From: Bradyrhizobium sp. SZCCHNS1050
Lineage (GTDB): Bacteria; Pseudomonadota; Alphaproteobacteria; Rhizobiales; Xanthobacteraceae
DNA: 64,000 nt
Direction of reading: 5' to 3'
Assembly: GCF_032484785.1 (NCBI RefSeq)
Contig: NZ_JAUETR010000001.1
Coordinates: forward strand, 1,550,001 to 1,614,000
Within the stretch, counting starts at the first letter, position 1. Every line of letters begins with the position of its first letter. The notes beneath the pieces are model-generated. The model had not been told where the DNA came from, did not search any database, and worked only from the letters and a program-made list of their open reading frames with translations. Of this stretch, positions 1 to 64,000 are shown piece by piece. A program made the position numbers and the translations under genes.

Positions 1-426
1 GCAATCTTCAGCCGGCCGGGGGGAACCCATTCTCCCTGCAGGATGGCGTGCGAGGCTTACACGAGTATTCGCCTCTTTCAGCAGTTTGCCGGATCTCGCA
101 TTCCCCGATATGCGCAACTCACTCCTGCAATGGCAGGGCGGCAACATAAGCCGATTGTGCCATATCCATTGCGGGCTGGCATATCGCCGAGTATTCGCTG
201 TGCTCCGCCGCTATGCGATTGGGCTGTCCACGTCCAACCGAGGGATACGGACAGCATCAGCCGCATCGAAGCAGCCGGGACGAGGCCGGTGCGTAGAAGG
301 TGAGCGGGCAGACGAATAGCCGCGTCGGTGGCCGGACGAGCCTCAAACTACGGCGCAGGTACTGCTCGGAGCGGGATCGACTTGCTGCCTAGCCTGCTCG
401 TCCACCGCAATTCCAAACGTTCTCGT
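1..426. other. No gene seen
   Basis: The open frames here are short, overlap on both strands and give low-complexity, Arg/Pro-rich products without a recognisable motif or a good ribosome binding site. I see no RNA gene or repeat. It is the 3' flank of the XRE regulator that follows on the minus strand. Confidence 0.5.
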
Positions 427-657
427 TTAGGAAGGCGGCTTCAGCAGATCGGAGGGCTCAACGCCCAGCGCTACGGCCAGCGCCTGGACGTTATCGAGGG
501 TGAGATTAATCAGCCCTGCCTCAATTTCGCTGATGTGCGGCTGGTCGAGCTCGGTCAGCTCGGCCAAGCGTTCTTGGCTAAACCGTTTTGCTTTGCGAAG
601 CCGCCTAACATTCTCCCCGAGAACGCCGCGCGCCGCCTTTGGGTCCGACCAGTTCAT
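427..657 (-). CDS. XRE-family helix-turn-helix regulator (76 aa)
   Basis: A small Cro/CI-type DNA-binding protein. The sequence shows one HTH domain filling residues 10-70: GENVRRLRKAKRFSQERLAE is the first helix and start of the HTH, then LDQPHISEIEAG as the recognition helix, and the usual VQALAVALGV helix near the end. There is no effector or peptidase domain, so it is probably a simple repressor. It is divergent from the small helical protein at 979, and a perfect 18-bp palindrome lies 35 bp before its start, which is a likely operator for self-repression. A comparable pair (regulator plus related helical protein) recurs at 45.7-46.6 kb. The family is clear; the regulated target is inferred. 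Confidence 0.85.
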   Translation of the reverse strand: MNWSDPKAARGVLGENVRRLRKAKRFSQERLAELTELDQPHISEIEAGLINLTLDNVQALAVALGVEPSDLLKPPS

Positions 658-691
658 CTGGACGGTAGGACCAAAGCGGGGCTGGAAATTC

Positions 692-709
692 TATAGGTTA
701 TAACCTATA
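692..709. promoter_or_regulatory. Perfect 18-bp palindrome, probable operator
   Basis: TATAGGTTATAACCTATA is a perfect inverted repeat with no spacer, in an A+T-rich island of otherwise G+C-rich DNA. It lies in the divergent gap between the XRE gene and the small protein gene, at the place where the XRE promoter should be. XRE dimers usually bind such symmetric sites. Confidence 0.65.
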
Positions 710-978
710 ATACGAAAATACCGCCACCTCTTTGGAGTTGTGGGGCGGATTCCGAATGGGCGCATGCCCCTGGATTTCGGAGACAGAGCGATGATGCAGG
801 GGGCGCGAAGCTCAAAAAGTTAGACTCTCGAGGAGACCGGGGGGCCGGCACAACGGCCCGACAGCAGCAAGCAACAGCAGCCTGAGCGAATACATCATCG
901 GAATCGCAGGGGCCCAGCGGCTAGGGGCGATACACGACTGTGAGGCTGTGCGCCGCACGCGACTCTTTCGGAGCTCAA

Positions 979-1380
979 ATGGAAACGCGAACATCGTTTA
1001 ACAGTCTTGATTCTGGGACGTCGTCGGACCCAGACGCTGGTCTCACAGCTCTTGAGGAACAGCTTATTGCGCTGGCGGCAGAACTCGATCGCAGCGTTTC
1101 CGACCTATCGAAGCAAGCTGACGAGTACGTTACGGCACATGACGAGGCGTTGCTGGCCCGCCTTGATCCTGTCGAACGAGCGATCATGGAGACGCCCGCC
1201 AGCACTTTGAAAGGCCTGAGCATAAAGGCGCGCCATTTGGCCTACGTCCTATCAGAGTATTGGGAATCTCCGATCGATCAAATTGATTGGCAAGGGCGAG
1301 CGGTACGGCTCCTCGTTGAGGAGATCTGTAAGATTGCGCACGTGCCCGTAGACATTCGCCAGCCGAACTTTGGCGAATAG
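979..1380 (+). CDS. Small helical protein, paralogue of the one at 46142 (133 aa)
   Basis: Function unknown. I start at the ATG at 979 because a GGAG sits just before it. The N-terminal half is acidic and predicted helical (residues 20-60); the C-terminal half is the conserved part, with LARLDPVERAIMETPA, then GLSIKARHLAYVLSEYWESP and IDQIDWQGRAVRLLVEEIC. The same block, about 60% identical by eye, occurs in the 155-residue protein at 46142, which also has a divergent XRE neighbour. No catalytic motif is visible. The repeated regulator pairing suggests a mobile-element accessory function, but that is inference only. Confidence 0.75.
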   Translation: METRTSFNSLDSGTSSDPDAGLTALEEQLIALAAELDRSVSDLSKQADEYVTAHDEALLARLDPVERAIMETPASTLKGLSIKARHLAYVLSEYWESPIDQIDWQGRAVRLLVEEICKIAHVPVDIRQPNFGE

Positions 1381-1531
1381 TGCCGCCTGTCTCCTCGTCT
1401 TTGGCTAGCCGCGGCATAGCGAACATCCGCAAGGCGGCTAGTTGTTTATGAGGAGGGCGGAGTCGCCGTCGGCGGCTCGCCTGACGTTGCTCCCCGCCGG
1501 TCGGCCCTCCCCTGAGACAATCTCTACGCCG

Positions 1532-4500
1532 CTACTCGCCTTGAAGACGACCACCCCCTCCGATTTCGGGTAGTGTGATCTTCGTTGCCAATTCCTCAAA
1601 CCGGCAGAACTCGCTCGCCCAGGCCATCTGGTCGGGCGTGCGGCAATCGGGTTCGAAGAGACGTGGATTCGCAACAACAATGACTATGCCGCGCGCCCGG
1701 CTAGTCGCCACATTGAACCGATGGGGGTCATAGAGGAACGCCATGCCGCGCGGCGCGTCCTCAGGTGAGGAACTTGCGCACGAATAAATCACTACTGGCG
1801 CTTGCTGGCCCTGAAATTTGTCAACAGTCCCGACGCGGACTACATCAAAGCTGGCGAGTGCACGCCTCAGCGCACTTACTTGAGAATTGTAGGGAGCGAC
1901 GACTAGGATGTCCTCCGGCTCCAAAAAGCGGGCTTCCCCATCGGCGTTTGTCCACGTGTTGCCGGGTTGCAGCAACGAACGAGCGATCGCAACGACAGCC
2001 TCAACCTCCTCGAGGGATTGGGCTTGGTTGCCTTGATGGGCCACCTCCACCAGGAACAGACCTGCACCGGCGAACAGCGTGGCGCCATCGATACGTTGGC
2101 GCTCTAAACCGCGATTAGACTGCAGCCGCCCTTCGTAATAGGCCTCCGACGTGAACGCGCAAATGGCGGGGTGCAGCCGGTAAGTGCGGTCGAGGAACAG
2201 ACCTTGGTCGGGGCGCAGGGTCGCCTGCCCGGGACCTAGCAGGTGCACAAGTGCAGCAACGTCCGCGCCGTCTTCGTGGGCGCCCCGCGTGGGCTGTTCA
2301 AGCTGCTGCGGGTCACCGAGTAACAGCAAATTGCGGGCCGCGCGCGCGGCCGCGAGCGCCTGTGCCAGAGCCATCTGTCCAGCCTCGTCGATGACCAGCA
2401 CGTCCAGGCGGCCGATAGCGTCAGGATGCGCCCACAGCCAAGCGGTGCCGCCGACGATGGTGCCCGGGGCAATGCGATCGAGCGCGTCGCGTGACGACTT
2501 GGCAAATTCAATGCCGTCCACACCGTCGTGCTCATCATCCTTGTGTACCAAGTGCAGTTCTTGGACGCTCCGCGATGCATTGTTGGTGTTGCCTACGGCG
2601 ATCAACAGGTTATCGATGACTTTGTGGCTGACGGCTGTGATGCCTATCTTCTTGCCCGCCGCGGCGAGCGCCAGGATGGCATTGGCACCTTGAGTCGTCT
2701 TGCCGGCTCCTGGCGGCCCCTGGACGGGCAGCACGCCGCCTTCGATTTCGCTAGACAGGCGTACCAGCGCCGGGCCAGCCTCTTCATCGGCACGGCGGAG
2801 CTCGTAGCCGACGCCAGCGATCCGGCGCGGCGGGCGTGCTCGCAAGAGTTCACCTGCAGCGGCGTAGGGGCTGTCGTGATCGAACCCGCTGTTGCAGACA
2901 TGCTCGGCGAAAGCCAGCACGGCTTCTTCGAGCGGCTTGGCACCGACCACCGGATCTTTGAAAACCGAAATAGGGAGGGACTGCATAGCCTTTTCGCTGA
3001 TACTCAGCACGATGGTTCGGTCATCAAGATCAACCGCTTCGACCGCAGCCCTGATCGTTTCGGGTTCCTGGCCCGGCTCTGCTGGGAGCGGCCATACGAC
3101 GTTGTCTCCGGGCTCGACAGCTGTTTCCTGAATGGGGAAACGGAAACGGCATCGCGCATTCCGCTCGCGCCCTTTTTTCGGAAGACGTTCGACGAACTCA
3201 AGCCCGGCGAGCATATGGCGCTCGTCGAGGTGTTCATCGTCGGGAAGATCGCGAAGCCGAAAAAACTCCCACCAGGCGTTCTTTTCTTCCTGACGGTAGT
3301 ACCCGAGCATCGCAGCGAGGAACGCCCGCGCCCTTTCGTCCGCCGTCCAGGTTTCGAGGTCCGCCGGCAAGCCCTGCCGCAAGACGTCCCTGATCGCCGA
3401 AATGCGCTGATCGCGGGCGCTGACGTCCTCACTTGGCGCCAGCGTACCGGGCACCGGCCGATCAATGTACTGGCCGCGCGCGAGACAATCGTCGCGCTGG
3501 CACTCGAGCCAGCCACGCAGGCTCTCCGTCGAGAGGCAGTCGTCCGCGTTGTAGGCGGCGACGCGGTCACGAACTTCGTCTGGGAGGACTTCGATATTGC
3601 CCAGTTCAAGCGCTAATTCGAGATTACGCCGTGCGATGCCGGCGTCTCGAAGGTCCAGCCGGCGCTGAAAGCCATGCAAGGCTTCCAGCTCCTTGAGACC
3701 GTAGCGCTCCACGCCTATGCGAAAGCTCTCGCGCACGACGGCGTGCAAGTCCACAAATCGCCGGCCGCGTAGCAGTTGGTCCAGCTCAGATCCCCGGGTC
3801 GCATGACGGGCTGAGAGCCTTTTCAGGGCCGCGGGCTCGTAAGCGCCGAAGTGATAGACATGGGTCCCAGGGTGCTCCTGCACGCGAGCCAGCGCAAAGT
3901 CGATGAAGGCCTCAAAAGCAGCCTTCTCCTCGCCCGTCTGTAGCGCCCACTGTTGGTTGAACTCGATGATTCCGGCCTTATTGGTGAAACACACCCCGGT
4001 GAGGTATTCCAGGCCATGCGGGGCAACGAATGGATCGCCCTCGAAGTCGAGGAAAATATCGCCGGCAGAGGGCTCTGGTAATCTTGCCAGTCCGCGGCCC
4101 GGCTCAAGCGCAAGCGCCTCGATCTGCGGCATCTCGGCACCTCGGCTTGCCACTTGCAACCGGGCTTGTTGTCCGAGCCGTCGGTAGGTTTCTTCAGCGC
4201 CTCGCTTGGGCTTGTCAGGAAGCTCTCCTTGGGCAATGGCAGTAACCGTGGGAAGTCCCTGCTGCTGGAACTCACGCACTTGAGCGCCGCTGATGCCTGC
4301 GACCAAGGAAGGGTGGTCGTCGGCGCGCCTCTGCTGGTCGCAATGGCGCCAATAGGTGCAGACGTCGCAGTGAGCCACAGGTTGCGGATACGTGCTCGGC
4401 GCCGGAACTGCGCTTACTGCGGTCAACAGGCGGGTACGTACCAGACGGTAGTACGCCGCAAACTGCGCAGTGCGGTAGGTTTCCTGCTGAAGCGGCGTGA

Positions 4501-5071
4501 TGACGTGGATGGATTCGGGTTCAAGCCCCTGCATCGGCTTCAGCAATTCGGCGTAAGTGCACAGTTGGAGGATCGTGCCTGGCTTGGTCTGAAGTGAAAG
4601 CTTAGTGTCGGCCGGCTCGTAGGCGTAGCCGGGCAATGACGAAGTCGTGCTGCTAACGCGCAGCAACACGTCCGCAATGCCGCTGAAGACATCATTAGCT
4701 AATGTAGCCTGCACGATAGCGTCGAAGCCGGCCTCCATCGCTCGCTGGGTTGCCCTGGGATCGCGCTCGTCACGCAGGTCGCAGATCGAGCGGCCAGCAC
4801 TCCGCAGCCGCTCGACGTAGGCCCCTTCGTGCTGGCGGCCTCGCTCACGCAGCGCCTCGAGGCGTGGGTCGGGGCTGTACTCGACAGACAGGAGCCCCTC
4901 ACGCCTCTGGCGCTCGAGTTGAGTGAGGTGGGGACAAGCCAGATGGGCCGCGAGTTGAGTCGGAGTGAGGTGGCCGGGGCGTCCATTTGCCGACCGATTA
5001 AGGGTGACGAGCTGGTCCTCCAGCTCGTTCTGTGCCGGTGCTGTTCCCTGAGCGTCCCGCGTTTTTTCCAT
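1532..5071 (-). CDS. RecB-like nuclease / RNase H-like / SF1 helicase fusion (TM0106-type)
   Basis: A 1179-residue DNA-processing enzyme with three parts. Residues 35-260 are a RecB-family PD-(D/E)XK nuclease: YEPADTKLS gives the D-x-K core, and an early Cys (LACPH) with the later CDVCTYWRHC form the four-cysteine iron-sulfur cluster known from this family. Residues 330-530 look like a DEDD/RNase H-fold exonuclease (IFLDFEGDPF, then VYHFGAYEP, then YNADDCLSTE). The C-terminal half is an SF1 helicase: GPPGAGKTT near 785, VIDEAGQM near 895, RTYRLHP near 963, VDKFQGQQ near 1084. This fits the COG2251 nuclease-helicase group, seen often as a solitary gene in accessory DNA. No partner lies in the same direction. 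Repair or phage defence is inferred. Confidence 0.88.
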   Translation of the reverse strand: MEKTRDAQGTAPAQNELEDQLVTLNRSANGRPGHLTPTQLAAHLACPHLTQLERQRREGLLSVEYSPDPRLEALRERGRQHEGAYVERLRSAGRSICDLRDERDPRATQRAMEAGFDAIVQATLANDVFSGIADVLLRVSSTTSSLPGYAYEPADTKLSLQTKPGTILQLCTYAELLKPMQGLEPESIHVITPLQQETYRTAQFAAYYRLVRTRLLTAVSAVPAPSTYPQPVAHCDVCTYWRHCDQQRRADDHPSLVAGISGAQVREFQQQGLPTVTAIAQGELPDKPKRGAEETYRRLGQQARLQVASRGAEMPQIEALALEPGRGLARLPEPSAGDIFLDFEGDPFVAPHGLEYLTGVCFTNKAGIIEFNQQWALQTGEEKAAFEAFIDFALARVQEHPGTHVYHFGAYEPAALKRLSARHATRGSELDQLLRGRRFVDLHAVVRESFRIGVERYGLKELEALHGFQRRLDLRDAGIARRNLELALELGNIEVLPDEVRDRVAAYNADDCLSTESLRGWLECQRDDCLARGQYIDRPVPGTLAPSEDVSARDQRISAIRDVLRQGLPADLETWTADERARAFLAAMLGYYRQEEKNAWWEFFRLRDLPDDEHLDERHMLAGLEFVERLPKKGRERNARCRFRFPIQETAVEPGDNVVWPLPAEPGQEPETIRAAVEAVDLDDRTIVLSISEKAMQSLPISVFKDPVVGAKPLEEAVLAFAEHVCNSGFDHDSPYAAAGELLRARPPRRIAGVGYELRRADEEAGPALVRLSSEIEGGVLPVQGPPGAGKTTQGANAILALAAAGKKIGITAVSHKVIDNLLIAVGNTNNASRSVQELHLVHKDDEHDGVDGIEFAKSSRDALDRIAPGTIVGGTAWLWAHPDAIGRLDVLVIDEAGQMALAQALAAARAARNLLLLGDPQQLEQPTRGAHEDGADVAALVHLLGPGQATLRPDQGLFLDRTYRLHPAICAFTSEAYYEGRLQSNRGLERQRIDGATLFAGAGLFLVEVAHQGNQAQSLEEVEAVVAIARSLLQPGNTWTNADGEARFLEPEDILVVAPYNSQVSALRRALASFDVVRVGTVDKFQGQQAPVVIYSCASSSPEDAPRGMAFLYDPHRFNVATSRARGIVIVVANPRLFEPDCRTPDQMAWASEFCRFEELATKITLPEIGGGGRLQGE

Positions 5072-5322
5072 GGGCTCTCCCGGCCACAGTTAGGGCGCCA
5101 ATCAAACTACAAAGGCGCTGACAGACTCTACCTCAAGCTCTCAGGGCTATCGACACCTTCTAGTCGTCAACAGCACCGCAAATTCTGCGCCGGCTCGGCC
5201 CGAAGTCGGACCAATCGAAATTGAGCCGCCGCCGGGATTGCTGGCTCGGCCGGCGCAGAAGGACCCCTGCTATGCCGGAGAATCGCCCTGACCAGCTGAC
5301 GGATGAACCACCCAACCCTGCA

Positions 5323-6030
5323 CTAGGGACCGAAGTTTTGAACCAGTGCCTTGGACATGGCAACGATGGCGTCTGCAGTTTCGGCCGGACTGAGAGTCGG
5401 GTGAAGATGCGTCCCGTCCAGCCGTACGACCGGCCAATCCCGATGCCGGGCTTCAGCAGCCGAATGATTGTGGATTGCTGATGTTTGAATGAACCCCGCC
5501 GGGATGTGGTCCCACTCGGAAAGCTCGATGATATCGTCGAACCATTTGATCGAAAACTCAGGCAGGTCGCTTTCGAAGGCAGCTAGCGCGGAGGGGTCGC
5601 GCCCTAAGATATCGAGCCCAAGGAGAGCATCGCGTCGTTGATCCCCCTGCCACCTGGACCAGATCGGAAGCGTCCCATCTGGTCTTGCAAACCTCTCGAT
5701 GAGCTCACGCAATGCCGGTCTAATCGGGGCGGCCGCTCCCTTCGACGGCGGCACTTCGCCGTCGACCATGATCAAGCAGCGGCACGGCAGTCTCGCTGCC
5801 AGATCAGCGATCAATGCGGTGGCGGAGCTGTGCCCAACGAGGACGGCCCTGGGACTCAGGTCCACGACGGCCGCCAAATGGGAGGTCCACTCCCTCCAGG
5901 CGGGTGGCGTATGCCGATGCGCCAGAACATCGGGCAGCTGAATACGATGTCCCAGTCCCTCTAAATGGCGCGCGGTTGGCTCAAGGCTAGACGCACGAAC
6001 CATGGGTCCTGGCACAAGAACAAATTCCAT
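5323..6030 (-). CDS. Alpha/beta-hydrolase (235 aa)
   Basis: A serine hydrolase of the alpha/beta fold, probably cytosolic. LVPGPM near the start forms the first strand and oxyanion loop; LVGHSSATALIADL (about residues 84-97) is the nucleophile elbow with Ser in G-H-S-S-A; the C-terminal DGTHLHPTLSP supplies the catalytic His. The length matches small esterases of the EstC/salicylate-esterase kind. Two ATGs lie six bases apart; I prefer the inner one because GAGG is then nine bases away. It stands alone between the nuclease-helicase and IS debris, so its substrate cannot be inferred. Confidence 0.8.
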   Translation of the reverse strand: MEFVLVPGPMVRASSLEPTARHLEGLGHRIQLPDVLAHRHTPPAWREWTSHLAAVVDLSPRAVLVGHSSATALIADLAARLPCRCLIMVDGEVPPSKGAAAPIRPALRELIERFARPDGTLPIWSRWQGDQRRDALLGLDILGRDPSALAAFESDLPEFSIKWFDDIIELSEWDHIPAGFIQTSAIHNHSAAEARHRDWPVVRLDGTHLHPTLSPAETADAIVAMSKALVQNFGP

Positions 6031-6513
6031 TGGCATAGACCTCGGCGGATTGCATTCGGCGTGCGGAAAGCTCCAATCATACCACAGAAAGTGAGCGTGA
6101 CGCGCTGCCCGCTCGGCATCGGCTGCGGCCCCGTTGCGCCGGTTACGTCAGAAGGCAAATGGGCAAGCCGACTCCCTCTGTTTCATTGCTGGTGAGCCCT
6201 TGTGACGGCTCGGTCGTCACAGCCTTCAATGAGCCGTGGCCGTTGAACGTCCGCCGCTCGCGCTGAAGATCCGCACTATGAACGATCTATATGAAATGTG
6301 AACGGCCGCTCCGCGCGCCAATGAGCGATCTGCACCAACGTACGCACGACTTCGCCAATCTACTACGAGTGCCGTTCGGGAGCTTGAATCCTCATCGCTT
6401 TCTTCTGTTAGCAACACCACCATTCTCGGAATGGTGCCACGCTGTAAGAAAGCGAGACAAGAACTTACGACCGCCGATTCTACGCCGCGGAGAGGCGCTT
6501 TTATCTTGCCGGG
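6031..6513. other. Intergenic, no gene seen
   Basis: The minus-strand frame that reads in from the repeat (6226-6549) has no family resemblance and its first codons are the IS110 end sequence, so I treat it as non-coding. A tandem of stop-rich, moderately A+T-rich DNA follows the hydrolase promoter region. Confidence 0.5.
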
Positions 6514-6772
6514 AGTAATCGGGCGCTTCTCCGTGTTCTGCTCCGACATGATCGTCTCCTCTGCTTGATATTATACGGCTGCACACGAGCGGTCGACAAC
6601 GTGGCATTGGTCCGGCTTTCGTCATGATCTGGGGGTGATGACATCTGGTGGTCCATCCAGGAGTTCGTGCTCAGCCCCGCCAGCCATGCGGGCGCACATG
6701 TCGTCGTCAGGATCGCGGGGCAACACAGACACAGTAGCGCGCTCGACGTCTCAATCGAGCTGTCGTCGCCGG
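6514..6772 (-). repeat. Direct repeat copy 1, orphan IS110 left end
   Basis: About 260 bp nearly identical to 8078-8337, in the same orientation, 1564 bp apart. The shared text includes the rare A+T-rich run TTGATATTATACGGCTGCAC and continues up to GTCGTCGCCGG. In copy 2 this segment lies just before the IS110 transposase start, so both are probably the non-coding left end that carries the bridge RNA in this family. Copy 1 has no transposase behind it. Confidence 0.75.
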
Positions 6773-6890
6773 CAAGATAGCGTGCTCTCCGCATCCGCTT
6801 CGATCCACCAAATGCCTCTCCGCCGATCGGCGGAAGCTCAGCCAATCTTCTGTCGTCGCACCGTCTGCCAGACGGCGCTCGCCAGAGCTC

Positions 6891-7976
6891 TCACATAGCG
6901 GCGGCGAGCGCCGTCGGGTTGTTAAGACTCGGTTCAGCGGCACTTTCATCTTCGGCTGCGAACCGGAACACAGATCCGTCGATCCACATGCGATGCATGA
7001 CCACCGCCAGCTTACGCGCAACGGCCACCACCGCGCGCTTGTGGCCACGCTTGGCTGCGATCCGGACACCCCAGGCCTTGATGCCGCACCATTGCTTGGA
7101 ACGCACCAGCATCGCGCTCGCCGTCTCGTAGAGTACGGTGCGAACCTCCCCATCGCCGCACTTCGAAATGTGCCCTTCGATGTCGATCGATGTGCCCGTC
7201 TGTATGCGCCGGGAGGTCAGCCCAAAATGCGCCCCTACGGTCTTGGACTTGCTGAACCGGTGCGGATCGTCGATCGCTGCCTTGAAGGTCAAAGCAGTCA
7301 CGGGACCAACGCCTGGAATGGCGCAGAAGCGCCGGCAGAGCTCGTCCCGTCCGACCATTTGAACCAGCAAGTCGTGCAGCCTCTTGTACTCGGCCCATAG
7401 TGCTTCCCAGGCCCGTAACATGCATTCCGTTATGCCCCCAATCAGACTGTCATGAGCCACCAGGTCTCGCACCCGCGCCGTAAACGACGCCCGCTGAACC
7501 CGCGGTCCAACCAACAGACCGAACACCTTCAGCGACTGTCTGATTTCGTTTTCGATGTCGAGCAGCTTGCGCTTGAGCGTCCGGCGGTGACCGAGGAGCA
7601 GCCGTAGTTTATGGCTCTCCGGGCTCTTGACGTGGACCGGCCGATACCATCCCGCCCTCACCAGATGCGCCAGACCGCGCGCGTCATTCTTGTCGGTCTT
7701 GTTGCGCTGGGCCTGCAGGGCAGCCGCTGCCTGCCGTGCTTCCAACAGCACCATGGGAAGGCCCAGGGACACGAGCTCACGGTGCAGCCAAGGTGCTACA
7801 CTGCCTGCTTCATGGCCGACCTTGTCGAGCCGCGGCAGATACGGCGCAAGCGCTTCAAAGATGATCGCCGGATCGGTCAAAACGCTGGCTTCGAACACAA
7901 TGGTGCCGTCGCGGCTGTTCATGACGCAGATCGCGGTCTTCGTGCTCGAGGTGTCGAGTGCTGCTGAGAGTTTCAT
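6891..7976 (-). CDS. IS110-family transposase (361 aa)
   Basis: A DEDD recombinase with C-terminal serine. Residue 8 is the first Asp (AALDTSSTKTAI), a Glu lies in VGHEAGSVA, and NKTDKNDARGLAHLV holds the downstream Asp pair; the transposase_20 half shows FCAIPGVGPVTALTF and FGLTSRRIQTGTS, the region with the catalytic Ser. The longer frame up to 8189 runs into the repeated non-coding left end, so I start at the ATG giving MKLSAALD. It looks intact. It catalyses bridge-RNA-guided insertion; nothing ties it to a cargo gene. Confidence 0.9.
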   Translation of the reverse strand: MKLSAALDTSSTKTAICVMNSRDGTIVFEASVLTDPAIIFEALAPYLPRLDKVGHEAGSVAPWLHRELVSLGLPMVLLEARQAAAALQAQRNKTDKNDARGLAHLVRAGWYRPVHVKSPESHKLRLLLGHRRTLKRKLLDIENEIRQSLKVFGLLVGPRVQRASFTARVRDLVAHDSLIGGITECMLRAWEALWAEYKRLHDLLVQMVGRDELCRRFCAIPGVGPVTALTFKAAIDDPHRFSKSKTVGAHFGLTSRRIQTGTSIDIEGHISKCGDGEVRTVLYETASAMLVRSKQWCGIKAWGVRIAAKRGHKRAVVAVARKLAVVMHRMWIDGSVFRFAAEDESAAEPSLNNPTALAAAM

Positions 7977-8077
7977 CGGCGGACGTCCTCTTCGGCGAAT
8001 CAATGTTGATTCACCGCAATGCTGCGCCTTTGCCGCCAACACTGTCTCGTCTTGCGCGCGCCCGATTACGCCGACAG

Positions 8078-8337
8078 AGTAATCGGGCGCTCCTCCGCGT
8101 TCTGCTCCGACATGGTCGTCTCCTCTGCTTGATATTATACGGCTGCACACGAGCGGTCGACAACGTGGCATTGGTCCGGCTTTCGTCATGATCTTGCGGT
8201 GATGACATCTGGTGGTCCATGCAGGAGTCCGTGCTCTGCCCCGCTCGCCATGCGGGCGCAGATGTCGTCGTCAAGGATCGCGGGGCAACACAGGCACTCA
8301 CGCGCGCTCGCAGCCTCGATCGGGCTGTCGTCGCCGG
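8078..8337 (-). repeat. Direct repeat copy 2, IS110 left end with probable bridge RNA
   Basis: Partner of the 6514-6772 repeat, with scattered single-base differences and small indels. It ends exactly where the IS3 element begins, so it has been cut there. Its place about 100 bp upstream of the IS110 transposase start fits the non-coding end that encodes the bridge RNA in IS110-group elements. I have not folded the RNA. Confidence 0.65.
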
Positions 8338-8399
8338 TGCCCTTGCCCCTGGAGCTTAATCCAGTTTGAAGTTCGTTCTGGCCCAACGAGGACCAGAGC

Positions 8400-8666
8400 A
8401 TGAAGCGCAGCCGCTTTACGGAAGAGCAGATCATCGGGATTTTGAAGGAGCACGAGGCCGGCGTTCCGGTCGCCGATCTCTGCCGCAAGCATGGCGTGAG
8501 CGACGCCAGCATTTACAAGTGGAAGGCCAAGTTCGGCGGAATGGACGTCTCGGAGGCCAAGCGGCTGAAGACGCTGGAGGACGAGAACACGCGGCTCAAG
8601 CGGCTGCTGGCGGAGGCCATGCTGGACAATGCAGCGCTGAAGGATCTGCTGGGAAAGAAGTGGTGA
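8400..8666 (+). CDS. IS3 OrfA, helix-turn-helix subunit (88 aa)
   Basis: The DNA-end-binding half of an IS3 transposase. [17 protein letters not shown] and [19 protein letters not shown] make the HTH, followed by a leucine-zipper stretch (residues 52-80) that mediates multimerisation. The length is typical of the IS407-like group. OrfB follows in the -1 frame with overlap near 8660, where an A-rich GGGAAAGAAG could allow ribosomal frameshifting to produce the OrfAB transposase. It appears intact. Confidence 0.9.
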
Positions 8667-9589
8667 CGCCCGCTGCGAAGCGGAAAGCTGTCGCACATCT
8701 CGTGGGTGTTCACGGGTTGAGCGAACGGCGGGCGTGTAAAGCCATCGGATGTTGCCGCATGACGGTCAGATATCAGACGAGCCGGGCCGATGATGCCGGG
8801 CTGCGGCAGCGCATGAGGGCGATCGCCCATGAGCGCCGCCGCTTCGGCTATCGTCGCTTGCACGTCCTGCTCAAGCGGGAGGGCTACCTGGTCAATCACA
8901 AGAAGCTGTTCCGGCTGTATCGTGAGGAACGGCTCGCGGTGCGCCGCAGAGGTGGCCGCAAGCGGGCCCTCGGCACACGAGCACCGATGACGGTGCCGCT
9001 GCTCTCGAATGATCGCTGGTCGCTCGACTTCGTGTCGGATCAGATGACCGACGGCCGGCGCTTCCGCGTCCTGACCGTGGTCGACGACTGCACCCGCGAG
9101 TGCCTGGCGCTGGTGGCCGACACCTCGCTCTCGGGCGCCCGGGTCGCTCGGGAGCTGGACCGGCTGGTCGCCGAGCGCGGCAAGCCCAAGATGGTGGTGA
9201 GCGACAACGGCAGCGAACTCACCAGCAATGCCATCCTGACATGGGCCGATCAGAGCCGCATCGCCTGGCACTACATCGCGCCGGGCAAACCCATGCAGAA
9301 CGCCTTCATCGAGAGCTTCAACGGCCGCCTGCGGGATGAACTGCTGAACGAGACGCTGTTCACCTCGCTCGCCCAGGCCCGCGTTGCGCTCCGATGCTGG
9401 CAGGCCGACTATAACGACGCTCGGCCGCACTCCCAGCTCGGATGGAAGACGCCATCCGAGTTCGCCGCCACCTGCAATCCGCGTCGGGATCTGGCGTTGC
9501 GCTATGCCGAGAGCTCCGCGCCAGCTCCCGCCGCTACCACCGCCCGGATGGGCACATCCAACCGCCCGAACGAACTCAGACCTGGATAA
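8663..9589 (+). CDS. IS3 OrfB, DDE integrase (about 308 aa)
   Basis: The catalytic half. The HTH_21-like N-terminus ([20 protein letters not shown]) is followed by the rve core with all three acidic residues: [19 protein letters not shown] and [14 protein letters not shown]. It ends with the usual [15 protein letters not shown]. The open frame extends upstream to 8366 but there it is the shadow of OrfA; I begin at the GTG that overlaps the end of OrfA. It is normally made as an OrfAB frameshift fusion. Confidence 0.88.
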
Positions 9590-9607
9590 AACTTGGGGGC
9601 AAGGTCA

Positions 9608-10103
9608 CGCCCTGCGGCAGACCGCTGTCATTGCAGCAGATGCGAGTCAGGATCTGTGCAACGCGATCGTCGATCCCCAACGCCTCGAAAAGGCCGCAGA
9701 CGCGACGCTCCGTGATCGACGGAAAAAATCCCGCGACGTCCAAATTCATGACGAACTTGCTTCGGAGATGCGCCGATGCGTTCGACTTTACCGACCGTCC
9801 GTGGACGTAACCGTGCACCGTGCGTCTTGGCCGATATATCTTGTCGAGCGACGAGGCTATATTCCGCTGAAGCATTTTCAAGCGGGTATCCGGAGCCGCT
9901 ATCGGACGTGTCTTCCCGTGCCGCTTTGCGATGTCGAATTGTGAATACATGCGCCCGCGGAACCACCAGATTTTCCTGAGCTCCGCCGCTGACAAGCCGA
10001 GAAATCTCAATAGTTCGCCTTCGCTGGCGAACTCGTCCGGAAGATCCACTCTGATGGTGGCGCCGAACAACGCCGCAAGGCTAGGCACGAGGTCCCCCTC
10101 CAA
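9608..10103 (-). pseudogene. Reverse transcriptase, N-terminal half only, cut by IS3
   Basis: The first 165 residues of a retron-like or defence-type reverse transcriptase. Visible blocks are FDIAKRHGKTRPIAAP (domain 1), VHGYVHGRSVKSNASAH (domain 2), FVMNLDVAGFFPSI with the first catalytic Asp (domain 3) and ICCNDSGLPQG (domain 4). The IS3 right end then replaces the sequence, so the YxDD block and thumb are missing and no continuation is found beyond the element, where IS110 DNA lies instead. It is therefore dead. The style (RHGKTRPI, VHGYVHGRS) is closest to retron RTs, but the adjacent NERD-kinase-helicase operon on the same strand may have been its partner. Confidence 0.85.
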
Positions 10104-10322
10104 TCACGCCAGGCAGTCCGCAGGCTTGGCGCGCAACGATCCTTACTCAGACTTTTGCTCTTACGCCGCAGTTTCGACAGCGCGTATGCGAGGGGAGACC
10201 TCGTGGGAGCACGCTACCAAGGTGCGCAGCGCTTGAATACGTGCCTGACTGGTTTGCACACATCTTTGCCCGGGCGAGAGAACTTGAGCCACTATCGACA
10301 TGGAGCGTGCTGGCTGCTCCGA
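10104..10322 (-). other. Gap between 461-aa gene and RT fragment; possible retron ncRNA site
   Basis: In retrons the msr-msd RNA lies just upstream of the RT, which would place it in this 219-bp gap on the minus strand. I see a short 38-codon frame with a Cys pair and some partial inverted repeats, but no clear a1/a2 pairing or long hairpin, so I do not call an RNA gene. Confidence 0.3.
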
Positions 10323-11708
10323 TCAAGACTCTGCCTCGCCTTGCGCGGCCTTGGGGTCCCAAAGGACATATCCTTTCGCGAGGCGTCCTTCGAGATCGAC
10401 TTCCTTTTCGAACCGATCGATCATCGACCTGTCGGTGGTCGCGTATCCGATCGCGAGATCCGAACTCGCCGCTATGCCGACTCGAACCGTGAAGGCCAGC
10501 ACGCTCCCTGCCCTGATGAATTCGAGGCTCTTTGGAATGCGACGAGATCGCATCGAGCGGCTGCGCTCGAACATGTGTCGGAACCTGCGCATCACCTCGT
10601 TGTCAGTACCGTGAACATCCAAGAGCGTCGAGGAAACGGCGCTCCCCTTCGCTTCTCCGCGGACCGCGTTGTGCACTCTGGTGACCGCCGTCGGCAGATC
10701 GGGAGAAGCCCCCCATGATGTGCCGGCGGTCTTGCCCCAAATAACGCTGACCGCTTTCCCGGCGGGATCGTTGTGCCGAGATGCCAGGAGCGCGATCGCT
10801 TCGGCATTGTCGGGGAGATAGATCGAACCGATGATGCCGCGAATCGACTGCGGGGCGCCGGACGGTTGCTCGCGCTCGATCCACCTTTCGATATCGAAAT
10901 ATCCATTTCGCCGCAAGTATGCGGAAAACCGAGGCTCGCCCAATATTACGTCGACGAACTGCAGCGTCGCGTAGTCGGATAGCGGAGTGATCCGCGCGTT
11001 TCGAGCTGCCGACATGCCTTCGAGAAGAGGCCGAAAGCTCGCGAACTTCTCTATCCCAAGACCGTAATCCGTATCGATGCGCGGCTCTTCGGATAGATCG
11101 AGCAAATCGGAAGTCCGATACGTCGACCACCCATAGCCGACGGGCTCGACATGCCCGATCGAATAGAGGTTCACCGAGTCCGCGTCTCCTATCCCCTTCT
11201 GCGCCCGCACGAACTCCCGGAAATTCGAGCTGAAGGCCGTTTCGGCGAACCGACGCGGAATTTCTATGGACAGCGAAGACGGTTTGACCTCGATGAGGTG
11301 GCGACTACCGAAGGACCTTTCGGACGGAAGGATGGTGCTTGCCACCATGTCGAACGAGACTGTCTCGTTCCAGGTCTCGATGGAAACGATCCTGGGCATG
11401 CCGTCGGAAGACGAGGAGAAGAGCTCCTCCGCGGCGGGATCGAGAGACACGAGATCGCCATCGAGAAGGATGTGTCCGCGCGCGCCCAGATCCTTCAGCA
11501 CGACCTCCATCTCCCTGACCGAGAACCCGAAGAACCTGCGCAATCTCTGGACGGGGATTCGATCGAACATCTTGAGCAGACGAAGCACGAACTCGTCCAC
11601 CACGGGAAGCCGACGATCCCGCGAGACATTGAGCACGAACGAGAATCTTCGGCACGGAATTCTGAAGCCGGTGGTATCGACCAGGATCCGATCGGCGTCG
11701 GCGGTCAT
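10323..11708 (-). CDS. Unknown protein in operon with NERD-kinase-helicase (461 aa)
   Basis: I do not recognise it. It overlaps the end of the 1579-residue gene by ATGA, so the two are co-translated. Residues 30-95 look like a winged helix (PVVDEFVLRLLKMFDRIPVQ, then a wing near GHILLDGDLVSLDPAAEEL). The middle (100-330) is mixed alpha/beta. The C-terminal third has hydrophobic strands, such as VSVIWGKTAG and SVLAFTVRVGIAASSDLAIGYATTD, which could be a degenerate phospholipase-D-like fold, but no H-x-K motif is seen. In Mokosh type I a kinase-helicase is paired with a PLD protein, which is the reason to ask. Soluble, no signal peptide. Confidence 0.75.
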   Translation of the reverse strand: MTADADRILVDTTGFRIPCRRFSFVLNVSRDRRLPVVDEFVLRLLKMFDRIPVQRLRRFFGFSVREMEVVLKDLGARGHILLDGDLVSLDPAAEELFSSSSDGMPRIVSIETWNETVSFDMVASTILPSERSFGSRHLIEVKPSSLSIEIPRRFAETAFSSNFREFVRAQKGIGDADSVNLYSIGHVEPVGYGWSTYRTSDLLDLSEEPRIDTDYGLGIEKFASFRPLLEGMSAARNARITPLSDYATLQFVDVILGEPRFSAYLRRNGYFDIERWIEREQPSGAPQSIRGIIGSIYLPDNAEAIALLASRHNDPAGKAVSVIWGKTAGTSWGASPDLPTAVTRVHNAVRGEAKGSAVSSTLLDVHGTDNEVMRRFRHMFERSRSMRSRRIPKSLEFIRAGSVLAFTVRVGIAASSDLAIGYATTDRSMIDRFEKEVDLEGRLAKGYVLWDPKAAQGEAES

Positions 11709-14700
11709 GGCGCACCGGACATGATGATTTCTCCGGCAGGTCGCTTCATGTCATCGATGTATTCCAGGACGAGCCGCATCGGGCTCGTCTTCGCGACTCT
11801 TCGCCACATGCGCGTCGCGCCGACGATGACCAGGCGCTCCTTCGCCCGCGACATCGCTACGTTGCACCTATTCATGCTGCCTACGTGTCCGACGTTACCC
11901 TTGGCGTTGCATCGTACGAGAGATACGATGACGATAGTGTTTTCCTTGCCCTGGTATGAATCGACAGTCTCTAGGCGGATCATCTCTCGGTACTCCGGAG
12001 TGAGATCGCTTTGCGATAGCAGGCGTTCGAGAAGCACCCGCTGCTCCTTGTACATGCAGATTATCCCGATCGGTTGATCGTCGCCGAGGCCGGCCAAGTG
12101 CGTAAACAACGTATGGTCCTTCTGGATGTCTCTCAGGAGTTTCACGATGGTGTTCGCTTCGGCGAGATTTGCGATGTCCCATGGACTTTGGGAGTCCGGC
12201 TTCTCGACGTGGGACCGCTGCTCGGAAGTATCTATCCACGTGACGCTTGATGGAAGTAGCTTGTCAGCGGCGGGGCCTGCGAAGAATGCATCTCCCTTTC
12301 TGTCCGGCGAGGTCGTTAGGACGACGCCGTTCGGTCTATAGAACACGTCCGAAACGAGATCGCAGATGGACGGCGCCATGCGATACTGCTCGTTCAGTAT
12401 CTGACCTCTGTTGACCCCGTACGAAGAAATGAACGCGCGCTCGAACTCGCTCCTTTGGATATCGGCGAGCTGCGCGTGCGAGAATTCTCGACAGAGCTCG
12501 CGCGTCACCACATCGTCGACCATCGGTTTTAACTGAAAATGATCGCCGACCAGCAGCACCCTCTTCCCCAACTGCAGAGGGACGGCGAGCTCTCCTGGAG
12601 TGCAGCGGGCAGCCTCGTCGACGATGACCCAATCGAAATCCGCTTGGTCGATCCTAACGCGGGTCTGCCCGAGTCCGACGCATGTGCCGGTAACGATGGT
12701 CTTCGTCTTCGCAAGAAACTCCTCAAAATTTCTCGCGCTGGACGACAGCGCCTCGACCCACTCTCGGGAGATCCCGAGTAAGCGCTGCATGCTCGCGGCG
12801 TCGCCTTCCGGCACGTCGTGGGACGATCTGAGGTTTTCGAACGCCATTGCCAGCGCGGCGGGATTTCCCGATAGCTGCTCCGGAATTCCCGCGCTCTCCA
12901 TGATCGCCGCGAAGGACTTACGGACCGTTCGCAGCGCTGTGTTGAGGCCCCTTTCGTCGTCGGATTGATGCCCTCCTCGCGCCAGCTCGTCGAGCAGATA
13001 GTGCAGTCGCCGGGATAGTGACCCAGCCTGGCGATCGAGATCGACAGAGGCCTGCGCGTAGTCTCTGTCGATACCGATCGAAGACGCCAGCGAAGAAACG
13101 CGTGATCGCATCGAGTTCGAGAAGGAGGTCGCATACCGCTCTCTGACCGACGCCGTGTGATAGGGCTTCACTGCCGCAGTTATGTTTTTGGAGCCTATTC
13201 TCAGCAGATTGGGACGATGACCGAACGCGCGAAACGTCCTCAGGATCGCCTCGATGACGTTGTTGACCGCTTCGTGCGATTGGCTCGCGATCAGAACACG
13301 ATCCACCTTTCGGACAACCGCCAACCAGTGGACAAAGGCCGCGATGAATTTCGTCTTGCCCGTGCCGGGCGGACCCTGCAGCAATCCGACCGGGCCATGG
13401 CGCGTGATGTCGGCGAACGCAAGCTTCTGCCCCGCATTCAGGCCGTACTTCTCCAGATCGCCGGGCTCGACGGGATCTCCCAGGACTGACGGCTCGGCCG
13501 CCCCTCCCGTGTCGAAGTATTCGAGCAGCCCCTTGACCGGGGACTCTCTCGCGATGATTCTGTCGACCGCGCGCTTGCGTCTGTCGTACGACGTCTGCTG
13601 AAGGCGTTCCACCAGTTGAACGACGTCTCCCGGCCGGAGGTGCCACTCGAGTTCCCTGATCGCCAGTTGCGACGTATCCGTACCGGAAACATCGAGACGT
13701 CCTATTCTCCGCTTTCTGTTCGGGACATGTACGTCGACAACGTCTTCCGGATCGAAATCGAAATTTCCCCGCGAGAGATCGTACTTCGCGATCCAAGTTG
13801 AGCCCGATGGCGACATCTCCGATGCGATAATCACCTCTGGAACGAGGTTCTGCTCGAGCTCGACCGATCTCTTCCAAAATCGACCGGTGTCCAAGCGTAG
13901 AGGCGCTTGTACGGGATCCGAAACGACCGTCTCGGCGATCGGCGGCTCGACGAGTGCCTCCTCGCCTAGCGTCTCCTGCGCGCTGTCTTCGATCCTTATT
14001 TCCGAGAGTACGTCGATGAGCCGCTCTATTTCGGGTGCGTTCGACCTCCTGAATTCGAAGCTTGCCTCGAAGCGCTCGCATCTGTCGCTCTCTCGACGCA
14101 TCGTTTCGAAATCGACGGCCGTGACCTTGACCTCCGGGACCGCGTCCGGGGCCCAGACGATATTCATCTGATATCCGAGGCCGAACACCAGATATCTGAC
14201 GAGATTGCCGCCGAACCTGTACGCCCGTGAATAATAGAAGCCGCCGTCGGACGGAAAAGTCACGGCGGCGTCGGGCAATCCTATCGATATCCGCGGCGCA
14301 GGTGGCTTATCGAGGCTCGTAGCGAGGTCCGTCAGCAGATCGCGCACCGTGTCGAGTGTCTCGATCGCCGGCCGCCGTAGTTCCAAAGACAACCGCTGGC
14401 GGCAATCCTCGATCCGGTCGTCCTGAACATCGCCGAGAAGCTCGAGAGCGATCGACACCGCCGCGAAGCGATCGATATGTTCGATACTCAACTGCTCCGC
14501 ATTTGGCGGCAAACGAGCGGCGCCGACCGCATTTTCGTCAACGAACTCTCCGGCCTCGAAGAGCTCACCGACGATCGGGAAAGGTTGGTCTCCTTCGATC
14601 CGGACGAAGACGGCCTTCGTATCGAGCTTTCCGTGTTGCAAGCCCGCGCGGTGCAGCGCCGCAATGGCCGATATCAGCCCGCATCCCGTCCTCGTGGCGA

Positions 14701-16444
14701 CCAGCGGCGACATTGCCTCGCATTCGTCGAGTCTGGTTCCCACAATCTTGTCGTAGGTAACGAAAGCGCCCATCGCCGACAGGCCGCATGGCCCGAACTT
14801 CGGTAGTCCTTCCGACCTGGCCTCGCGCAGTTGCTTTACGCCTTCGAACAACCGGAGCAGCGCCAGGTCTGATTGTGCACTGCCTCCGCGAAACAGCCGC
14901 GGCCATACTTTGACCACGATCTTCTCGGAGTTGGCGTTCGTCGATTCGTAGACGATGCGGGGCCCTTTGCTCAATTGGAGCTCGGCGGGCCACTCGAAGA
15001 CCGGATTAATTTCGCTCTCGAACGCGTCGAGAGCCGAGTGGTCCGCAAGCGGCGACACCTCGGCGTCCGATATCCGACCGAATTCATCAGACATCTCGAC
15101 GACCGTCGAAAAGCCGACGGATCCCGTAGTCCCAACGGCCCTGGCCAGCCAATCCGCGGTCGGCTCGTGCTCCGGAGAACGATCGCTCTGAGGTAGGCCG
15201 CTCTCTTCCGTCCCGTGGAAGAGGATGGAGCGCGCGACCAGACCGACATGATAGACGTCGCGCTGCCAGTCGTCCTGCAACTCGACGTCGGCGGGAGGGG
15301 GCAACGCGTAGCCCGCGAGTTCGTCCAACCAATCTTGCGGAAGAGGATCGTCCGGCAGACTCGCCGATGAAAAGCCGCCGATCGCCAGACGAGTGGTTGA
15401 CTCGACCCAGATGTTTCGGAGGCCGAGATCGCGATGCGCGACTCGCTTCGCGTGAAGCTCGGCAACCGCGTTCAGAAGGGTCCGAACGAGCGTCACGCGA
15501 TCGTCCCATCCGATCTCGTCGCGGGTCCGCTCGAGATAGTTCGGTAGTGCGAGCAAGCCTTTGGGCAAGCGCCGGAGGTCGAAGTGATGGGTTAGGATTT
15601 CGGACCGCGAGCCACCTACCACCTCGAGGATACGTCCCTCGGGAATGAGCTTGCTCCGTACCGCGTTCAGATAGCCGATGGCTCGGATGTCGCGATTGGC
15701 GATGAGAAGCCGATTGTCGGGCGTGTTGAGATGGGGCGACAGACGATCGAAGGCCCACATCCGCAAGATGGCCGAATGCCTGGGATCCTGCTTCAGGACC
15801 GCCCGATGTTCGGACCACACCGATTTCGGATGAGTGAATATGTTCTCCTGAACGACTCGGTAGCCGTCCCAATCGATGTCCTTAGGCTTGAAGCGTCGGC
15901 CAGTCCTAGTCAGACGGTCGAACTCGGCTTCGTACGTATGAGCCTTCTTCGCTCTCAACGGCTGGCGTTCGAGCAGCGACGTCCGCCGGGTGGGATCGAC
16001 GATGATTTCGAGCTGGTCGACGGTGAAGACCCTCGAGGCTTCTCCTGCCGGCAGCGTCGTCGGCCGCGCCGTGCCGGTCATCAGCACCCCGGAGTCCACG
16101 AAGAAATGGAAGCCTGGAATGGCCTCCCTTATGACCTTGCCCAGAATTCTCGCCTTGTAGGCGACCGAATGCACCGCGGATCTTCCGCGAGGCTTATCGT
16201 CGAGCAGCCAGACGTCGCCGTTGCATGTGAGCACTCCATCCCAATCCTTGACCTCGAGCAGAAGCACTCGATCGTCCATAACGATCAGTGCGTCGATGTC
16301 GATCGGTTTCTCGCGGGGCGGAAGATATTGGAAAGACGCGTAGAGCAGCCAATGTTCGGGAAGCTCCGAGGAAAGCGCGGCAAGCGCCGGGACCTCGCTC
16401 GGCGGGATTCCCGTACTGTTCAAGTACCTGATCCGACAACCCAC
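11705..16444 (-). CDS. NERD nuclease - protein kinase-like - SF1 helicase giant (1579 aa)
   Basis: Residues 1-165 form a NERD nuclease-like domain (DIDALIVMDDRVLLLEVKDWDG holds the D...E-V-K core). A first kinase-like domain follows, with HRDLGLRNIWV near 335, but the DFG is replaced by GGF. A second kinase-like domain ends in LQHGKLDTKAVFV near 606, with HRD replaced by HGK, so it is probably inactive. The C-terminal 560 residues are an SF1/COG1112 helicase: GPPGTGKTK near 1020, VIVDEAARCTP near 1275, LNEQYRMAPS near 1350, DSYQGKEN near 1498, NVAMSRAKERL near the end. The kinase plus COG1112 helicase recalls Mokosh type I, and NERD plus kinase recalls BREX PglW; neither set is otherwise present. 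First gene of a two-gene operon; phage defence is inferred. Confidence 0.87.
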   Translation of the reverse strand: MGCRIRYLNSTGIPPSEVPALAALSSELPEHWLLYASFQYLPPREKPIDIDALIVMDDRVLLLEVKDWDGVLTCNGDVWLLDDKPRGRSAVHSVAYKARILGKVIREAIPGFHFFVDSGVLMTGTARPTTLPAGEASRVFTVDQLEIIVDPTRRTSLLERQPLRAKKAHTYEAEFDRLTRTGRRFKPKDIDWDGYRVVQENIFTHPKSVWSEHRAVLKQDPRHSAILRMWAFDRLSPHLNTPDNRLLIANRDIRAIGYLNAVRSKLIPEGRILEVVGGSRSEILTHHFDLRRLPKGLLALPNYLERTRDEIGWDDRVTLVRTLLNAVAELHAKRVAHRDLGLRNIWVESTTRLAIGGFSSASLPDDPLPQDWLDELAGYALPPPADVELQDDWQRDVYHVGLVARSILFHGTEESGLPQSDRSPEHEPTADWLARAVGTTGSVGFSTVVEMSDEFGRISDAEVSPLADHSALDAFESEINPVFEWPAELQLSKGPRIVYESTNANSEKIVVKVWPRLFRGGSAQSDLALLRLFEGVKQLREARSEGLPKFGPCGLSAMGAFVTYDKIVGTRLDECEAMSPLVATRTGCGLISAIAALHRAGLQHGKLDTKAVFVRIEGDQPFPIVGELFEAGEFVDENAVGAARLPPNAEQLSIEHIDRFAAVSIALELLGDVQDDRIEDCRQRLSLELRRPAIETLDTVRDLLTDLATSLDKPPAPRISIGLPDAAVTFPSDGGFYYSRAYRFGGNLVRYLVFGLGYQMNIVWAPDAVPEVKVTAVDFETMRRESDRCERFEASFEFRRSNAPEIERLIDVLSEIRIEDSAQETLGEEALVEPPIAETVVSDPVQAPLRLDTGRFWKRSVELEQNLVPEVIIASEMSPSGSTWIAKYDLSRGNFDFDPEDVVDVHVPNRKRRIGRLDVSGTDTSQLAIRELEWHLRPGDVVQLVERLQQTSYDRRKRAVDRIIARESPVKGLLEYFDTGGAAEPSVLGDPVEPGDLEKYGLNAGQKLAFADITRHGPVGLLQGPPGTGKTKFIAAFVHWLAVVRKVDRVLIASQSHEAVNNVIEAILRTFRAFGHRPNLLRIGSKNITAAVKPYHTASVRERYATSFSNSMRSRVSSLASSIGIDRDYAQASVDLDRQAGSLSRRLHYLLDELARGGHQSDDERGLNTALRTVRKSFAAIMESAGIPEQLSGNPAALAMAFENLRSSHDVPEGDAASMQRLLGISREWVEALSSSARNFEEFLAKTKTIVTGTCVGLGQTRVRIDQADFDWVIVDEAARCTPGELAVPLQLGKRVLLVGDHFQLKPMVDDVVTRELCREFSHAQLADIQRSEFERAFISSYGVNRGQILNEQYRMAPSICDLVSDVFYRPNGVVLTTSPDRKGDAFFAGPAADKLLPSSVTWIDTSEQRSHVEKPDSQSPWDIANLAEANTIVKLLRDIQKDHTLFTHLAGLGDDQPIGIICMYKEQRVLLERLLSQSDLTPEYREMIRLETVDSYQGKENTIVIVSLVRCNAKGNVGHVGSMNRCNVAMSRAKERLVIVGATRMWRRVAKTSPMRLVLEYIDDMKRPAGEIIMSGAP

Positions 16445-16910
16445 GACGCGCCTCGAGAAATCGTCTCAACCGGCCGGAGCGATCGGCCTGAGGCCGGAGC
16501 TCCGGAATGACCACACGTTAGACGCATGGCTGCCCACATCTTCCCCTACCGCCGAGCACCGCAATTTATTGGATCTCATCGTGATTGCCTGATTTTGTCG
16601 CTTGTGGAGCCTGTCTTACCGGAGCCACGTGCGGTTGAAGAAATACTTTCGACTAACCTGAAGTCTGCTCCACAAGTATTTGGCGACGCCAACCGATCGC
16701 AGGTACGCCACCTCCTTCTTAGTGTTCTACCTTCCTCTCGGCCATTCCGACCGCCGCAGCGGCGATGACCCAGGAAAAGCAAGCGACTGCACGCCGCAGC
16801 CTGCCAAAGGGAAAGCGAGCGTCGACGGCTGATCGGTGCCGTGGGCAGGGTGTGATGGCTCCCGCGGTGCAACAAGGACATCATAGAGGGATCTGGCGGT
16901 CAGTTGGGCG
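16445..16910. other. Promoter region of the NERD operon, no gene seen
   Basis: About 465 bp upstream of the giant gene. Short frames on both strands give no recognisable product. The DNA between 16570 and 16690 is more A+T-rich than its surroundings and is the likely promoter area, though I cannot pick clear -35/-10 boxes. Confidence 0.4.
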
Positions 16911-17440
16911 CTACGTCACCCAGCGCACGATTCCCGACGTCATGTAGATGACTGCGCCGCGAGGCGCGCCGGTTACCCGAAGGTAATCCTCAAGCTGACT
17001 CGCGTGGTCACGCATATCCTTTTCCGAGGATGGACATCGCCTTTTCAGTCGACCACGACTTCGGCCCGACCCGATTCGTATGCGATCGCGTCGATGCGGC
17101 CGGCAAGCGCCTCGTGCGTCGTCTCGAAGTTGGCGTAGACGTGCCACTCCGGCACGAGCCGTTCGCGCAAAGCAGCGACTTCGGGGAGCCGCAGCGTGCG
17201 CAGACTGGTCGCGCAGATTTCTGCGGGATCGGGAAGTGAAGCGTCGCCCGAGGAGTCCATAACGAACTCTGCAAGCAGCTCGCGCGCGCGGACGAGGACC
17301 CTCTCGGCGTCGTCGGCGAGCTCGCCGGTCAACGCCTCGTCCATGATTTTATGTAGCAGTAGACCGCGGCTGCGACCGGCTCCGATGGGCGCTTCTGTCT
17401 CGGGGGCATCGCTCGGCTCGAGGGCCACTGATTCGATCAT
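16911..17440 (-). pseudogene. C-terminal end of AddA-like UvrD helicase-nuclease, frameshifted
   Basis: The RecB-type nuclease end of a UvrD/AddA family protein. The first frame (17440 to 17045) carries SRGLLLHKIMDEALTGE and LAGRIDAIAYESGRAEVVVD, and stops at a TGA where the nuclease core should read VVDWK. One inserted G at that point joins it to the second frame, which continues with HASQLEDYLRVTGAPRGAVI and YMTSGIVRWV, the normal end of the family. So the catalytic D-W-K is broken by a one-base deletion, and the helicase part is absent. A matching AddB-like N-terminal fragment lies at 62478 on the other strand. Confidence 0.75.
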
Positions 17441-17870
17441 CTGGATCCGATCGGGATCGTGGTCGCTGGGACGGATCCAAGTCGTCGGAACCGCGGCGGT
17501 CTCGATGACGCTGCGCTCCGCCAGAAATCACTCGGCAGTTTGTCATTCGGTGGCTCGGGAGCGACCTCGCTCGGCGCGCGGGAAATCGGGACAGGCCGAG
17601 GGATTAGATCCCAGGATACAGCTCGTCGCTTAATCAACAAGGTTGGTCCGAAGGCCGCCCCAGAACAAGCCTGATCAAAGCGCAACGGACACGACGAAGT
17701 CGAACGAACACGCAGCAAATTCAACCAAGTTCATCGGTAGCCGACCGCTCATAACCACTGGTTGCAGGCCCAAACATCATGACAGCTTCGCGGTGGGAAT
17801 AAGGGAGAGCAGGACCTGGACGCAATGATCCCGAACCATCCGGACGCCGGCGCGACGCGACACCCAGAGT
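17441..17870. other. Decayed DNA between AddA-like remnant and recombinase
   Basis: No intact gene. It may contain further decayed coding sequence of the AddA-like gene upstream of the remnant, but the frames are too broken to align by eye. It ends at the stop of the XerC/D-type recombinase. Confidence 0.4.
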
Positions 17871-18770
17871 TCAAGCGGCCAATTGTTTCAAAACATCGGC
17901 TCGCTCCAGAGCGGACCTCAAAGCATCGTCCGACACGTGGGTGTAGATCTCAGTGGTTGCAATACTAGAATGACCCAACAGCCTCTGCACGAAACGGATA
18001 TCGACCCCGCGTTCGATCAGCAAGGTTGCGGCCGTGTGCCTCAGCATGTGTGGTGTGACCCGGCGTTCTCCGCCCTGGCGGTTGCGCCGCAAAGCTAGCC
18101 GGATCGATTGCGGCCTCATCGGCGCGCCGCGGCGATTCAGGAACATATTTCCCGCAACACTTCCGCACTCACGATGCCAAGCGAGCATCTCGACCATATC
18201 GAACCGCAGCGAGGCGTCTGAGACGTAAACCACCCTTTCGCGCGCACCTTTTCCGTAGATCCGGATCGAGCCCCCATCCGAAGCGACGTCCTGAACGCCG
18301 ATCCTGCACAGCTCGCCAACACGTACCCCCGTTGCAATCATCAATCGCGCGGCTGTGAACGCATGGCGCGTACTTGGTGTCGCCTGCTGCAGCTCAGCTA
18401 AGCTCGACAGCAGCGCGGACAAGTCGGCTCGCGTCAAGGATCGCGGCAGCCGCTTGCGCTTGGGAAGTTGTAGCCGCCACCTCACAAACGGGTCCACTAC
18501 AACCCCCGTCTTGGCAAGTCTCTTCATGAATGCCCGCAAGCAGGCGAAACGCCGTCGCACAGTGCCAAACGCAAGTTTTCTACGTTCGAGCAATTCGACG
18601 AGATAGTCGCCGAGCGTTTGCTCGGTAATCGATGTCACAAGCGCATCATCCGGCAAGAACCGCCGCAGCTCGCCGAGATCCGCGGTATACGCCTCGATCG
18701 TATGCACCGACAGCTGCCGTTCGACGGCACAATACCGGATGAATTCCTCGACAGCCCCCCTGACTTGCAT
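17871..18770 (-). CDS. Tyrosine recombinase of the XerC/XerD type (299 aa)
   Basis: A site-specific recombinase. The N-terminal SAM-like core-binding domain begins with VEEFIRYCAVERQLSVHTIE; the catalytic domain shows the first Arg in ATGVRVGELCRI, the HMLRHTAATLLIERG box, LLGHSSIATTEIYTHV with His and the nucleophile Tyr. Length and layout match XerC/D rather than phage integrases, though such copies are common at the edge of integrative elements and in cassette arrays. I start at the ATG at 18770; a longer start at 18839 would add 23 unconserved residues. It is divergent from the oxygenase gene. All catalytic residues are present. Confidence 0.9.
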   Translation of the reverse strand: MQVRGAVEEFIRYCAVERQLSVHTIEAYTADLGELRRFLPDDALVTSITEQTLGDYLVELLERRKLAFGTVRRRFACLRAFMKRLAKTGVVVDPFVRWRLQLPKRKRLPRSLTRADLSALLSSLAELQQATPSTRHAFTAARLMIATGVRVGELCRIGVQDVASDGGSIRIYGKGARERVVYVSDASLRFDMVEMLAWHRECGSVAGNMFLNRRGAPMRPQSIRLALRRNRQGGERRVTPHMLRHTAATLLIERGVDIRFVQRLLGHSSIATTEIYTHVSDDALRSALERADVLKQLAA

Positions 18771-18914
18771 GGCACTCCTCCAACTCCCGAATTCTACGCG
18801 GTCAGACTGAAACCCGTCACTGTCGCGGGGTTGCATCAAGCGGGTTGGTTAACTCGCGAATTTCGGGAACAGGAGAGGCGCCCCCCCGTAAGAGCACATA
18901 ACTCGGAATTATGT

Positions 18915-19757
18915 ATGCCTTCCGACCTCCCGATAAGTGAGGGATGCCTCGACGAGATTGAGAGGGAGGGGTTTGCTATCCTGGAAGTCCCGGATGCATT
19001 CCAGGAACTCATAAAGGCGGCCCTTGAAGCGGGAGATCGCTTCTTTGAGGCCGATCTAACCAGTAAGCTTCGCGACCGACTTCCTCTTGATAACGGCTAT
19101 CGTCCCTACGGGACTGAATACTCCGCCTCGAGCAGTCACCCCGATGAGGTCGAATCGTTCACGGCGAGCTACCGTGTACCCAGCCCAGAGAGCAAGCTGT
19201 CTCCGCTAGGAAACTCGCTGCACATGGCAATGCTGCCGATCTTCGACAGCTTTGAGCACGTAGCAGAAAACATTGTCTCAAGACTCGCAGTCCGATTTGA
19301 AAACTACGACAATCAGACAGATCTTCTCGGCTCGTTCAAAAAATGGTCTTTGCTTCAATTCAACTACTCACGGCCATCTCTCACGAAAGCTGATTTTATA
19401 AATGACTTGCACGAGGATGGTTGCCTTCTTACGGTTATGTCAATCGCCGAAGCGGGCCTCGAACTTCAATCGGGAAGCGACTTCAGGCCAGTAACGCCTT
19501 CGGGACGACATATTCTAGTCATGGCTGGCGAAATTCTGTGGCTTATGACGGCCGGAGCGATTAGACCAGCCTATCATCGAGTTCGAACGATTGAATCGTA
19601 TTCAAGCCGCAGGTCACTTCTCTTCTTTGCCGACATGAATCCAGCCCGATGTCGTCCTTGGCGAATATCTGACATTAATCGAAGCGTGAACATTGGCGAT
19701 CGAGTGCTGAAAAACTCTAAGCGCTTCGGTCTCTCGGAATGGATTTCTGACCAATAG
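18915..19757 (+). CDS. 2OG-Fe(II) oxygenase, isopenicillin-N-synthase-like (280 aa)
   Basis: A non-haem iron dioxygenase. The C-terminal jelly-roll has the iron triad: NDLHEDGCLLTV gives H-x-D, RPAYHRVRTIES the distal His, and SSRRSLLFFAD the Arg that binds 2-oxoglutarate. The N-terminal part (GFAILEVPDAFQELIKAALE) is the DIOX_N-like cap. The frame is open from 18618 but the first 99 codons are the antisense of the recombinase; I use the ATG giving MPSDLPIS. Base composition is lower in G+C than its neighbours, a sign of transfer. It converges, with an 11-bp gap, on two acetyltransferase-like genes. Substrate unknown. Confidence 0.85.
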   Translation: MPSDLPISEGCLDEIEREGFAILEVPDAFQELIKAALEAGDRFFEADLTSKLRDRLPLDNGYRPYGTEYSASSSHPDEVESFTASYRVPSPESKLSPLGNSLHMAMLPIFDSFEHVAENIVSRLAVRFENYDNQTDLLGSFKKWSLLQFNYSRPSLTKADFINDLHEDGCLLTVMSIAEAGLELQSGSDFRPVTPSGRHILVMAGEILWLMTAGAIRPAYHRVRTIESYSSRRSLLFFADMNPARCRPWRISDINRSVNIGDRVLKNSKRFGLSEWISDQ

Positions 19758-19768
19758 CGGCCATCGGA

Positions 19769-20710
19769 TCATTGCGCCAAACTCAACGCTTTCGCCTCTG
19801 GTAGGACTGGGCGCCGCCGTCCAATTTTCCTTTGCTTACCCGCATTCCCGCCCCAGGGCAGATCACACAACTGCTCCCAGTTCGGAACGCACGCGAGTCG
19901 CCGAATAATTTCGTCGTGGGAAAGTGACAGCGAATACAGCCTATAGCGATCACGTCGAGCTAATGTCCCAGGCGCCAGCTGAAGTTTGAATCGCTGTAGT
20001 AGCTTGTCACCTTCTTCTGTAGCAGCTAGCGCAAATACCAAAACACTTGAACGCCCGTAATATCTATCCAAATACTTCAGCAGCGCCCAAACGAGAACGC
20101 TCGCACTACGCCGCCCGAGGTACGACTCGGGTTGCTTGGCGGCAATGCCGGAAACGAAGACATACTTGGACGCTTTCATCTCAGCCGGGGGGAGAACGTC
20201 CTCGTGAGTGATCTGGCTTTCTGTTACACGGCCCTGCAGAAGGGACTCTCCGAATGTCTCACGTAGCGGAATAACATCGAAATACCCCATAAATTGACCC
20301 TGTAGGTCAGTCAAACACGATAGAATGAGAGGGTTCTTTACGCGGAGCTGTTCGAACGTTGATGCCTCGATTGTAATACTGCCCGAGTAGCATTCTTCGG
20401 CGAGTTCACCTGCCTCTGTCGCTAGCTTGATGTCACACGGGCAATGCAAAATGTATGAAGTGGACTGCTCCGCAGGCCCGATAACATCGTCAACCGCGAC
20501 TTGCGGAATTCCGAGCTTCCGAAAGTGGAACGTTCCTGACAGAATAAATGCCACGAAGGCTAAAGCCGATGTACCTAAAAGTCCGAAATGGACGTCGGCG
20601 ATCCCCAGAACAGCCGAGATGCTGCCGATGATAGCAACCGTGGTTGCTAGTGTGGACAAGAGCGCACGCTTCTTGAGCGCCAGGACGATCAGCCGACGCG
20701 CTTTTCCCAT
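19769..20710 (-). CDS. Two-helix membrane protein with GNAT-like domain (313 aa)
   Basis: Residues 15-35 (ALLSTLATTVAIIGSISAVL) and about 45-62 (LLGTSALAFVAFILSGTF) are two membrane helices; the remainder is cytosolic and looks like a diverged GNAT acetyltransferase: MGYFDVIPLRETFGESLLQG, then KYVFVSGIAAKQPE and a long helix with LVWALLKYLDRYYG. The acetyl-CoA loop is not canonical, so it may be inactive. I start at the inner ATG (MGKARRLI), which overlaps the stop of the upstream GNAT gene by 22 bp and so implies translational coupling. Lower G+C than the window average. The function is unknown. Confidence 0.7.
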   Translation of the reverse strand: MGKARRLIVLALKKRALLSTLATTVAIIGSISAVLGIADVHFGLLGTSALAFVAFILSGTFHFRKLGIPQVAVDDVIGPAEQSTSYILHCPCDIKLATEAGELAEECYSGSITIEASTFEQLRVKNPLILSCLTDLQGQFMGYFDVIPLRETFGESLLQGRVTESQITHEDVLPPAEMKASKYVFVSGIAAKQPESYLGRRSASVLVWALLKYLDRYYGRSSVLVFALAATEEGDKLLQRFKLQLAPGTLARRDRYRLYSLSLSHDEIIRRLACVPNWEQLCDLPWGGNAGKQRKIGRRRPVLPEAKALSLAQ

Positions 20711-21174
20711 AGGACAAAATCCTGGCGATACCAATGATCCGGTATGGTGCAAATCTGCCGGAATCCGTTATCAGCAAGTCTTGCCTTAGACTCCACATTA
20801 TCAGTCCGTGAATCGCACCATAGCTTGTGCACTCCCATTGAGAGCGCGCGTCGATCGAGCGCCTGCAAGAGCTGATCACCGATCCCTCGTCTCCTGTAGA
20901 CAGGATCTACGCCAAACCAAGACAACCAGATCGTCTCATCATCCAAATTGCTTATGACGAATCCGACAAGGCTAGTATTGAAGCGCGCGACGAGGATCGA
21001 ACTTGAATCTATTGACGCACTCTGACGAAGTCGATTGGCGGAGTACTTGGATATCTCCGAGGTCTTTGCTCTTTCATTGTAGTACGGCAGCGCGTCGACA
21101 ATCGTCCGGAACAAGGCGCTGACGCGCTCCGGTTCGTCGCTATCGTCGGCTATCGACATTGGTGCAATGACCAA
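20689..21174 (-). CDS. GNAT-family N-acetyltransferase (161 aa)
   Basis: A complete single-domain GNAT. Motif A reads WFGVDPVYRRRGIGDQLLQA with the R-x-x-G-x-G acetyl-CoA loop, preceded by the strand SILVARFNTSLVGFVISN and followed by KLWCDSRTDNVESKARLADN, the usual neighbour-helix region. First gene of a two-gene operon with the membrane GNAT-like gene; both face the 2OG oxygenase. Together the three could form a small modification pathway (hydroxylation plus acetylation), but no substrate can be read. Confidence 0.87.
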   Translation of the reverse strand: MVIAPMSIADDSDEPERVSALFRTIVDALPYYNERAKTSEISKYSANRLRQSASIDSSSILVARFNTSLVGFVISNLDDETIWLSWFGVDPVYRRRGIGDQLLQALDRRALSMGVHKLWCDSRTDNVESKARLADNGFRQICTIPDHWYRQDFVLWEKRVG

Positions 21175-21567
21175 CTCTGCAACTGCGGCTGCGTGCTCCA
21201 GGATGATAATTCCGAGTTATGTTTCATTGAAATGCACTCTATGCTATCGCTTTGAGAGCAAAAAACAATCCCTCAACCACTAATTTTGGATAACCTCTCC
21301 TCGGCATATGGGCAAGCCTTGCGCCTCGTCATCAACGGTGCGGCGGGCACCGCCGAGCTCGCCCGGCGCGTTAAAATAGGACAGCGCCGTCAGATACGGA
21401 TCGACCGGATCATCCTGGCTCCCACGCGACAGCGCCTCAGTTCCCGACAGCAAGGTCGGCAGCGCAAAAACACCAGCTTCGGGCCGCGGCCCGGCGAGCC
21501 GATGCCGAGAGATAGAGCCGCGACGGCTATGGGGCACGGCAAGTCGCGAGAGCATCAATTCGCAGCC
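21175..21567. other. Intergenic left flank of the IS256 insertion
   Basis: About 390 bp without a convincing gene. Short frames on either strand have no family signature. Its end (CCTGGATGAG) is one arm of an inverted repeat whose other arm (CGCTCATCCAGG) is at 23105, beyond the IS copy. Confidence 0.45.
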
Positions 21568-21575
21568 TGGATGAG
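21568..21575. repeat. 8-bp target duplication, left copy
   Basis: TGGATGAG occurs directly before the left tip of the IS256 element and again directly after its right tip at 22997. Eight or nine base pairs is the duplication size of this family. Confidence 0.85.
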
Positions 21576-22996
21576 GATCGTGTCCCCAAGCGTGGTGTAG
21601 CTGGCGGCCCACCGCGTTCGCCGGCTGGAGCCGGGCCTGTCAGCTGGCGATAGCCGTGAGGCTGACGTTCGGATCATCGCTCAATGGCGCGATGGTTTCC
21701 AGCGTCATGTAGCGGGCGCGTTGGACCGCCCATTCATCGTTCTGTTCGAGCAGGACAGCTCCGATGAGGCGGACGATAGCGTCCTCATTGGGGAAGATGC
21801 CGACCACCTCGGTGCGCCGTTTGATCTCGCCGTTGAGGCGTTCGATCGGATTGGTGGAGTGCAACTTGGTCCGATGCTGCGGCGGGAACGTCATGTAGGC
21901 AAGCACGTCGGTCTCGGCCTCGTCGAGGAAGCCGGCAAGCTTGGGCAGCTTGGGACGGAGCTGATCGGCGACCTTGCGCCATTGGGTGCGAGCGGCCTCG
22001 GCATCGTCCTGGGCAAAGGCCGTGGCGATGAAGGCGGAGACCACGCGCCGTCCGCTCTTGCCGGCATGAGCCAGCACGTTCCGCATGAAGTGGACGCGGC
22101 AGCGTTGCCAGCTGGCGTTGAGCACCTTGGTCACGGTGGCCTTGATGCCCTCGTGGGCGTCGGACACCACCAGCTTGACGCCGCGCAAGCCGCGGCGGGC
22201 CAGCTTGCGCAGGAAGGCGGTCCAGAACGTCTCGGCCTCGGACGGCCCGATGTCCATGCCGAGAACCTCGCGCCGGCCGTCGCTGTTGACGCCGACTGCA
22301 ACGATCACCGCGACGGAGACGATGCGCCCCTGCTGGCGCACCTTCACATAGGTGGCGTCGATCCAAAGATAGGGCCAGTCACCCTCGATTGGACGGCCGA
22401 GGAAGGCCTTCACTTTGTCGTCGATCTCGCCGCACAACCGACTGACCTGGCTCTTGGAGATGCCGGTCATGCCCATCGCCTGCACCAGATCGTCGACCGA
22501 ACGGGTCGAGACGCCCTGAACGTAAGCCTCCTGAACCACGGCGGTGAGCGCCTTCTCGGCCATGCGCCGCGGCTCCAGGAAGCCGGGGAAATAGGAGCCC
22601 TTGCGCAGCTTTGGGATGCGCAGCTCCACCGCACCGGCGCGGGTCTCCCAGATCCGGTCGCGGTAGCCATTGCGCTGGGCCAGACGTTCGGGGCTCTTCT
22701 CGCCATAGGCAGCCCCGGTCTGGCTCTCGACCTCCAGCTCCATCAGGCGCTGGGCCGCAAAGCCGATCATCTCGCGCAGCAGATCGGCGTCTGGGGTCTT
22801 CTCTACCAGCGTGCGCAGGTTCATCATGTCTTCGGTCATCGGTGGTTCCTCGGTTGCGTTGGCGTGTCGCAACCCGATCCTACCGGAGAACTGCCGGTGA
22901 CCACCGCAAAGCCGCCCGCCCGCTACGGCGCTATTTGGGAGCGCGCGTCCGGGCGGCTTTGCTCCACCGAGCTACACCACCTCCGGGGACACGACC
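21576..22996 (-). mobile_element. IS256-family insertion sequence, 1421 bp
   Basis: Tips are inverted repeats: the left starts GATCGTGTCCCC and the right, on the other strand, GGTCGTGTCCCC, both continuing into GGTGGTGTAGCT. The element carries one intact transposase gene and is flanked by the 8-bp direct repeat TGGATGAG, so it is a clean and fairly recent insertion. It landed in one arm of a REP-like inverted repeat. Confidence 0.9.
21640..22839 (-). CDS. IS256 (Mutator-like) transposase (about 399 aa)
   Basis: A DDE transposase. The N-terminal domain shows [19 protein letters not shown]; the core has [12 protein letters not shown] (first Asp), [14 protein letters not shown] (second Asp) and, with the helical insertion containing [27 protein letters not shown] (Glu). 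It ends [10 protein letters not shown] begin at the ATG giving [10 protein letters not shown]; the longer frame to 22872 adds only 11 residues. Intact. Confidence 0.93.
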
Positions 22997-23004
22997 TGGA
23001 TGAG
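22997..23004. repeat. 8-bp target duplication, right copy
   Basis: TGGATGAG, identical to 21568-21575 on the other side of the IS256 copy. Confidence 0.85.
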
Positions 23005-23364
23005 CGCCAGCCAACGCCCTTTCGCCGTCGGTAACAGCGACCTCGGGGTTCTCCCGTGCGCCTAGCGAGAATCCGGATGTCGCGACGGCTCCGGGCTTCG
23101 GCCTCCGCTCATCCAGGCTAAGATTATGTTCGTGGTCGGTGTGCAGCGCGAGAGCGAGTTATACTAGATCTGCGAACCAGCATAACTGGCACACCCGAGG
23201 GAGATGACGAATCTGCCCGATCCGATCTTCATCAGGAGAGGGAGAGCTGGCGCTACCGAGTGTTCCTCGGCGATCAAGAAGCCGGTCGAGCTTTTCGGCG
23301 TGATCTCCAGCAGAAAGGAAAGCAGCGCGACAGGTACGAATAAATCCAACTCTGCCGAACGCTC
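23005..23364. other. REP-like palindrome arm and intergenic DNA
   Basis: CGCTCATCCAGG at 23105-23116 pairs with the CCTGGATGAGCG arm at 22995; before the IS insertion these arms would have enclosed about 110 bp. From 23160 to 23350 a 61-codon minus-strand frame may be a scrap of a gene once downstream of the DUF499 ATPase, but it has no recognisable motif. Confidence 0.45.
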
Positions 23365-26300
23365 CTATTCTTTCTCAAACCCGAAGTCGGTGATACGCAG
23401 GCTCGCGGCGTTGTCGCGGACAATGTTCTCGATATCCTCCGAGAAGCCGTCGACCGTATCGGCGGCGATATCGAGCACGAGCGTGATTGTCGTTCCGCGC
23501 GCTCGGTCCAGCTCACTGAGAATCGACTGCGCGATGTTGCTGATCTGGGGCGTTGGACGGTTGGGATCGAGCGTCACCTTGGCATAGAAGCGCCGCGGAC
23601 GAGCGGCCGGTGTTGGACTCGTTGGCAAGGCACCAGAGGGAGATGGCTGCCCTGTGGCAATCTCGACATAGTTGCCGGCGCCAAGCGAAGGTGTCTGCGG
23701 CACCTGCTTGGCCAGTTGCGCCTCTGCGGCCTCGCGGCGAACCAGCAGAACGTCGGAGTTGAGATCGATGGTAACCAACTGCGCGAGCCTTAGGCCGACA
23801 TACTCTCCCCTGGCCTCATCGAACTGTTCTGCGATTGCGTACTTGGCGTCAGAGCGAGCCAATGCCTCGCTTATCGCTTTGGCCAAGACCTGCGGCTCGC
23901 GCAGCTTCGAGAGATAGGGAAACTGCGCAAACCAGTCGCGCAACTGCCGCACGGCGACATGCGGCTGGTTCGGCTGCCACACCTTGCTGAGGTCGTTGTC
24001 CAAGACCCCGAGGCGCGCAACGATGAGTCCATCGTCCTCGCACTTCTTCCACGCCAGTTGAGCCAATGGTACCGGGTCATTGCCACGATTGGTCAGTGCA
24101 ACGGGTTCAAGGTCAAACCCACGCGCCGCGTACGAGCTTCCGGGATGGGGTTCCTGAGGCAACAACAAGTGCTTCCACCCACGACGCACCGCATTAAGAG
24201 CCGCAGCCTCTTGTTCGCCGAGCTTCTTTCTTGCATCACCCTCTTGCGCCGGCGGCAACTGCAGAACGCCGTGTGCATCCCGCACGATGGAAGCCCAAGC
24301 GAGCTTCTTGCGGACCACGTTCTGGATATCTTCGAGAGTTGCCTGGTCGGCAGCCAAGAAGGCGAGCCGATTTCGATTTCGGCGCTGGCCTGGCCCCTTA
24401 TGTTCAACAATGTCGGCCGCGAGCGCCATCGCCGGGGTATCCGGGTCGCGTCCCCGCTGCCATGCCGATGGCGGAAGGAGCACAAGCGCGGCTTCATAGG
24501 CATCATCGATGCCGAGAGGATCGTCGGGCGCTCCGTGTACACGCAGAAAGCCGGTTCCCTTGTGCCGCTCCTCTGTGCGGATCAAGGTAATGATGTCTTC
24601 CTCGACGTCGTCGCTCAATATTGCTTTGGCACGGTCTTCGGCCTCCTGGTTGAGGGAGGCGATCGGCGAGAACCAGTAATTCTCGCCCGAGCTATAGAGG
24701 TATGCCGCATTTTCACCAAGCCGCCGTAGGGCTTCGGAAAACTGGGAGGGCTGCTCCCCGGGAATCGCACAGGCGAGCCGGAGACGGGCAATTTCCATTC
24801 CCTTGTTCGTCGAACCGTGGGGCGCGGTGGCCATGAGCAGCGCTGTCGCCGCACGGGTCACCGCCCTGTTCTTTCCAATCGCCGGAGATCGCGCCTCGAT
24901 CTGCGCCGACTTCGAAAGGTCTCCGGCAACTTCCTTGGAAATTACCGCGTCGTATCCAGTCGGAAGCGGTACGAGGGCATTGGTACGAACCTTATCATCG
25001 GTCAGCGGCACGTCGCCCGGCAGGATCATTGGCGCTGCATGTCCGTCGCGCCATAGCCGATAGACGATCTGCGCCATCATCTTGAGAACGCCGCGGGTCT
25101 TCTGAAACCTTTCGAGGCCTGCCCAGTCGGTCTGCAACATCGAAAACAATTCGGGATGCACAGGGTATGCGGCGGTCAACTGAACCTCGTAGGCGCGTTC
25201 GCGGACGCCGCTCGGGAATTCACCCGCGTTGTTTCTATAGTAGCTCGTGAACGCCTTGACGGCTTGGTCACGCGCCTTCTCACCTTCGGGGTCGAGTTCC
25301 TGGAACAGGCGGCGGCGGATGATCTCATATGTTTCCGTGCCCTGTGCCGGAGACCAGGCCGACTGCACACGGCCGAAGACCTTCTCCAACGCCAGCAGTG
25401 CCTCGCGTCCGCGCTGGTTGCCAACCTCGGCGCCGCTCTCGGGCAGCGAGCCGACCACAAGCACACCACGTACCGCACTGGCGGCCTCGGTCAGCGATTG
25501 CAGGAACGAGACGAAGCCGTCGTACGAGATGCCTTCCAGATTCCGAGCGTAGGCGACGACCTCGTCGAGGAGGATGAGGCAAGGAGCGGCCTGCTTCAAA
25601 ATGGCGATCATCGCGTCAGAGCCGGGATTGGTTCGCGCCTCGTCCGATGACTTGATAGTCTCGTAGGCCTTCCAGCCACCGAGCTTTACCGCGATGAGAC
25701 CCCAAAGGGTCTTGACCGTGCGCGCGCCCTCGACTGTGAACGGCTGATTGGCACCAGCCGCCGTACCGACAAATACGACCGGCCTCGAACGTATCGGCAG
25801 TGTTGCCACAGCCGCGTCCTTGAAAATGTCGGCTAGACCTGGAAGCGTCTCGGGGTTCTTGGCACTCGCCAGATGATAGAGCGCCAGCATGGTGTGCGTC
25901 TTGCCACCACCGAACGAGGTCTGCAGCCCAATCACGGGATCGCCGCCCTTGCCGGCCAGCCGCTCAATCGCGCTCTGCAAGACCTTGCGCAAGCCGCCGG
26001 TGATATAAGTGATGCGATAGAATTCGCGGGGATCGCGGTAAGTCTCGGCACCCTCCCCCCGCGCCACGGTCGAAAGATCAGCCGCAAACTCCGCTTCCTG
26101 GAACCGTGCGGCCATCACATCGGCATGAGGTGGCGACACGTCGCGCCACGGCTTCCAACTGTATTTGCTGTCAACGAGATCGAGTGTCTGCTGTTGTGGG
26201 GCCGCGATCGTCTTGGCGGCCACCTCGGTCGTCACACCCATGGCCTCGGCCATCGCCTTGGTCTGGTCGTCGAGCAACGCCTTGATGCCCGCGACCGATT

Positions 26301-26661
26301 TCGGCTCGATCGCGTCCACCACTGCCTGGATGGAACGGAGGTACGAGATTGCGTCGGTGTCCGCAATCGTACCACTGGCATGCGCCATGTCGTTCCGCGC
26401 GGCAAGAGCCAGCGAGACGTGATTGCGCACGATAGGCTTCAGTCCATCACGGAATGCGTGCTGCCAGTTGTCGACCATGGTCTTCAACAGTGCGTAAGCG
26501 TCGAGCGGCTTCGATCGGTCGGTGCCGTCAGCCACCGACAGGTTCTGCTGCCAGTTGCCGCGATAGGCATCGCGCATCCGCTTTTCGACATAAGGCTGCA
26601 AGACCTTGGTCAGCAGGAGGAGCGCTTGATTGATGCGCTGGTTGGAGCCGAAACCACTCAT
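23365..26661 (-). CDS. DUF499 P-loop ATPase of a DISARM-related system (1098 aa)
   Basis: A large AAA-like ATPase of the DUF499/COG1483 family. Walker A is LQTSFGGGKTHTMLAL near residue 250; Walker B is CLILLDEVVAYARNLEG near 360; a sensor-like VLVVGSLPESGAE follows. The N-terminal Swt1-like helical domain starts NQALLLLTKVLQPYVEKRM. The C-terminus ends with FGFEKE. The frame is open to 26931 but the first 90 codons overlap the methylase; I take the ATG giving MSGFGSNQ, 11 bp after the methylase stop. Such ATPases accompany DUF1156 methylases and SNF2 helicases in anti-phage islands. Third gene of that operon. Confidence 0.88.
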   Translation of the reverse strand: MSGFGSNQRINQALLLLTKVLQPYVEKRMRDAYRGNWQQNLSVADGTDRSKPLDAYALLKTMVDNWQHAFRDGLKPIVRNHVSLALAARNDMAHASGTIADTDAISYLRSIQAVVDAIEPKSVAGIKALLDDQTKAMAEAMGVTTEVAAKTIAAPQQQTLDLVDSKYSWKPWRDVSPPHADVMAARFQEAEFAADLSTVARGEGAETYRDPREFYRITYITGGLRKVLQSAIERLAGKGGDPVIGLQTSFGGGKTHTMLALYHLASAKNPETLPGLADIFKDAAVATLPIRSRPVVFVGTAAGANQPFTVEGARTVKTLWGLIAVKLGGWKAYETIKSSDEARTNPGSDAMIAILKQAAPCLILLDEVVAYARNLEGISYDGFVSFLQSLTEAASAVRGVLVVGSLPESGAEVGNQRGREALLALEKVFGRVQSAWSPAQGTETYEIIRRRLFQELDPEGEKARDQAVKAFTSYYRNNAGEFPSGVRERAYEVQLTAAYPVHPELFSMLQTDWAGLERFQKTRGVLKMMAQIVYRLWRDGHAAPMILPGDVPLTDDKVRTNALVPLPTGYDAVISKEVAGDLSKSAQIEARSPAIGKNRAVTRAATALLMATAPHGSTNKGMEIARLRLACAIPGEQPSQFSEALRRLGENAAYLYSSGENYWFSPIASLNQEAEDRAKAILSDDVEEDIITLIRTEERHKGTGFLRVHGAPDDPLGIDDAYEAALVLLPPSAWQRGRDPDTPAMALAADIVEHKGPGQRRNRNRLAFLAADQATLEDIQNVVRKKLAWASIVRDAHGVLQLPPAQEGDARKKLGEQEAAALNAVRRGWKHLLLPQEPHPGSSYAARGFDLEPVALTNRGNDPVPLAQLAWKKCEDDGLIVARLGVLDNDLSKVWQPNQPHVAVRQLRDWFAQFPYLSKLREPQVLAKAISEALARSDAKYAIAEQFDEARGEYVGLRLAQLVTIDLNSDVLLVRREAAEAQLAKQVPQTPSLGAGNYVEIATGQPSPSGALPTSPTPAARPRRFYAKVTLDPNRPTPQISNIAQSILSELDRARGTTITLVLDIAADTVDGFSEDIENIVRDNAASLRITDFGFEKE

Positions 26662-26672
26662 GGCAATCCCTC

Positions 26673-29546
26673 TCAACGGCTGAACAGGTCGGAGTTGGAT
26701 TCCGCCAACGCAGCCGCGCGCTTCTCGATTGCATCCCATTCCTGGTGAAGCCGGTTGTAAAATCGGCCCTCGGAAGCCCATTGCCTTTGCTCGCAGATAT
26801 CGTAAAGGCGGCGGGCGAGCGCGTGGGCAGGCTCCGCTAGCGCGCCCAGGCAATTGTACAGGGCCGCGGCAGCTTCGATGCCGCCATCCTCTGCGCTGAG
26901 CCGTTTGATGAGGTGCTGACAAGCTTCCCAAACAGTGGCCCGGCCGGCCCTTACCGGCTCCCAGTCGTCTGGCAATTCGTCACGCCTTAGCAGACGGGCG
27001 GCGCCTCCACGCGCCTCAAAGAAGCCGGCCTCGTTCATACCGTTCAACGAAACGTTGACCGCATTTGTCATAACGATGGCATCACCCGATTTGCCATTTT
27101 CGAACCCCTTTGCGGCAAACCAATCTAGCGCGAAGCGGGTTTCGCTGTCGTAATCAGCGTCACCCGACGAAGTGATTTCCTCGCGCACCTGGTTGACGAG
27201 CCTCAAAGCATCTTTCACGATCATGGATGTGCCATCGGTGTTAAGCACATTCGCGTAGCGCGTGAAGACCCCGATGCCCGGGCCGATCGCGGCCTGCTGA
27301 ATGTCGGTTGGACCCACACCAGCACGACGTATTTCGGCAAGCGCCTCCGGCAACTCGCGTCGCAACGCACGCACAAAGTCGGCGCGGGTGATTGTTAACG
27401 CTGAAGTCTCGCGGCGACGGCACACAAGGACGATGGATGACGCAAGGGCGTTGGCCTCCTTATTGCGAAATCCCCCCGCGCGCTCTGTCCTAACCGGCCA
27501 TGTTCCATCGATTGCCAGTCCGCAATCGGTAACAGCTTGCAAGAAGGTCGACCAGCCGGCCGAGGTGATACCATCCTCACTAGCCTCAGATTGCTTGAAT
27601 GCATAATAGATCGTCACTGGAGAACTCTCCGTTGCCGCAGCAAGGCCTCGCAGCGCAAGCTTCATTCCGTTCAAGAAGAACGCCTCCGCTTCATCTCTAC
27701 CACCATGACGATACGGGGTAGCTATCAGCTCCTCCTTCTTGGGCGTTAGCACACGACGAAACAACGCTGGGTGAACATCACTCAGCGTCTGTCGAAGCCG
27801 CACGTAGAAGAAGTCAGAGAGATCGGCGTAACCTATGTTGTCGTAGTACGGTGGATCAGTTGAGATGAGTAGACCTTCGCCAAATCGATTCTCGCTGGCA
27901 TTTTTCGGTTCAATAGCTCCTGCAACATCAGTTGCAATCAATGCCGTATCAAGAACCTTGGAAACCAAAACAGTCATTCGCTCAATATTGCCCGACGAAG
28001 TTGCAAACGGATTAGCTTCCGCATAATCCCAGACCATCGGCATTGCCTGTCTACCGAAAGCACTCACCACGTGAAGCTTTGTAGGAAGAGCGCTCCACGT
28101 ACAAATTGTGTTACTTCCCTCGCTCACTTTGTCGACAGCGAACGCCAAATACGTTGTCACCGCATCTGCATAAGCCGCAGGGCCTAGACCCCCATCGGCG
28201 AGACGGCGAAGATCGTCGGAGTAGGCGCCGGACCAATGCTTCTTCGCGTCCGCCAGCACCTGCCCTCGCGCCTCTTTCACAAGGTCGGAGAATGTCGCCA
28301 GAGCTGTGAGCTGACGCGGAGTAAATAAATCTCTCCACCGCGAAATGCCATAATTCGGCGTCTTGAAATCCCGAGGATTGTCCGGCAAGTCCTGTTCCAG
28401 CTCCGGTACCTCGGGGGGAGAGACCAAGGCAGCATTGATGTGCTCGTCGTTCGGCGGCAGATAAATGCGAGCCCTGGAACCCTCGGCAACGATCGCCATG
28501 AGCCGTACGCCCATGCGCCCGGCCTGGCCCTCCGCTCGAATATGCGTAAACGGCATAGGCGTGCCTGTCAGTAGGCAAACGCCTCCCCGTCGATTGACCG
28601 TACCTACCTGCGCTACTTCTAAGTCCGACTTGGTCGGCTTGTCATCGATCTCGAATACCCACGTCATCTTAGCGCGGTCGACGACCGGCTTAACTATCGC
28701 TTCCTGACCCGGTCTCGCCGACAGCACGAACGAGGAGGCTAAAGGCACGTGCGTGCCCTTCGCGCGTGGATCTGGGCTGGGCACCGTGCGCGCCCACAGC
28801 CATGAGATCACGGTGGCTTCCGCCTTCCCGTCCTTCAGCTTTGCCTTGGGATAAAGATGACCGATCCTTCTCTCGGCCTCGGCACGCATCCAGCGGCCGT
28901 AGTAGCGGACGTCATCTGCGAGGCCCTGGGCGCCCTTCCATTGATGCAGCTCATTAACCTCTGGATTCACCGGCTTACGGCCGCAAAATTTTGGCGGAAA
29001 CTCGATCAACGCCTTGCCAATCAAAACGGCCACAGGGTTCAGGTCCGACCCCGTTGCCTTGAGACCGAGCCGTTGAGCTTCGAGCGGGATCGAGCCACCA
29101 CCCGAGAACGGGTCGTAGACCGGTGGCGCGTTGCTCTGCAGATACTCAATGATCGCTTGCGGCTTCATCTGCCCCAGCGGAGGTAGGACCTCGCCCCGCC
29201 CACGGGCCACTGATCGAGCAATCTCGTAGCGAGCTTCGGTCAGAATGACCTCGTTGGTGGATGCCTCCCATGGCACCAGACGCTCAATCAGATTGTGGAG
29301 CCGATCGCGCTCGGCCTTCTGTAGCTCGACGGTCGGAAATTCCTCCGGGCATGAGCTCGGGTCGTCGACAAGTTGCGCAAACAGTACCGCGCGGCACGCT
29401 GCAAGTGGACGCCGCGCCCACCACAGATGCAGTGTAGACGGATGCCCATGGCGTATGGATTTCTCTCGCGCACTCTCTCGGTTGATCACCTCCAGCGGGA
29501 TCGAGACTTCGATGAGCTTTTTTCTGGTCTTTGCGGCTACAGCCAT
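26673..29546 (-). CDS. DUF1156 adenine-type DNA methyltransferase (957 aa)
   Basis: A large N6-adenine-type DNA methylase of the DUF1156/COG1743 family. The N-terminal DUF1156 signature is LIEVSIPLEVINRESAREKS with HPSTLHLWWARRPLAA; the AdoMet site is YDPFSGGGSIPLEAQ near residue 145, and the catalytic motif IV is STDPPYYDNIGYADLSDFFY near 575, giving an unusually wide split between them, normal for this family. I choose the ATG at 29546, with GAGGA ten bases upstream. It lies between the helicase and the ATPase genes and would mark self DNA for the system. No truncation. Confidence 0.9.
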   Translation of the reverse strand: MAVAAKTRKKLIEVSIPLEVINRESAREKSIRHGHPSTLHLWWARRPLAACRAVLFAQLVDDPSSCPEEFPTVELQKAERDRLHNLIERLVPWEASTNEVILTEARYEIARSVARGRGEVLPPLGQMKPQAIIEYLQSNAPPVYDPFSGGGSIPLEAQRLGLKATGSDLNPVAVLIGKALIEFPPKFCGRKPVNPEVNELHQWKGAQGLADDVRYYGRWMRAEAERRIGHLYPKAKLKDGKAEATVISWLWARTVPSPDPRAKGTHVPLASSFVLSARPGQEAIVKPVVDRAKMTWVFEIDDKPTKSDLEVAQVGTVNRRGGVCLLTGTPMPFTHIRAEGQAGRMGVRLMAIVAEGSRARIYLPPNDEHINAALVSPPEVPELEQDLPDNPRDFKTPNYGISRWRDLFTPRQLTALATFSDLVKEARGQVLADAKKHWSGAYSDDLRRLADGGLGPAAYADAVTTYLAFAVDKVSEGSNTICTWSALPTKLHVVSAFGRQAMPMVWDYAEANPFATSSGNIERMTVLVSKVLDTALIATDVAGAIEPKNASENRFGEGLLISTDPPYYDNIGYADLSDFFYVRLRQTLSDVHPALFRRVLTPKKEELIATPYRHGGRDEAEAFFLNGMKLALRGLAAATESSPVTIYYAFKQSEASEDGITSAGWSTFLQAVTDCGLAIDGTWPVRTERAGGFRNKEANALASSIVLVCRRRETSALTITRADFVRALRRELPEALAEIRRAGVGPTDIQQAAIGPGIGVFTRYANVLNTDGTSMIVKDALRLVNQVREEITSSGDADYDSETRFALDWFAAKGFENGKSGDAIVMTNAVNVSLNGMNEAGFFEARGGAARLLRRDELPDDWEPVRAGRATVWEACQHLIKRLSAEDGGIEAAAALYNCLGALAEPAHALARRLYDICEQRQWASEGRFYNRLHQEWDAIEKRAAALAESNSDLFSR

Positions 29547-29634
29547 CAACTCTGTTCCTCGTGAAATGACCCGCCATTGAAATTCGCGAGCGCGGTCCAA
29601 AATGTGGCTTGCGAATTCTTGGCGCTCTTTCGTC

Positions 29635-32600
29635 TCAGCATGGCGCCGTCCCGCGACTCATAAGTTTATCGAGGTGAAAGATCGTGGCGCAAACGTCCTG
29701 CGCTGGCGCGCTATCGAAGGGCTTGCGCACGTATATCGGCTGGTTCGCGACCCCTTCTGCAGTAATAGGCACGATCGCCAGGACGAAGTGTTCCTCGGCA
29801 TTCAGCGCCACAATCATCTCATTGGTCGTGACCGTGATCGTGTCTCCGCCCTCGATGCGTCCCTTCACCTCTATGAAGAGCAGGTGCCCCGTGACGGCGT
29901 CTCGGCTTTCGATATCGTAGCCAACCTTTGCTGCCGACACGTCAATCGGCTCCCGGCCCAGCGCGCGCTCGGCCGCGAACACCGCCTGCATCGCAAGACG
30001 CTCGACCTCGGCCCGCGCAAGCGCATCTTCCGCGAAGCCGTCAGGCGGTTGGGCTGTCCTGGGTCTCAGCAATCCTATTGGCACGATGAGGGCCGCTCCC
30101 TTGACCTGCGGCGGCAGAGCTTGGATGTCGCGCTCCTCGACAAGTTGCCGCAGCCGCCGGTCCAATCGCTCCGTGAGCGTTTGCGCGTACGCCCGCGCAT
30201 TGCCGGAATTGAGCCGGCCACCTTTGCCAGCCTGCTCCTTGAGGGCCAGTTCCTCGGCCCGGCCATCCCAGAAATTGATCTCGCGCTTGAGCCGCGCCTT
30301 CACCTCTCCCTCCACCCGATCCACCTCCGCGAGCCTGCGCTCGCGCGTCTCCCTGAGGTGCTCCGGCACGAGATGGGCGATCGCAAAATGCATCGCCTTC
30401 TTCTCGATGTCGTCCCTGAGCCAGTCGGCTTCGAGCAGCTGACGTGCGGCATCGATCTCACCAGATTGGAGGGGTCGAAAATCGAGATAGGGTGCCGGAC
30501 CGGCATCCTGGGCGTTGCCATGCTCATCGAGCATAACAAACTGCATTCTGCGGGACGCGATGCTCGGTTGCCCATTGCGGCCCGGGCGGCCGTCGCGGAT
30601 CGCGTGCTCCAGCGTGACAAGCACGCGGGGGCCGCGGCCATCCTCGTTGGCTTCATCCACCAGGATGGCGCCGCGTTTCAGGACGTCGCCCGCCTCCTCA
30701 AGGGTAACGGCGATCGTGACATCGAGCAGCCCGTGGCCCGGCGTGATGATCGCGGCCTGCGGCTTATGCGTGTCGCGATATCCCTTGTCGAAGCAAACGC
30801 GTTCGTAGCGCTCGGCGATTGGCACAACGCCACCGGCAAATCGATCCCGGTCGCGCAGACGCCCAGGGACGCGGGCTATTTCATAGCGTCCGGTCTCACG
30901 CCGCCGGATCTGGCCGCCGAGCCGCACGAATGCCCTTTCGAAGAAGGCGCGGATGTAATGCGGCTGCAAGCGTCGCGCCGCAGCACGCTCCATCTTTTCC
31001 CGGATCTCCGTGACAGTTCGCGGATCGAGCCCTTCCGAGGTCAACTTCCGCTCGCGGATCAGCGTCTCGATCTTCTCCGTGTCGACGACGCCATCGACCG
31101 CCGTGAATAGCTTCTGCTTGTGCTTGGGGTCGTCGCCATAAAGTACGGCTTCCATGAGCAGCTCGCGCAGCGGCTTGCCCTCGAACAGCTCGCCGAGCAC
31201 GTCATAGACGCTGTCACGTCCCCCCAGCGCCTCGCGAGCTCTCTCCAGCTTTTCGAGCAGCCGACCGTAGACCTCACCTTCCCGCGTATCGGCCGAGACA
31301 AGATTCCAGAGGTGGCAGACCTCCGTCTGGCCGATGCGGTGGATGCGCCCGAAGCGCTGCTCCAGCCGATTCGGATTCCATGGCAAATCGTAGTTGACCA
31401 TCAGATGTGCGCCACGTTGCAGATTGACGCCTTCGCCTGCGGCATCGTTTGCAACGAGGACACGAACCTCGGGATCGTCGTTGAAGGCCACAATGTTCGC
31501 CTTGCGCACGTCACGGGGGACGCCGCCATGGATGACGACCACGGCCTCGGATTTGCCGATGCGCTGCCTGATCTTGTCCGCGAGGTATTCGAGCGTGTCG
31601 CGTGGCTCCGTGAAAATCAGAAGCTTGCGACGCAGGCCCGTCGCCTCGTCCACCATCGGCGGCTTGTCGAGGATTTCGCCAAGCTGGCGCCACTTGGCAT
31701 CCTGACCGGATTTACGAAGTTGATCAGCGAGTCTTTCGAGCTCGCGCAGGACAACCAATTCGGCTTCAAGCTCGGGAATGGTCTGGGCTGCAGTTGCGCG
31801 ATCCGCGATCTGCTGCTCGGCATCCTCCAGTTCGGCACCACCGGCTTCATCGAGGTCTTGATCTTCGTCATCGTCCAGAACGGAGGGAAATTGCTCCTGC
31901 TTCTGCAGCCGGCCGCCTCGAACGATGATGCGCTCTTCGGCCAAGCGAGCTTCGAGCCGTTCGCGGCGACGATGCAGCGAGCGATAGATCGCCGCGGGGG
32001 AGGACGCCAAGCGCCGCTGCAATATCTGCAAAGCGAAGCCAACATTGTTCCTTCGCTTATCGTCTCCGAGATTGTTGAGGTTGCGCATCTCATTGCGGAC
32101 GTATTGGGTGACTGCCGCGTACAGCTGCGCTTCGAGGTCCGAGAGCTGGTATTGGATCGTGGATGCCTTGCGCTCAGGAAATAGCGGCGAGCCATCGAAC
32201 TTTCGCAGTTCCTCCTTGGTCAGCCGCCGCATGAGGTCGGACACATCGACCTTGCGCGCTCCCTCACGCGGGCGTCCTTCGAACCGGTCGGCGTCGAGAA
32301 GCCCCATGAAAAGCTGGAAGTCGGCGTCGTTGCCGTTATGCGGCGTTGCCGACATCAGCAGAAAGTGGCGAGCGCGGCCGCCGACCAATTGGCCGAGCTT
32401 GTAGCGCTTCGTATATTTCACCTCGTTGCCGAACAGGCTCGCGGCCATCCGGTGCGCTTCGTCACAGATCACGAGGTCGAATTCTGGTGCGGCCTGCAGT
32501 TTGGCCTGCAATGCATCTGAGCGTGCAGCCATATCGAGCCGCATGATCAGGTGATTGCGCTCGATGAAGGGGTTCCCGGTGACCGAGGCCTCGATCTGCT

Positions 32601-33150
32601 CTCGCGATACGATATCGAAGGTGAGATCGAATTTTTCCTTCAGCTCATCCTGCCACTGCTCGACCAGGCTGCCGGGCGCGATGATGAGGCAGCGCTCCAG
32701 GTCAGCACGAATGATCAGTTCCTTGATGAAGAGCCCGGCCATGATTGTTTTGCCGGCGCCAGGATCATCGGCGAGCAGGAAGCGCAGCGGCTGTCTCTGC
32801 AGCATTTCGCCGTAAACGGCTGTGATCTGGTGCGGCAACGGCTCGATTCGGGAGCTGTGGACGGCAAGATAGGGGTCAAAGAGATGAGCCAGCCTGATTC
32901 GTTGCGCCTCGGAAGCCACTCGAAAGGCCTCCCCGTCGCCGTCGAAGCTAAAGGCTCGGCTGGCCTGGACCAGCTCCAGGCCAGGCTCCGAATCGCGATA
33001 GAGCAGCACCTCTGCCGGACCGTCTGCGCCTCTGTAAACGAGGTTCAGGGCATCCGAACCGATCCACTGGACGCGCACGACCTCGACGACCGCCGGGCCC
33101 GCCACCCCGCGAATCTTCGATCCCGCAACGACTTTCTCCAAAACCAGCAT
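29635..33150 (-). CDS. SNF2-type helicase with DUF3883 end, DISARM-related (1171 aa)
   Basis: A Swi2/Snf2 translocase, similar in plan to DrmD. FLLADDPGAGKTIMAGL near residue 133 is Walker A, VICDEAHRMA near 230 the DEAH box, LMSATPHNG motif III, and VANDAAGEGVNLQ with QRFGRIHRIGQ near 600 motifs V-VI. The C-terminus (AAKVGYDIESRDAVTG, then LFIEVKGRIEGG) is a DUF3883/NERD-like nuclease-fold domain. I start at MLVLEKVV; the frame continues upstream for 111 codons through remnants of a lost gene. It heads the three-gene operon with the methylase and ATPase. Confidence 0.9.
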   Translation of the reverse strand: MLVLEKVVAGSKIRGVAGPAVVEVVRVQWIGSDALNLVYRGADGPAEVLLYRDSEPGLELVQASRAFSFDGDGEAFRVASEAQRIRLAHLFDPYLAVHSSRIEPLPHQITAVYGEMLQRQPLRFLLADDPGAGKTIMAGLFIKELIIRADLERCLIIAPGSLVEQWQDELKEKFDLTFDIVSREQIEASVTGNPFIERNHLIMRLDMAARSDALQAKLQAAPEFDLVICDEAHRMAASLFGNEVKYTKRYKLGQLVGGRARHFLLMSATPHNGNDADFQLFMGLLDADRFEGRPREGARKVDVSDLMRRLTKEELRKFDGSPLFPERKASTIQYQLSDLEAQLYAAVTQYVRNEMRNLNNLGDDKRRNNVGFALQILQRRLASSPAAIYRSLHRRRERLEARLAEERIIVRGGRLQKQEQFPSVLDDDEDQDLDEAGGAELEDAEQQIADRATAAQTIPELEAELVVLRELERLADQLRKSGQDAKWRQLGEILDKPPMVDEATGLRRKLLIFTEPRDTLEYLADKIRQRIGKSEAVVVIHGGVPRDVRKANIVAFNDDPEVRVLVANDAAGEGVNLQRGAHLMVNYDLPWNPNRLEQRFGRIHRIGQTEVCHLWNLVSADTREGEVYGRLLEKLERAREALGGRDSVYDVLGELFEGKPLRELLMEAVLYGDDPKHKQKLFTAVDGVVDTEKIETLIRERKLTSEGLDPRTVTEIREKMERAAARRLQPHYIRAFFERAFVRLGGQIRRRETGRYEIARVPGRLRDRDRFAGGVVPIAERYERVCFDKGYRDTHKPQAAIITPGHGLLDVTIAVTLEEAGDVLKRGAILVDEANEDGRGPRVLVTLEHAIRDGRPGRNGQPSIASRRMQFVMLDEHGNAQDAGPAPYLDFRPLQSGEIDAARQLLEADWLRDDIEKKAMHFAIAHLVPEHLRETRERRLAEVDRVEGEVKARLKREINFWDGRAEELALKEQAGKGGRLNSGNARAYAQTLTERLDRRLRQLVEERDIQALPPQVKGAALIVPIGLLRPRTAQPPDGFAEDALARAEVERLAMQAVFAAERALGREPIDVSAAKVGYDIESRDAVTGHLLFIEVKGRIEGGDTITVTTNEMIVALNAEEHFVLAIVPITAEGVANQPIYVRKPFDSAPAQDVCATIFHLDKLMSRGTAPC

Positions 33151-33800
33151 AGATAGTGCTCCCGCCTCCTGGCGACGAGATATCACGTTTATGTCGTTCC
33201 GGGGCTGCCCCGCGGACATCCATCGACAGGGATCTTTGACGCCCGGGTTTGGATTTCCAGAACCAATGGAGGTCTGACGGATCGGGGCGACCCCGGTCTC
33301 GCTCAGCACGTTGGCGCCGACGACCAGCCCTTCGGGCTGCAGATAATTCAGCCATTCCGAAGTTTCGTCCGGTTGGGAATGAAAGTCACCGTCGTGCGCG
33401 GTTCGTCGCCGGCCAGAGATAAACGGGACCGGCCGGCTCCAGGTGGCGCGCCTGCACCTCATAGCCCTGGCGGACTTTCTCAAGCTCGCTGTCCAGCTCC
33501 TGTGCAGCCGCAGCAGCTTGCCGCCCCAGACCGGCGATCGGCCTCGAACTGGCGCAGCTCGCGCACATGTTGCTTGCGGATGTCGTCGTCGCTCGGGCCG
33601 AACAGATCCATCTGCGCAGGGGCTCCCGGCAGCTGCTTGGTGCGCATCGCCTCGCGCGCCCGGTCGACCTGCCGCGGCCTAGCCGAAGCGCACTCGAAGC
33701 TCCTCAATTCTACGATCAAAGCGACCGGCACATTCAATACAGAATACGGGTTTGCCAGATTGGCGGGTGCCCAATCCGCCAGTCTTTGAGCAACCTCGAC
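33151..33800 (-). pseudogene. Remnants of two upstream genes of the helicase operon
   Basis: Two coding scraps lie before the helicase. One, in two frames, reads QMDLFGPSDDDIRKQHVREL, then SELEKVRQGYEVQARHLEP and GPVYLWPATNRARR with a stop at 33386: it looks like the C-terminal end of a larger protein, with one frameshift near 33520. Directly after its stop another frame gives PDETSEWLNYLQPEGLVVGA and NVLSETGVAPIRQT, which looks like the N-terminal start of a further gene, cut after about 50 codons and fused to the helicase leader. I do not know either family; both suggest that the operon lost its first genes by deletion. Confidence 0.5.
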
Positions 33801-33807
33801 CGAAACC

Positions 33808-34065
33808 ATGAAGCGCGCACCCTCGCGAATCGACATATTGCCACTTTTGCCAGTTGTATTTGGTCTTGGCGAAATCGAGGCGGCTGCGGCGATCGGCGTC
33901 TCAGCAAGTAAGTTCCGCGCACTCGTCAAAGAAGCTCGGATGCCGCGCCCTCGACGAATTGACCGACGCTTTGTCTGGGACGTCGATGAGCTGCGCGCAG
34001 CGTTCAAGGCTCTTCCTCATGAAGGAGAGAGCGAAGGATCCGATACATGGGCGGACGTGGTGTAA
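33808..34065 (+). CDS. Excisionase-like HTH protein upstream of integrase (85 aa)
   Basis: A small AlpA/MerR-type winged-helix protein. LGEIEAAAAIGVSASKFRAL is the HTH and ARMPRPRRIDRRFVWDVDEL the wing, the typical layout of recombination directionality factors that choose excision over integration. It overlaps the start of the integrase gene by 19 bp, so the two form an xis-int operon. It lies antisense to the edge of the DISARM-related operon scraps. Confidence 0.78.
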   Translation: MKRAPSRIDILPLLPVVFGLGEIEAAAAIGVSASKFRALVKEARMPRPRRIDRRFVWDVDELRAAFKALPHEGESEGSDTWADVV

Positions 34066-35189
34066 TCCGGTTGAAGTATGTTCACGCATTTCGTGATCGT
34101 CAGGGCCGCATGCGTTACTACTTCCGCCGCGATGGAAGGCGGACGCCCCTTCCCGGCTTGCCCGGCTGTGGTGAGTTTATGGACGCATACGCGGCGCTGT
34201 TGGCCAACAGGCCAAAGCCTGCTGAGCTACGACGGGCAGCCGCCCCCAAGACCTTCGCCGCACTCGCAATCCTCTATTACGGCTCTCCACAGTATCGCTC
34301 GCTGTCCGCGTCCAGCCGCACCAATTATCGGCGAGTGATCGACGGCTTCCTGGAAGAACATGGTCATCGGCGTGTCGATCAAATGACCCGAGCGCACGTC
34401 GACGTCGTCATCGGCAAGATGGCCGACAGGCCGGGCGCAGGCATCATCTTGCTAAAGCGGATCCGAACCCTGATCCGCTACGCGATGGCACTGGGCTGGA
34501 CAGATCGAGATCCAACTGCCGGCGTGCGGGGATACAAGTCGAAGGAAATTCATACCTGGAATGAAAGCGAGATAGCGGTCTTCGAGCGCCACTGGTCGGA
34601 AGGCACAAGGGAACGCCTGACCTTCGCGCTGCTCCTCTACACAGGCCAACGTGGCTCAGACGTTTATCGGATGACGTGGGCAGACATTTCGGGAGATGCG
34701 ATCCGCGTTGCCCAGCAAAAGACTGCCGCGAAGCTCACCATTCCGATCCATGAGGCGCTGGATCGCGTCCTTTCGACTGCGAACCGCGATCACCCGACAA
34801 TCCTGGCGACGGCTTATGGCGAGCGGTTCTCCGTGAAGGGCTTCGGCCAGATGATTTCGGCCGCGATCCGGGAAGCAGGGCTCCCCCAACGGTGCAAAGC
34901 CCATGGGCTCCGGAAAGCTGCCGCGCGACGGCTGGCCGAGGCCGGATGCTCTGCAAGCGAAATTGCGGCGATTACCGGACACAAGACATTGGCAGAGGTC
35001 GAGCGCTATACGCGCGCGGCTGACCAAGAGCGGCTGGCGAGAAAGGCGATCCAGCGACAGTCCGAAAACCAAATTGGCAAACCGCCAATCAGGGAAGTGG
35101 CAAACTCCACCGATGAAGCCTTAGAGATCAATAGCTTAGCGTGGAAAATGGCGCTCCCTAGGGGAATCGAACCCCTGTTTCAGCCTTGA
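34047..35189 (+). CDS. Tyrosine integrase, 3' end runs through the att site (380 aa)
   Basis: A phage/ICE-type integrase. The N-terminal part has a basic arm-binding region (HAFRDRQGRMRYYFRRDGRR), the core-binding domain covers 70-165, and the catalytic part shows LLLYTGQRGSDVYRMTW (Arg), AHGLRKAAARRLAEAG (H-x-x-R), ITGHKTLAEVERYTRA (His and Tyr). The last residues, MALPRGIEPLFQP, are the translation of a tRNA-Glu 3' end, so the stop codon is provided by the attachment site region. In strain variants the tail must change with each recombination. Intact. Confidence 0.9.
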   Translation: MGGRGVIRLKYVHAFRDRQGRMRYYFRRDGRRTPLPGLPGCGEFMDAYAALLANRPKPAELRRAAAPKTFAALAILYYGSPQYRSLSASSRTNYRRVIDGFLEEHGHRRVDQMTRAHVDVVIGKMADRPGAGIILLKRIRTLIRYAMALGWTDRDPTAGVRGYKSKEIHTWNESEIAVFERHWSEGTRERLTFALLLYTGQRGSDVYRMTWADISGDAIRVAQQKTAAKLTIPIHEALDRVLSTANRDHPTILATAYGERFSVKGFGQMISAAIREAGLPQRCKAHGLRKAAARRLAEAGCSASEIAAITGHKTLAEVERYTRAADQERLARKAIQRQSENQIGKPPIREVANSTDEALEINSLAWKMALPRGIEPLFQP

Positions 35190-35192
35190 GAG
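35149..35192 (-). other. Attachment site: 3' part of a tRNA-Glu(CTC) gene
   Basis: Read on the minus strand this is CTCTCAAGGCTGAAACAGGG, then GTTCGATTCCCC (T arm) and TAGGGAGCGCCA (acceptor, discriminator G, CCA). It begins inside the anticodon loop and agrees with the 3' half of tRNA-Glu. There is no 5' half, so it is not a gene but the core repeat left by tRNA-targeted integration. Confidence 0.85.
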
Positions 35193-35337
35193 TTGGAGTT
35201 TTTCCTGCTCGACCAGTTCGCATCCATTCGCCGCAATCCAATATTATCATATACTTAGATGATCGAGGTTCGCGATCGACCGCCTCCGTACGCCCTCGCT
35301 TATTCGACGGATATTCGACGGTTTCGAGAAGGTTGGC

Positions 35338-36783
35338 ATGGCGAAAACACTCTTAGAAGAACAGATCACGACGGCCAGGGCGCGCTGCAGGTTGGATCTA
35401 GGCGTACATTGGCGGCGCCTCGATGCCGAGGCGCATCTTGGCTATCGCAGAGGCAAACGAAGTGGGAAATGGCTGGTACGCTGGCGCAATCACCATGACG
35501 GAGCCAATTACAAGCAGGCGTCGATCGGGGTTGCCAACGACGTCAACGACAAACCAGCCGAAGGCACGCTGACCTTTGAACAGGCCGTGACACAAGCGCG
35601 AGAGCACGTCACCCGGTCAAGGGCAGAAGCGGCAGCGCTAGCTGCCGGACCGCCGCCCACAGTGCAAGCGGCAATTGAGATATACGTTCGCGAGCGCAAC
35701 GCCCGTGACAGCCGGAGGGCCGGTCGCGAAATTCGCTCCGATGCTGGCCACCGACTGCGGCGCTACCTTCTTGGTCAAGAGCGCCGTGGTCGTCAGGAAG
35801 CCATCAAGGCTGCTCCCCTTGTCGCTGTCCGCCTGTACGCGTTGACCGAAAATCACCTTCTAACTTGGCGTGAGAGCCTGCCGGCAAAATTGAAGGCCAC
35901 CACGAGGCGCCGCCTCGCAGCTGACCTAAAGGCTGCCCTGAATGCAGCATGGCTCCGCCTCCCCTCGGAACAGAAGAAGCTGAACCCGACATTCCCTTCC
36001 ATTGTGAAAGACGGGCTCAAGGCTGAGCGAATCGACGATGACGACGAGACATCCGTCGCTCGAGACAACCAAATTCTCACGGATACACAGGTCAGTACCC
36101 TCCTCCGAGCTGCGCGCAAGATCGACGAGGAGCAAGGGTTTGAAGGCGACCTATATCGCATCGTCGTGTGCCTTGCGGCAACGGGTGCGCGATTTGCGCA
36201 ACTGAGGCGGATGCGCGTGAGTGATGCGCAGCCGATAGAGCGACGCCTGATGGTGCCAGGGTCATACAAGGGGCGCGGCGGCAACGGCGGCTATGTGCCG
36301 GTACCCGTCGGTGAAGATGTCATTGACGTTCTGATGCCGGCAATTTCAGGCCGGCCGAAAGAAGCGCCATTGTTCGAACGCTGGCGGTACGAGCAGGCTG
36401 GTAACTTCGGGTGGAAACCGTCAGAGCGCGGTCCGTGGAGGACAGCTGAACTCACTCGGCCGTGGCAAGACATCCGCAAGCGCGCGGGGCTTCCAAAGGT
36501 CATCCCTTATGCGTTGCGGCATTCCAGTATTGTACGCGGCCTACGCAATCTGCTGCCCATTCAGCACGTTGCCAAAATGCATAACACATCGGTGCAGATG
36601 ATCGAGCGCCATTATGCGAAGTACATTGCAACAGCCCTGGAAGATCTAGCCAGGGCCGCCATAATACCTCTTGTCCCCCGCGGAGAGGTGAGCCTATCGT
36701 CGATGGCTGGAAGCAGTAAGCCGCTCTCATTGCCGACAGACAATGCCTTAGATGGGCACGACTCTGCCGGCTCCGAAATGTAA
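35338..36783 (+). CDS. Second phage-type tyrosine recombinase (481 aa)
   Basis: Another integrase, unrelated in detail to the preceding one. Its N-terminal DUF4102-like part has a basic motif (RRGKRSGKWLVRWRNHHDG); the catalytic domain has LAATGARFAQLRRMR (first Arg), IPYALRHSSIVRGL where the usual first His is Tyr but the Arg is kept, and MHNTSVQMIERHYAKYI with the second His and the nucleophile Tyr. It starts about 150 bp after the tRNA-Glu-derived site, so two integrative elements, or a composite one, seem to lie in tandem here. Its own target is not visible. Confidence 0.85.
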   Translation: MAKTLLEEQITTARARCRLDLGVHWRRLDAEAHLGYRRGKRSGKWLVRWRNHHDGANYKQASIGVANDVNDKPAEGTLTFEQAVTQAREHVTRSRAEAAALAAGPPPTVQAAIEIYVRERNARDSRRAGREIRSDAGHRLRRYLLGQERRGRQEAIKAAPLVAVRLYALTENHLLTWRESLPAKLKATTRRRLAADLKAALNAAWLRLPSEQKKLNPTFPSIVKDGLKAERIDDDDETSVARDNQILTDTQVSTLLRAARKIDEEQGFEGDLYRIVVCLAATGARFAQLRRMRVSDAQPIERRLMVPGSYKGRGGNGGYVPVPVGEDVIDVLMPAISGRPKEAPLFERWRYEQAGNFGWKPSERGPWRTAELTRPWQDIRKRAGLPKVIPYALRHSSIVRGLRNLLPIQHVAKMHNTSVQMIERHYAKYIATALEDLARAAIIPLVPRGEVSLSSMAGSSKPLSLPTDNALDGHDSAGSEM

Positions 36784-36872
36784 CGCTGCAGGCCGCTGGT
36801 TAGCTCGCGGCCATTTTCAGTTCGATACGTGAAGCGTGTACTTACTACCTTGAATATGTCCGAGCGAAACGA

Positions 36873-37217
36873 CTATCTTCCGTTGGCGGGCGCCACATTG
36901 ATGCCAAGCAGAGACAACAGAGATTGCACAACGACGAGCCTACGACGACCGACCGTCGTCGTCGTAACCCGACCATTTCCGATGAGTTCATAGATCTTGG
37001 TTCGCCCAAGCCCCGTTGCTTGACAGGCTTCCGCCACGGTACAGGTCAAGCGGTGCGCAAATGGGATGCAATCTGGCGGGGCACGGTTCGGCTCATCTGG
37101 AGCCGCAATGGACGCCGTTCGGGTACCGCATTCGAGGCGCCGGCCACGTCGCTTCAAGGTTGCGCCTCCTCCATTTTCGCAAGATTTTACCCTGAGGTCG
37201 CCTGCACTCGACGTCAA
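36873..37217 (-). CDS. Excisionase/AlpA-like HTH protein
   Basis: The C-terminal half is a MerR/Xis-type HTH: CTVAEACQATGLGRTKIYEL as helix pair, then IGNGRVTTTTVGRRRLVV as the wing. The first 50 residues are basic and unconserved, so the true start may be an internal GTG. It faces the second integrase across a 90-bp gap and may be its directionality factor. Confidence 0.68.
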   Translation of the reverse strand: MTSSAGDLRVKSCENGGGATLKRRGRRLECGTRTASIAAPDEPNRAPPDCIPFAHRLTCTVAEACQATGLGRTKIYELIGNGRVTTTTVGRRRLVVVQSLLSLLGINVAPANGR

Positions 37218-37540
37218 CAGAGCCGAGCGAGCAGAGTGTCCTGGCGTACCCTAGAAAGCTGCGGAGGGGCTGACAAAGATGGATTGTATTTTTGGACCGA
37301 ACTAGCCGAATTCGAGTCGCTCCCCTTCGTCTGCACCAATCATTAGCTTCTATGCGGTCGTCAAAGTCCAAGGCGTTATTCAGTTAGAGAGAGCGGGAGC
37401 GATGGCGCGACGATGACCTACCCTTCCAGCATCATTTCCAACCAATCTGGCACATTTCACTTATTCGATCAGGCGATGCCTGCTAAACGCCAAAGACCTA
37501 GCTCACTACGATCGCAAGACATTATCTGGCCGCCTTACCA
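37218..37540. other. Intergenic, no gene seen
   Basis: A 320-bp stretch of average to low G+C between the HTH gene and the coiled-coil gene. Only short frames without motif. Confidence 0.45.
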
Positions 37541-37894
37541 CTATTCGGCGTCTCCTGCATCTCGAGCTGGAATAAAACGCGGTTCATGCTTTTGACTACG
37601 CAGGTATTCATCAACGCGATCAGTGACCGCATATCTCATTGCCTTCTCACTAAATGCATCGAGGCGGGCCTCCAGCATCGCTATTCGCGCCTTCATCTCT
37701 GCCTCGCTCTTTGCACGATCTTTTTCTTGCGCTTCGAGCTTTTCGATCAGCCTTTCGTTCAAGCGCTTATACTCTGACAACGCGTTCTCAGTCGCATCCT
37801 TCAAAGAGTCAAAACGTGTTTTTACGACGATATGCTCATCGTAGATTTCCTTTAGCTTAGCCAGAACGGCGGCAGTCTTTTTCCCATCAAACAT
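37541..37894 (-). CDS. Coiled-coil protein coupled to HtpG (117 aa)
   Basis: Residues 10-95 are an almost unbroken charged coiled coil (KRLNERLIEKLEAQEKDRAK and SEAEMKARIAMLEARLDA). It begins four bases after the HtpG stop codon, so it is surely co-translated with it, and both share the lower G+C of this segment in contrast to the HtpG core. No catalytic motif, signal or membrane helix. A dedicated partner, client or scaffold of this unusual HtpG is the simplest inference. Confidence 0.75.
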   Translation of the reverse strand: MFDGKKTAAVLAKLKEIYDEHIVVKTRFDSLKDATENALSEYKRLNERLIEKLEAQEKDRAKSEAEMKARIAMLEARLDAFSEKAMRYAVTDRVDEYLRSQKHEPRFIPARDAGDAE

Positions 37895-37898
37895 ACGA

Positions 37899-40094
37899 CT
37901 AGACCTTTAGCCGCGCTTGCTGCGCCCAAGATGTGAATTCCTTAAGTGTCTTGGAGAAATCGCTCATTTCCAAAAGCAATTCACGAGAGTTGGCTTTTGT
38001 CGCCTCTAGCGTCAATTGAATGTGATTTAGTATGGCTTCTTCGGCGGTCAGCTTCTTCTGCTCCCCCTTGTCGTAGATTTCAGAAGCGGGAGCCCTGGCT
38101 TGTCGCACCGGCGATCTCTTGTTCGCCGTGTCTTCGTCAAGCATAGTTGATAGTCTGATTTCATTCTCGAAAACATCTGGCTGCCCCTGTCTGGCACGAT
38201 CAGAAATTTCGGATAAACCGTCACCAGTACTACTTTTCAACACCAGCCGGTTGAGCCTTGCCGTGAACTTGACCAGATCCTCCGGCAGCTCGCCGTCAAG
38301 GATCTGCGCCTGCTCCAGCAACAAGAACGAGAGATCGTCGACCTTGGCCTTGTCGGCCGCACCCATGGCGACCGCCATCACCAGCGGATGGCGTAGATTG
38401 ATCTCCAAGATCGGCTTAGTGCGAGCGCCGGGCGCCTGCTGCGACAGGATCCGCTCCAGCTCGCGGTCGGGACCGTGGCTGCCGGCAACCAAGCACGAGG
38501 CGCTGGTAGTGAGCCGCGTCGAGACCTTCACGTCGGCGACGCGATCGCCGAGACTCGCCTTGATCAGCGCCACCGTGTTTGCCTCGTCGGCCGCCGGCTT
38601 CTCCGCCTCGCCGTCCTTCTGCTTATCGGCAAGCGGGATCGGATCGAAATCGATGTCGCCCTGGCTCAGCGACTTCAGCGGCTTGCCGTCGAATTCGAGC
38701 CGCGCCGAGGTCCAGAACGCATCGACCGGGTCGGTCAGCAGCAGCACCTCGACGCCGCGCGCCTTGGCCGCTTCGAGCCGGGGGTTGGACTTCAGCCGCT
38801 CGATGCTGTCGCCGACCAGGAAATAGATCTCGGTCTGGTTCTCCTTGAGACCCTCGACATACTGCTTGAGCGAGCGCCGCTCGCCTGACGTCGTGGTGAA
38901 GCGCGACAGCGCCAGCAGCTTGTCGCGCCGCTCGAAGTCCTCGTAGAGGCCTTCCTTGATCACCGCGGCGAACGCATCCCAGATCTTGTTGAAATTCTCG
39001 GGATCCTTGTCGGCGAGCTGCTCCAGCTCGCTGATGACCCGCGTCGTCACGGCTTTTCGGATCTGCGCCAGCTGCGGATTGTTCTGCAGCATCTCGCGCG
39101 ACAGGTTGAGCGGCAGATCCTCGCTGTCGATTACGCCGCGGAAGAAACGCAGATAGGCCGGCAGGAGGTCGGCATCGTCGGTGATGAAGACGCGGCGGAC
39201 ATAGAGCTTGACCTTGCCCTTGCGCGCCGGCTCGAACAGGTCGAGCGGCTTGGTCGAGGGCGCGAACAGCAGCACGGCGTAGGAATAGCGGCCTTCGGCG
39301 CGATAATGCAGCGTCATCGCCGGATCGTCGAACGCGTGCGCAATCGACTTGTAGGCCTTGGTGTAGTCCTCCGCCGTCAGTTCGGATTTGGAGCGCTGCC
39401 ACAGCGCGCTTGCCGAATTGATCTGGCGCGGCTCGCCCTCCTCCGGCACCAGCATGATCGGGAACTGGATATTGTCGGAATAGGCGGTGACGATGCGCTC
39501 GATCTCATAGGTTTCGAGATATTTCTTGGCGTCGTCCTTGAGGTGCAGCACAATCTCGGTGCCGCGCGCCACCCGCTTGGCATCCTCCTCGGACGCCGGC
39601 GCCACCTCGAAACCCGCGCCGCCCGACGAGGTCCAGGTCCAGACCTCGCTGCCGCCGGCGCGACGGCTGATCACCTGGATGCGGTCGGCGACCATGAAGG
39701 CGGAATAGAAGCCGACGCCGAATTGGCCGATCAGGCCGGTGCCGTCCTTGGCCTCGGCCAGCTTCCGCACGAACGCCTTGGTGCCGGAGCGGGCGATGGT
39801 GCCGAGATGGTCGATCAGTTCCTGGCGGTCCATGCCGATGCCGCTGTCGGCGATCGTCAGGGTGCTGACAGCCTTGTTCGGGATGATCCGGATCTGGGGA
39901 GCCTCGCCTTCGCCGATCAATTCGGGCTCGGCGATCGCCTCGTAACGCAGCCTGTCACAAGCATCAGAGGCGTTGGAAATCAACTCCCGCAAAAAGATGT
40001 TGGTCTCCGAATAGACCGAATGCACCATTAGGTGCAAGAGCTCGGAAACTTCGGCTTCAAAAGGTTGCACATCAAAGTCCGCTTTGACGGACAT
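37899..40094 (-). CDS. htpG: HtpG (Hsp90) chaperone with extra 110-residue C-terminal tail (731 aa)
   Basis: Residues 1-621 are a full bacterial Hsp90: EIFLREL-type [20 protein letters not shown] at the start of the ATPase, [41 protein letters not shown], and the middle-domain [20 protein letters not shown]. The chaperone normally ends near [15 protein letters not shown]; here 110 more residues follow (622-731), charged and helical, ending in [20 protein letters not shown]. The tail and the first ~40 codons are clearly lower in G+C than the 63% core. A 117-residue coiled-coil gene follows after 4 nt. It lies in an integrase-bounded accessory segment, so it is probably a second, specialised htpG copy beside the chromosomal one. 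Confidence 0.9.
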
Positions 40095-40240
40095 ATCAAC
40101 TCTCTTTCGGCTGCAATACTTAAGTGTATCTCGTGATGTAGTCGGGAGGAAGCATAATAAATTCGCTTGTTCCGAGACCGGAAAACTGAACCGTTTTTGG
40201 CGAGAGTCTTGCGCTGCCGAGTACCCTCGGCTGGGAGGAG
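40095..40240. other. Upstream region of the htpG operon
   Basis: A+T-richer 150 bp. The minus strand has GAAAGAGAG eight bases before the htpG ATG as ribosome binding site. I see no confident heat-shock (sigma-32 or CIRCE) element. Confidence 0.4.
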
Positions 40241-40249
40241 CGGAAGACG

Positions 40250-40966
40250 ATGAAAGCCTTGAAATTCTCGGACACCCCAGGCGTTCATTCTGAAGCAGGG
40301 CAATGACGGCCTGCCGGTTGCCGAGATCTGCCGCAAGGCCGGGATCAGCCAGGCGACCTATTTCAACTGGAAGAAGAGGTACGATGGGTTGCTGCCGACC
40401 GAGATGCGGCGGCTGAAGCAGCTCGACGACGAGTACGGCAAGCTGAGGAAGCTGGTGACCGATCTGTCACTCAACAAGGAGATGCTGCAGGAAGTGATCC
40501 GCCGAAAGCTGTGAAGCTTGGTCGGAAGCGCAAAGTCGTCGACAAGGTCTGTGGCGAGTGGCAGGTGTCGATCCGCAGGGCCTGCGACGCCCCCGAGTTC
40601 GACAGGTCGGCCCTCGAACAACGGATCAGGGAGATCTGTCAGGTCCGCGTCCGCCACGGTTATCGCTGCATTCACGTCGTGCTTCGTGGCGAAGGATGGC
40701 GCCACGGGCAGAACAAGACGCGGCGGGTCTATCGCGAGTTGGGCCTGCAATCGCGCAAGAGGACGCCGCAGCGTCAAGTCAGGGCCAAGCTGCGGGATGA
40801 TCGGAGGCCGGCGACGCTGCGGCGAGCAGGCGGTAGGCGATTGCAAGAAGGTCCGAATGCTTCACGCAGAAGGTCCGTGCGAGGGTCCCCCGCCTTTCCG
40901 GAAAACGTGTGGAGGCGGCGCGGAGCGTTTGGATGCCTTGCGCACGCCAAGGTCGCTGCCCTTTAG
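40250..40966 (+). pseudogene. Decayed IS3-family orfAB
   Basis: OrfA starts at 40250 (MKALKFSD) but an extra C near 40277 shifts the frame; the rest, [20 protein letters not shown], then [20 protein letters not shown], is typical. OrfB (from 40511) has the N-terminal HTH_21-like part (CQVRVRHGYRCIHVVLRGEG and RRVYRELGLQSRKRTPQ) with an internal deletion near RRACDAPEFD, and its catalytic DDE part is missing altogether. A dead fragment, different from the intact IS3 at 8338. Confidence 0.82.
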
Positions 40967-41161
40967 AAACAGGAAGAACGTATGCGAGCGGCTCGCCGCT
41001 CTCAGAGCATCTTGCGCGAGGGATTGAAGCCGAACGACCAGGTCGCGTCTGCGGCCTAGTTCACGAAATCCCGATCCGCACTTGCGGACGCGCACGGCTA
41101 GAATCGACCAGAACTGCCTACTTATGTCTGGCTAGAACTCGCGGCTTCCGCAGAAGACTTT
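40967..41161. other. Intergenic, no gene seen
   Basis: About 195 bp between the dead IS3 and the end of the pentapeptide gene; nothing recognisable. Confidence 0.4.
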
Positions 41162-42403
41162 CTATCGCGCTGGTGTCGTCGGGCATGCGATCGGTTCATA
41201 TTTGAAGCCAGCTGGCTCCGTGCATTGCCGAATGCCCTTGGCTAACGTCGCGCTCTTCTTCAGCTCGGCCAGCATATCTTTAGTAAAATAGGGCTGTTCG
41301 CACTCGAGCTGTTCGGCTGTCATCCCCGGCGCGCCAACGCAGGCTTTCTCCAGTTCCTCTACCTTCAGGCCGGTGACGCCCTTGAAGCTGACGCGTGAGA
41401 TCGTTGCGTGGTCGAACTCTGCTCCGGTGAGCGTAGCGCCCGAGAAATCGGCACCTTGGATGTTGGCGTAGGAGAAATTTGCGTCCGTGAGGTTAGCATC
41501 GATGAAATGCGTGACGTAATGCCGTCGCTCGTCTCCATTCCACGTGCCCCGACACCGCGCGGGCCGCGTGTCATCCTCGGCCGGTTCGTTCAGGCGGTTG
41601 CCGATTGCCGTGCACCAGCCAGGGTTCTGCCAATCGCCCGCCTCGATGCCGATGAATTCCGCCCCCTGCATTTCCGCCTTCACGAAATTGGCGCGGTGCA
41701 TCTTCGACGCCGACATGCGCGTATGGCCCAGACCTTTGACAACGCCCCATTCGTCTTGCAGGTCGAGGCCGACGTAGCAGCCGTGTTCGAGGTCAAAATG
41801 CTTTCCGGTCGGATCGTCCTGCGCTTTCCGCTCGCCGATGGCCCTCATCGCGAGTTGAATAGATCCGTCCAGTTTGAAACCCGGCTGGCGGTACTTTTCG
41901 CCGGAGCAGAGCTTGTCTGAGGCCGTCTTGACATAGGACGACAACGTATCGAATACGGCCCGATGGTAGGATCGGTCGCTTCGCGCGACAAAGGTCAGGA
42001 CATGGATCGCCTCCGCCCGCGCGGGCTCCGAGCCAGCCGTCGCATCCGTCGCCAGCAGTGGCTTGATATTTGAGGCAAACAGCTCGGCTTTTTTCTGGTT
42101 GAACGCGTCTTCGGTCCCGCGGATGCCCTGCAGGCTCGTGATGACGGTCGCGAAGACGGCGAGGCCCCCTAGCGTCTGTACGACCGCTGATCGGACCTTG
42201 GATCGCATCTCGATGATCTTGCCGAGGTCCTCCGGCGGAATGGGAACGAGCCTGCCGTCGGCACCCACCGTGCGATCGATGGGCACCGCATAGACCGGAA
42301 CGAGAATAATGAGGGTGATCGAAACGACCACATAGAACGCAATCGAGGTGAGGAGGACATCCACCGGGATGTACAGGCCCCACAGTGTCAGCCCTGCGTC
42401 CAT
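41162..42403 (-). CDS. Membrane-anchored pentapeptide-repeat protein (413 aa)
   Basis: Two membrane helices open the protein (VLLTSIAFYVVVSITLIILV at 14-38 and AVVQTLGGLAVFATVITSLQ near 73-92), placing the remainder on one side of the inner membrane. Residues 230-345 carry a broken pentapeptide array: ANFVKAEMQGAEF, then ANLTDANFSYANIQGADFSG and ATLTGAEFDHATI, the A(D/N)LXX right-handed helix. The C-terminus has spaced cysteines. It is the last of three same-strand genes with an S1/P1 nuclease and a PLD protein (gaps 39 and 64 bp), so likely co-transcribed. Role in the trio unknown; anchor or immunity protein are possible. Confidence 0.82.
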   Translation of the reverse strand: MDAGLTLWGLYIPVDVLLTSIAFYVVVSITLIILVPVYAVPIDRTVGADGRLVPIPPEDLGKIIEMRSKVRSAVVQTLGGLAVFATVITSLQGIRGTEDAFNQKKAELFASNIKPLLATDATAGSEPARAEAIHVLTFVARSDRSYHRAVFDTLSSYVKTASDKLCSGEKYRQPGFKLDGSIQLAMRAIGERKAQDDPTGKHFDLEHGCYVGLDLQDEWGVVKGLGHTRMSASKMHRANFVKAEMQGAEFIGIEAGDWQNPGWCTAIGNRLNEPAEDDTRPARCRGTWNGDERRHYVTHFIDANLTDANFSYANIQGADFSGATLTGAEFDHATISRVSFKGVTGLKVEELEKACVGAPGMTAEQLECEQPYFTKDMLAELKKSATLAKGIRQCTEPAGFKYEPIACPTTPAR

Positions 42404-42442
42404 CGCTCACCTATGTCTGTGTTGCGAGCTCATCAAGCGGCA

Positions 42443-43255
42443 TCAATCTGCGAAGACACTATCGAGCAGATGCGCAAGGCGCACGCCCGCCTTTTGCAAG
42501 CGCTCCCGGATGATGACGTCGCTCTTTGCCAGATACGCCGCATCGATCGTCACGCTGCCACTGTCAGGTGGATCGCAGGATTTCCCATGGAAGGTGCAAT
42601 AGCCGGTTTCGGCTGCCTCGCTGATGGCGAAGGATTCGTTCGCCCAGTCGTGAGGATCGGACGCATTCCACTCGGCGATTTGCTCGTCCGTGATCGCGTC
42701 GAACAGCTTGTCGGCCGCAAGCTTCACATCCGATCCGACCGCGTGCACCACGAGGCAATTGTCCCAGGCGGAATGAAGATTCCGGCTACAGGCGCCCGAG
42801 ACGTCGATGGTGTTTCCGCCACGATCATCCGCGAACGAGACATGCAGCGGCTGGTGGACATCGCCGACCCAATGGCCCAGCGACTTAAGCGCGATCAGGC
42901 GGTCGGCGGTTTTGGAGGCCTTCGAGGCTACGTTCTCGGCATCGTTGAGAATAGCCGTTACGACGCATTCGCTCGCGCCTCCGCAGTCATCCGCGGTCAG
43001 TGGCTTGCCGTCACGGGGCAGATTGAGGAAGTGGCGCGGCGGGTGGATGCGCGGGTGGTCGGGGAAGATGCATGAATCCGCGAATGTATCGAATTCCGAT
43101 CCTGATTTGATCAGTTTTCGAACAGCCGCACGCGTGTCGGGCTGAGCGAGGCGAAAGGCAATCTCGCAGACGATCTTGTGCCCCTCATCACCCCACGCGG
43201 CGGCCTGGCCGCAAAGCGCCGCCCATAGGATCACAGCAAACGAAAGAAGCCGCAT
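42443..43255 (-). CDS. S1/P1-type zinc nuclease, secreted (270 aa)
   Basis: A single-strand-specific nuclease of the S1/P1 family. Residues 1-20 are a signal peptide (MRLLSFAVILWAALCGQAAA) and the mature protein begins with Trp, whose amino group is a zinc ligand in this family. The other zinc ligands are in place: WGDEGHKIV, FADSCIFPDH, PPRHFLNLP, LGHWVGDVHQPLHVSFADD and LHSAWDN. The start is fixed by the signal peptide. It would act in the periplasm or outside. Few bacterial operons pair it with a PLD enzyme; here the PLD gene is 64 bp upstream and a membrane pentapeptide gene 39 bp downstream. Confidence 0.9.
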   Translation of the reverse strand: MRLLSFAVILWAALCGQAAAWGDEGHKIVCEIAFRLAQPDTRAAVRKLIKSGSEFDTFADSCIFPDHPRIHPPRHFLNLPRDGKPLTADDCGGASECVVTAILNDAENVASKASKTADRLIALKSLGHWVGDVHQPLHVSFADDRGGNTIDVSGACSRNLHSAWDNCLVVHAVGSDVKLAADKLFDAITDEQIAEWNASDPHDWANESFAISEAAETGYCTFHGKSCDPPDSGSVTIDAAYLAKSDVIIRERLQKAGVRLAHLLDSVFAD

Positions 43256-43319
43256 GATACATCTCCCTTCGAGAGAAATAGTCGGATTTTGATCGCTCCT
43301 GCGATGGCCGCTCGGCGCC

Positions 43320-44996
43320 CTATTGCCCTGAGAAATAGAGGCGCCTGAGGGTTCGGTCCGTCCCCTTCGCAAAATAGCTGGCGCTCGGCCGTTCGCCGTC
43401 GATCCAGTTTGGATTGTCGATCAGGTATTTCCGCAAAAGAGCGGCGGCGGGCGTCTGATTGTCCTTGAACGAGAGCGATTCCCGGAAGGCATAGTGGGAG
43501 AAGAGCCGCATGAACTCCCCAAGATAAATATCCGCGAGGATTTCGTTGCCCTGGATCACCAGCATGTTTTCGTCGTTGGTGATGGCGGACGCATCGGAAA
43601 AGTTCGCCGACCCCACAACGATGACCGGGTTGGGACCGAGAGGATCGGAGATCATGTACTTGGTGTGCACATAGAGTACATGCTGCTCATCGGTGATCTT
43701 GTCGATCTCCGCAAGCCAACGATCGAAGTTATTGAGTTCGACCTTGTGCCCTACTGAAACGACCGTGTTGGGCAGCTTCCGAATACGGTCAATCTCGGCC
43801 GATTGCTGTTTCATCGTCTTACCGTTGCCCTTCTTCTCCATGAGGGCAAAACGCAGCACATCGTCCTCGCGATCGTAGACGTCGACGAAACGGCCGTTCA
43901 TGCCGAAGGCAAAGGTCATGAAGAGAGCCCGCTCGCTCTTGCCGGCAATCTTCGCGTACCAGTCCATCGCGGCAAGCTCGGTCTGCGGCGAGAATACGGG
44001 CGTGACCTCCTTGTCCCAGGGATCCGCCGGCACGGGCGTCGCTTCGTCGTTGGCTTCGGCCGTGGGTTTCTTGGTCAGGTCCTGATCCAGCAACGTCCAG
44101 TACTCGAAATACTTCTCCGCGATGGCGGCGTCGCGCACGATATGGGCATTGTTGGAATGACCATAGATGCCGTTCTCGCTGAGATTGGTCGAGCCGGTCC
44201 AAACCTGTTCTGATGTCTCGTCTTTGCGGAGAACCAGAAACTTGTTGTGTGCGAACTGCCCGGTATGGATGCGCGGCTTGACCATCTTGCCAACGCCGGC
44301 CCCCTCCATCGCCTCCCGGTTTTTGTCGCCTTGCGTTTTTCCGTCGTAAAGGATTTTGACCGTCGCGCCGCGCTTCTTGGCCGCTTTAAGCGCAGTGTAG
44401 ATCTCCTTGTTCTTGAATTCGAAGAACGCGCCGTAGAGTTCGTCGCCATCTCCTGCCTGCTCGATAAAGGTTTCGAGCCCCTCGATCAGGCCGCGCGAAA
44501 GCCAGTCGAACGCAGCTTGGCCGACCTCGTCGGGCGTCCTATTCTGAAAGCGACGTGCATATTCCTGGGACGCGACGGCCCCGCGGTTGAAGAACACGGC
44601 GTGCTTGCCGATTTTCGTGCCTTCGGTTTTGACCTTCAGCGAAACGTCGGGCCCGTCTGTCAGTGCCGTCGGCGTCCCGCAGCGCGGGACAATGCGATAG
44701 GTGTACTCGTGGACCTCCTCGACGGTATAGTCCGACCATTGGAAGGTCTGCAGCGGATGTTTGTAGGAGGTGACGGGGACCCCAGGCGCCGGGTTCGGTT
44801 CGACAGCTTGGAATGTCTTCATGCCCGGCAGCCAGATGACTTCGCCGTCCGAGTGACGGGTTCGTTGGATGGCGAACCCTAGAACCCTGTCCTTCCGGAT
44901 AGAGGCGGCTGGATAATCCCATCCCAGCAGCACAACGTGGCTACCAGCGATTGCAAGAGCGGGAAAGGGATCGGTTGGCTTGCTACTTTTACGCAT
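43320..44996 (-). CDS. Phospholipase-D-superfamily protein with two HKD sites (558 aa)
   Basis: The first ~120 residues are a beta-rich, fibronectin-like domain (FAIQRTRHSDGEVIWLPG, then YTVEEVHEYTYRIVP). Then come two PLD repeats: the first FAHNKFLVLRKD with TGSTNLSENG has H and K but Arg at the usual Asp place; the second HTKYMISDPL with VGSANFSDAS is complete. So the active site is near-canonical. I start at the ATG giving MRKSSKPT; the ATG at 45080 would add a hydrophobic leader (WGFLFLFCLNSFW) and make it membrane-attached. First gene of the PLD/S1-P1/pentapeptide set; nuclease or phospholipase activity is open. Confidence 0.85.
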   Translation of the reverse strand: MRKSSKPTDPFPALAIAGSHVVLLGWDYPAASIRKDRVLGFAIQRTRHSDGEVIWLPGMKTFQAVEPNPAPGVPVTSYKHPLQTFQWSDYTVEEVHEYTYRIVPRCGTPTALTDGPDVSLKVKTEGTKIGKHAVFFNRGAVASQEYARRFQNRTPDEVGQAAFDWLSRGLIEGLETFIEQAGDGDELYGAFFEFKNKEIYTALKAAKKRGATVKILYDGKTQGDKNREAMEGAGVGKMVKPRIHTGQFAHNKFLVLRKDETSEQVWTGSTNLSENGIYGHSNNAHIVRDAAIAEKYFEYWTLLDQDLTKKPTAEANDEATPVPADPWDKEVTPVFSPQTELAAMDWYAKIAGKSERALFMTFAFGMNGRFVDVYDREDDVLRFALMEKKGNGKTMKQQSAEIDRIRKLPNTVVSVGHKVELNNFDRWLAEIDKITDEQHVLYVHTKYMISDPLGPNPVIVVGSANFSDASAITNDENMLVIQGNEILADIYLGEFMRLFSHYAFRESLSFKDNQTPAAALLRKYLIDNPNWIDGERPSASYFAKGTDRTLRRLYFSGQ

Positions 44997-45080
44997 GGAC
45001 CGGCTCAATGCTTTCCAGAATGAATTCAGGCAGAATAGGAACAGAAAGCCCCAAGCAAGCCCGTCAAGATGGGCCCTCAC

Positions 45081-45698
45081 GGAGCTGTCAAAGAAACAAC
45101 CTGTCCTCAGCGGACGGCTTCAACCGTGGATAAGCGCCCAAAAGCCCTGCACCGGATCCTCGGCGTCAAGATAATCTCAGTAGTTGTTCGGCTCTAAGCT
45201 CGGAGCCACAAAATTCTGCACAAACCACATTCAATTACAAGACGTGCCAGTGAATTTTGCACGCCTTCGATAGGTGGTCCAGTGGATTACTGGACGGCCC
45301 ACGAAGTCGGATTCCAGCGCCGGTTCATCCCGTAACGTGCTGATCTCTAGGGGCTCGGCCGCAAGGGCATCGCTCAGATTTGCGCTGGGAGGGCTGCGGA
45401 TGGTCTCGGAGCGTCGCGATGATACCGGTGATCAGTCGTAAAGAACATTTGCACGCATCCGCGTCGGCTTGGGCTGCTCGGCTGAGGCAAGGCCGCACGT
45501 GAGGATATTCCGAATCATTGGCTAGACGTTGACGCCGGCTTCGGTGCGCTCCCCGCGCATAGACCGGCTCCCCCCGCCAGTAACCATCCACTTCGAACAA
45601 GATGGTCGGCGTCAATTCGCCGAGTGTCTTGGCGTAGTAAAATCTCGCGAAGGGTGCCGCCGAGCGCTACGAAGCCATTCAGTCCATCCACAGCAACG
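45081..45698. other. Non-coding gap with small hairpin
   Basis: About 600 bp without a supported gene. Two minus-strand frames (45325-45615 and 45515-45715) might be pieces of one decayed gene but show no family. A short perfect inverted repeat lies at 45277-45295. Confidence 0.4.
45277..45295. repeat. Small inverted repeat
   Basis: GTCCAGT-GGATT-ACTGGAC: seven-base perfect arms around a five-base loop, about 280 bp upstream of the PLD gene. It could be an operator or a weak terminator; there is no T-run. Confidence 0.4.
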
Positions 45699-46037
45699 CT
45701 ACTTGGACCGTCCACGATGCAATACTACCGCCTCTGCTTGAATTACCAAAATCTGAAGATCACTTTCAGATAGCCCGCGACTTGCCAGACGAAGACGCTC
45801 GGTTAGCGCCATTCGATGGGACCCCTCCTTTCCGTCTTCTGATATCCCCAGTAAGGCGTTCGGTGTCGTGGTCAGCACCTTGCAAATCCGCAATAGAGTC
45901 GAGAGGTCCGGCTCACGATCGCCAGTGACGTAGAAGCCATAACGCCTTTCGCTCAAACCTGCACGGCGCGCTACCTCGGCGTTTGAAAAGCCGAGCTCTT
46001 TGGCGCGTGATCGAAGCTTTTGCCCCAGTACCTGCAT
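45699..46037 (-). CDS. XRE-family regulator, second module copy (112 aa)
   Basis: HTH in residues 5-62: LGQKLRSRAKELGFSNAEVA, then RRAGLSERRYGFYVTGDREP as recognition helix and turn, and LSTLLRICKVLTTTPNALLG. The C-terminal 40 residues are helical and may dimerise. It is divergent from the small helical protein at 46142, as the other XRE is from the protein at 979, though the two XREs differ in length and sequence. The 104-bp gap has repeated GTAC-type words (CGTACAATACGTACC), the likely promoter/operator area. Confidence 0.83.
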   Translation of the reverse strand: MQVLGQKLRSRAKELGFSNAEVARRAGLSERRYGFYVTGDREPDLSTLLRICKVLTTTPNALLGISEDGKEGSHRMALTERLRLASRGLSESDLQILVIQAEAVVLHRGRSK

Positions 46038-46141
46038 AAGAACAATCTGTTCCGACGCAGCTTGTTTGGTCCATGTAACTGTTGTACTGTCTCACGTACA
46101 ATACGTACCGATTACGGATAAGGTCGCGACCGGGGTAGTCG

Positions 46142-46609
46142 ATGAACGCCAACAGCCCTCCAAAACGCCAGAAGCGAAAGTCTAGAAATGAAGGTGGCGA
46201 GGGCCCGAGTGCGCTCGACCAAGCGTCCCTGGGCGATTTCGCGCTTGTCCAGCTAGACACAGAGTTTGTCACGCTGCTGTCGGAGATATCCGCCTTAGAC
46301 CCACAGCGCAGTGGCGGTCGGGGGCGACGCGCTGTGAGTGCCGGCTCTCAATTAACTAGCCGCACACAGAAGATGGAAGCAATCCTGGCTCGCTTGGAAC
46401 CCGTTGAGCAAGCCATTATGGCTACGCCGGCGCGGACGATCGTAGGTCTGGGTATAAAAGCTCGTCACGCGGCATACGTGGTTTCAGAGCATTGGGAATC
46501 GCCGATCGAGCAAATTGACTGGGAGGCCCGCGCCATTCGGCTCTTGATTGAGGCGATATGCAAGGCTGCCGGCCTGCGGTTGCCGTTTCCTTGTAAAGCA
46601 GCGCAATAA
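46142..46609 (+). CDS. Small helical protein, paralogue of the one at 979 (155 aa)
   Basis: Its C-terminal half matches the protein at 979: LARLEPVEQAIMATPAR, GLGIKARHAAYVVSEHWESP, IEQIDWEARAIRLLIEAIC. The N-terminal half is different, basic then acidic (PPKRQKRKSRNEGGEGPS). No known domain. The shared block is about 60 residues, helical, with conserved Trp-Glu-Ser-Pro. A divergent XRE gene precedes it. Function unknown. Confidence 0.77.
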   Translation: MNANSPPKRQKRKSRNEGGEGPSALDQASLGDFALVQLDTEFVTLLSEISALDPQRSGGRGRRAVSAGSQLTSRTQKMEAILARLEPVEQAIMATPARTIVGLGIKARHAAYVVSEHWESPIEQIDWEARAIRLLIEAICKAAGLRLPFPCKAAQ

Positions 46610-47000
46610 GCGCGCAGGATCAGCGCAGCAGGTTGCGCATGACACGCTAGCTGGATCAAAGGCCGCCATGGTAAATTGCCAAGAGACATGTCGGAAGCGT
46701 TCGTACTATTGCCGAGCGTGATAACGAATCAATTCGCCCGACTTGTAATTTCACGCCTATTCCACGACTAACGGCAACATTCCAAAAAGAACCACAATGG
46801 GCAATCGACGTCTGCTCGGGGCGACGACCGAGCTCGTCAATGTCGTTCGTCGTTAGACATTCTGCATCTGGGCTCGCCAAATCTCCTAAAAGTTTGGTCA
46901 TGCGAGACCAGAGAGGTCGGCTGAAGAACGGCCAGATCGGGCGAAGTGCCTAACACGATCTCGTGACCGATCGCCTCGGCAACTCTGTTGAGGCAATCTC
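46610..47000. other. Gap before the conjugation genes, possible oriT
   Basis: About 390 bp, no supported gene. Lying directly upstream of the RHH accessory protein, coupling protein and relaxase, it is where an origin of transfer would be expected. I see no long inverted repeat that would prove it. Confidence 0.4.
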
Positions 47001-47321
47001 ATGACAGTCAAGACAAGACCAATCTCGATCCGTCTCGCAGCGAGTGAGATAGAGCAGATTCGCACACGCGCTCACAGGCTTTCAGCAAACATCACTGGCG
47101 TAGCCCGCGACTTAATCCGTACCGGACTTGCCGGCGGGGACAACAAGGCGCTCGCCGATCGCTTGATGCGGATCGAGCGTCGTATCGCCGTACTCGAACA
47201 GCAAAGCCAGCAAACGTACGTGCAGACTCAATCGACCGACAAAGCAGCGCGTGATCTGCTTGCGATGTTCGAGGCGCTTCTGAAGGCCCTGACCGGCGAA
47301 AGCTCTGGGAGGACAGCATGA
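47001..47321 (+). CDS. RHH mobilisation accessory protein, MobC-like (106 aa)
   Basis: A small DNA-binding relaxosome protein. The N-terminus (RPISIRLAASEIEQIRTRAH) is a ribbon-helix-helix and the second half (RLMRIERRIAVLEQQSQQTY) a coiled coil. Its stop overlaps the start of the coupling protein gene by ATGA, so the genes are translationally coupled. It should bind near oriT and help the relaxase. Confidence 0.78.
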   Translation: MTVKTRPISIRLAASEIEQIRTRAHRLSANITGVARDLIRTGLAGGDNKALADRLMRIERRIAVLEQQSQQTYVQTQSTDKAARDLLAMFEALLKALTGESSGRTA

Positions 47322-49129
47322 CCCGACGACTGCGGATCATTAGCTTTCTCTCTGCAATGGGTTGCTTTGCGGTCGCGGCGAGCATCTCGTATCTCGGATT
47401 TGAGGTCTGGCCGCCGAGCGCCACGCTGGCAGACGGAAGGAGCGCCGAATTCCAGCCAGCAGACATTCAAGCCTGCATCAGAGGGCGTGGCCTGGCCTGG
47501 CTAGCAGACCGCTCCGGCGAGGCCTATTGGCAGGCTTGCCGAGACTGGCTCGCGCGATACCAAGCTCTGAGCGGCTTCGAGCTTCGTTTCTGGAGCGTGA
47601 TCGGCGCCAGTCTTGCGGGCCTGCTGGCGCTGTTCGGCTTTGCGCTGAGTCTTCGGTTAGACTCGGTCTCGCTCAAGGTCCTTCGCGGAGCACGGCTGCA
47701 AACCGGCCGTCAAGGTCTGAAGGCGTTCGCCCGGGCGGCCGCCGCGGAGTGCCAGGTCCATGGCAAGGGCGTTGAGTTGATGCCATCGGTGCCCCTTGGG
47801 CGCGAGCGGGAGGCGCGGCATTTCCTGATCGTGGGCAGCGTCGGCGGCGGTAAGACGCAGACAATGCTTCACCTGATCGATGAAGCGCTCTCTCGCGGAG
47901 ATGGCCTCCTGGTGCTCGACACGAAAGGCGACATGATGGGCGGGCTCCCAGCCGATGGGGACCCCCTCCTTGTCGCGCCCCATGATCAGCGATCTCTAGT
48001 CTGGGACGTGGCAGCCGACTGCAGCATCAAGCAGGACGCCCGCGAGCTAGCCGCCCGCTTCATCCCGCCAAGTTCCGATCCGATGTGGTCCCAGGCGGCA
48101 CAGGAGATCCTCGTCGCCTGTATCGTCTATCTCCAGTCGACCCGGGGCAAGGAGTGGGGGTGGGGTGATCTGCAACGAGTCGTGACCGCTGATGTCGGCA
48201 CGCTCGCAGCGTACGCCAAGGATCACAATCCCAATGCGCTGCGACTGCTCGACCAGCCGGAGAGTAAGACCACGCTCAGCATCCTGACCACCTTCCAGAC
48301 CCACATGCAGATCGTCTCGGTCCTGGCGGAGGCTTGGTCCGCCCCATCGGCGCGGCGGTTCTCGATTCGCAATTGGCTGCATCACCCAACACGGTATCGG
48401 CCATTGATCCTGCAGCACGACCCCGGGTATCCCGAGCTATCGCGGATCTGGATCGGCAGCATGCTCGGCCTGCTCGCCTCGGCGGTTGGAAGTCCCACCC
48501 TGGCCGAGAGCCGCGAGCGGCGGGTGTGGCTGTTCCTGGACGAATTCCCGCAGCTGCCGCCGATCAAGCAGTTCCCGACCTTCCTCGAGCTGGGCCGCTC
48601 CAAGGGCGTTGCGGTCGTGATCGGAGCTCAGGACACGGCCCAGATCCGCGCCGTCTATGGTCAGGACCAGGCCAAGTCTTGGTTCGGCATGACCGGCACC
48701 AAGATCATCACCCGCATCAACGCCAGCGAAGCGGCTGAGGACATCAGCCGCCTCATCGGCGAGCAGGAGGTCGAGCGGAGAACGAAGAGTTCAACCCATA
48801 CCGGCGGCAAGACCAGCGTCACCGAGAGCACCCAACGCGAGATGCGCCGAGTGATCACGGCATCCGAGCTTGGCTCCCGCCTTGGACCGACCAAGGACGG
48901 CGTCCGAGTCCTGCTCATCGGTCTTGGCGAAGACGTCTACGAGCTGGAGCTGCCCTATCTCAAGCTGCGTCAATTGCGCGAGCCGATCATGCCGGCTGAT
49001 TGGACTCGCCCCTTGTCCCGGGTGAGGCTGTCGGACCGCGCCGACGATGACACTCATCCAACTTCACCTCCTCCCCCTGCCCGCCTTTCAAAGGAGTTGG
49101 CGAAGCAGATCCTCAAACGGCGAGAGTGA
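47318..49129 (+). CDS. Type IV coupling protein (TraD/TrwB-like, 603 aa)
   Basis: The inner-membrane ATPase that brings the relaxase-DNA complex to the secretion channel. Two membrane helices open it (IISFLSAMGCFAVAASISYL and FWSVIGASLAGLLALFGFAL); Walker A is VGSVGGGKTQTMLHL near residue 179, Walker B WLFLDEFPQLPP near 408, followed by IGAQDTAQIRAVYG. Full length for the family and intact. No mating-channel (VirB) genes are in the window, so transfer would depend on genes elsewhere. Confidence 0.9.
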   Translation: MTRRLRIISFLSAMGCFAVAASISYLGFEVWPPSATLADGRSAEFQPADIQACIRGRGLAWLADRSGEAYWQACRDWLARYQALSGFELRFWSVIGASLAGLLALFGFALSLRLDSVSLKVLRGARLQTGRQGLKAFARAAAAECQVHGKGVELMPSVPLGREREARHFLIVGSVGGGKTQTMLHLIDEALSRGDGLLVLDTKGDMMGGLPADGDPLLVAPHDQRSLVWDVAADCSIKQDARELAARFIPPSSDPMWSQAAQEILVACIVYLQSTRGKEWGWGDLQRVVTADVGTLAAYAKDHNPNALRLLDQPESKTTLSILTTFQTHMQIVSVLAEAWSAPSARRFSIRNWLHHPTRYRPLILQHDPGYPELSRIWIGSMLGLLASAVGSPTLAESRERRVWLFLDEFPQLPPIKQFPTFLELGRSKGVAVVIGAQDTAQIRAVYGQDQAKSWFGMTGTKIITRINASEAAEDISRLIGEQEVERRTKSSTHTGGKTSVTESTQREMRRVITASELGSRLGPTKDGVRVLLIGLGEDVYELELPYLKLRQLREPIMPADWTRPLSRVRLSDRADDDTHPTSPPPPARLSKELAKQILKRRE

Positions 49130-49132
49130 GCC

Positions 49133-50019
49133 ATGGTAGCCTCGATCTCCGCTCGCGGGAACGCCGCTTCGGCCTCGCGCTACTACGGTCATCTGCAGCG
49201 CGACGACTACTACAGCCGGGATGGCGATCCACCGGGCCGCTGGGCCGGCCGAGGGGCCGAGCGGCTCAGCCTGGACGGACCCGTCACGCGCATCGAGTTC
49301 GACGCTGCGCTGCGTGGGATCGATCCCAAGACCGGTGAGCGGCTGGCGCAGCTTGGCGGCCGCGGCCGCGAGCACGCGGCTGGCTGGGACATGACTTTCA
49401 GCGCACCTAAATCGGTCTCAGTGCTCTGGGCGCTCTCCGATGCTCCAGAGCGCCAGATCATTGCCCAGGCGCACCGTTCGGCGGTCCTCACGGCGACCGC
49501 TCAACTGGAAGCCACCGCCGGCTGGGCCAGGCGAGGCCGGGCCGGAACCACCCGAGAGCAGACCGCGGGGCTGCTGATGGCGCAATTCGATCATCACACC
49601 AGCCGCGAATCCGACCCGCAGCTGCACACCCACACCTTCGTTTTCAACCTGGCCCCGCGTCGCGATGGCAGCTGGGGCGCCATCGTCAGCCGTGAGCTCT
49701 ACAAGGCCCAGAAGCAGGCTGGGGCCACATATCGCCGAGCGCTTGCCTCGGAACTGGAACGGCAAGGTGTTCGGCTGGAGCAGCAGAAGGACACGTTTCG
49801 CGTGGCGGCCATCCCGCGCCACATCGAGCGCGCATTCTCCAAGCGGCGCCAAGCCATCGAGGAAGCCGCGAAAGCCCACGGCTATAGCACGCCAAAGGGA
49901 ATGGAGCTGGCAACCTTGCGCACGCGCCGCCCCAAGCGGGATGCCAAGCTCAGCGAACTCGCCAACCATTGGCGAGCCGAGGCCAAGGCGCTGGGCTTTG
50001 ATCTCGGCAGGAGCCGCCA
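49133..50019 (+). pseudogene. MobF (TrwC-like) relaxase, N-terminal nuclease domain only
   Basis: The relaxase domain is well preserved: ASRYYGHLQRDDYYSRDG with the catalytic tyrosines, MTFSAPKSVSVLWALSD, and FDHHTSRESDPQLHTHTFVF with the metal-binding histidines. Normal similarity ends near ALGFDL (about residue 295); the open frame continues to 50260 with unrelated Arg/His-rich sequence. The SF1 helicase part, which makes MobF relaxases about 1000 residues long, is missing. It may still nick DNA but would not support normal conjugation. It begins 4 bp after the coupling protein gene. Confidence 0.82.
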
Positions 50020-51045
50020 TCACATACATACCACGGCTGGCGGCCGTTCTCACGTTGAGCTTGCGGGAGGGCTGGGCCAAGCCCGCTCGCCTTTCGGCCA
50101 ACCAGCACCGGCGGCAGCCCGGGGCGCTGTGAGGCCCCAGCATCAAAGCGCCGCCCAACTCGGCTTTCGCCTCGGCCAGTTGCTCCGCACGATAGACCAG
50201 TCGGCCGGCATGTCTGGGATCAGGATCAAGCTCCGCCAACATGAGCATGAGCGGGATTGACCGAGAGTCGGGAAGACGATTGAACCCTCCTGGGTCAGCG
50301 GCGGCCTCTGGATCGCTGCAAGCGGAGTAGCCGGCCGGAGCAGCCTCGCCCGTCCGAATCGATCCGCGGCCACTGAGAAACAATTTGCGAGCTTCGAGTT
50401 CAGATCGCGACAGCTGACACTTTGGGACAGCTAGACCTGAACAAACTCATCACAGCTTGAGAATGAGACCGGAATTTCGTTCGTATACGCGTCCAAGCGC
50501 ATGCAAGGTATTGACCACCTTGATCGATCGATCCTTCGAGAACGCAGCTGTATTCGCTCGATCCTTGTCTTGTAAACACCGCAGAACAGGATCTTTTTGT
50601 TTAATCCCAATGAGATAGCCGCATGCGGCTCGCGAAGCGTCTGCACCACAGGTGCATAGGGTGTGAAAAACTTCCTCCTTCTCGTCCCTGAACCTTACCT
50701 TGGCTTTTCATTGCCCTTCCCCGCTCGTGAAGTAGTCCAATCTCGGCCGCCAGAATGCGCAACTATTGCAATGGACGCGTTGATGAGGCCGGCGATCACG
50801 CCGCAAGCCATGGGCATTCCGAGTGCGCAATTCGTACAGCCTCGTTGCAGAGAATCGGCGAGAGTGCCAGCGTCGCCGCGACGTACGGGGATGGTATATC
50901 TTGGCAATCTTTCTGCAAACCGACTGCGGCTCAGGGCAACCCATCAATGCTAAAAATCGCGATCCCATAAAGTGCGGCTACGGGTATGCAGCGCGCCAAA
51001 GGCCAAGGTTGAAGCTGCTTCTAGCGCTTCGCGGCCGCGGCGCGG
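50020..51045. other. Scarred DNA after the truncated relaxase, no gene seen
   Basis: About 1 kb. Composition drops from G+C-rich to average around 50390. Several 60-100-codon frames exist on both strands but none shows a motif or good start. The join near 50020 is the deletion point of the relaxase gene. Confidence 0.45.
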
Positions 51046-51291
51046 CTACCAACTTTTTGCCCGGCCTCTGTAAATCAGATGTCCGTACGCTGTCGGCCAG
51101 AAGCCAGCATAGACCTCGTCACAATGCGAGGTCGTAGACGATATCGTACCGTGCTGAATGCGCACGAAGCCGACGATCTTGAGAGATCGGCCAACCAGCG
51201 CAATCCAGAAACGTCGGACGAATTCGTCCGCCCGATTGGCAGTCGTAGCGGTCCCGCTCTCCACAATGGTTTCCACCAATTTGGCCGACAT
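51046..51291 (-). CDS. Small hypothetical protein (81 aa)
   Basis: I prefer the start giving MSAKLVETIVESGTATTANR because GGGAG lies at proper distance. Residues 1-40 look like a real, soluble, helical protein; the remainder (GTISSTTSHCDEVYAGFW) is less regular and may be a new tail after truncation. I do not recognise a family. Confidence 0.45.
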   Translation of the reverse strand: MSAKLVETIVESGTATTANRADEFVRRFWIALVGRSLKIVGFVRIQHGTISSTTSHCDEVYAGFWPTAYGHLIYRGRAKSW

Positions 51292-51856
51292 GATCGATCT
51301 CCCTTCTCTCGCTTGATGGGCGCAAAGCGCGCACACTCCGCGCCTGCGCCCCTGCCCGTCGGCCAGACCGGGGGGAGCAAGTGCCGGGGCGGCCCGAGCG
51401 GAGAGGGATCACCCGCCCGCAAGGGCCACTAGAAGAGCGGGTCTGCACAAGCGCATGCCAGGATTTCCAGTGTTGAGAATCTGAGAAAGCGCGGAAGACC
51501 GGGGAGACCGCTCGGATCGGCGCCGGCACCAGCCAGCGCTTTACCCTGGCGCGCGCGAGCGCGCGCGGAGCCCCTTCCATGTCCTTTTTCAAGTAAAAAG
51601 ATGCGAAACACCGTCACCGTACCGGAGGTACGGCGTTGACGATGATTGCGAGGATTGCTGTCAGGTCGGGAGCAGAACGACGATGGCGACGGTCGATCAA
51701 TCTTCCATCCGCGGATCAGAACCGCATGAGCGTTTGTCGTCGCAGGCCTACCTCGGACTTAGTGCGGGCGTCAGCATGCAAACTGGCCCGATGGGGCTCT
51801 CGAGGATTGCCTTGACCGTTCGTCCTGCTCCCGGCCAAACAGGCCGGTGGGCGCGA
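51292..51856. other. Non-coding, with alternating GC palindrome
   Basis: Contains GCGCGCGCGAGCGCGCGC at 51549-51566, a near-perfect palindrome of alternating G and C, in the promoter region of the small gene. No supported gene. Confidence 0.45.
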
Positions 51857-52968
51857 CTATGAAGTCACCGGCTTCACCTCCCGGCTGATCGCCCAAATGA
51901 AGCCGCAGAACTCTCGCGCAATTGCGGCGACTACCACTGTCGGCTTCTTGCCTGCAGAGCTCAATGTACGAAATCGCTTGCAAAGGCGAAGCTGCGCCTT
52001 CCATGCAATATCGCGAATTGTCTTGGGAAGGCGCACGATGACTTCGGCCTTCTCCTTGGCAACACGGGGTGGATAGCGATAGCTCCAAGCGGCTTCGACG
52101 AGCATCCGCCGCACCTCACTATTGCCGGTCTTGGTGATACCGCCGCGCCAGATCCGTTCTCCGCTGGATTGCTCCGATGGCACCAGGCCGAGATACGACA
52201 TCAACTGCCGAGCATTCTCGAAGCGGCCGAGATCGCCGATCGCCGCGACAAACGTCGCGGCGGAGATAAAATCGAGGCCTCGCAATCCACGCAGTGCTTC
52301 CACCAGAGGCCCCATCGACCAGTGGGCTGCCATCGCAGCTGATCCGCGCAATAAGCTGGTCGCGCCGGTCTTGGGCCGTCCAGACCGCTTCGAGGTAATC
52401 CTGAAAGACAATCTGATGCGCGGGTTGATCAAATGTCTGACCCGCGAGCCAAGAGCGATGTCGTTGGGTCCAATGCTTGCCGGCCTCGTAGGAACGACCG
52501 TGGCGCAGCAGGAATGCCAATAATTGCTGCCGAGCCCGCATGAGCTGCATCGAAGCATCCATCCGTGCCCGGGTTAGATCGCGCATTGCCTCATGCCCTT
52601 CATCAGGGACCCAAACGGGGGTGAGATTGCCGGAGCGGTGCAAAATTGCCAGCTTCTGAGAATCGCGCCGGTCCGTTTTAATCCGCTCCCCAGGCTTGCG
52701 TGGGATCATTGACGTCGCAACGACTGTGCAGCCGTGGCCCAAGCGGGTGAGCTGCCGGTAGACGCCGCACCCGCAGCAGCCGGCCTCATAGCAAAACTCC
52801 AGCCGGTTGTGACCCTCTTTGGCTAACCGCCTGGTGAGCTTCAATATGGCTGCCGGCGTGTTCGGGACGGCGCCAATAAAATTGACTGCCCCTTCGCGTC
52901 CGTCTTCAGCCGACTGACCGAAATGCTGGCTTTGTGAACGTCGAGCCCAACATAGAGAATCTTTTCCA
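51857..52968 (-). pseudogene. IS110-family transposase with at least two frameshifts
   Basis: The N-terminus (MEKILYVGLDVHKASISV, first Asp) starts at 52968, shifts frame near 52900, continues through GCCGCGVYRQLTRLGHGC and KTDRRDSQKLAILHRSGNLT, and shifts again near 52380 into the third frame with LVEALRGLRGLDFISAATFV, YLGLVPSEQSSGERIWRGGI and NSEVRRMLVEAAWSYRY. All parts of a full transposase are present but it cannot be made as one protein. It is a different IS110 lineage from the copy at 6891. Confidence 0.87.
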
Positions 52969-53768
52969 TGCCCCGTGCTCCCGATTGTCGAGACGCCGCG
53001 CCCTCATTAGCGCGGCGGCCCGACTATGCCGGAGACTGGCAGCGCCTGCTCCGGATGCCAAAGGACATACGGACTTAGATCAAGAAGACGGGGCATGTGG
53101 CTGGTGTAAGCCGTGCCGGCAGAGAACAAGGTAGCCGCAGGAGCGTCAGCATAGCGCCGATGCGGAACGCGGCGGGACGCGGGACCGACTGCAGTCGCGA
53201 GACCGGTTAACAAGGCACCCGAACGCGGAACAGTGATAGCGACGCCGGCCTGCAATGACGCCGGGGCCGCGGACGAGTGCCTCCGGCGAGCGACACACTA
53301 TTCTGCGCGAGGGCTCGAAGCCGTACGGCCGAGACACCACGCGGCTCGGTTCACGAGAGTCCAATGCGGCCGATGCCGCACGCGCCTAACCGGAAAACAA
53401 CGACGACTAAGCGCAAGGACTCTGGACCTCGCTACGAGCTTTAGTCTTGCGCCTCGTAGAATTGAAGCCGGAGCATTGGGAAACGCTTCTTCAGTTTTTC
53501 TCCACCTATCCTGGCACCGTCCCTGATCAAATTCGGCCTTCAGTGTCCCGCCTTCCTGACGCGGCCGCGGGCCGAAGACGATATGGCCGATGACAGCGGC
53601 AACCGCGGGCCCGCCCGGTCCGATGTTCCAAGCGTGGCACCGGCGGTCAGCACATCGCGTCACGGCCCCGGCGGCACGAAGGTGACCGAAAGGCGCGGCA
53701 GGCACGGCACCAACGCTTTGAAGATGCGGACTATTCCGCTACCGTGCATTCGTACACAGGTTGATTCC
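52969..53768. other. Gap before the methylase gene, no gene seen
   Basis: The left part (52969-53230) is probably the non-coding left end of the broken IS110. The rest contains only mutually overlapping frames. The promoter of the C5 methylase must lie in its right end; I cannot choose boxes. Confidence 0.45.
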
Positions 53769-54815
53769 ATGACACTCACAGCGATCGATCTCTTCAGCGG
53801 CTGCGGCGGACTATCTCTGGGCTTGAAAAAGGCCGGATTTCACGTGCTCGCAGCGGTCGAGCTGGATAAACTCGCGGCCGAGACCTACGCCCAAAACCTC
53901 AAAAAGACACTCGTTCTGCGCTCCGATATCCGCCGGATAACGCCATCCGCGATGATGAAAAAATGCGGCCTGAAGCGAGGCGAACTCGACCTTCTGGCCG
54001 GCTGCCCGCCTTGCCAGGGATTTTCGACGCTCCGGACGTTGAACGGACACGCCGACATCGACGAACCCATGAACGATCTCGTCTTTCAGTTTCGCCGGTT
54101 CGTCCGGGGACTTCTGCCGAAGACCATCATGATGGAGAACGTCCCCGGCCTGGCCAAGGATGACCGGCTCAAGTCGTTCTGCCGCTCGCTGAGGGCTCTC
54201 GGCTATTCCGTGAAATTCGACGTCATGGATGCTGCCGACTTCGGCGTACCCCAGCGACGCCGCCGAATGATACTGATCGGTTCGCGCCTGGGAGATGTGG
54301 CGTTCGCACCAAAGCGTAAGACGGCAGCGACGGTGCGCGACGCAATCGGCTCGTTACCAGCGCCCGGCACCGACGACGATGTGCTGCATGTCCGCGGCCC
54401 GAAGCGCGCCGCCAGGGTCGAAGCCCTGATAAGAAAGATTCCCCGAAACGGCGGAAGCCGGACCTCGCTCGGCGCGAAGCATCAGCTTCGCTGTCACAGG
54501 AAGTCCGACGGCTTCAGAGACATCTACGGTAGGATGGCCTGGGACAAACCCGCTCCGACGATCACGGGAGGGTGCATCAATCCATCCAAAGGAAGGTTTC
54601 TCCATCCCGTCGCCCACAGGGCTATCACCCTGCGCGAGGCTTCGCTCTTGCAGAACTTTCCGCGCCGGTATCGCTTCCCGCTTTCCCAAGGCACATATGC
54701 GGTAGCACAGATGATCGGAAACGCCTTTCCGCCCGCCTTCGCCGCATGCCACGCACGGAAGTTGGCGCGGCACATCCAATCGAGCGGCAAATCACGGGGC
54801 GAGAAAGGCGTTTAG
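53769..54815 (+). CDS. DNA cytosine-5 methyltransferase (348 aa)
   Basis: A complete C5 methylase. Motif I is DLFSGCGGLSLGLKKAG, motif IV AGCPPCQGFST with the catalytic Cys, motif VI MMENVPGL, motif VIII FGVPQRRRRMILIG, motif X YAVAQMIGNAFPP. The target-recognition region (about 195-290) includes HQLRCHRKSDGFRDIYGRM. The frame is open to 53583 upstream, but I start at MTLTAID, right before motif I. Its 3' end overlaps the convergent vsr gene by 24 bp. It would set the cytosine methyl mark that Vsr repairs and that the operon behind Vsr may read as self. Confidence 0.93.
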   Translation: MTLTAIDLFSGCGGLSLGLKKAGFHVLAAVELDKLAAETYAQNLKKTLVLRSDIRRITPSAMMKKCGLKRGELDLLAGCPPCQGFSTLRTLNGHADIDEPMNDLVFQFRRFVRGLLPKTIMMENVPGLAKDDRLKSFCRSLRALGYSVKFDVMDAADFGVPQRRRRMILIGSRLGDVAFAPKRKTAATVRDAIGSLPAPGTDDDVLHVRGPKRAARVEALIRKIPRNGGSRTSLGAKHQLRCHRKSDGFRDIYGRMAWDKPAPTITGGCINPSKGRFLHPVAHRAITLREASLLQNFPRRYRFPLSQGTYAVAQMIGNAFPPAFAACHARKLARHIQSSGKSRGEKGV

Positions 54816-55199
54816 CTTCCGCTTGAGCCTTTCGGGATCCCGTAGCTGGCATTCCCAAAGAATTAGTACGCTCCAACCTTCCGCGCGCAACGTTCGTACG
54901 ATCCGCCTGTCTCTTCGTATGTTGTCGTCGAGCTTCTGCGACCAGAACTCGCTTCGCGTAGCCGGCCGTTTCGCGCGTCGGCATTTCGGATGCTGATGCC
55001 AAAAGCACCCGTGCACGAAAATGACCCGCCTCCTGCCCTTGAAGACGATATCGGGCTTTCCCAGGACATCCTTCGAATTCAGCTGGTATCTGATTCCGAG
55101 ATCGGTAAGAGCCCGCCGCACGATCCTTTCGGGGCTCGTGTCCCTTCCGCGCACGCGAGACATCAGCGCGCTTCGCTCGGCGGCACTAAGCTTGTCCAC
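54792..55199 (-). CDS. vsr: Very short patch repair endonuclease (135 aa)
   Basis: A Vsr-type mismatch endonuclease that nicks at T:G mismatches from deaminated 5-methylcytosine. LSAAERSALMSRVRGRDTSP is the N-terminal signature, GKPDIVFKGRRRVIFVHGCF the catalytic D and metal site, WHQHPKCRRAKRPATRSEFW the zinc-binding His/Cys part, and GWSVLILWECQLRD the end. Full length. It converges on, and overlaps, the C5 methylase gene, as expected for a dcm-vsr pair, but is also 9 bp behind the preceding minus-strand gene, making it the last gene of an eight-gene operon. Confidence 0.93.
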   Translation of the reverse strand: MDKLSAAERSALMSRVRGRDTSPERIVRRALTDLGIRYQLNSKDVLGKPDIVFKGRRRVIFVHGCFWHQHPKCRRAKRPATRSEFWSQKLDDNIRRDRRIVRTLRAEGWSVLILWECQLRDPERLKRKLNAFLAP

Positions 55200-55208
55200 G
55201 AAACACCC

Positions 55209-55883
55209 TCACGCCGAGGACCCGTCCAGAATGAAGCCCGATGATACGGGATTCCAGGTCCGGTCGGCCCAATCTATCGTCGCGCGACCCGCGATTCCCG
55301 CCACGAAGGCCGTGCGCAAACTTTCGATCTGTCCCACATTCGAGTCTAGCCTCACGTTGACGGAGCAGGTGTGCTGTAGCGCGTCGTAGTTCAGGCGATA
55401 GTCGTTTCCCGTCGCTTGTAGGCTGGTGACGAGCCACATCGCGAGTCGGTACGCCGCCCGGTCCGCGCAGGCCAAATCGGGATCCGTAAGAAGCAGCGAC
55501 TTGATCTGCGCAACCACGCCCGGCGCCCCGGTCGTCAGGAAACCTCCCAAATCCGATCTGACCACGCGCGCAAACCGCTTTTTCCCTGTCAACCCACTGT
55601 GGAATCTCTTGACCACCATTACGTCCCCGTTTCCGGCGAGTGCCAAAGTCGCGAAAGCATCCCACAGTTGATCGATTCCCGACTCCAAGCGCATGAGGTC
55701 GCCCCCGTGGACGCAACTCTCCCATGCCAGCGACCAGGGGTCCTCCATCTCGCAGAGGGAAGACACCGTTCTACGCGCACCCATGGAATCTACGACCACC
55801 GTGTCCGCGTGAAAGGCACCAAAGGCGGCGCGCGTTCCGATGAAATGCTCGTAGACCACCGCATTCGAAGGAGAAACCGACAC
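55209..55883 (-). CDS. Unknown protein, gene 7 of the HerA-PLD operon
   Basis: Not recognised. It has the look of a compact alpha/beta protein: AFGAFHADTVVVDSMGARRT, GNGDVMVVKRFHSGLTGKKR, then helices LLLTDPDLACADRAAYRLAM and a C-terminal strand TCSVNVRLDSNVGQ. The start is uncertain: no ATG lies between the stop of the previous gene (55927) and the conserved-looking part, and I take the GTG at 55883; the frame is open upstream to 56087. vsr follows after 9 bp. A conserved partner of the ATPases is inferred from the operon. Confidence 0.65.
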   Translation of the reverse strand: MSVSPSNAVVYEHFIGTRAAFGAFHADTVVVDSMGARRTVSSLCEMEDPWSLAWESCVHGGDLMRLESGIDQLWDAFATLALAGNGDVMVVKRFHSGLTGKKRFARVVRSDLGGFLTTGAPGVVAQIKSLLLTDPDLACADRAAYRLAMWLVTSLQATGNDYRLNYDALQHTCSVNVRLDSNVGQIESLRTAFVAGIAGRATIDWADRTWNPVSSGFILDGSSA

Positions 55884-55926
55884 GTCCCGAGCAGACAGTC
55901 GACCGTGCCGATCGACGCCGACCGCG

Positions 55927-56547
55927 CTAACAGTCCCCGCTTTCGACGTTTCGATCCAGCCGCAGCAGGTCAGTAGTGTAGAGTGGGTCGTCAATACCGC
56001 CGATGGCATTATAGGCGTCTTTATTCCGTTCGATGCTGAAGCGGTCGATGAAATCCGCCAGGCCGATTCTGGCGAGCCGCGCCGCAAGATAGTAGGCCCT
56101 CGTCCAATCGCCCTTGCTCCCTCCCGGATAGAGCCGGTCGCGAATTTCCGAAATGTTGAGCTTTCCGGACGGCGGGATCATATCCAGACATTTCCGGAGA
56201 AGCACTGCGAATTCCGATCTTCCCTCGGTCGCGATGACTATCCTGAAGGGTTTCCCTCCCTCGCTCTCGCAGACGACCGCGTCCAGACGCCCGGACCTCA
56301 ATTCGGCTCCCAGCAACGCGCTGAACGCCCTCTGCGAGATCTCATCGCGGGCTCGCACGCGCACGAGATAGCGTATCAGGCCGGGTACGAGCGGACCGTG
56401 CTCGCTGACCACCGCGAGTATGTCGGATCGAATGGCTTCGATCTTCGATTCCAATTCCGCTTCGCCGTATGCGTAGAGATCGATCCCGCCGAACCGGCGC
56501 TGCGCGACCGGCCTGGCGCCCTTGGGCGGCAGCCGCGACGTCGACAA
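55927..56547 (-). CDS. Unknown 206-residue protein, gene 6 of the HerA-PLD operon
   Basis: Not recognised. Largely helical; residues 30-75 (ELESKIEAIRSDILAVVSEH, then PGLIRYLVRVRARDEISQRA) and 130-175 (GKLNISEIRDRLYPGGSKGD, then YYLAARLARIGLADF) look like two helical modules with possible winged-helix character. No catalytic motif. It begins 22 bp after the AAA ATPase gene. Confidence 0.72.
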   Translation of the reverse strand: MSTSRLPPKGARPVAQRRFGGIDLYAYGEAELESKIEAIRSDILAVVSEHGPLVPGLIRYLVRVRARDEISQRAFSALLGAELRSGRLDAVVCESEGGKPFRIVIATEGRSEFAVLLRKCLDMIPPSGKLNISEIRDRLYPGGSKGDWTRAYYLAARLARIGLADFIDRFSIERNKDAYNAIGGIDDPLYTTDLLRLDRNVESGDC

Positions 56548-56569
56548 CGCGGTCTTGGGCCGTTTCAGG

Positions 56570-57619
56570 CTACGACTCCGGCCACGACAGGGACTTCAGA
56601 AGCGATTTGGCCGCGCTCGACGAGACGAGTTCGCCCGAAAGAAGATATTCGTCGTAGATCGCGGAAAGAGCCTGCAAGATGGTCCTCGGAATGAGCCTCG
56701 CATGCGTCTCCGTGGCGATGAACTCAATCGTCTCCCGAACCGTGTCCTCCTGAAGCGGATGAAAGGCGTCGCCAGAATAGCCCGGCGGGCGGAAGCCGGC
56801 GAGGCGGTCTTCGATGAAGCTTACCGCCTCTTCGACGTTCATCTCCGGCAGCGAGATCTTCGGACGAGGACCGATGAGAGTCTTGAGTTCAGCCGGCAGC
56901 AGGTCGACCGCCGTCTTTTCCAATCTCGTCGCGGCCGCAAGCACGACGGAAAGATTCGTCGGATTTTGACTGAACAGCGAACGGAGATTCGACAGCACCG
57001 GCCAACGATTCTTTTCGGCGAGCGTTCCGATCCGCTGGAACTCGTCGAACAGCAGAACGACCCTCAATCCGTGCCGGCCGAGACTTCCCAGCAGCTCGGC
57101 GAGCAAATCCGCCGCGCGCACATCGCTGTCTATGCGTGCCTGAAGACCGACGACCGTCTTGAGATCCCGCAGATTCACGGATCCCGCGAAAAGCCATTCG
57201 AATGCGAGCCCACGTTCATAATCGTTTCCGTGTTGGATCACGCGGGCGACCCGCTTTAGCTGCGAGGAGTTCGACAGATTTCCGTCCTTGCCGATGACCT
57301 CCGCGAGCCGGGTCCAGGGCAGCCGCGGCATGATCCTCTGGTAGAGATCCAGAAAGCCTCTCATGCGCTCCGGCACCTCGACGAACACGGGTATCGACGA
57401 AGGGGCCTGCCGTTGCACCGCGTGGGCGATGTAGAAGAGCACATGCGACTTGCCGCTGCCAAAGCTCGCCCATATCAGGTCAAGCGTGGAGTCGCTCCGC
57501 ACGACAAACGACCGCGCCAACCGGTCGACCTTCGACTTCAGCTCGGGCCGCCCCGCCCACGTCGCTCCCGTCTCGGGCGTCGCGGTCAGCAGAAACGGCG
57601 ATGTCGTGAAGCCCTCCAT
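56570..57619 (-). CDS. AAA/ORC-like ATPase, gene 5 of the HerA-PLD operon (349 aa)
   Basis: A P-loop ATPase of the STAND/ORC kind. Walker A is IWASFGSGKSHVLFYIAHAV near residue 52, Walker B LRVVLLFDEFQRIGTLAEK near 187, sensor 1 in LSVVLAAATRLEKT, and a helical lid with PEMNVEEAVSFIEDRL. The start MEGFTTSPFLLTA is four bases after the stop of the preceding gene. The frame upstream is the shadow of that gene. Three different ATPases in one operon suggest a staged sensor-loader-motor arrangement; that is inference. Confidence 0.85.
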   Translation of the reverse strand: MEGFTTSPFLLTATPETGATWAGRPELKSKVDRLARSFVVRSDSTLDLIWASFGSGKSHVLFYIAHAVQRQAPSSIPVFVEVPERMRGFLDLYQRIMPRLPWTRLAEVIGKDGNLSNSSQLKRVARVIQHGNDYERGLAFEWLFAGSVNLRDLKTVVGLQARIDSDVRAADLLAELLGSLGRHGLRVVLLFDEFQRIGTLAEKNRWPVLSNLRSLFSQNPTNLSVVLAAATRLEKTAVDLLPAELKTLIGPRPKISLPEMNVEEAVSFIEDRLAGFRPPGYSGDAFHPLQEDTVRETIEFIATETHARLIPRTILQALSAIYDEYLLSGELVSSSAAKSLLKSLSWPES

Positions 57620-57623
57620 CTCG

Positions 57624-58925
57624 TCAAGCTCCGCTGCGCTTCCACAGGGCCGCGTCGATCGAGATGTACTCCGCCCTTCTCGTGGCACCCGCGGATAAGC
57701 GCGCTCGCGCGGGAAGCTCAACCGCATAACCCTCCAGACTGCGCCGGGCAGCCCCAAAGGTCACCGGCTTTCCGATGCGAAGTGAAAGCGCGGCCACCCC
57801 GTTCGCGACGACGTCCAGCGGAAGCGGCGACATCGGCCTCGACAGCACCGGCAGCAGGTCCGAGAGGAGCGGCTCAAGGTCGTTCGGAGCGATCCGGTCG
57901 TCCGACGCGCGCTCGCCCGTAAGGACGTCGACGAGATGCCGGTCGATCCATTCCGCAGCGCTCGCGGACGTTGCGAGCGCATGCTTGGCACGAAGGAGGT
58001 TTTCGGTCTGCCTGTACTTGTATTCGTACTGTTCGGAAGGCTCCTTCTTGAGCAGACCGAGATCGACGAGGTTTTCCAGCCGCGCCGCGATGCGGTGCCA
58101 GGCCGTCGACGTGATCTGATCGTCCCCGTCCCTCTTAGGCTTCACCTCGCGCCACAGAGAAAACAAATCCTGCCGGCGACCTTGCGACAGATCGCGCGAG
58201 GCTTCCGCCTTCTCGGACAGGAGGGTGACGGCCCTGACGTAGAGGCGCATCGCCGACTGCTTGCGCAAGGTTTCGTTCTCGACGGCGAGAAGATCGACCA
58301 GGGTCGCGAACATGTCGAAATCCTCACGGACGATCAGGAAGCCGAAGATCAGCCGTTCCTGGCCCAGAACGTACGGGTTCGCGTCCGGAGTGCCGACGAC
58401 GTCGAAAAACTTCCCGATCAACTGCCCGAAGTTCGTCAGAGCGCCAGAATCGCTGAAGAGGCCCAGCATGCCGCCCCAGTCGAACAGATGCGACAGTCCC
58501 GTCTTCGAGCCCCGCTTTCCCCCGAACGATATCGCACCGACCTTCGAAGGCACGCCGGGATCAGCAAGGCTGACGTCCTGCCATTGTCCCCTAATCTCCC
58601 CGTCCTCCGACGCCACCGTCTCGCCCGGTTTGCCGGGATCGACGACCCGAAGCGCCGGATAGCGGTATTCGGTCTTCCTGTCCTGTACGCCCTTCGCGTT
58701 CGCCTCCACGGGGCTCAGACCCTTCACCCTAAGATAGCGGGCGAACGCCGGCTTCATCTCGTCCCGCACAGGTACGAGCTCGCAGAATTTCGATGTCACG
58801 GCCCGCTCGAACCTGAACGCGGCCCCCCCGTCCGTCGTGGCGACGCGACAGATCGCCGAGAGATGACCGGCACGCAGCATGAATTCATCGAGACCGGCGA
58901 GCGCCCGTCCTTCCAGGGGGATCAA
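57624..58925 (-). CDS. Unknown 433-residue protein, gene 4 of the HerA-PLD operon
   Basis: Not recognised. The frame overlaps the HerA gene stop as TTGA, so I choose the TTG at 58925; an ATG at 58880 is the alternative. The middle part (LIFGFLIVREDFDMFATLVD, LLAVENETLRKQSAMRLYVR) is helical, and residues 260-320 (TAWHRIAARLENLVDLGLLK, KEPSEQYEYKYRQTENLL) look like a winged helix. The C-terminal 120 residues may hold a second one (KPVTFGAARRSLEGYAVELP). A DNA-binding adaptor between the two ATPases is a guess. Confidence 0.75.
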   Translation of the reverse strand: MIPLEGRALAGLDEFMLRAGHLSAICRVATTDGGAAFRFERAVTSKFCELVPVRDEMKPAFARYLRVKGLSPVEANAKGVQDRKTEYRYPALRVVDPGKPGETVASEDGEIRGQWQDVSLADPGVPSKVGAISFGGKRGSKTGLSHLFDWGGMLGLFSDSGALTNFGQLIGKFFDVVGTPDANPYVLGQERLIFGFLIVREDFDMFATLVDLLAVENETLRKQSAMRLYVRAVTLLSEKAEASRDLSQGRRQDLFSLWREVKPKRDGDDQITSTAWHRIAARLENLVDLGLLKKEPSEQYEYKYRQTENLLRAKHALATSASAAEWIDRHLVDVLTGERASDDRIAPNDLEPLLSDLLPVLSRPMSPLPLDVVANGVAALSLRIGKPVTFGAARRSLEGYAVELPARARLSAGATRRAEYISIDAALWKRSGA

Positions 58926-60322
58926 GCTTCGTACCCTCCGTGCGCCGAAATCCGCGGCCGAACGGCGGCGACGCAGACGCGCGGAAGCGTGGGAGCGTTT
59001 CCGCACGAGAACGTCACGATGCCCGGCGTCAGCGATCGCAGCAAAGCGTCCACTCCCACCTTCTCACCATCGATCCGCGCTTCCGACGGCGGCGGAGACC
59101 GCAGGTTCTCCAGCGCCACCGCCGCGTCCTTCGGCGCCGTTAGCTGATGCACTATCAGCGTCTCGACCTGGGAGGTCAGCCGACTGTCGAGCGCGCTCGG
59201 CTGCTGGGTGGCGAGAGCAAGCGACAGTCCGTAATTTCTTCCTTCCTTCGCGTACTTGATGAAGGCGTCCCTCGCGATCGAGCCGCGGTCGGAGCCGGCG
59301 AGCACATGCGCCTCGTCCAAGAGCACCCAGGTCCGAGGTATGTTCGACGAGATCGTCGCCTTGAGCTCCTCCGTCTCGGGTCCGGTCAGTTCGGGCTGCA
59401 AATCCAGCCTCTTCTGCGCGAAGGAGGCGTCCCGCCGCTGCCGCAGGATCCTTCTCAGCAATACCGACACCATCACGTTCTTGAGATCGTCCTGCGCCCG
59501 TCCAAGCATGAGCACACTGACGCGGAACGGCTGGAGCAGCGCCGACAGATCCGTCGGTGTGCCCTGGAAAAGAGGGAGATCGCGAAAAGTCTCCAGACGC
59601 TGGCGGACGGCGCGGACGGTGTTGTCGCTGTAATTCACCGAGAAGGAGGGATCGCCCCCGAGGCAAGCCAGGAGCGCGTCGAAATCGTACGCCGTCGAAG
59701 GCGGCACCGAGCCGCCCGAACGGTCGCTGTAGCCGTAGAGCGACACCCGACCGATGAGGTCGGTCAGCAACATTCCCCGCGGTTCGGTCAGCATGTCGAT
59801 GTCGAAGAGCGCGCCCCAATCGCTCGACTCGAGGTCGGAGGCGCCGATCGCGAGCGAGCGCACGGACAGCGGGTCGATCTCGGGTCTCTCGAAGCCAGCC
59901 GGAATCCATACGTCGACGTTGAGAGGCTGTGACTTCATCCCTCCCTTCCGCATGTTGGCGAACTGGCGGCGAAGCTCCGCGGACCCCTCGTCCACCAGAG
60001 GGATTTGGGTGCTCCAGAAAATATCCATGATGTCGAGAACCAATGCGGCCCGCGGAGTCTGGATGCATGCGATCGCGGTATCGCCCATTCCAGCGGCCAG
60101 ACCTTCGGCGATCACGCCCAGCGAATAGGACTTGCCGGTTCCCCGCTTTCCGAAGATTGCCACGACCTGCTCGCCGGTGATGTCTAGCCAGAGCTTCCTG
60201 CGCGGCCCCGTCTCCGCCAAGGTGCCGAGCAGCACTTTGTCCTTGCCGCGACAAGAAGGGTCGCCCGCGACGATGTCGCCGGCGGTCTTGGAAATAGGGG
60301 GGTCAAGGGCAAAAGACGTCAT
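58922..60322 (-). CDS. HerA-like ATPase, gene 3 of the operon (466 aa)
   Basis: A HerA/FtsK-fold hexameric DNA translocase. VVAIFGKRGTGKSYSLGVIA near residue 60 is Walker A; RTWVLLDEAHVLAGSDRGS near 340 Walker B; FIKYAKEGRNYGLSLALATQ and QPSALDSRLTSQVETLIVHQ are the HerA sensor and arginine-finger region. The N-terminal beta barrel (HAS domain) is short. One base separates it from the preceding gene. HerA proteins work with nucleases (NurA, SIR2, DUF4297); here the obvious nuclease is the PLD protein two genes upstream. Confidence 0.88.
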   Translation of the reverse strand: MTSFALDPPISKTAGDIVAGDPSCRGKDKVLLGTLAETGPRRKLWLDITGEQVVAIFGKRGTGKSYSLGVIAEGLAAGMGDTAIACIQTPRAALVLDIMDIFWSTQIPLVDEGSAELRRQFANMRKGGMKSQPLNVDVWIPAGFERPEIDPLSVRSLAIGASDLESSDWGALFDIDMLTEPRGMLLTDLIGRVSLYGYSDRSGGSVPPSTAYDFDALLACLGGDPSFSVNYSDNTVRAVRQRLETFRDLPLFQGTPTDLSALLQPFRVSVLMLGRAQDDLKNVMVSVLLRRILRQRRDASFAQKRLDLQPELTGPETEELKATISSNIPRTWVLLDEAHVLAGSDRGSIARDAFIKYAKEGRNYGLSLALATQQPSALDSRLTSQVETLIVHQLTAPKDAAVALENLRSPPPSEARIDGEKVGVDALLRSLTPGIVTFSCGNAPTLPRVCVAAVRPRISAHGGYEA

Positions 60323-60323
60323 T

Positions 60324-61487
60324 CTACATCCTCGCCTTCCGCAGGGAATCCGGGCCGATCAGCTTGAGATCGTCCTTCATCGCCCGAAACCCGACGTCGT
60401 CGAGCTTGTCGCATATCTCACGCGGCTTGGCCTGCTCCTGGTTGATGTTCCAATACTCGAGAAACTCCCGCCAGCCGTCGTCGGTGAAGGGATATCTGTC
60501 CCAGTCGTAGTCCGCCGAACTGATCTCGCCCGCGGCGACCGCCGCCTCGACCGCCGGCCGGTCTACGAACGCCTCGCGCAGCTTTGCCAGGAAGGTCGTG
60601 ACGTCGGTTGGATCGAGGTTCTTCAATTCTATTAGATTGTTCGATCCGAGCCTGCTGATGATCTGCGCGTCCGAAATGACGGTCGGAATGTTCCTCTGCC
60701 CCTTGCCGCTCAACGTATAGATGAAGCCGAAGGCATCGTTGTTGTCGTCGAAGATCGCCCTGTTGGCCGCTATCCAGTGACGTCGGGTCGCATCGTCGTT
60801 GTCGATGTCCTCAAGCTTCGCCGCTTCGTCCGCGATGAATACGAGTTGGCGACTCTCGACCGCCCGCACCAGGATCCCGCAGGCAAGCAGGACGCCGTAG
60901 AAGTCGTCGCTCTGTACGAGCGGTTCGCCGAGCCCGATGCTGGCCGCCTCCTTCGACCGCAGCCCCCTCAGGAAATCGAAGGACGTCAGCACCGCGGGCG
61001 GCGGCGTCTCGTCGGGAGACGCCAAAAGCAACTTGCCGAAGGCCTCCGCAACGTTTCCGCTGACACCTTTCGCCTTCAGATCGGCCACCACGTGCTTTCC
61101 GGTAGCACCTTGGTAGCCGTGAACCAACCTAATCAGTTCCCTCAGGCCGATCCGTTCCAAGAAGGGGCCCACGAGCTGATCGAACCGCGACTTGCTGGTG
61201 ATGTCGCCGAGCTCGACGATCACAGTCTTCGCCGGGTATTCTAGTAAGTTCTGCTCGAACCACCAAGAGACGTGATTTATCGAATGGGTCTTTCCGACGC
61301 CCCAATCCCCATACAGCACCATCTTCACGGTCTGCGCGGCGGCGAAGCGCCGCTCGATGCTCATGACGATCTCGCCGGAGATCTGGCTTTCATGGCAAAA
61401 CACGGATTGCCTGTCGCGCTGAACGTTTGGCTTGAAACTCGAACGTCCCGACGACAGATGAAACCACTCGGCTAGGGTTCGCGGCAT
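60324..61487 (-). CDS. P-loop ATPase, gene 2 of the operon (387 aa)
   Basis: Walker A is MVLYGDWGVGKTHSINHVSW near residue 60 and Walker B RQLVFIADEAAKLEDIDNDD near 215, followed by FIYTLSGKGQRNIPTVISDA as a sensor region. It resembles the AAA ATPases of BREX/Dnd-type restriction modules in outline only. I start at MPRTLAEWFH, 8 bp after the PLD gene; the longer frame to 61784 is antisense-like filler over the PLD gene. The C-terminal part (YPFTDDGWREFLEYWNINQE) is helical. Confidence 0.83.
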   Translation of the reverse strand: MPRTLAEWFHLSSGRSSFKPNVQRDRQSVFCHESQISGEIVMSIERRFAAAQTVKMVLYGDWGVGKTHSINHVSWWFEQNLLEYPAKTVIVELGDITSKSRFDQLVGPFLERIGLRELIRLVHGYQGATGKHVVADLKAKGVSGNVAEAFGKLLLASPDETPPPAVLTSFDFLRGLRSKEAASIGLGEPLVQSDDFYGVLLACGILVRAVESRQLVFIADEAAKLEDIDNDDATRRHWIAANRAIFDDNNDAFGFIYTLSGKGQRNIPTVISDAQIISRLGSNNLIELKNLDPTDVTTFLAKLREAFVDRPAVEAAVAAGEISSADYDWDRYPFTDDGWREFLEYWNINQEQAKPREICDKLDDVGFRAMKDDLKLIGPDSLRKARM

Positions 61488-61495
61488 CTTTGCTC

Positions 61496-61990
61496 CTATT
61501 CCAGCGGGACGACGTCGTCGTGCGTCCGCAGCGTCGACGCGTACGACAACAGTTCGGATATCACGGCCGAGGTCGGATCGTCGCGGCCGGACCTGCTGCT
61601 GCGAAATTCGACCGCGAGCTCCTGGTTCTGCTCGTCCGCCGCCGGCGTGAGATTGGGGGAGCCGAATATCGCAGCCCGAAAACCGTTGCACTCGACGATG
61701 TAGAGCTTCGAATGAAGCGCCGCCGAACCGAATACTTCGTGGTTCGAATGTCGCCTCAGGCTCTGAATCGCGCGGAGGTGCCATACTGCCACGGGGGGTC
61801 TGGTGACGACGATCAGACGACAGGGCGTTCCGTTCAACGCCTGGACGATCCTGAAGACGGGATCACTCCCGGAGTCCGCCGAACCGATCCACGGAGCGAT
61901 CAACCAAACCCTGTATAGGCGCCGACTGTTCGCCTGGATGAGATCGGCGAAAGCGCTCAGCACGCCGTCGGTAATTATCGTGATCGACAT
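61496..61990 (-). CDS. Single-domain PLD-superfamily nuclease, gene 1 of the operon (164 aa)
   Basis: A small phospholipase-D-fold protein, like BfiI/Nuc-type nucleases that act as dimers. LHSKLYIVECNGFRAAIFGS with PNLTPAADEQNQELAVEF gives H-x-K, the G-S-x-N, and the downstream Glu; the Asp after H-x-K-x4 is Glu here. The N-terminal half (RRLYRVWLIAPWIG, then CRLIVVTRPP) is the usual first strand pair. I start at MSITIITDG. First gene of the eight-gene operon and the most likely DNA-cutting effector. Confidence 0.82.
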   Translation of the reverse strand: MSITIITDGVLSAFADLIQANSRRLYRVWLIAPWIGSADSGSDPVFRIVQALNGTPCRLIVVTRPPVAVWHLRAIQSLRRHSNHEVFGSAALHSKLYIVECNGFRAAIFGSPNLTPAADEQNQELAVEFRSSRSGRDDPTSAVISELLSYASTLRTHDDVVPLE

Positions 61991-62477
61991 GTGACAAGCG
62001 AATCCCCCAATTGCAGCCTTTAAGGCATTGTCGCGAAAGTTGCATGTTTCCGCCGCCTTTCGCAATCCAGCAAAGGTTGAAATGCCGGACAGATTTCGGC
62101 GTCCCGCTGTCGCCTTGCCGAATCCGGTTACGGCATCTACGGGCGGATAGGAGGACAATTTTACCGCAACTAAGACGAGATCCGGCCGCCCCGGTTGGAG
62201 CGTCATTTTCCGTCACCCTCTGGGGCGGGACGGTCGGGGAAGACCTGGTCTCAAGATCAGACGTGGCCTGAATACGACGAAAAGTCGGGAGGGCGTTTCG
62301 AAGTGCAGCGGGCCGCGTGATCCTCGGGGCGCCCACGTGCGCAATGCGGGAAGCCGATCATGCGGCGAACCGGTCCAGTCCGCCGCAACCCGGGCTAATC
62401 CCGTTTCCAAGCTCCGCGCGCTCGATTCGGCAACGCACCGTTCCGATCTGCTGTAGGACGCCGACGGAGGAGGAAAC
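61991..62477. other. Promoter region between the operon and the AddB-like remnant
   Basis: About 490 bp between divergent coding regions. The minus-strand frame that reads into the PLD gene from 62206 has low plausibility. The A+T-rich stretch at 62020-62100 may hold the promoter of the eight-gene operon. Confidence 0.4.
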
Positions 62478-63160
62478 ATGAAACGTCGGACCGTCGTCGT
62501 CGATGGACCGCTCGCATTTCGCATGCGGCGGACTGCCGCTGCGCGCGATGCGGAAAGCGGCCCGCAGATGGTGACGCTGCCGCAGCTTGCCGTCCTTCTC
62601 GGAGGCGGTCTCGTCCGATCGGCCCTATCGCCGGATCTGGACGGCGCAATTCGCAAGCCATTCGCGAGCGCCGGCTTCCGGAACTCCATGGCATCCGCAA
62701 TCCTTCCGGCACGACCCGCGCCGGCGCCAGCATGCTTACCCGCGTCTGGAACGCGGACTTTCGACTGGACGACCGGACCGCGGCATCAGCGCGCGGCTCG
62801 GCGACGATCGAGACGCGCGTCCGTGCAAACCTACCGCTGGCAGTTCTGTCGCCGCGCGACCTTCGCGACTCGGGCCTGGAACGGCTGGCGAACGCTCCCG
62901 TGGTCGGCGGGTTCAGTCGAATTCATCCGCGTCGCACCGGCTTGGCGCCCATTGCTAGACGGATTGGCGCGGGCAGTGTGGCTGATGTGGAGCGATCCCG
63001 GCGCCGCCGAGGCGTCATTGTTTCCGGGCGAGGTGCACCGATCACTTCCCTTAGCGCGACTGCCACCCAGCAAATGCCGGTATCGATTCCGGAGTTCCCT
63101 GATCGCCAAGCGATCAAGCTCACTGCCTCTGTACCGTTGGCTCAGCTCACCCCTGCCTAA
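62478..63160 (+). pseudogene. N-terminal part of AddB-like PD-(D/E)XK nuclease, frameshifted
   Basis: GGAGGA before the ATG at 62478 is a good ribosome site and the frame opens with MKRRTVVVDGPLAFRMRRTA, PQMVTLPQLAVLLGGGLV, the usual start of the AddB-like partner of UvrD-type helicases. At about 62665 it shifts to the second frame (ASMLTRVWNADFRLDD, then SPRDLRDSGLERLANAP) and near 62905 back (GSVEFIRVAPAWRPLLDGLA, then FPGEV). After about 230 codons the similarity ends. So it is a truncated, twice-shifted gene. Its natural partner would be the AddA-like piece at 17 kb. Confidence 0.68.
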
Positions 63161-63453
63161 TCGGGAAGCGCGGCAATCAATTCCCAGCCTTCAGCAACAT
63201 CGTCGAAAAGCTCGACGATGTCGGGATCCAGACGAGCGTCTTCATCCTGGAACTCGGGCATCCGATCATGCGACAAGCCAATTGTATCCGGCCAATCATC
63301 GGGAGCACAGGCTCCAGGCAAATAGGATCTATTTTTTGCCTAGCTCTTTATAGGCAGGTCCCTTAGGGCTCTGCGGTGAGCCTTTATACGCAGGTCCCTT
63401 TTAGACCCGCGGAGCCGTAGTTCCCTTTCGACCCTGCGGACGCGCCGAGTTAT
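63161..63453. other. Non-coding, short repeated words
   Basis: Contains CAGGTCCCTT twice (63354 and 63392) and related GTTCCCTTT further on, spaced about 38 bp, together with TATA-rich words. It may be an array of degenerate small repeats; too short and irregular for CRISPR. Confidence 0.4.
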
Positions 63454-63750
63454 CTATAGACACGGGCAAATCGGCGGACGACATAGTCGATCTCGCCGAA
63501 CCGGTGTCCGTCCACCATTAGTTGCGCTTCGCCGGTGCGGCGCAAAACGCGCCCCCGGCTCCAACATCCGCCCCAGCGTCCCTGATGATGGCGATCGCAG
63601 CAATCCGATCTCCGTCACATCCTGTCCGTCGACGAGCGCCTTTGCAGCGATCACGAGCGCGCGCCAGCATAGGTCGACCTCCGGTGGAGCCTCGCGCATC
63701 CATAGGGGGGCCGAAAACAATGTCAGCCCATCTATCAAGATGTCATGCAA
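63454..63750 (-). pseudogene. Possible broken winged-helix gene
   Basis: The frame opens with MHDILIDGLTLFSAPLWMRE and goes through ALVIAAKALVDGQDVTEIGL, which could be the helical start of a small regulator. A second frame on the same strand ends in MVDGHRFGEIDYVVRRFARV before a stop near 63453, a natural-looking C-terminus. A frameshift in between would join them. No family is certain. Confidence 0.35.
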
Positions 63751-64000
63751 TGATACTCTGCATTAGATAGGTAGCAAGTTTCGCGCGATCACGGTCGCGG
63801 GCGCGCTCCACCGCTTGAGCGACCTGCGGGTCGTCCTTGTGCGACGGCCTCCAGCTCGGCAAGTTCGTTGCTCTTCCGCAGCACCGATGGGAGCGTGGCG
63901 GCTCACACATCGCCTTGGCGAACTCGGCGATCGCCCGGCGAACGTTTCACCAAGAGGCGCTCGGCGCGGGACCTCGCGCTCGGCAAGACGGGCGTCAGGA
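63751..64000. other. Window end, no gene seen
   Basis: Only fragments of frames; nothing that can be assigned. Confidence 0.4.

Follow-up and report, generated by a model that had tools for sequence, protein, structure and literature searches.

Gene content and organization of the locus

The locus was analysed within a window of 64,000 nucleotides, the whole stretch of Bradyrhizobium sp. SZCCHNS1050 DNA under study, and consists of a minus-strand cluster of eight densely packed genes (61990-54792) with a C5 DNA methylase gene opposite to it on the plus strand (53769-54815). The gene models bear out the preliminary description, which had reported eight minus-strand genes facing a C5 methylase and separated by small gaps or overlaps; the successive spacings are 8 nt, 1 nt, an overlap of 4 nt, 4 nt, 22 nt, an overlap of 83 nt, and 9 nt. 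The 3′ ends of the Vsr and methylase genes overlap by 24 nt. A promoter and terminator scan gave no signal exceeding that of shuffled sequences. Other defence-like genes surround the system in the window, and conjugation genes are also found close by.

The nine proteins of the window were scanned against PADLOC, Pfam, NCBIfam, and PHROGs, and no known system was matched in full. The gene at 61496-61990 (minus strand, as are the next seven) encodes a PLD-superfamily nuclease of 164 aa (PLDc_2, E 3e-6), which carries one HxK...GSxN motif per chain. The HxK and N motif is retained in all seven loci scanned and can also be read in an eighth, L030, and the protein is likely an effector that would act as a dimer. 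AAA+ ATPase 1 (60324-61487, 387 aa) has Walker A (GDWGVGKT) and Walker B (VFIADEA) motifs, its P-loop matches in the HMM scans are all sub-threshold, and its counterpart in locus L025 scores as BrxC_BrxD. The HerA-type translocase (58922-60322, 466 aa) matches DUF87 (E 1e-6) and mad8 (1.9e-15), and a profile built from six relatives matches solved HerA-type helicases, the best at 7e-24; its C-terminal signature, RPRISAHGG, was seen in 10 of the 10 HerA proteins compared. The ORC-like AAA+ ATPase (56570-57619, 349 aa) matches AAA_22 (1.5e-8) and BrxC_BrxD (1.6e-6). The four ORC-like sequences in the ATPase tree form one clade with a support of 1.0. The three motors called distinct in the earlier description are more aptly a single HerA translocase and two AAA+ ATPases that are related to each other.

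The cluster ends with a Vsr mismatch endonuclease (54792-55199, 135 aa; TIGR00632, 8e-42; PDB 1cw0, 3.5e-30). The C5 methylase matches PF00145 (1.7e-57) and contains the motifs FSGCGG, PPCQG, ENVP, and QRRRR. The adjacency of the two genes is as in C5 restriction-modification systems with Vsr, and the single PF00145 match and the single PF03852 match detected in the 7.6 Mb genome both lie at this locus.

Three proteins of the cluster without assigned family

The remaining three genes encode a 433-aa protein (57624-58925), overlapping the HerA gene by 4 nt, a 206-aa protein (55927-56547), and a 266-aa protein (55209-56009), the gene of which overlaps that of the 206-aa protein by 83 nt. The last had been described as a protein of about 225 aa; its homologues place the start at the ATG at 56009, giving 266 aa. 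The 433-aa protein gave only sub-threshold matches in the HMM scans (ARID, 0.0096; PDC-S02, 0.048), and no family matches were obtained for the 206-aa protein or for the third protein, scanned from residue 32 onward (235 aa). When profiles were compared with solved structures, the best E values were 0.016 for the 433-aa protein and 0.47 for the 206-aa protein, and none matched the 266-aa profile. For none of these three protein families did the searches of Pfam, NCBIfam, PADLOC, PHROGs, and the PDB bring up a significant relative.

The 433-aa family comprises 34 matches, including the query, among 8000 candidates scored from a database of 5.8 billion. In a Pfam scan of 27 members, ARID appeared weakly in six (best 0.0096, below the cut-off), and seven further matches were each found in one member, including DUF2505 at 0.0002. 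Divergent homologues occupy the equivalent position in L017, L025, L026, and L030. That of L017 reaches 36.3 bits, whereas 1000 shuffles gave 2.8 at most, and hhalign to the 433-aa family gave 96% for L017 and 90% for L025, compared with 1.2% or less for 12 other proteins; the L026 protein is a weak match (E 7.6e-4; hhalign, 19%). We propose that the 433-aa protein may be a DNA-binding or sensor part. The 206- and 266-aa profiles are unmatched at the loci with non-C5 modules. A kinship of the three profiles with SspB, mad7, a BRC-like 282-aa protein, or one another was rejected at hhalign values of 1.5% or less, obtained mostly against single sequences and so of limited reach.

Conservation of the nine-gene unit

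All nine genes recur in each of the three other loci from the genome scan (L002, L003, and L004, all metagenome-assembled genomes), which represent two other phyla. Seven of the nine have an identical order in the window and these three loci. The methylase and Vsr genes adjoin the set in all four, but their arrangement, orientation, and order differ, and in L002 the 206-aa protein is joined to the ORC-like ATPase. The presence of the complete set in three of three other loci indicates that the grouping is not due to chance, and it also answers the earlier suggestion to look for the uncharacterized genes beside the ATPases in other genomes. Judged from these comparisons, the nine genes evidently constitute one conserved, rare unit, held together across distantly related bacteria. 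In the record of L002, the C5 methylase frame is interrupted by a stop codon and also has masked letters, whereas the core frames are open; this methylase copy is either broken or mis-sequenced.

Association of the core with other modification modules

A core order of PLD nuclease, AAA+ ATPase, HerA, and 433-type protein is common to eight loci, namely the window and seven others that were retrieved by similarity to core proteins and not by modification genes. Kin of AAA+ ATPase 1 are present in all eight, and the ORC-like ATPase occurs as a separate gene in six. A DNA-modification gene or module adjoins the core in every one of the eight: C5 methylase with Vsr in four, an Eco57I-type N6 methylase in two, an N6/N4-type methylase in one (L026), and sspABCD in one (L025). 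The latter two pairings are each known from one locus and could be chance neighbours in defence islands. The methylase of L017 matches mad2 (6e-24). The C5 loci form one clade and the N6 loci another in the tree of HerA as well as in that of the ATPases (support 0.999-1.0). The core thus appears to be portable, its partners in other bacteria being N6-adenine methylases, a methylase of N6/N4 type, or phosphorothioation by SspABCD, and the link to DNA modification drawn in the preliminary description is strengthened by these relatives adjoining unrelated modules.

The count of eight leaves aside two weak partial ATPase matches (G1061 and G1621) accompanied by no other core gene, the five partial HerA matches (46-111 residues each) among the six obtained from viral contigs, and plasmid HerA/ORC matches, three loci of which were inspected and have neither a PLD nor a 433-type gene. 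The HerA relative of L030 is encoded on a contig of 49.6 kb that is classed as viral, and the 433-aa and ATPase profiles found no match in viral contigs. A phage or plasmid home of the 433-aa protein was rejected, with no match among 72,556 plasmid or 50,697 phage records. Among the plasmid records, ATPase 1 and the ATPase and ORC-like ATPase of L025 were all unmatched, and the L026 HerA had no match at 1e-15. The L030 HerA had no phage match at 1e-8, and its plasmid matches were from Haloplanus only.

Proposed mechanism and alternative explanations

We consider that the system probably performs modification-coupled restriction, in which the AAA+/HerA/PLD core would attack DNA lacking the mark set by the modification module. 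The C5 methylase would mark host DNA at its recognition sequence, and Vsr would mend T:G mismatches arising from the deamination of 5-methylcytosine. The two AAA+ ATPases, together with the uncharacterized proteins, may load on DNA and inspect it, HerA would pump DNA through the resulting complex, and the PLD protein would cleave mark-free DNA, the mark being presumably protective rather than triggering. This reading is favoured by the precedent of SspFGH, as given in the available text of PMC8092258, and by the modification gene beside all eight cores, whereas its odds are lowered by the interrupted methylase of L002. A broader version can be put forward tentatively, with less than even confidence: the core could be a general-purpose restriction engine that evolution has joined to self marks of no fewer than four distinct chemistries (5-methylcytosine, N6-methyladenine, another mark of amino-methyl type, and phosphorothioate in the backbone). 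It would then read either the absence of a mark or the site-binding protein of its partner, and not a single fixed chemistry. If true, self-marking and restriction would be separable modules, and an exchange of the marking enzyme would re-program one motor-nuclease core. Moreover, self-mark reading by HerA/FtsK-type complexes (DndFGH, SspFGH, MADS, and BRC) would become directly testable by exchanging modules round one core.

It is rather unlikely that the mark works in the opposite sense, with the host mark or its pattern activating the core against incoming DNA, so that loss of the methylase would silence the system and not be toxic. SspE, which is switched on by phosphorothioate according to the available text of PMC8092258, is a precedent for such activation, and a general sensor could explain a single core beside very different marks. 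However, these marks are chemically unrelated, which makes one conserved reader harder to envisage than a core reading their absence, and the three uncharacterized proteins have no curated mark-reading domain at the Pfam cut-off.

Two further explanations were considered. A HerA/FtsK machinery that captures the DNA of plasmids or phages while it is being transferred or packaged, modification being incidental or serving only to protect the host from the nuclease, would fit the nearby conjugation genes and the part classes (HerA, ORC-type AAA+, and nuclease) shared with the systems of PMC10853773; this appears improbable in view of the modification module at every core locus, and the ORC-HerA sets of that source use REase domains, with no PLD or methylase partner named in its available text. 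The core and the methylase might also be independent neighbours, with a C5 methylase-Vsr pair of the ordinary solitary kind lying next to a HerA defence operon to which it is unrelated. The variable orientation and order of the methylase, the open core frames beside the interrupted methylase of L002, and the lower identity to the window of the L004 methylase (35%) than of the L004 HerA (58%) point in this direction. Nevertheless, adjacency in all four loci of the C5 type, of which three belong to two other phyla, and the position of the genome's sole detected C5 methylase and Vsr at the locus make this explanation very improbable.

Comparison with known systems

No named PADLOC v2 system fits the nine-gene set, in agreement with the earlier failure to match it to one, and no description of the set was found in the literature searched. 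The system resembles HerA/FtsK systems (DndFGH, SspFGH, BRC, and MADS) and has the full membership set of none of them. BRC is described in the available text of PMC12839542 as PglZ, DUF6079, STAND, DUF4007, and HerA, with GNAT and TGT added in a subset. The likeness lies in an ORC/BrxC-type AAA+ ATPase, modification genes, and HerA, the window protein being 29% identical over 93% to that of the BRC-like L009 and sharing the tail RPRx[ST]xHGG. In contrast to BRC, the window set has a PLD nuclease, two small AAA+ ATPases, the three uncharacterized proteins, a C5 methylase, and Vsr. PglZ was unmatched among the eight non-methylase proteins, in which the nuclease is of the PLD type, DUF4007, DUF6079, STAND, and TGT/GNAT were unmatched in all nine (Pfam and NCBIfam), and DUF4007 was absent from the Pfam scan of 27 members of the 433-aa family.

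The HerA/FtsK-ORC/CDC6 capture systems (PMC10853773) likewise combine HerA, an ORC-type AAA+ ATPase, and a nuclease, and DUF87, AAA_22, and BrxC_BrxD are over the cut-off in the window. They are described with REase/iREase and wHTH domains, Vsr also being unnamed in the available text; the ORC/CDC6 model itself was unmatched by window proteins, and at the Pfam level the three uncharacterized proteins show no match over the cut-off to suggest REase/iREase or wHTH. The likeness to DISARM and Dpd lies in weak similarities of the PLD protein to DrmC (0.0055) and DpdK (0.0012); all other DISARM models, DrmA and DrmB included, and all other Dpd models (DpdA-type TGT, DpdC-K) were unmatched in the eight non-methylase proteins, and the DrmMII matches of the methylase are generic. 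As judged with the PADLOC mad1-mad8 models, the likeness to MADS consists in the mad2 match of the L017 methylase and in the mad8 match of the window HerA, the tail motif of which is also present in the HerA of the MADS-like L011; no other mad model matched the non-methylase proteins, and none is among the best 25 of the 64 matches of the methylase.

SspF, SspG, and SspH were unmatched by the eight non-methylase window proteins (E 1) and by the five L025 core proteins (E 0.001), the SspG and SspH models being confirmed, and DndFGH gave just a weak DndH match to the window HerA (0.0013). SspFGH, according to the available text of PMC8092258, inflicts damage on DNA that carries no phosphorothioate and is toxic where cells lack this mark, and a Southern blot showed no degraded phage DNA. 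The likeness to SspABCD-SspFGH and DndFGH lies in the proposed logic, in which a translocase-like restriction module would damage unmarked DNA, and in L025 the core itself adjoins sspABCD.

Gene Organization of the Locus

Gene models read from positions 53769-61990 of the window agree with the preliminary description: eight genes lie on the minus strand, and a C5 methylase gene faces them. The row encodes a PLD nuclease, a first ATPase (ATPase 1), HerA, a 433-aa protein, an ORC-like ATPase, a 206-aa protein, a 266-aa protein, and Vsr, and its tight packing was borne out by intergenic spacings of 8, 1, −4, 4, 22, −83, and 9 nt. Vsr and the methylase overlap by 24 nt, 3′ end to 3′ end. The 266-aa protein, formerly put at ~225 aa, was lengthened by comparison with its homologues and starts at ATG 56009. 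In HMM scans, PLDc_2, HerA/DUF87, AAA_22 with BrxC_BrxD, Vsr, and C5 methylase exceeded the cut-off, ATPase 1 and the 433-aa protein gave only sub-threshold matches, and no match was obtained for the 206-aa protein or the last 235 residues of the 266-aa protein. Walker motifs are found in all three ATPases, an HxK...N motif in the PLD nuclease, and methylase motifs in the C5 methylase.

The locus sits within a mobile, conjugation-related region, marked by a tyrosine integrase, a coupling protein of the TraD/VirD4 type, and a frame for a TrwC relaxase (34047-35189 and 47318-50260). An HSP90 homologue, a pentapeptide-repeat protein, and a second PLD protein (586 aa) lie at 37899-45080. A DUF1156 protein adjoining an SNF2/ResIII helicase with a NOV_C domain (26673-33483) looks like part, together with that helicase, of another modification-linked defence system. 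To the right of the window (L029, 6048-19296), a 1054-aa protein with an apparently CHAT-like end, a 527-aa JAB+ThiF-like protein, and an SDH/ClpP-like protein were named by eye.

Rarity and Conservation of the Nine-Gene Set

Relatives of the 433-aa protein are rare: with the 8000 best candidates from a database of 5.8 billion proteins scored, there were 34 matches, the protein itself being one. The window's own genome is the single carrier among 265 genomes of the genus and among 397 drawn from the order, as is G647, an Acidobacteria genome, among 396 drawn around it. The nine-gene set is conserved. A scan of 84,980 species (one genome each) yielded three further loci, all from metagenome-assembled genomes: L002 (Acidobacteria, in G647), L003 (Verrucomicrobiota), and L004 (Bryobacteraceae, also Acidobacteriota). 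The gene families do recur together in these, nine of nine in each, and the order from PLD through ATPase 1, HerA, the 433-aa protein, the ORC-like ATPase, and the 206-aa protein to the 266-aa protein is identical in all four loci, with Vsr and the methylase adjoining the three new rows in varying positions. In L002, the 206-aa protein is joined to the ORC-like ATPase in a single reading frame. The record of the L002 methylase frame (14115-15173) shows an interrupting stop as well as masked letters, reflecting either decay or sequencing error.

Among the database proteins, 11 of the 34 contigs of the 433-aa family match a contig of the 266- or 206-aa family in exact size (mean 0.12 and maximum 2 in 2000 jittered sets), an indirect pairing by size rather than name in which one match is the window's own contig. 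At contig sizes of at least 9 kb, 10 of 18 are so matched and 8 of 18 have no such partner. Family searches of the window's genome gave a single C5 methylase and a single Vsr, each at this locus. In a Bradyrhizobium relative (P0017), the HerA/433-aa copy seems to be frameshifted, which suggests possible decay of the system in some strains.

One Core beside Four Kinds of Modification Module

The most striking feature, absent from the preliminary description, is a single core of PLD, ATPase 1, HerA, and 433-type protein that occurs with four kinds of modification module. ATPase 1 profile searches of 385 class genomes, 240 Verrucomicrobiota genomes, and 297 genomes around the L002 genome gave new full-length relatives in three genomes (G1589, G673, and G770), and a HerA profile gave six matches among viral contigs, one of them full-length. 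All four new loci (L017, L025, L026, and L030) contain the four core genes in the same order. The 433-type protein of L017 scored 36.3 bits, whereas 1000 shuffles reached 2.8 at most, and that of L030 gave an E value of 4e-14; hhalign comparison with the 433-aa protein gave 96% for L017, 90% for L025, and 19% for L026, and none of 12 other proteins exceeded 1.2%. Judging from the appearance of several conserved segments, we suspect that the 433-aa protein contains winged helices, but this was not supported by Pfam, PDB, or profile tests.

In L017, an N6 methylase of the Eco57I type and a protein with a PC4 domain come after the core, and their homologues in L030 share 56% and 41% identity, respectively. 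The PC4-domain protein lies at 15318-18207 of L017 together with a 390-aa protein without assignment and a trypsin-like peptidase. The contig bearing L030 (49.6 kb) is listed as viral, and a phage or prophage may therefore carry the N6-methylase version of the core. L026 has a PF01555 N6/N4-type methylase after the core. In L025, the core faces sspD, sspC, and sspB (PADLOC E values of 1.5e-134, 0, and 2e-106), with sspA (1.9e-121, also fitting DndA at 3e-118) behind these on the other strand. Two genes (4099-6745) lie upstream of this sspABCD-associated core; a Pfam scan gave no match, and one appears actin/DnaK-like by eye.

A modification gene or module thus adjoins the core in eight of eight loci, two of the four kinds being seen once each. 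This count excludes two ATPase matches that are weak, partial, and unaccompanied by any other core gene, five partial HerA matches on viral contigs, and the plasmid matches (78 records for HerA, 1 for ORC); three of the plasmid loci were inspected and contain neither a PLD nor a 433-type gene. A separate ORC-like ATPase is present in six of the eight core loci and was not found within the L017 and L030 stretches analysed. The HerA and 433-type genes overlap by exactly 4 nt in five of the seven loci measured. Trees of HerA and of the ATPases each group the four C5 loci in one clade and the two N6 loci in another (support 0.999-1.0). The four ORC-like proteins form one clade (support 1.0), while whether the ATPase 1 proteins form a single group hinges on the root because of L026. 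All 10 HerAs compared, including those of a BRC-like and a MADS-like plasmid locus, share the tail RPRx[ST]xHGG.

Proposed Function and Comparison with Known Systems

We infer a function in which the AAA+ ATPases and the 433-, 206-, and 266-aa proteins would load and inspect DNA, HerA could act as the DNA pump, and PLD could be the cutter, with Vsr keeping its established role from Dcm/Vsr pairs. The core would attack unmarked DNA, a proposal made by analogy with SspFGH, which, in the sections of PMC8092258 considered, damages DNA without phosphorothioate and is toxic to cells without phosphorothioate.

The earlier failure to match the set to a named system held, full membership being lacking for BRC, SspFGH, MADS, DISARM, and Dpd. 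For MADS, DISARM, Dpd, and BREX, the comparison combined model matches with established background on the systems. No description of the nine-gene set was found in the literature searched, a library without preprints or the majority of subscription papers, and within that scope the set is undescribed. The main texts of PMC10853773 and PMC12839542 do not contain the word Vsr, and the sections examined (22, 26 and 34, 36, respectively) do not name a PLD-HerA-methylase set. PMC10853773, on HerA/FtsK capture systems, and PMC12839542, on the BRC system, describe the nearest published classes.
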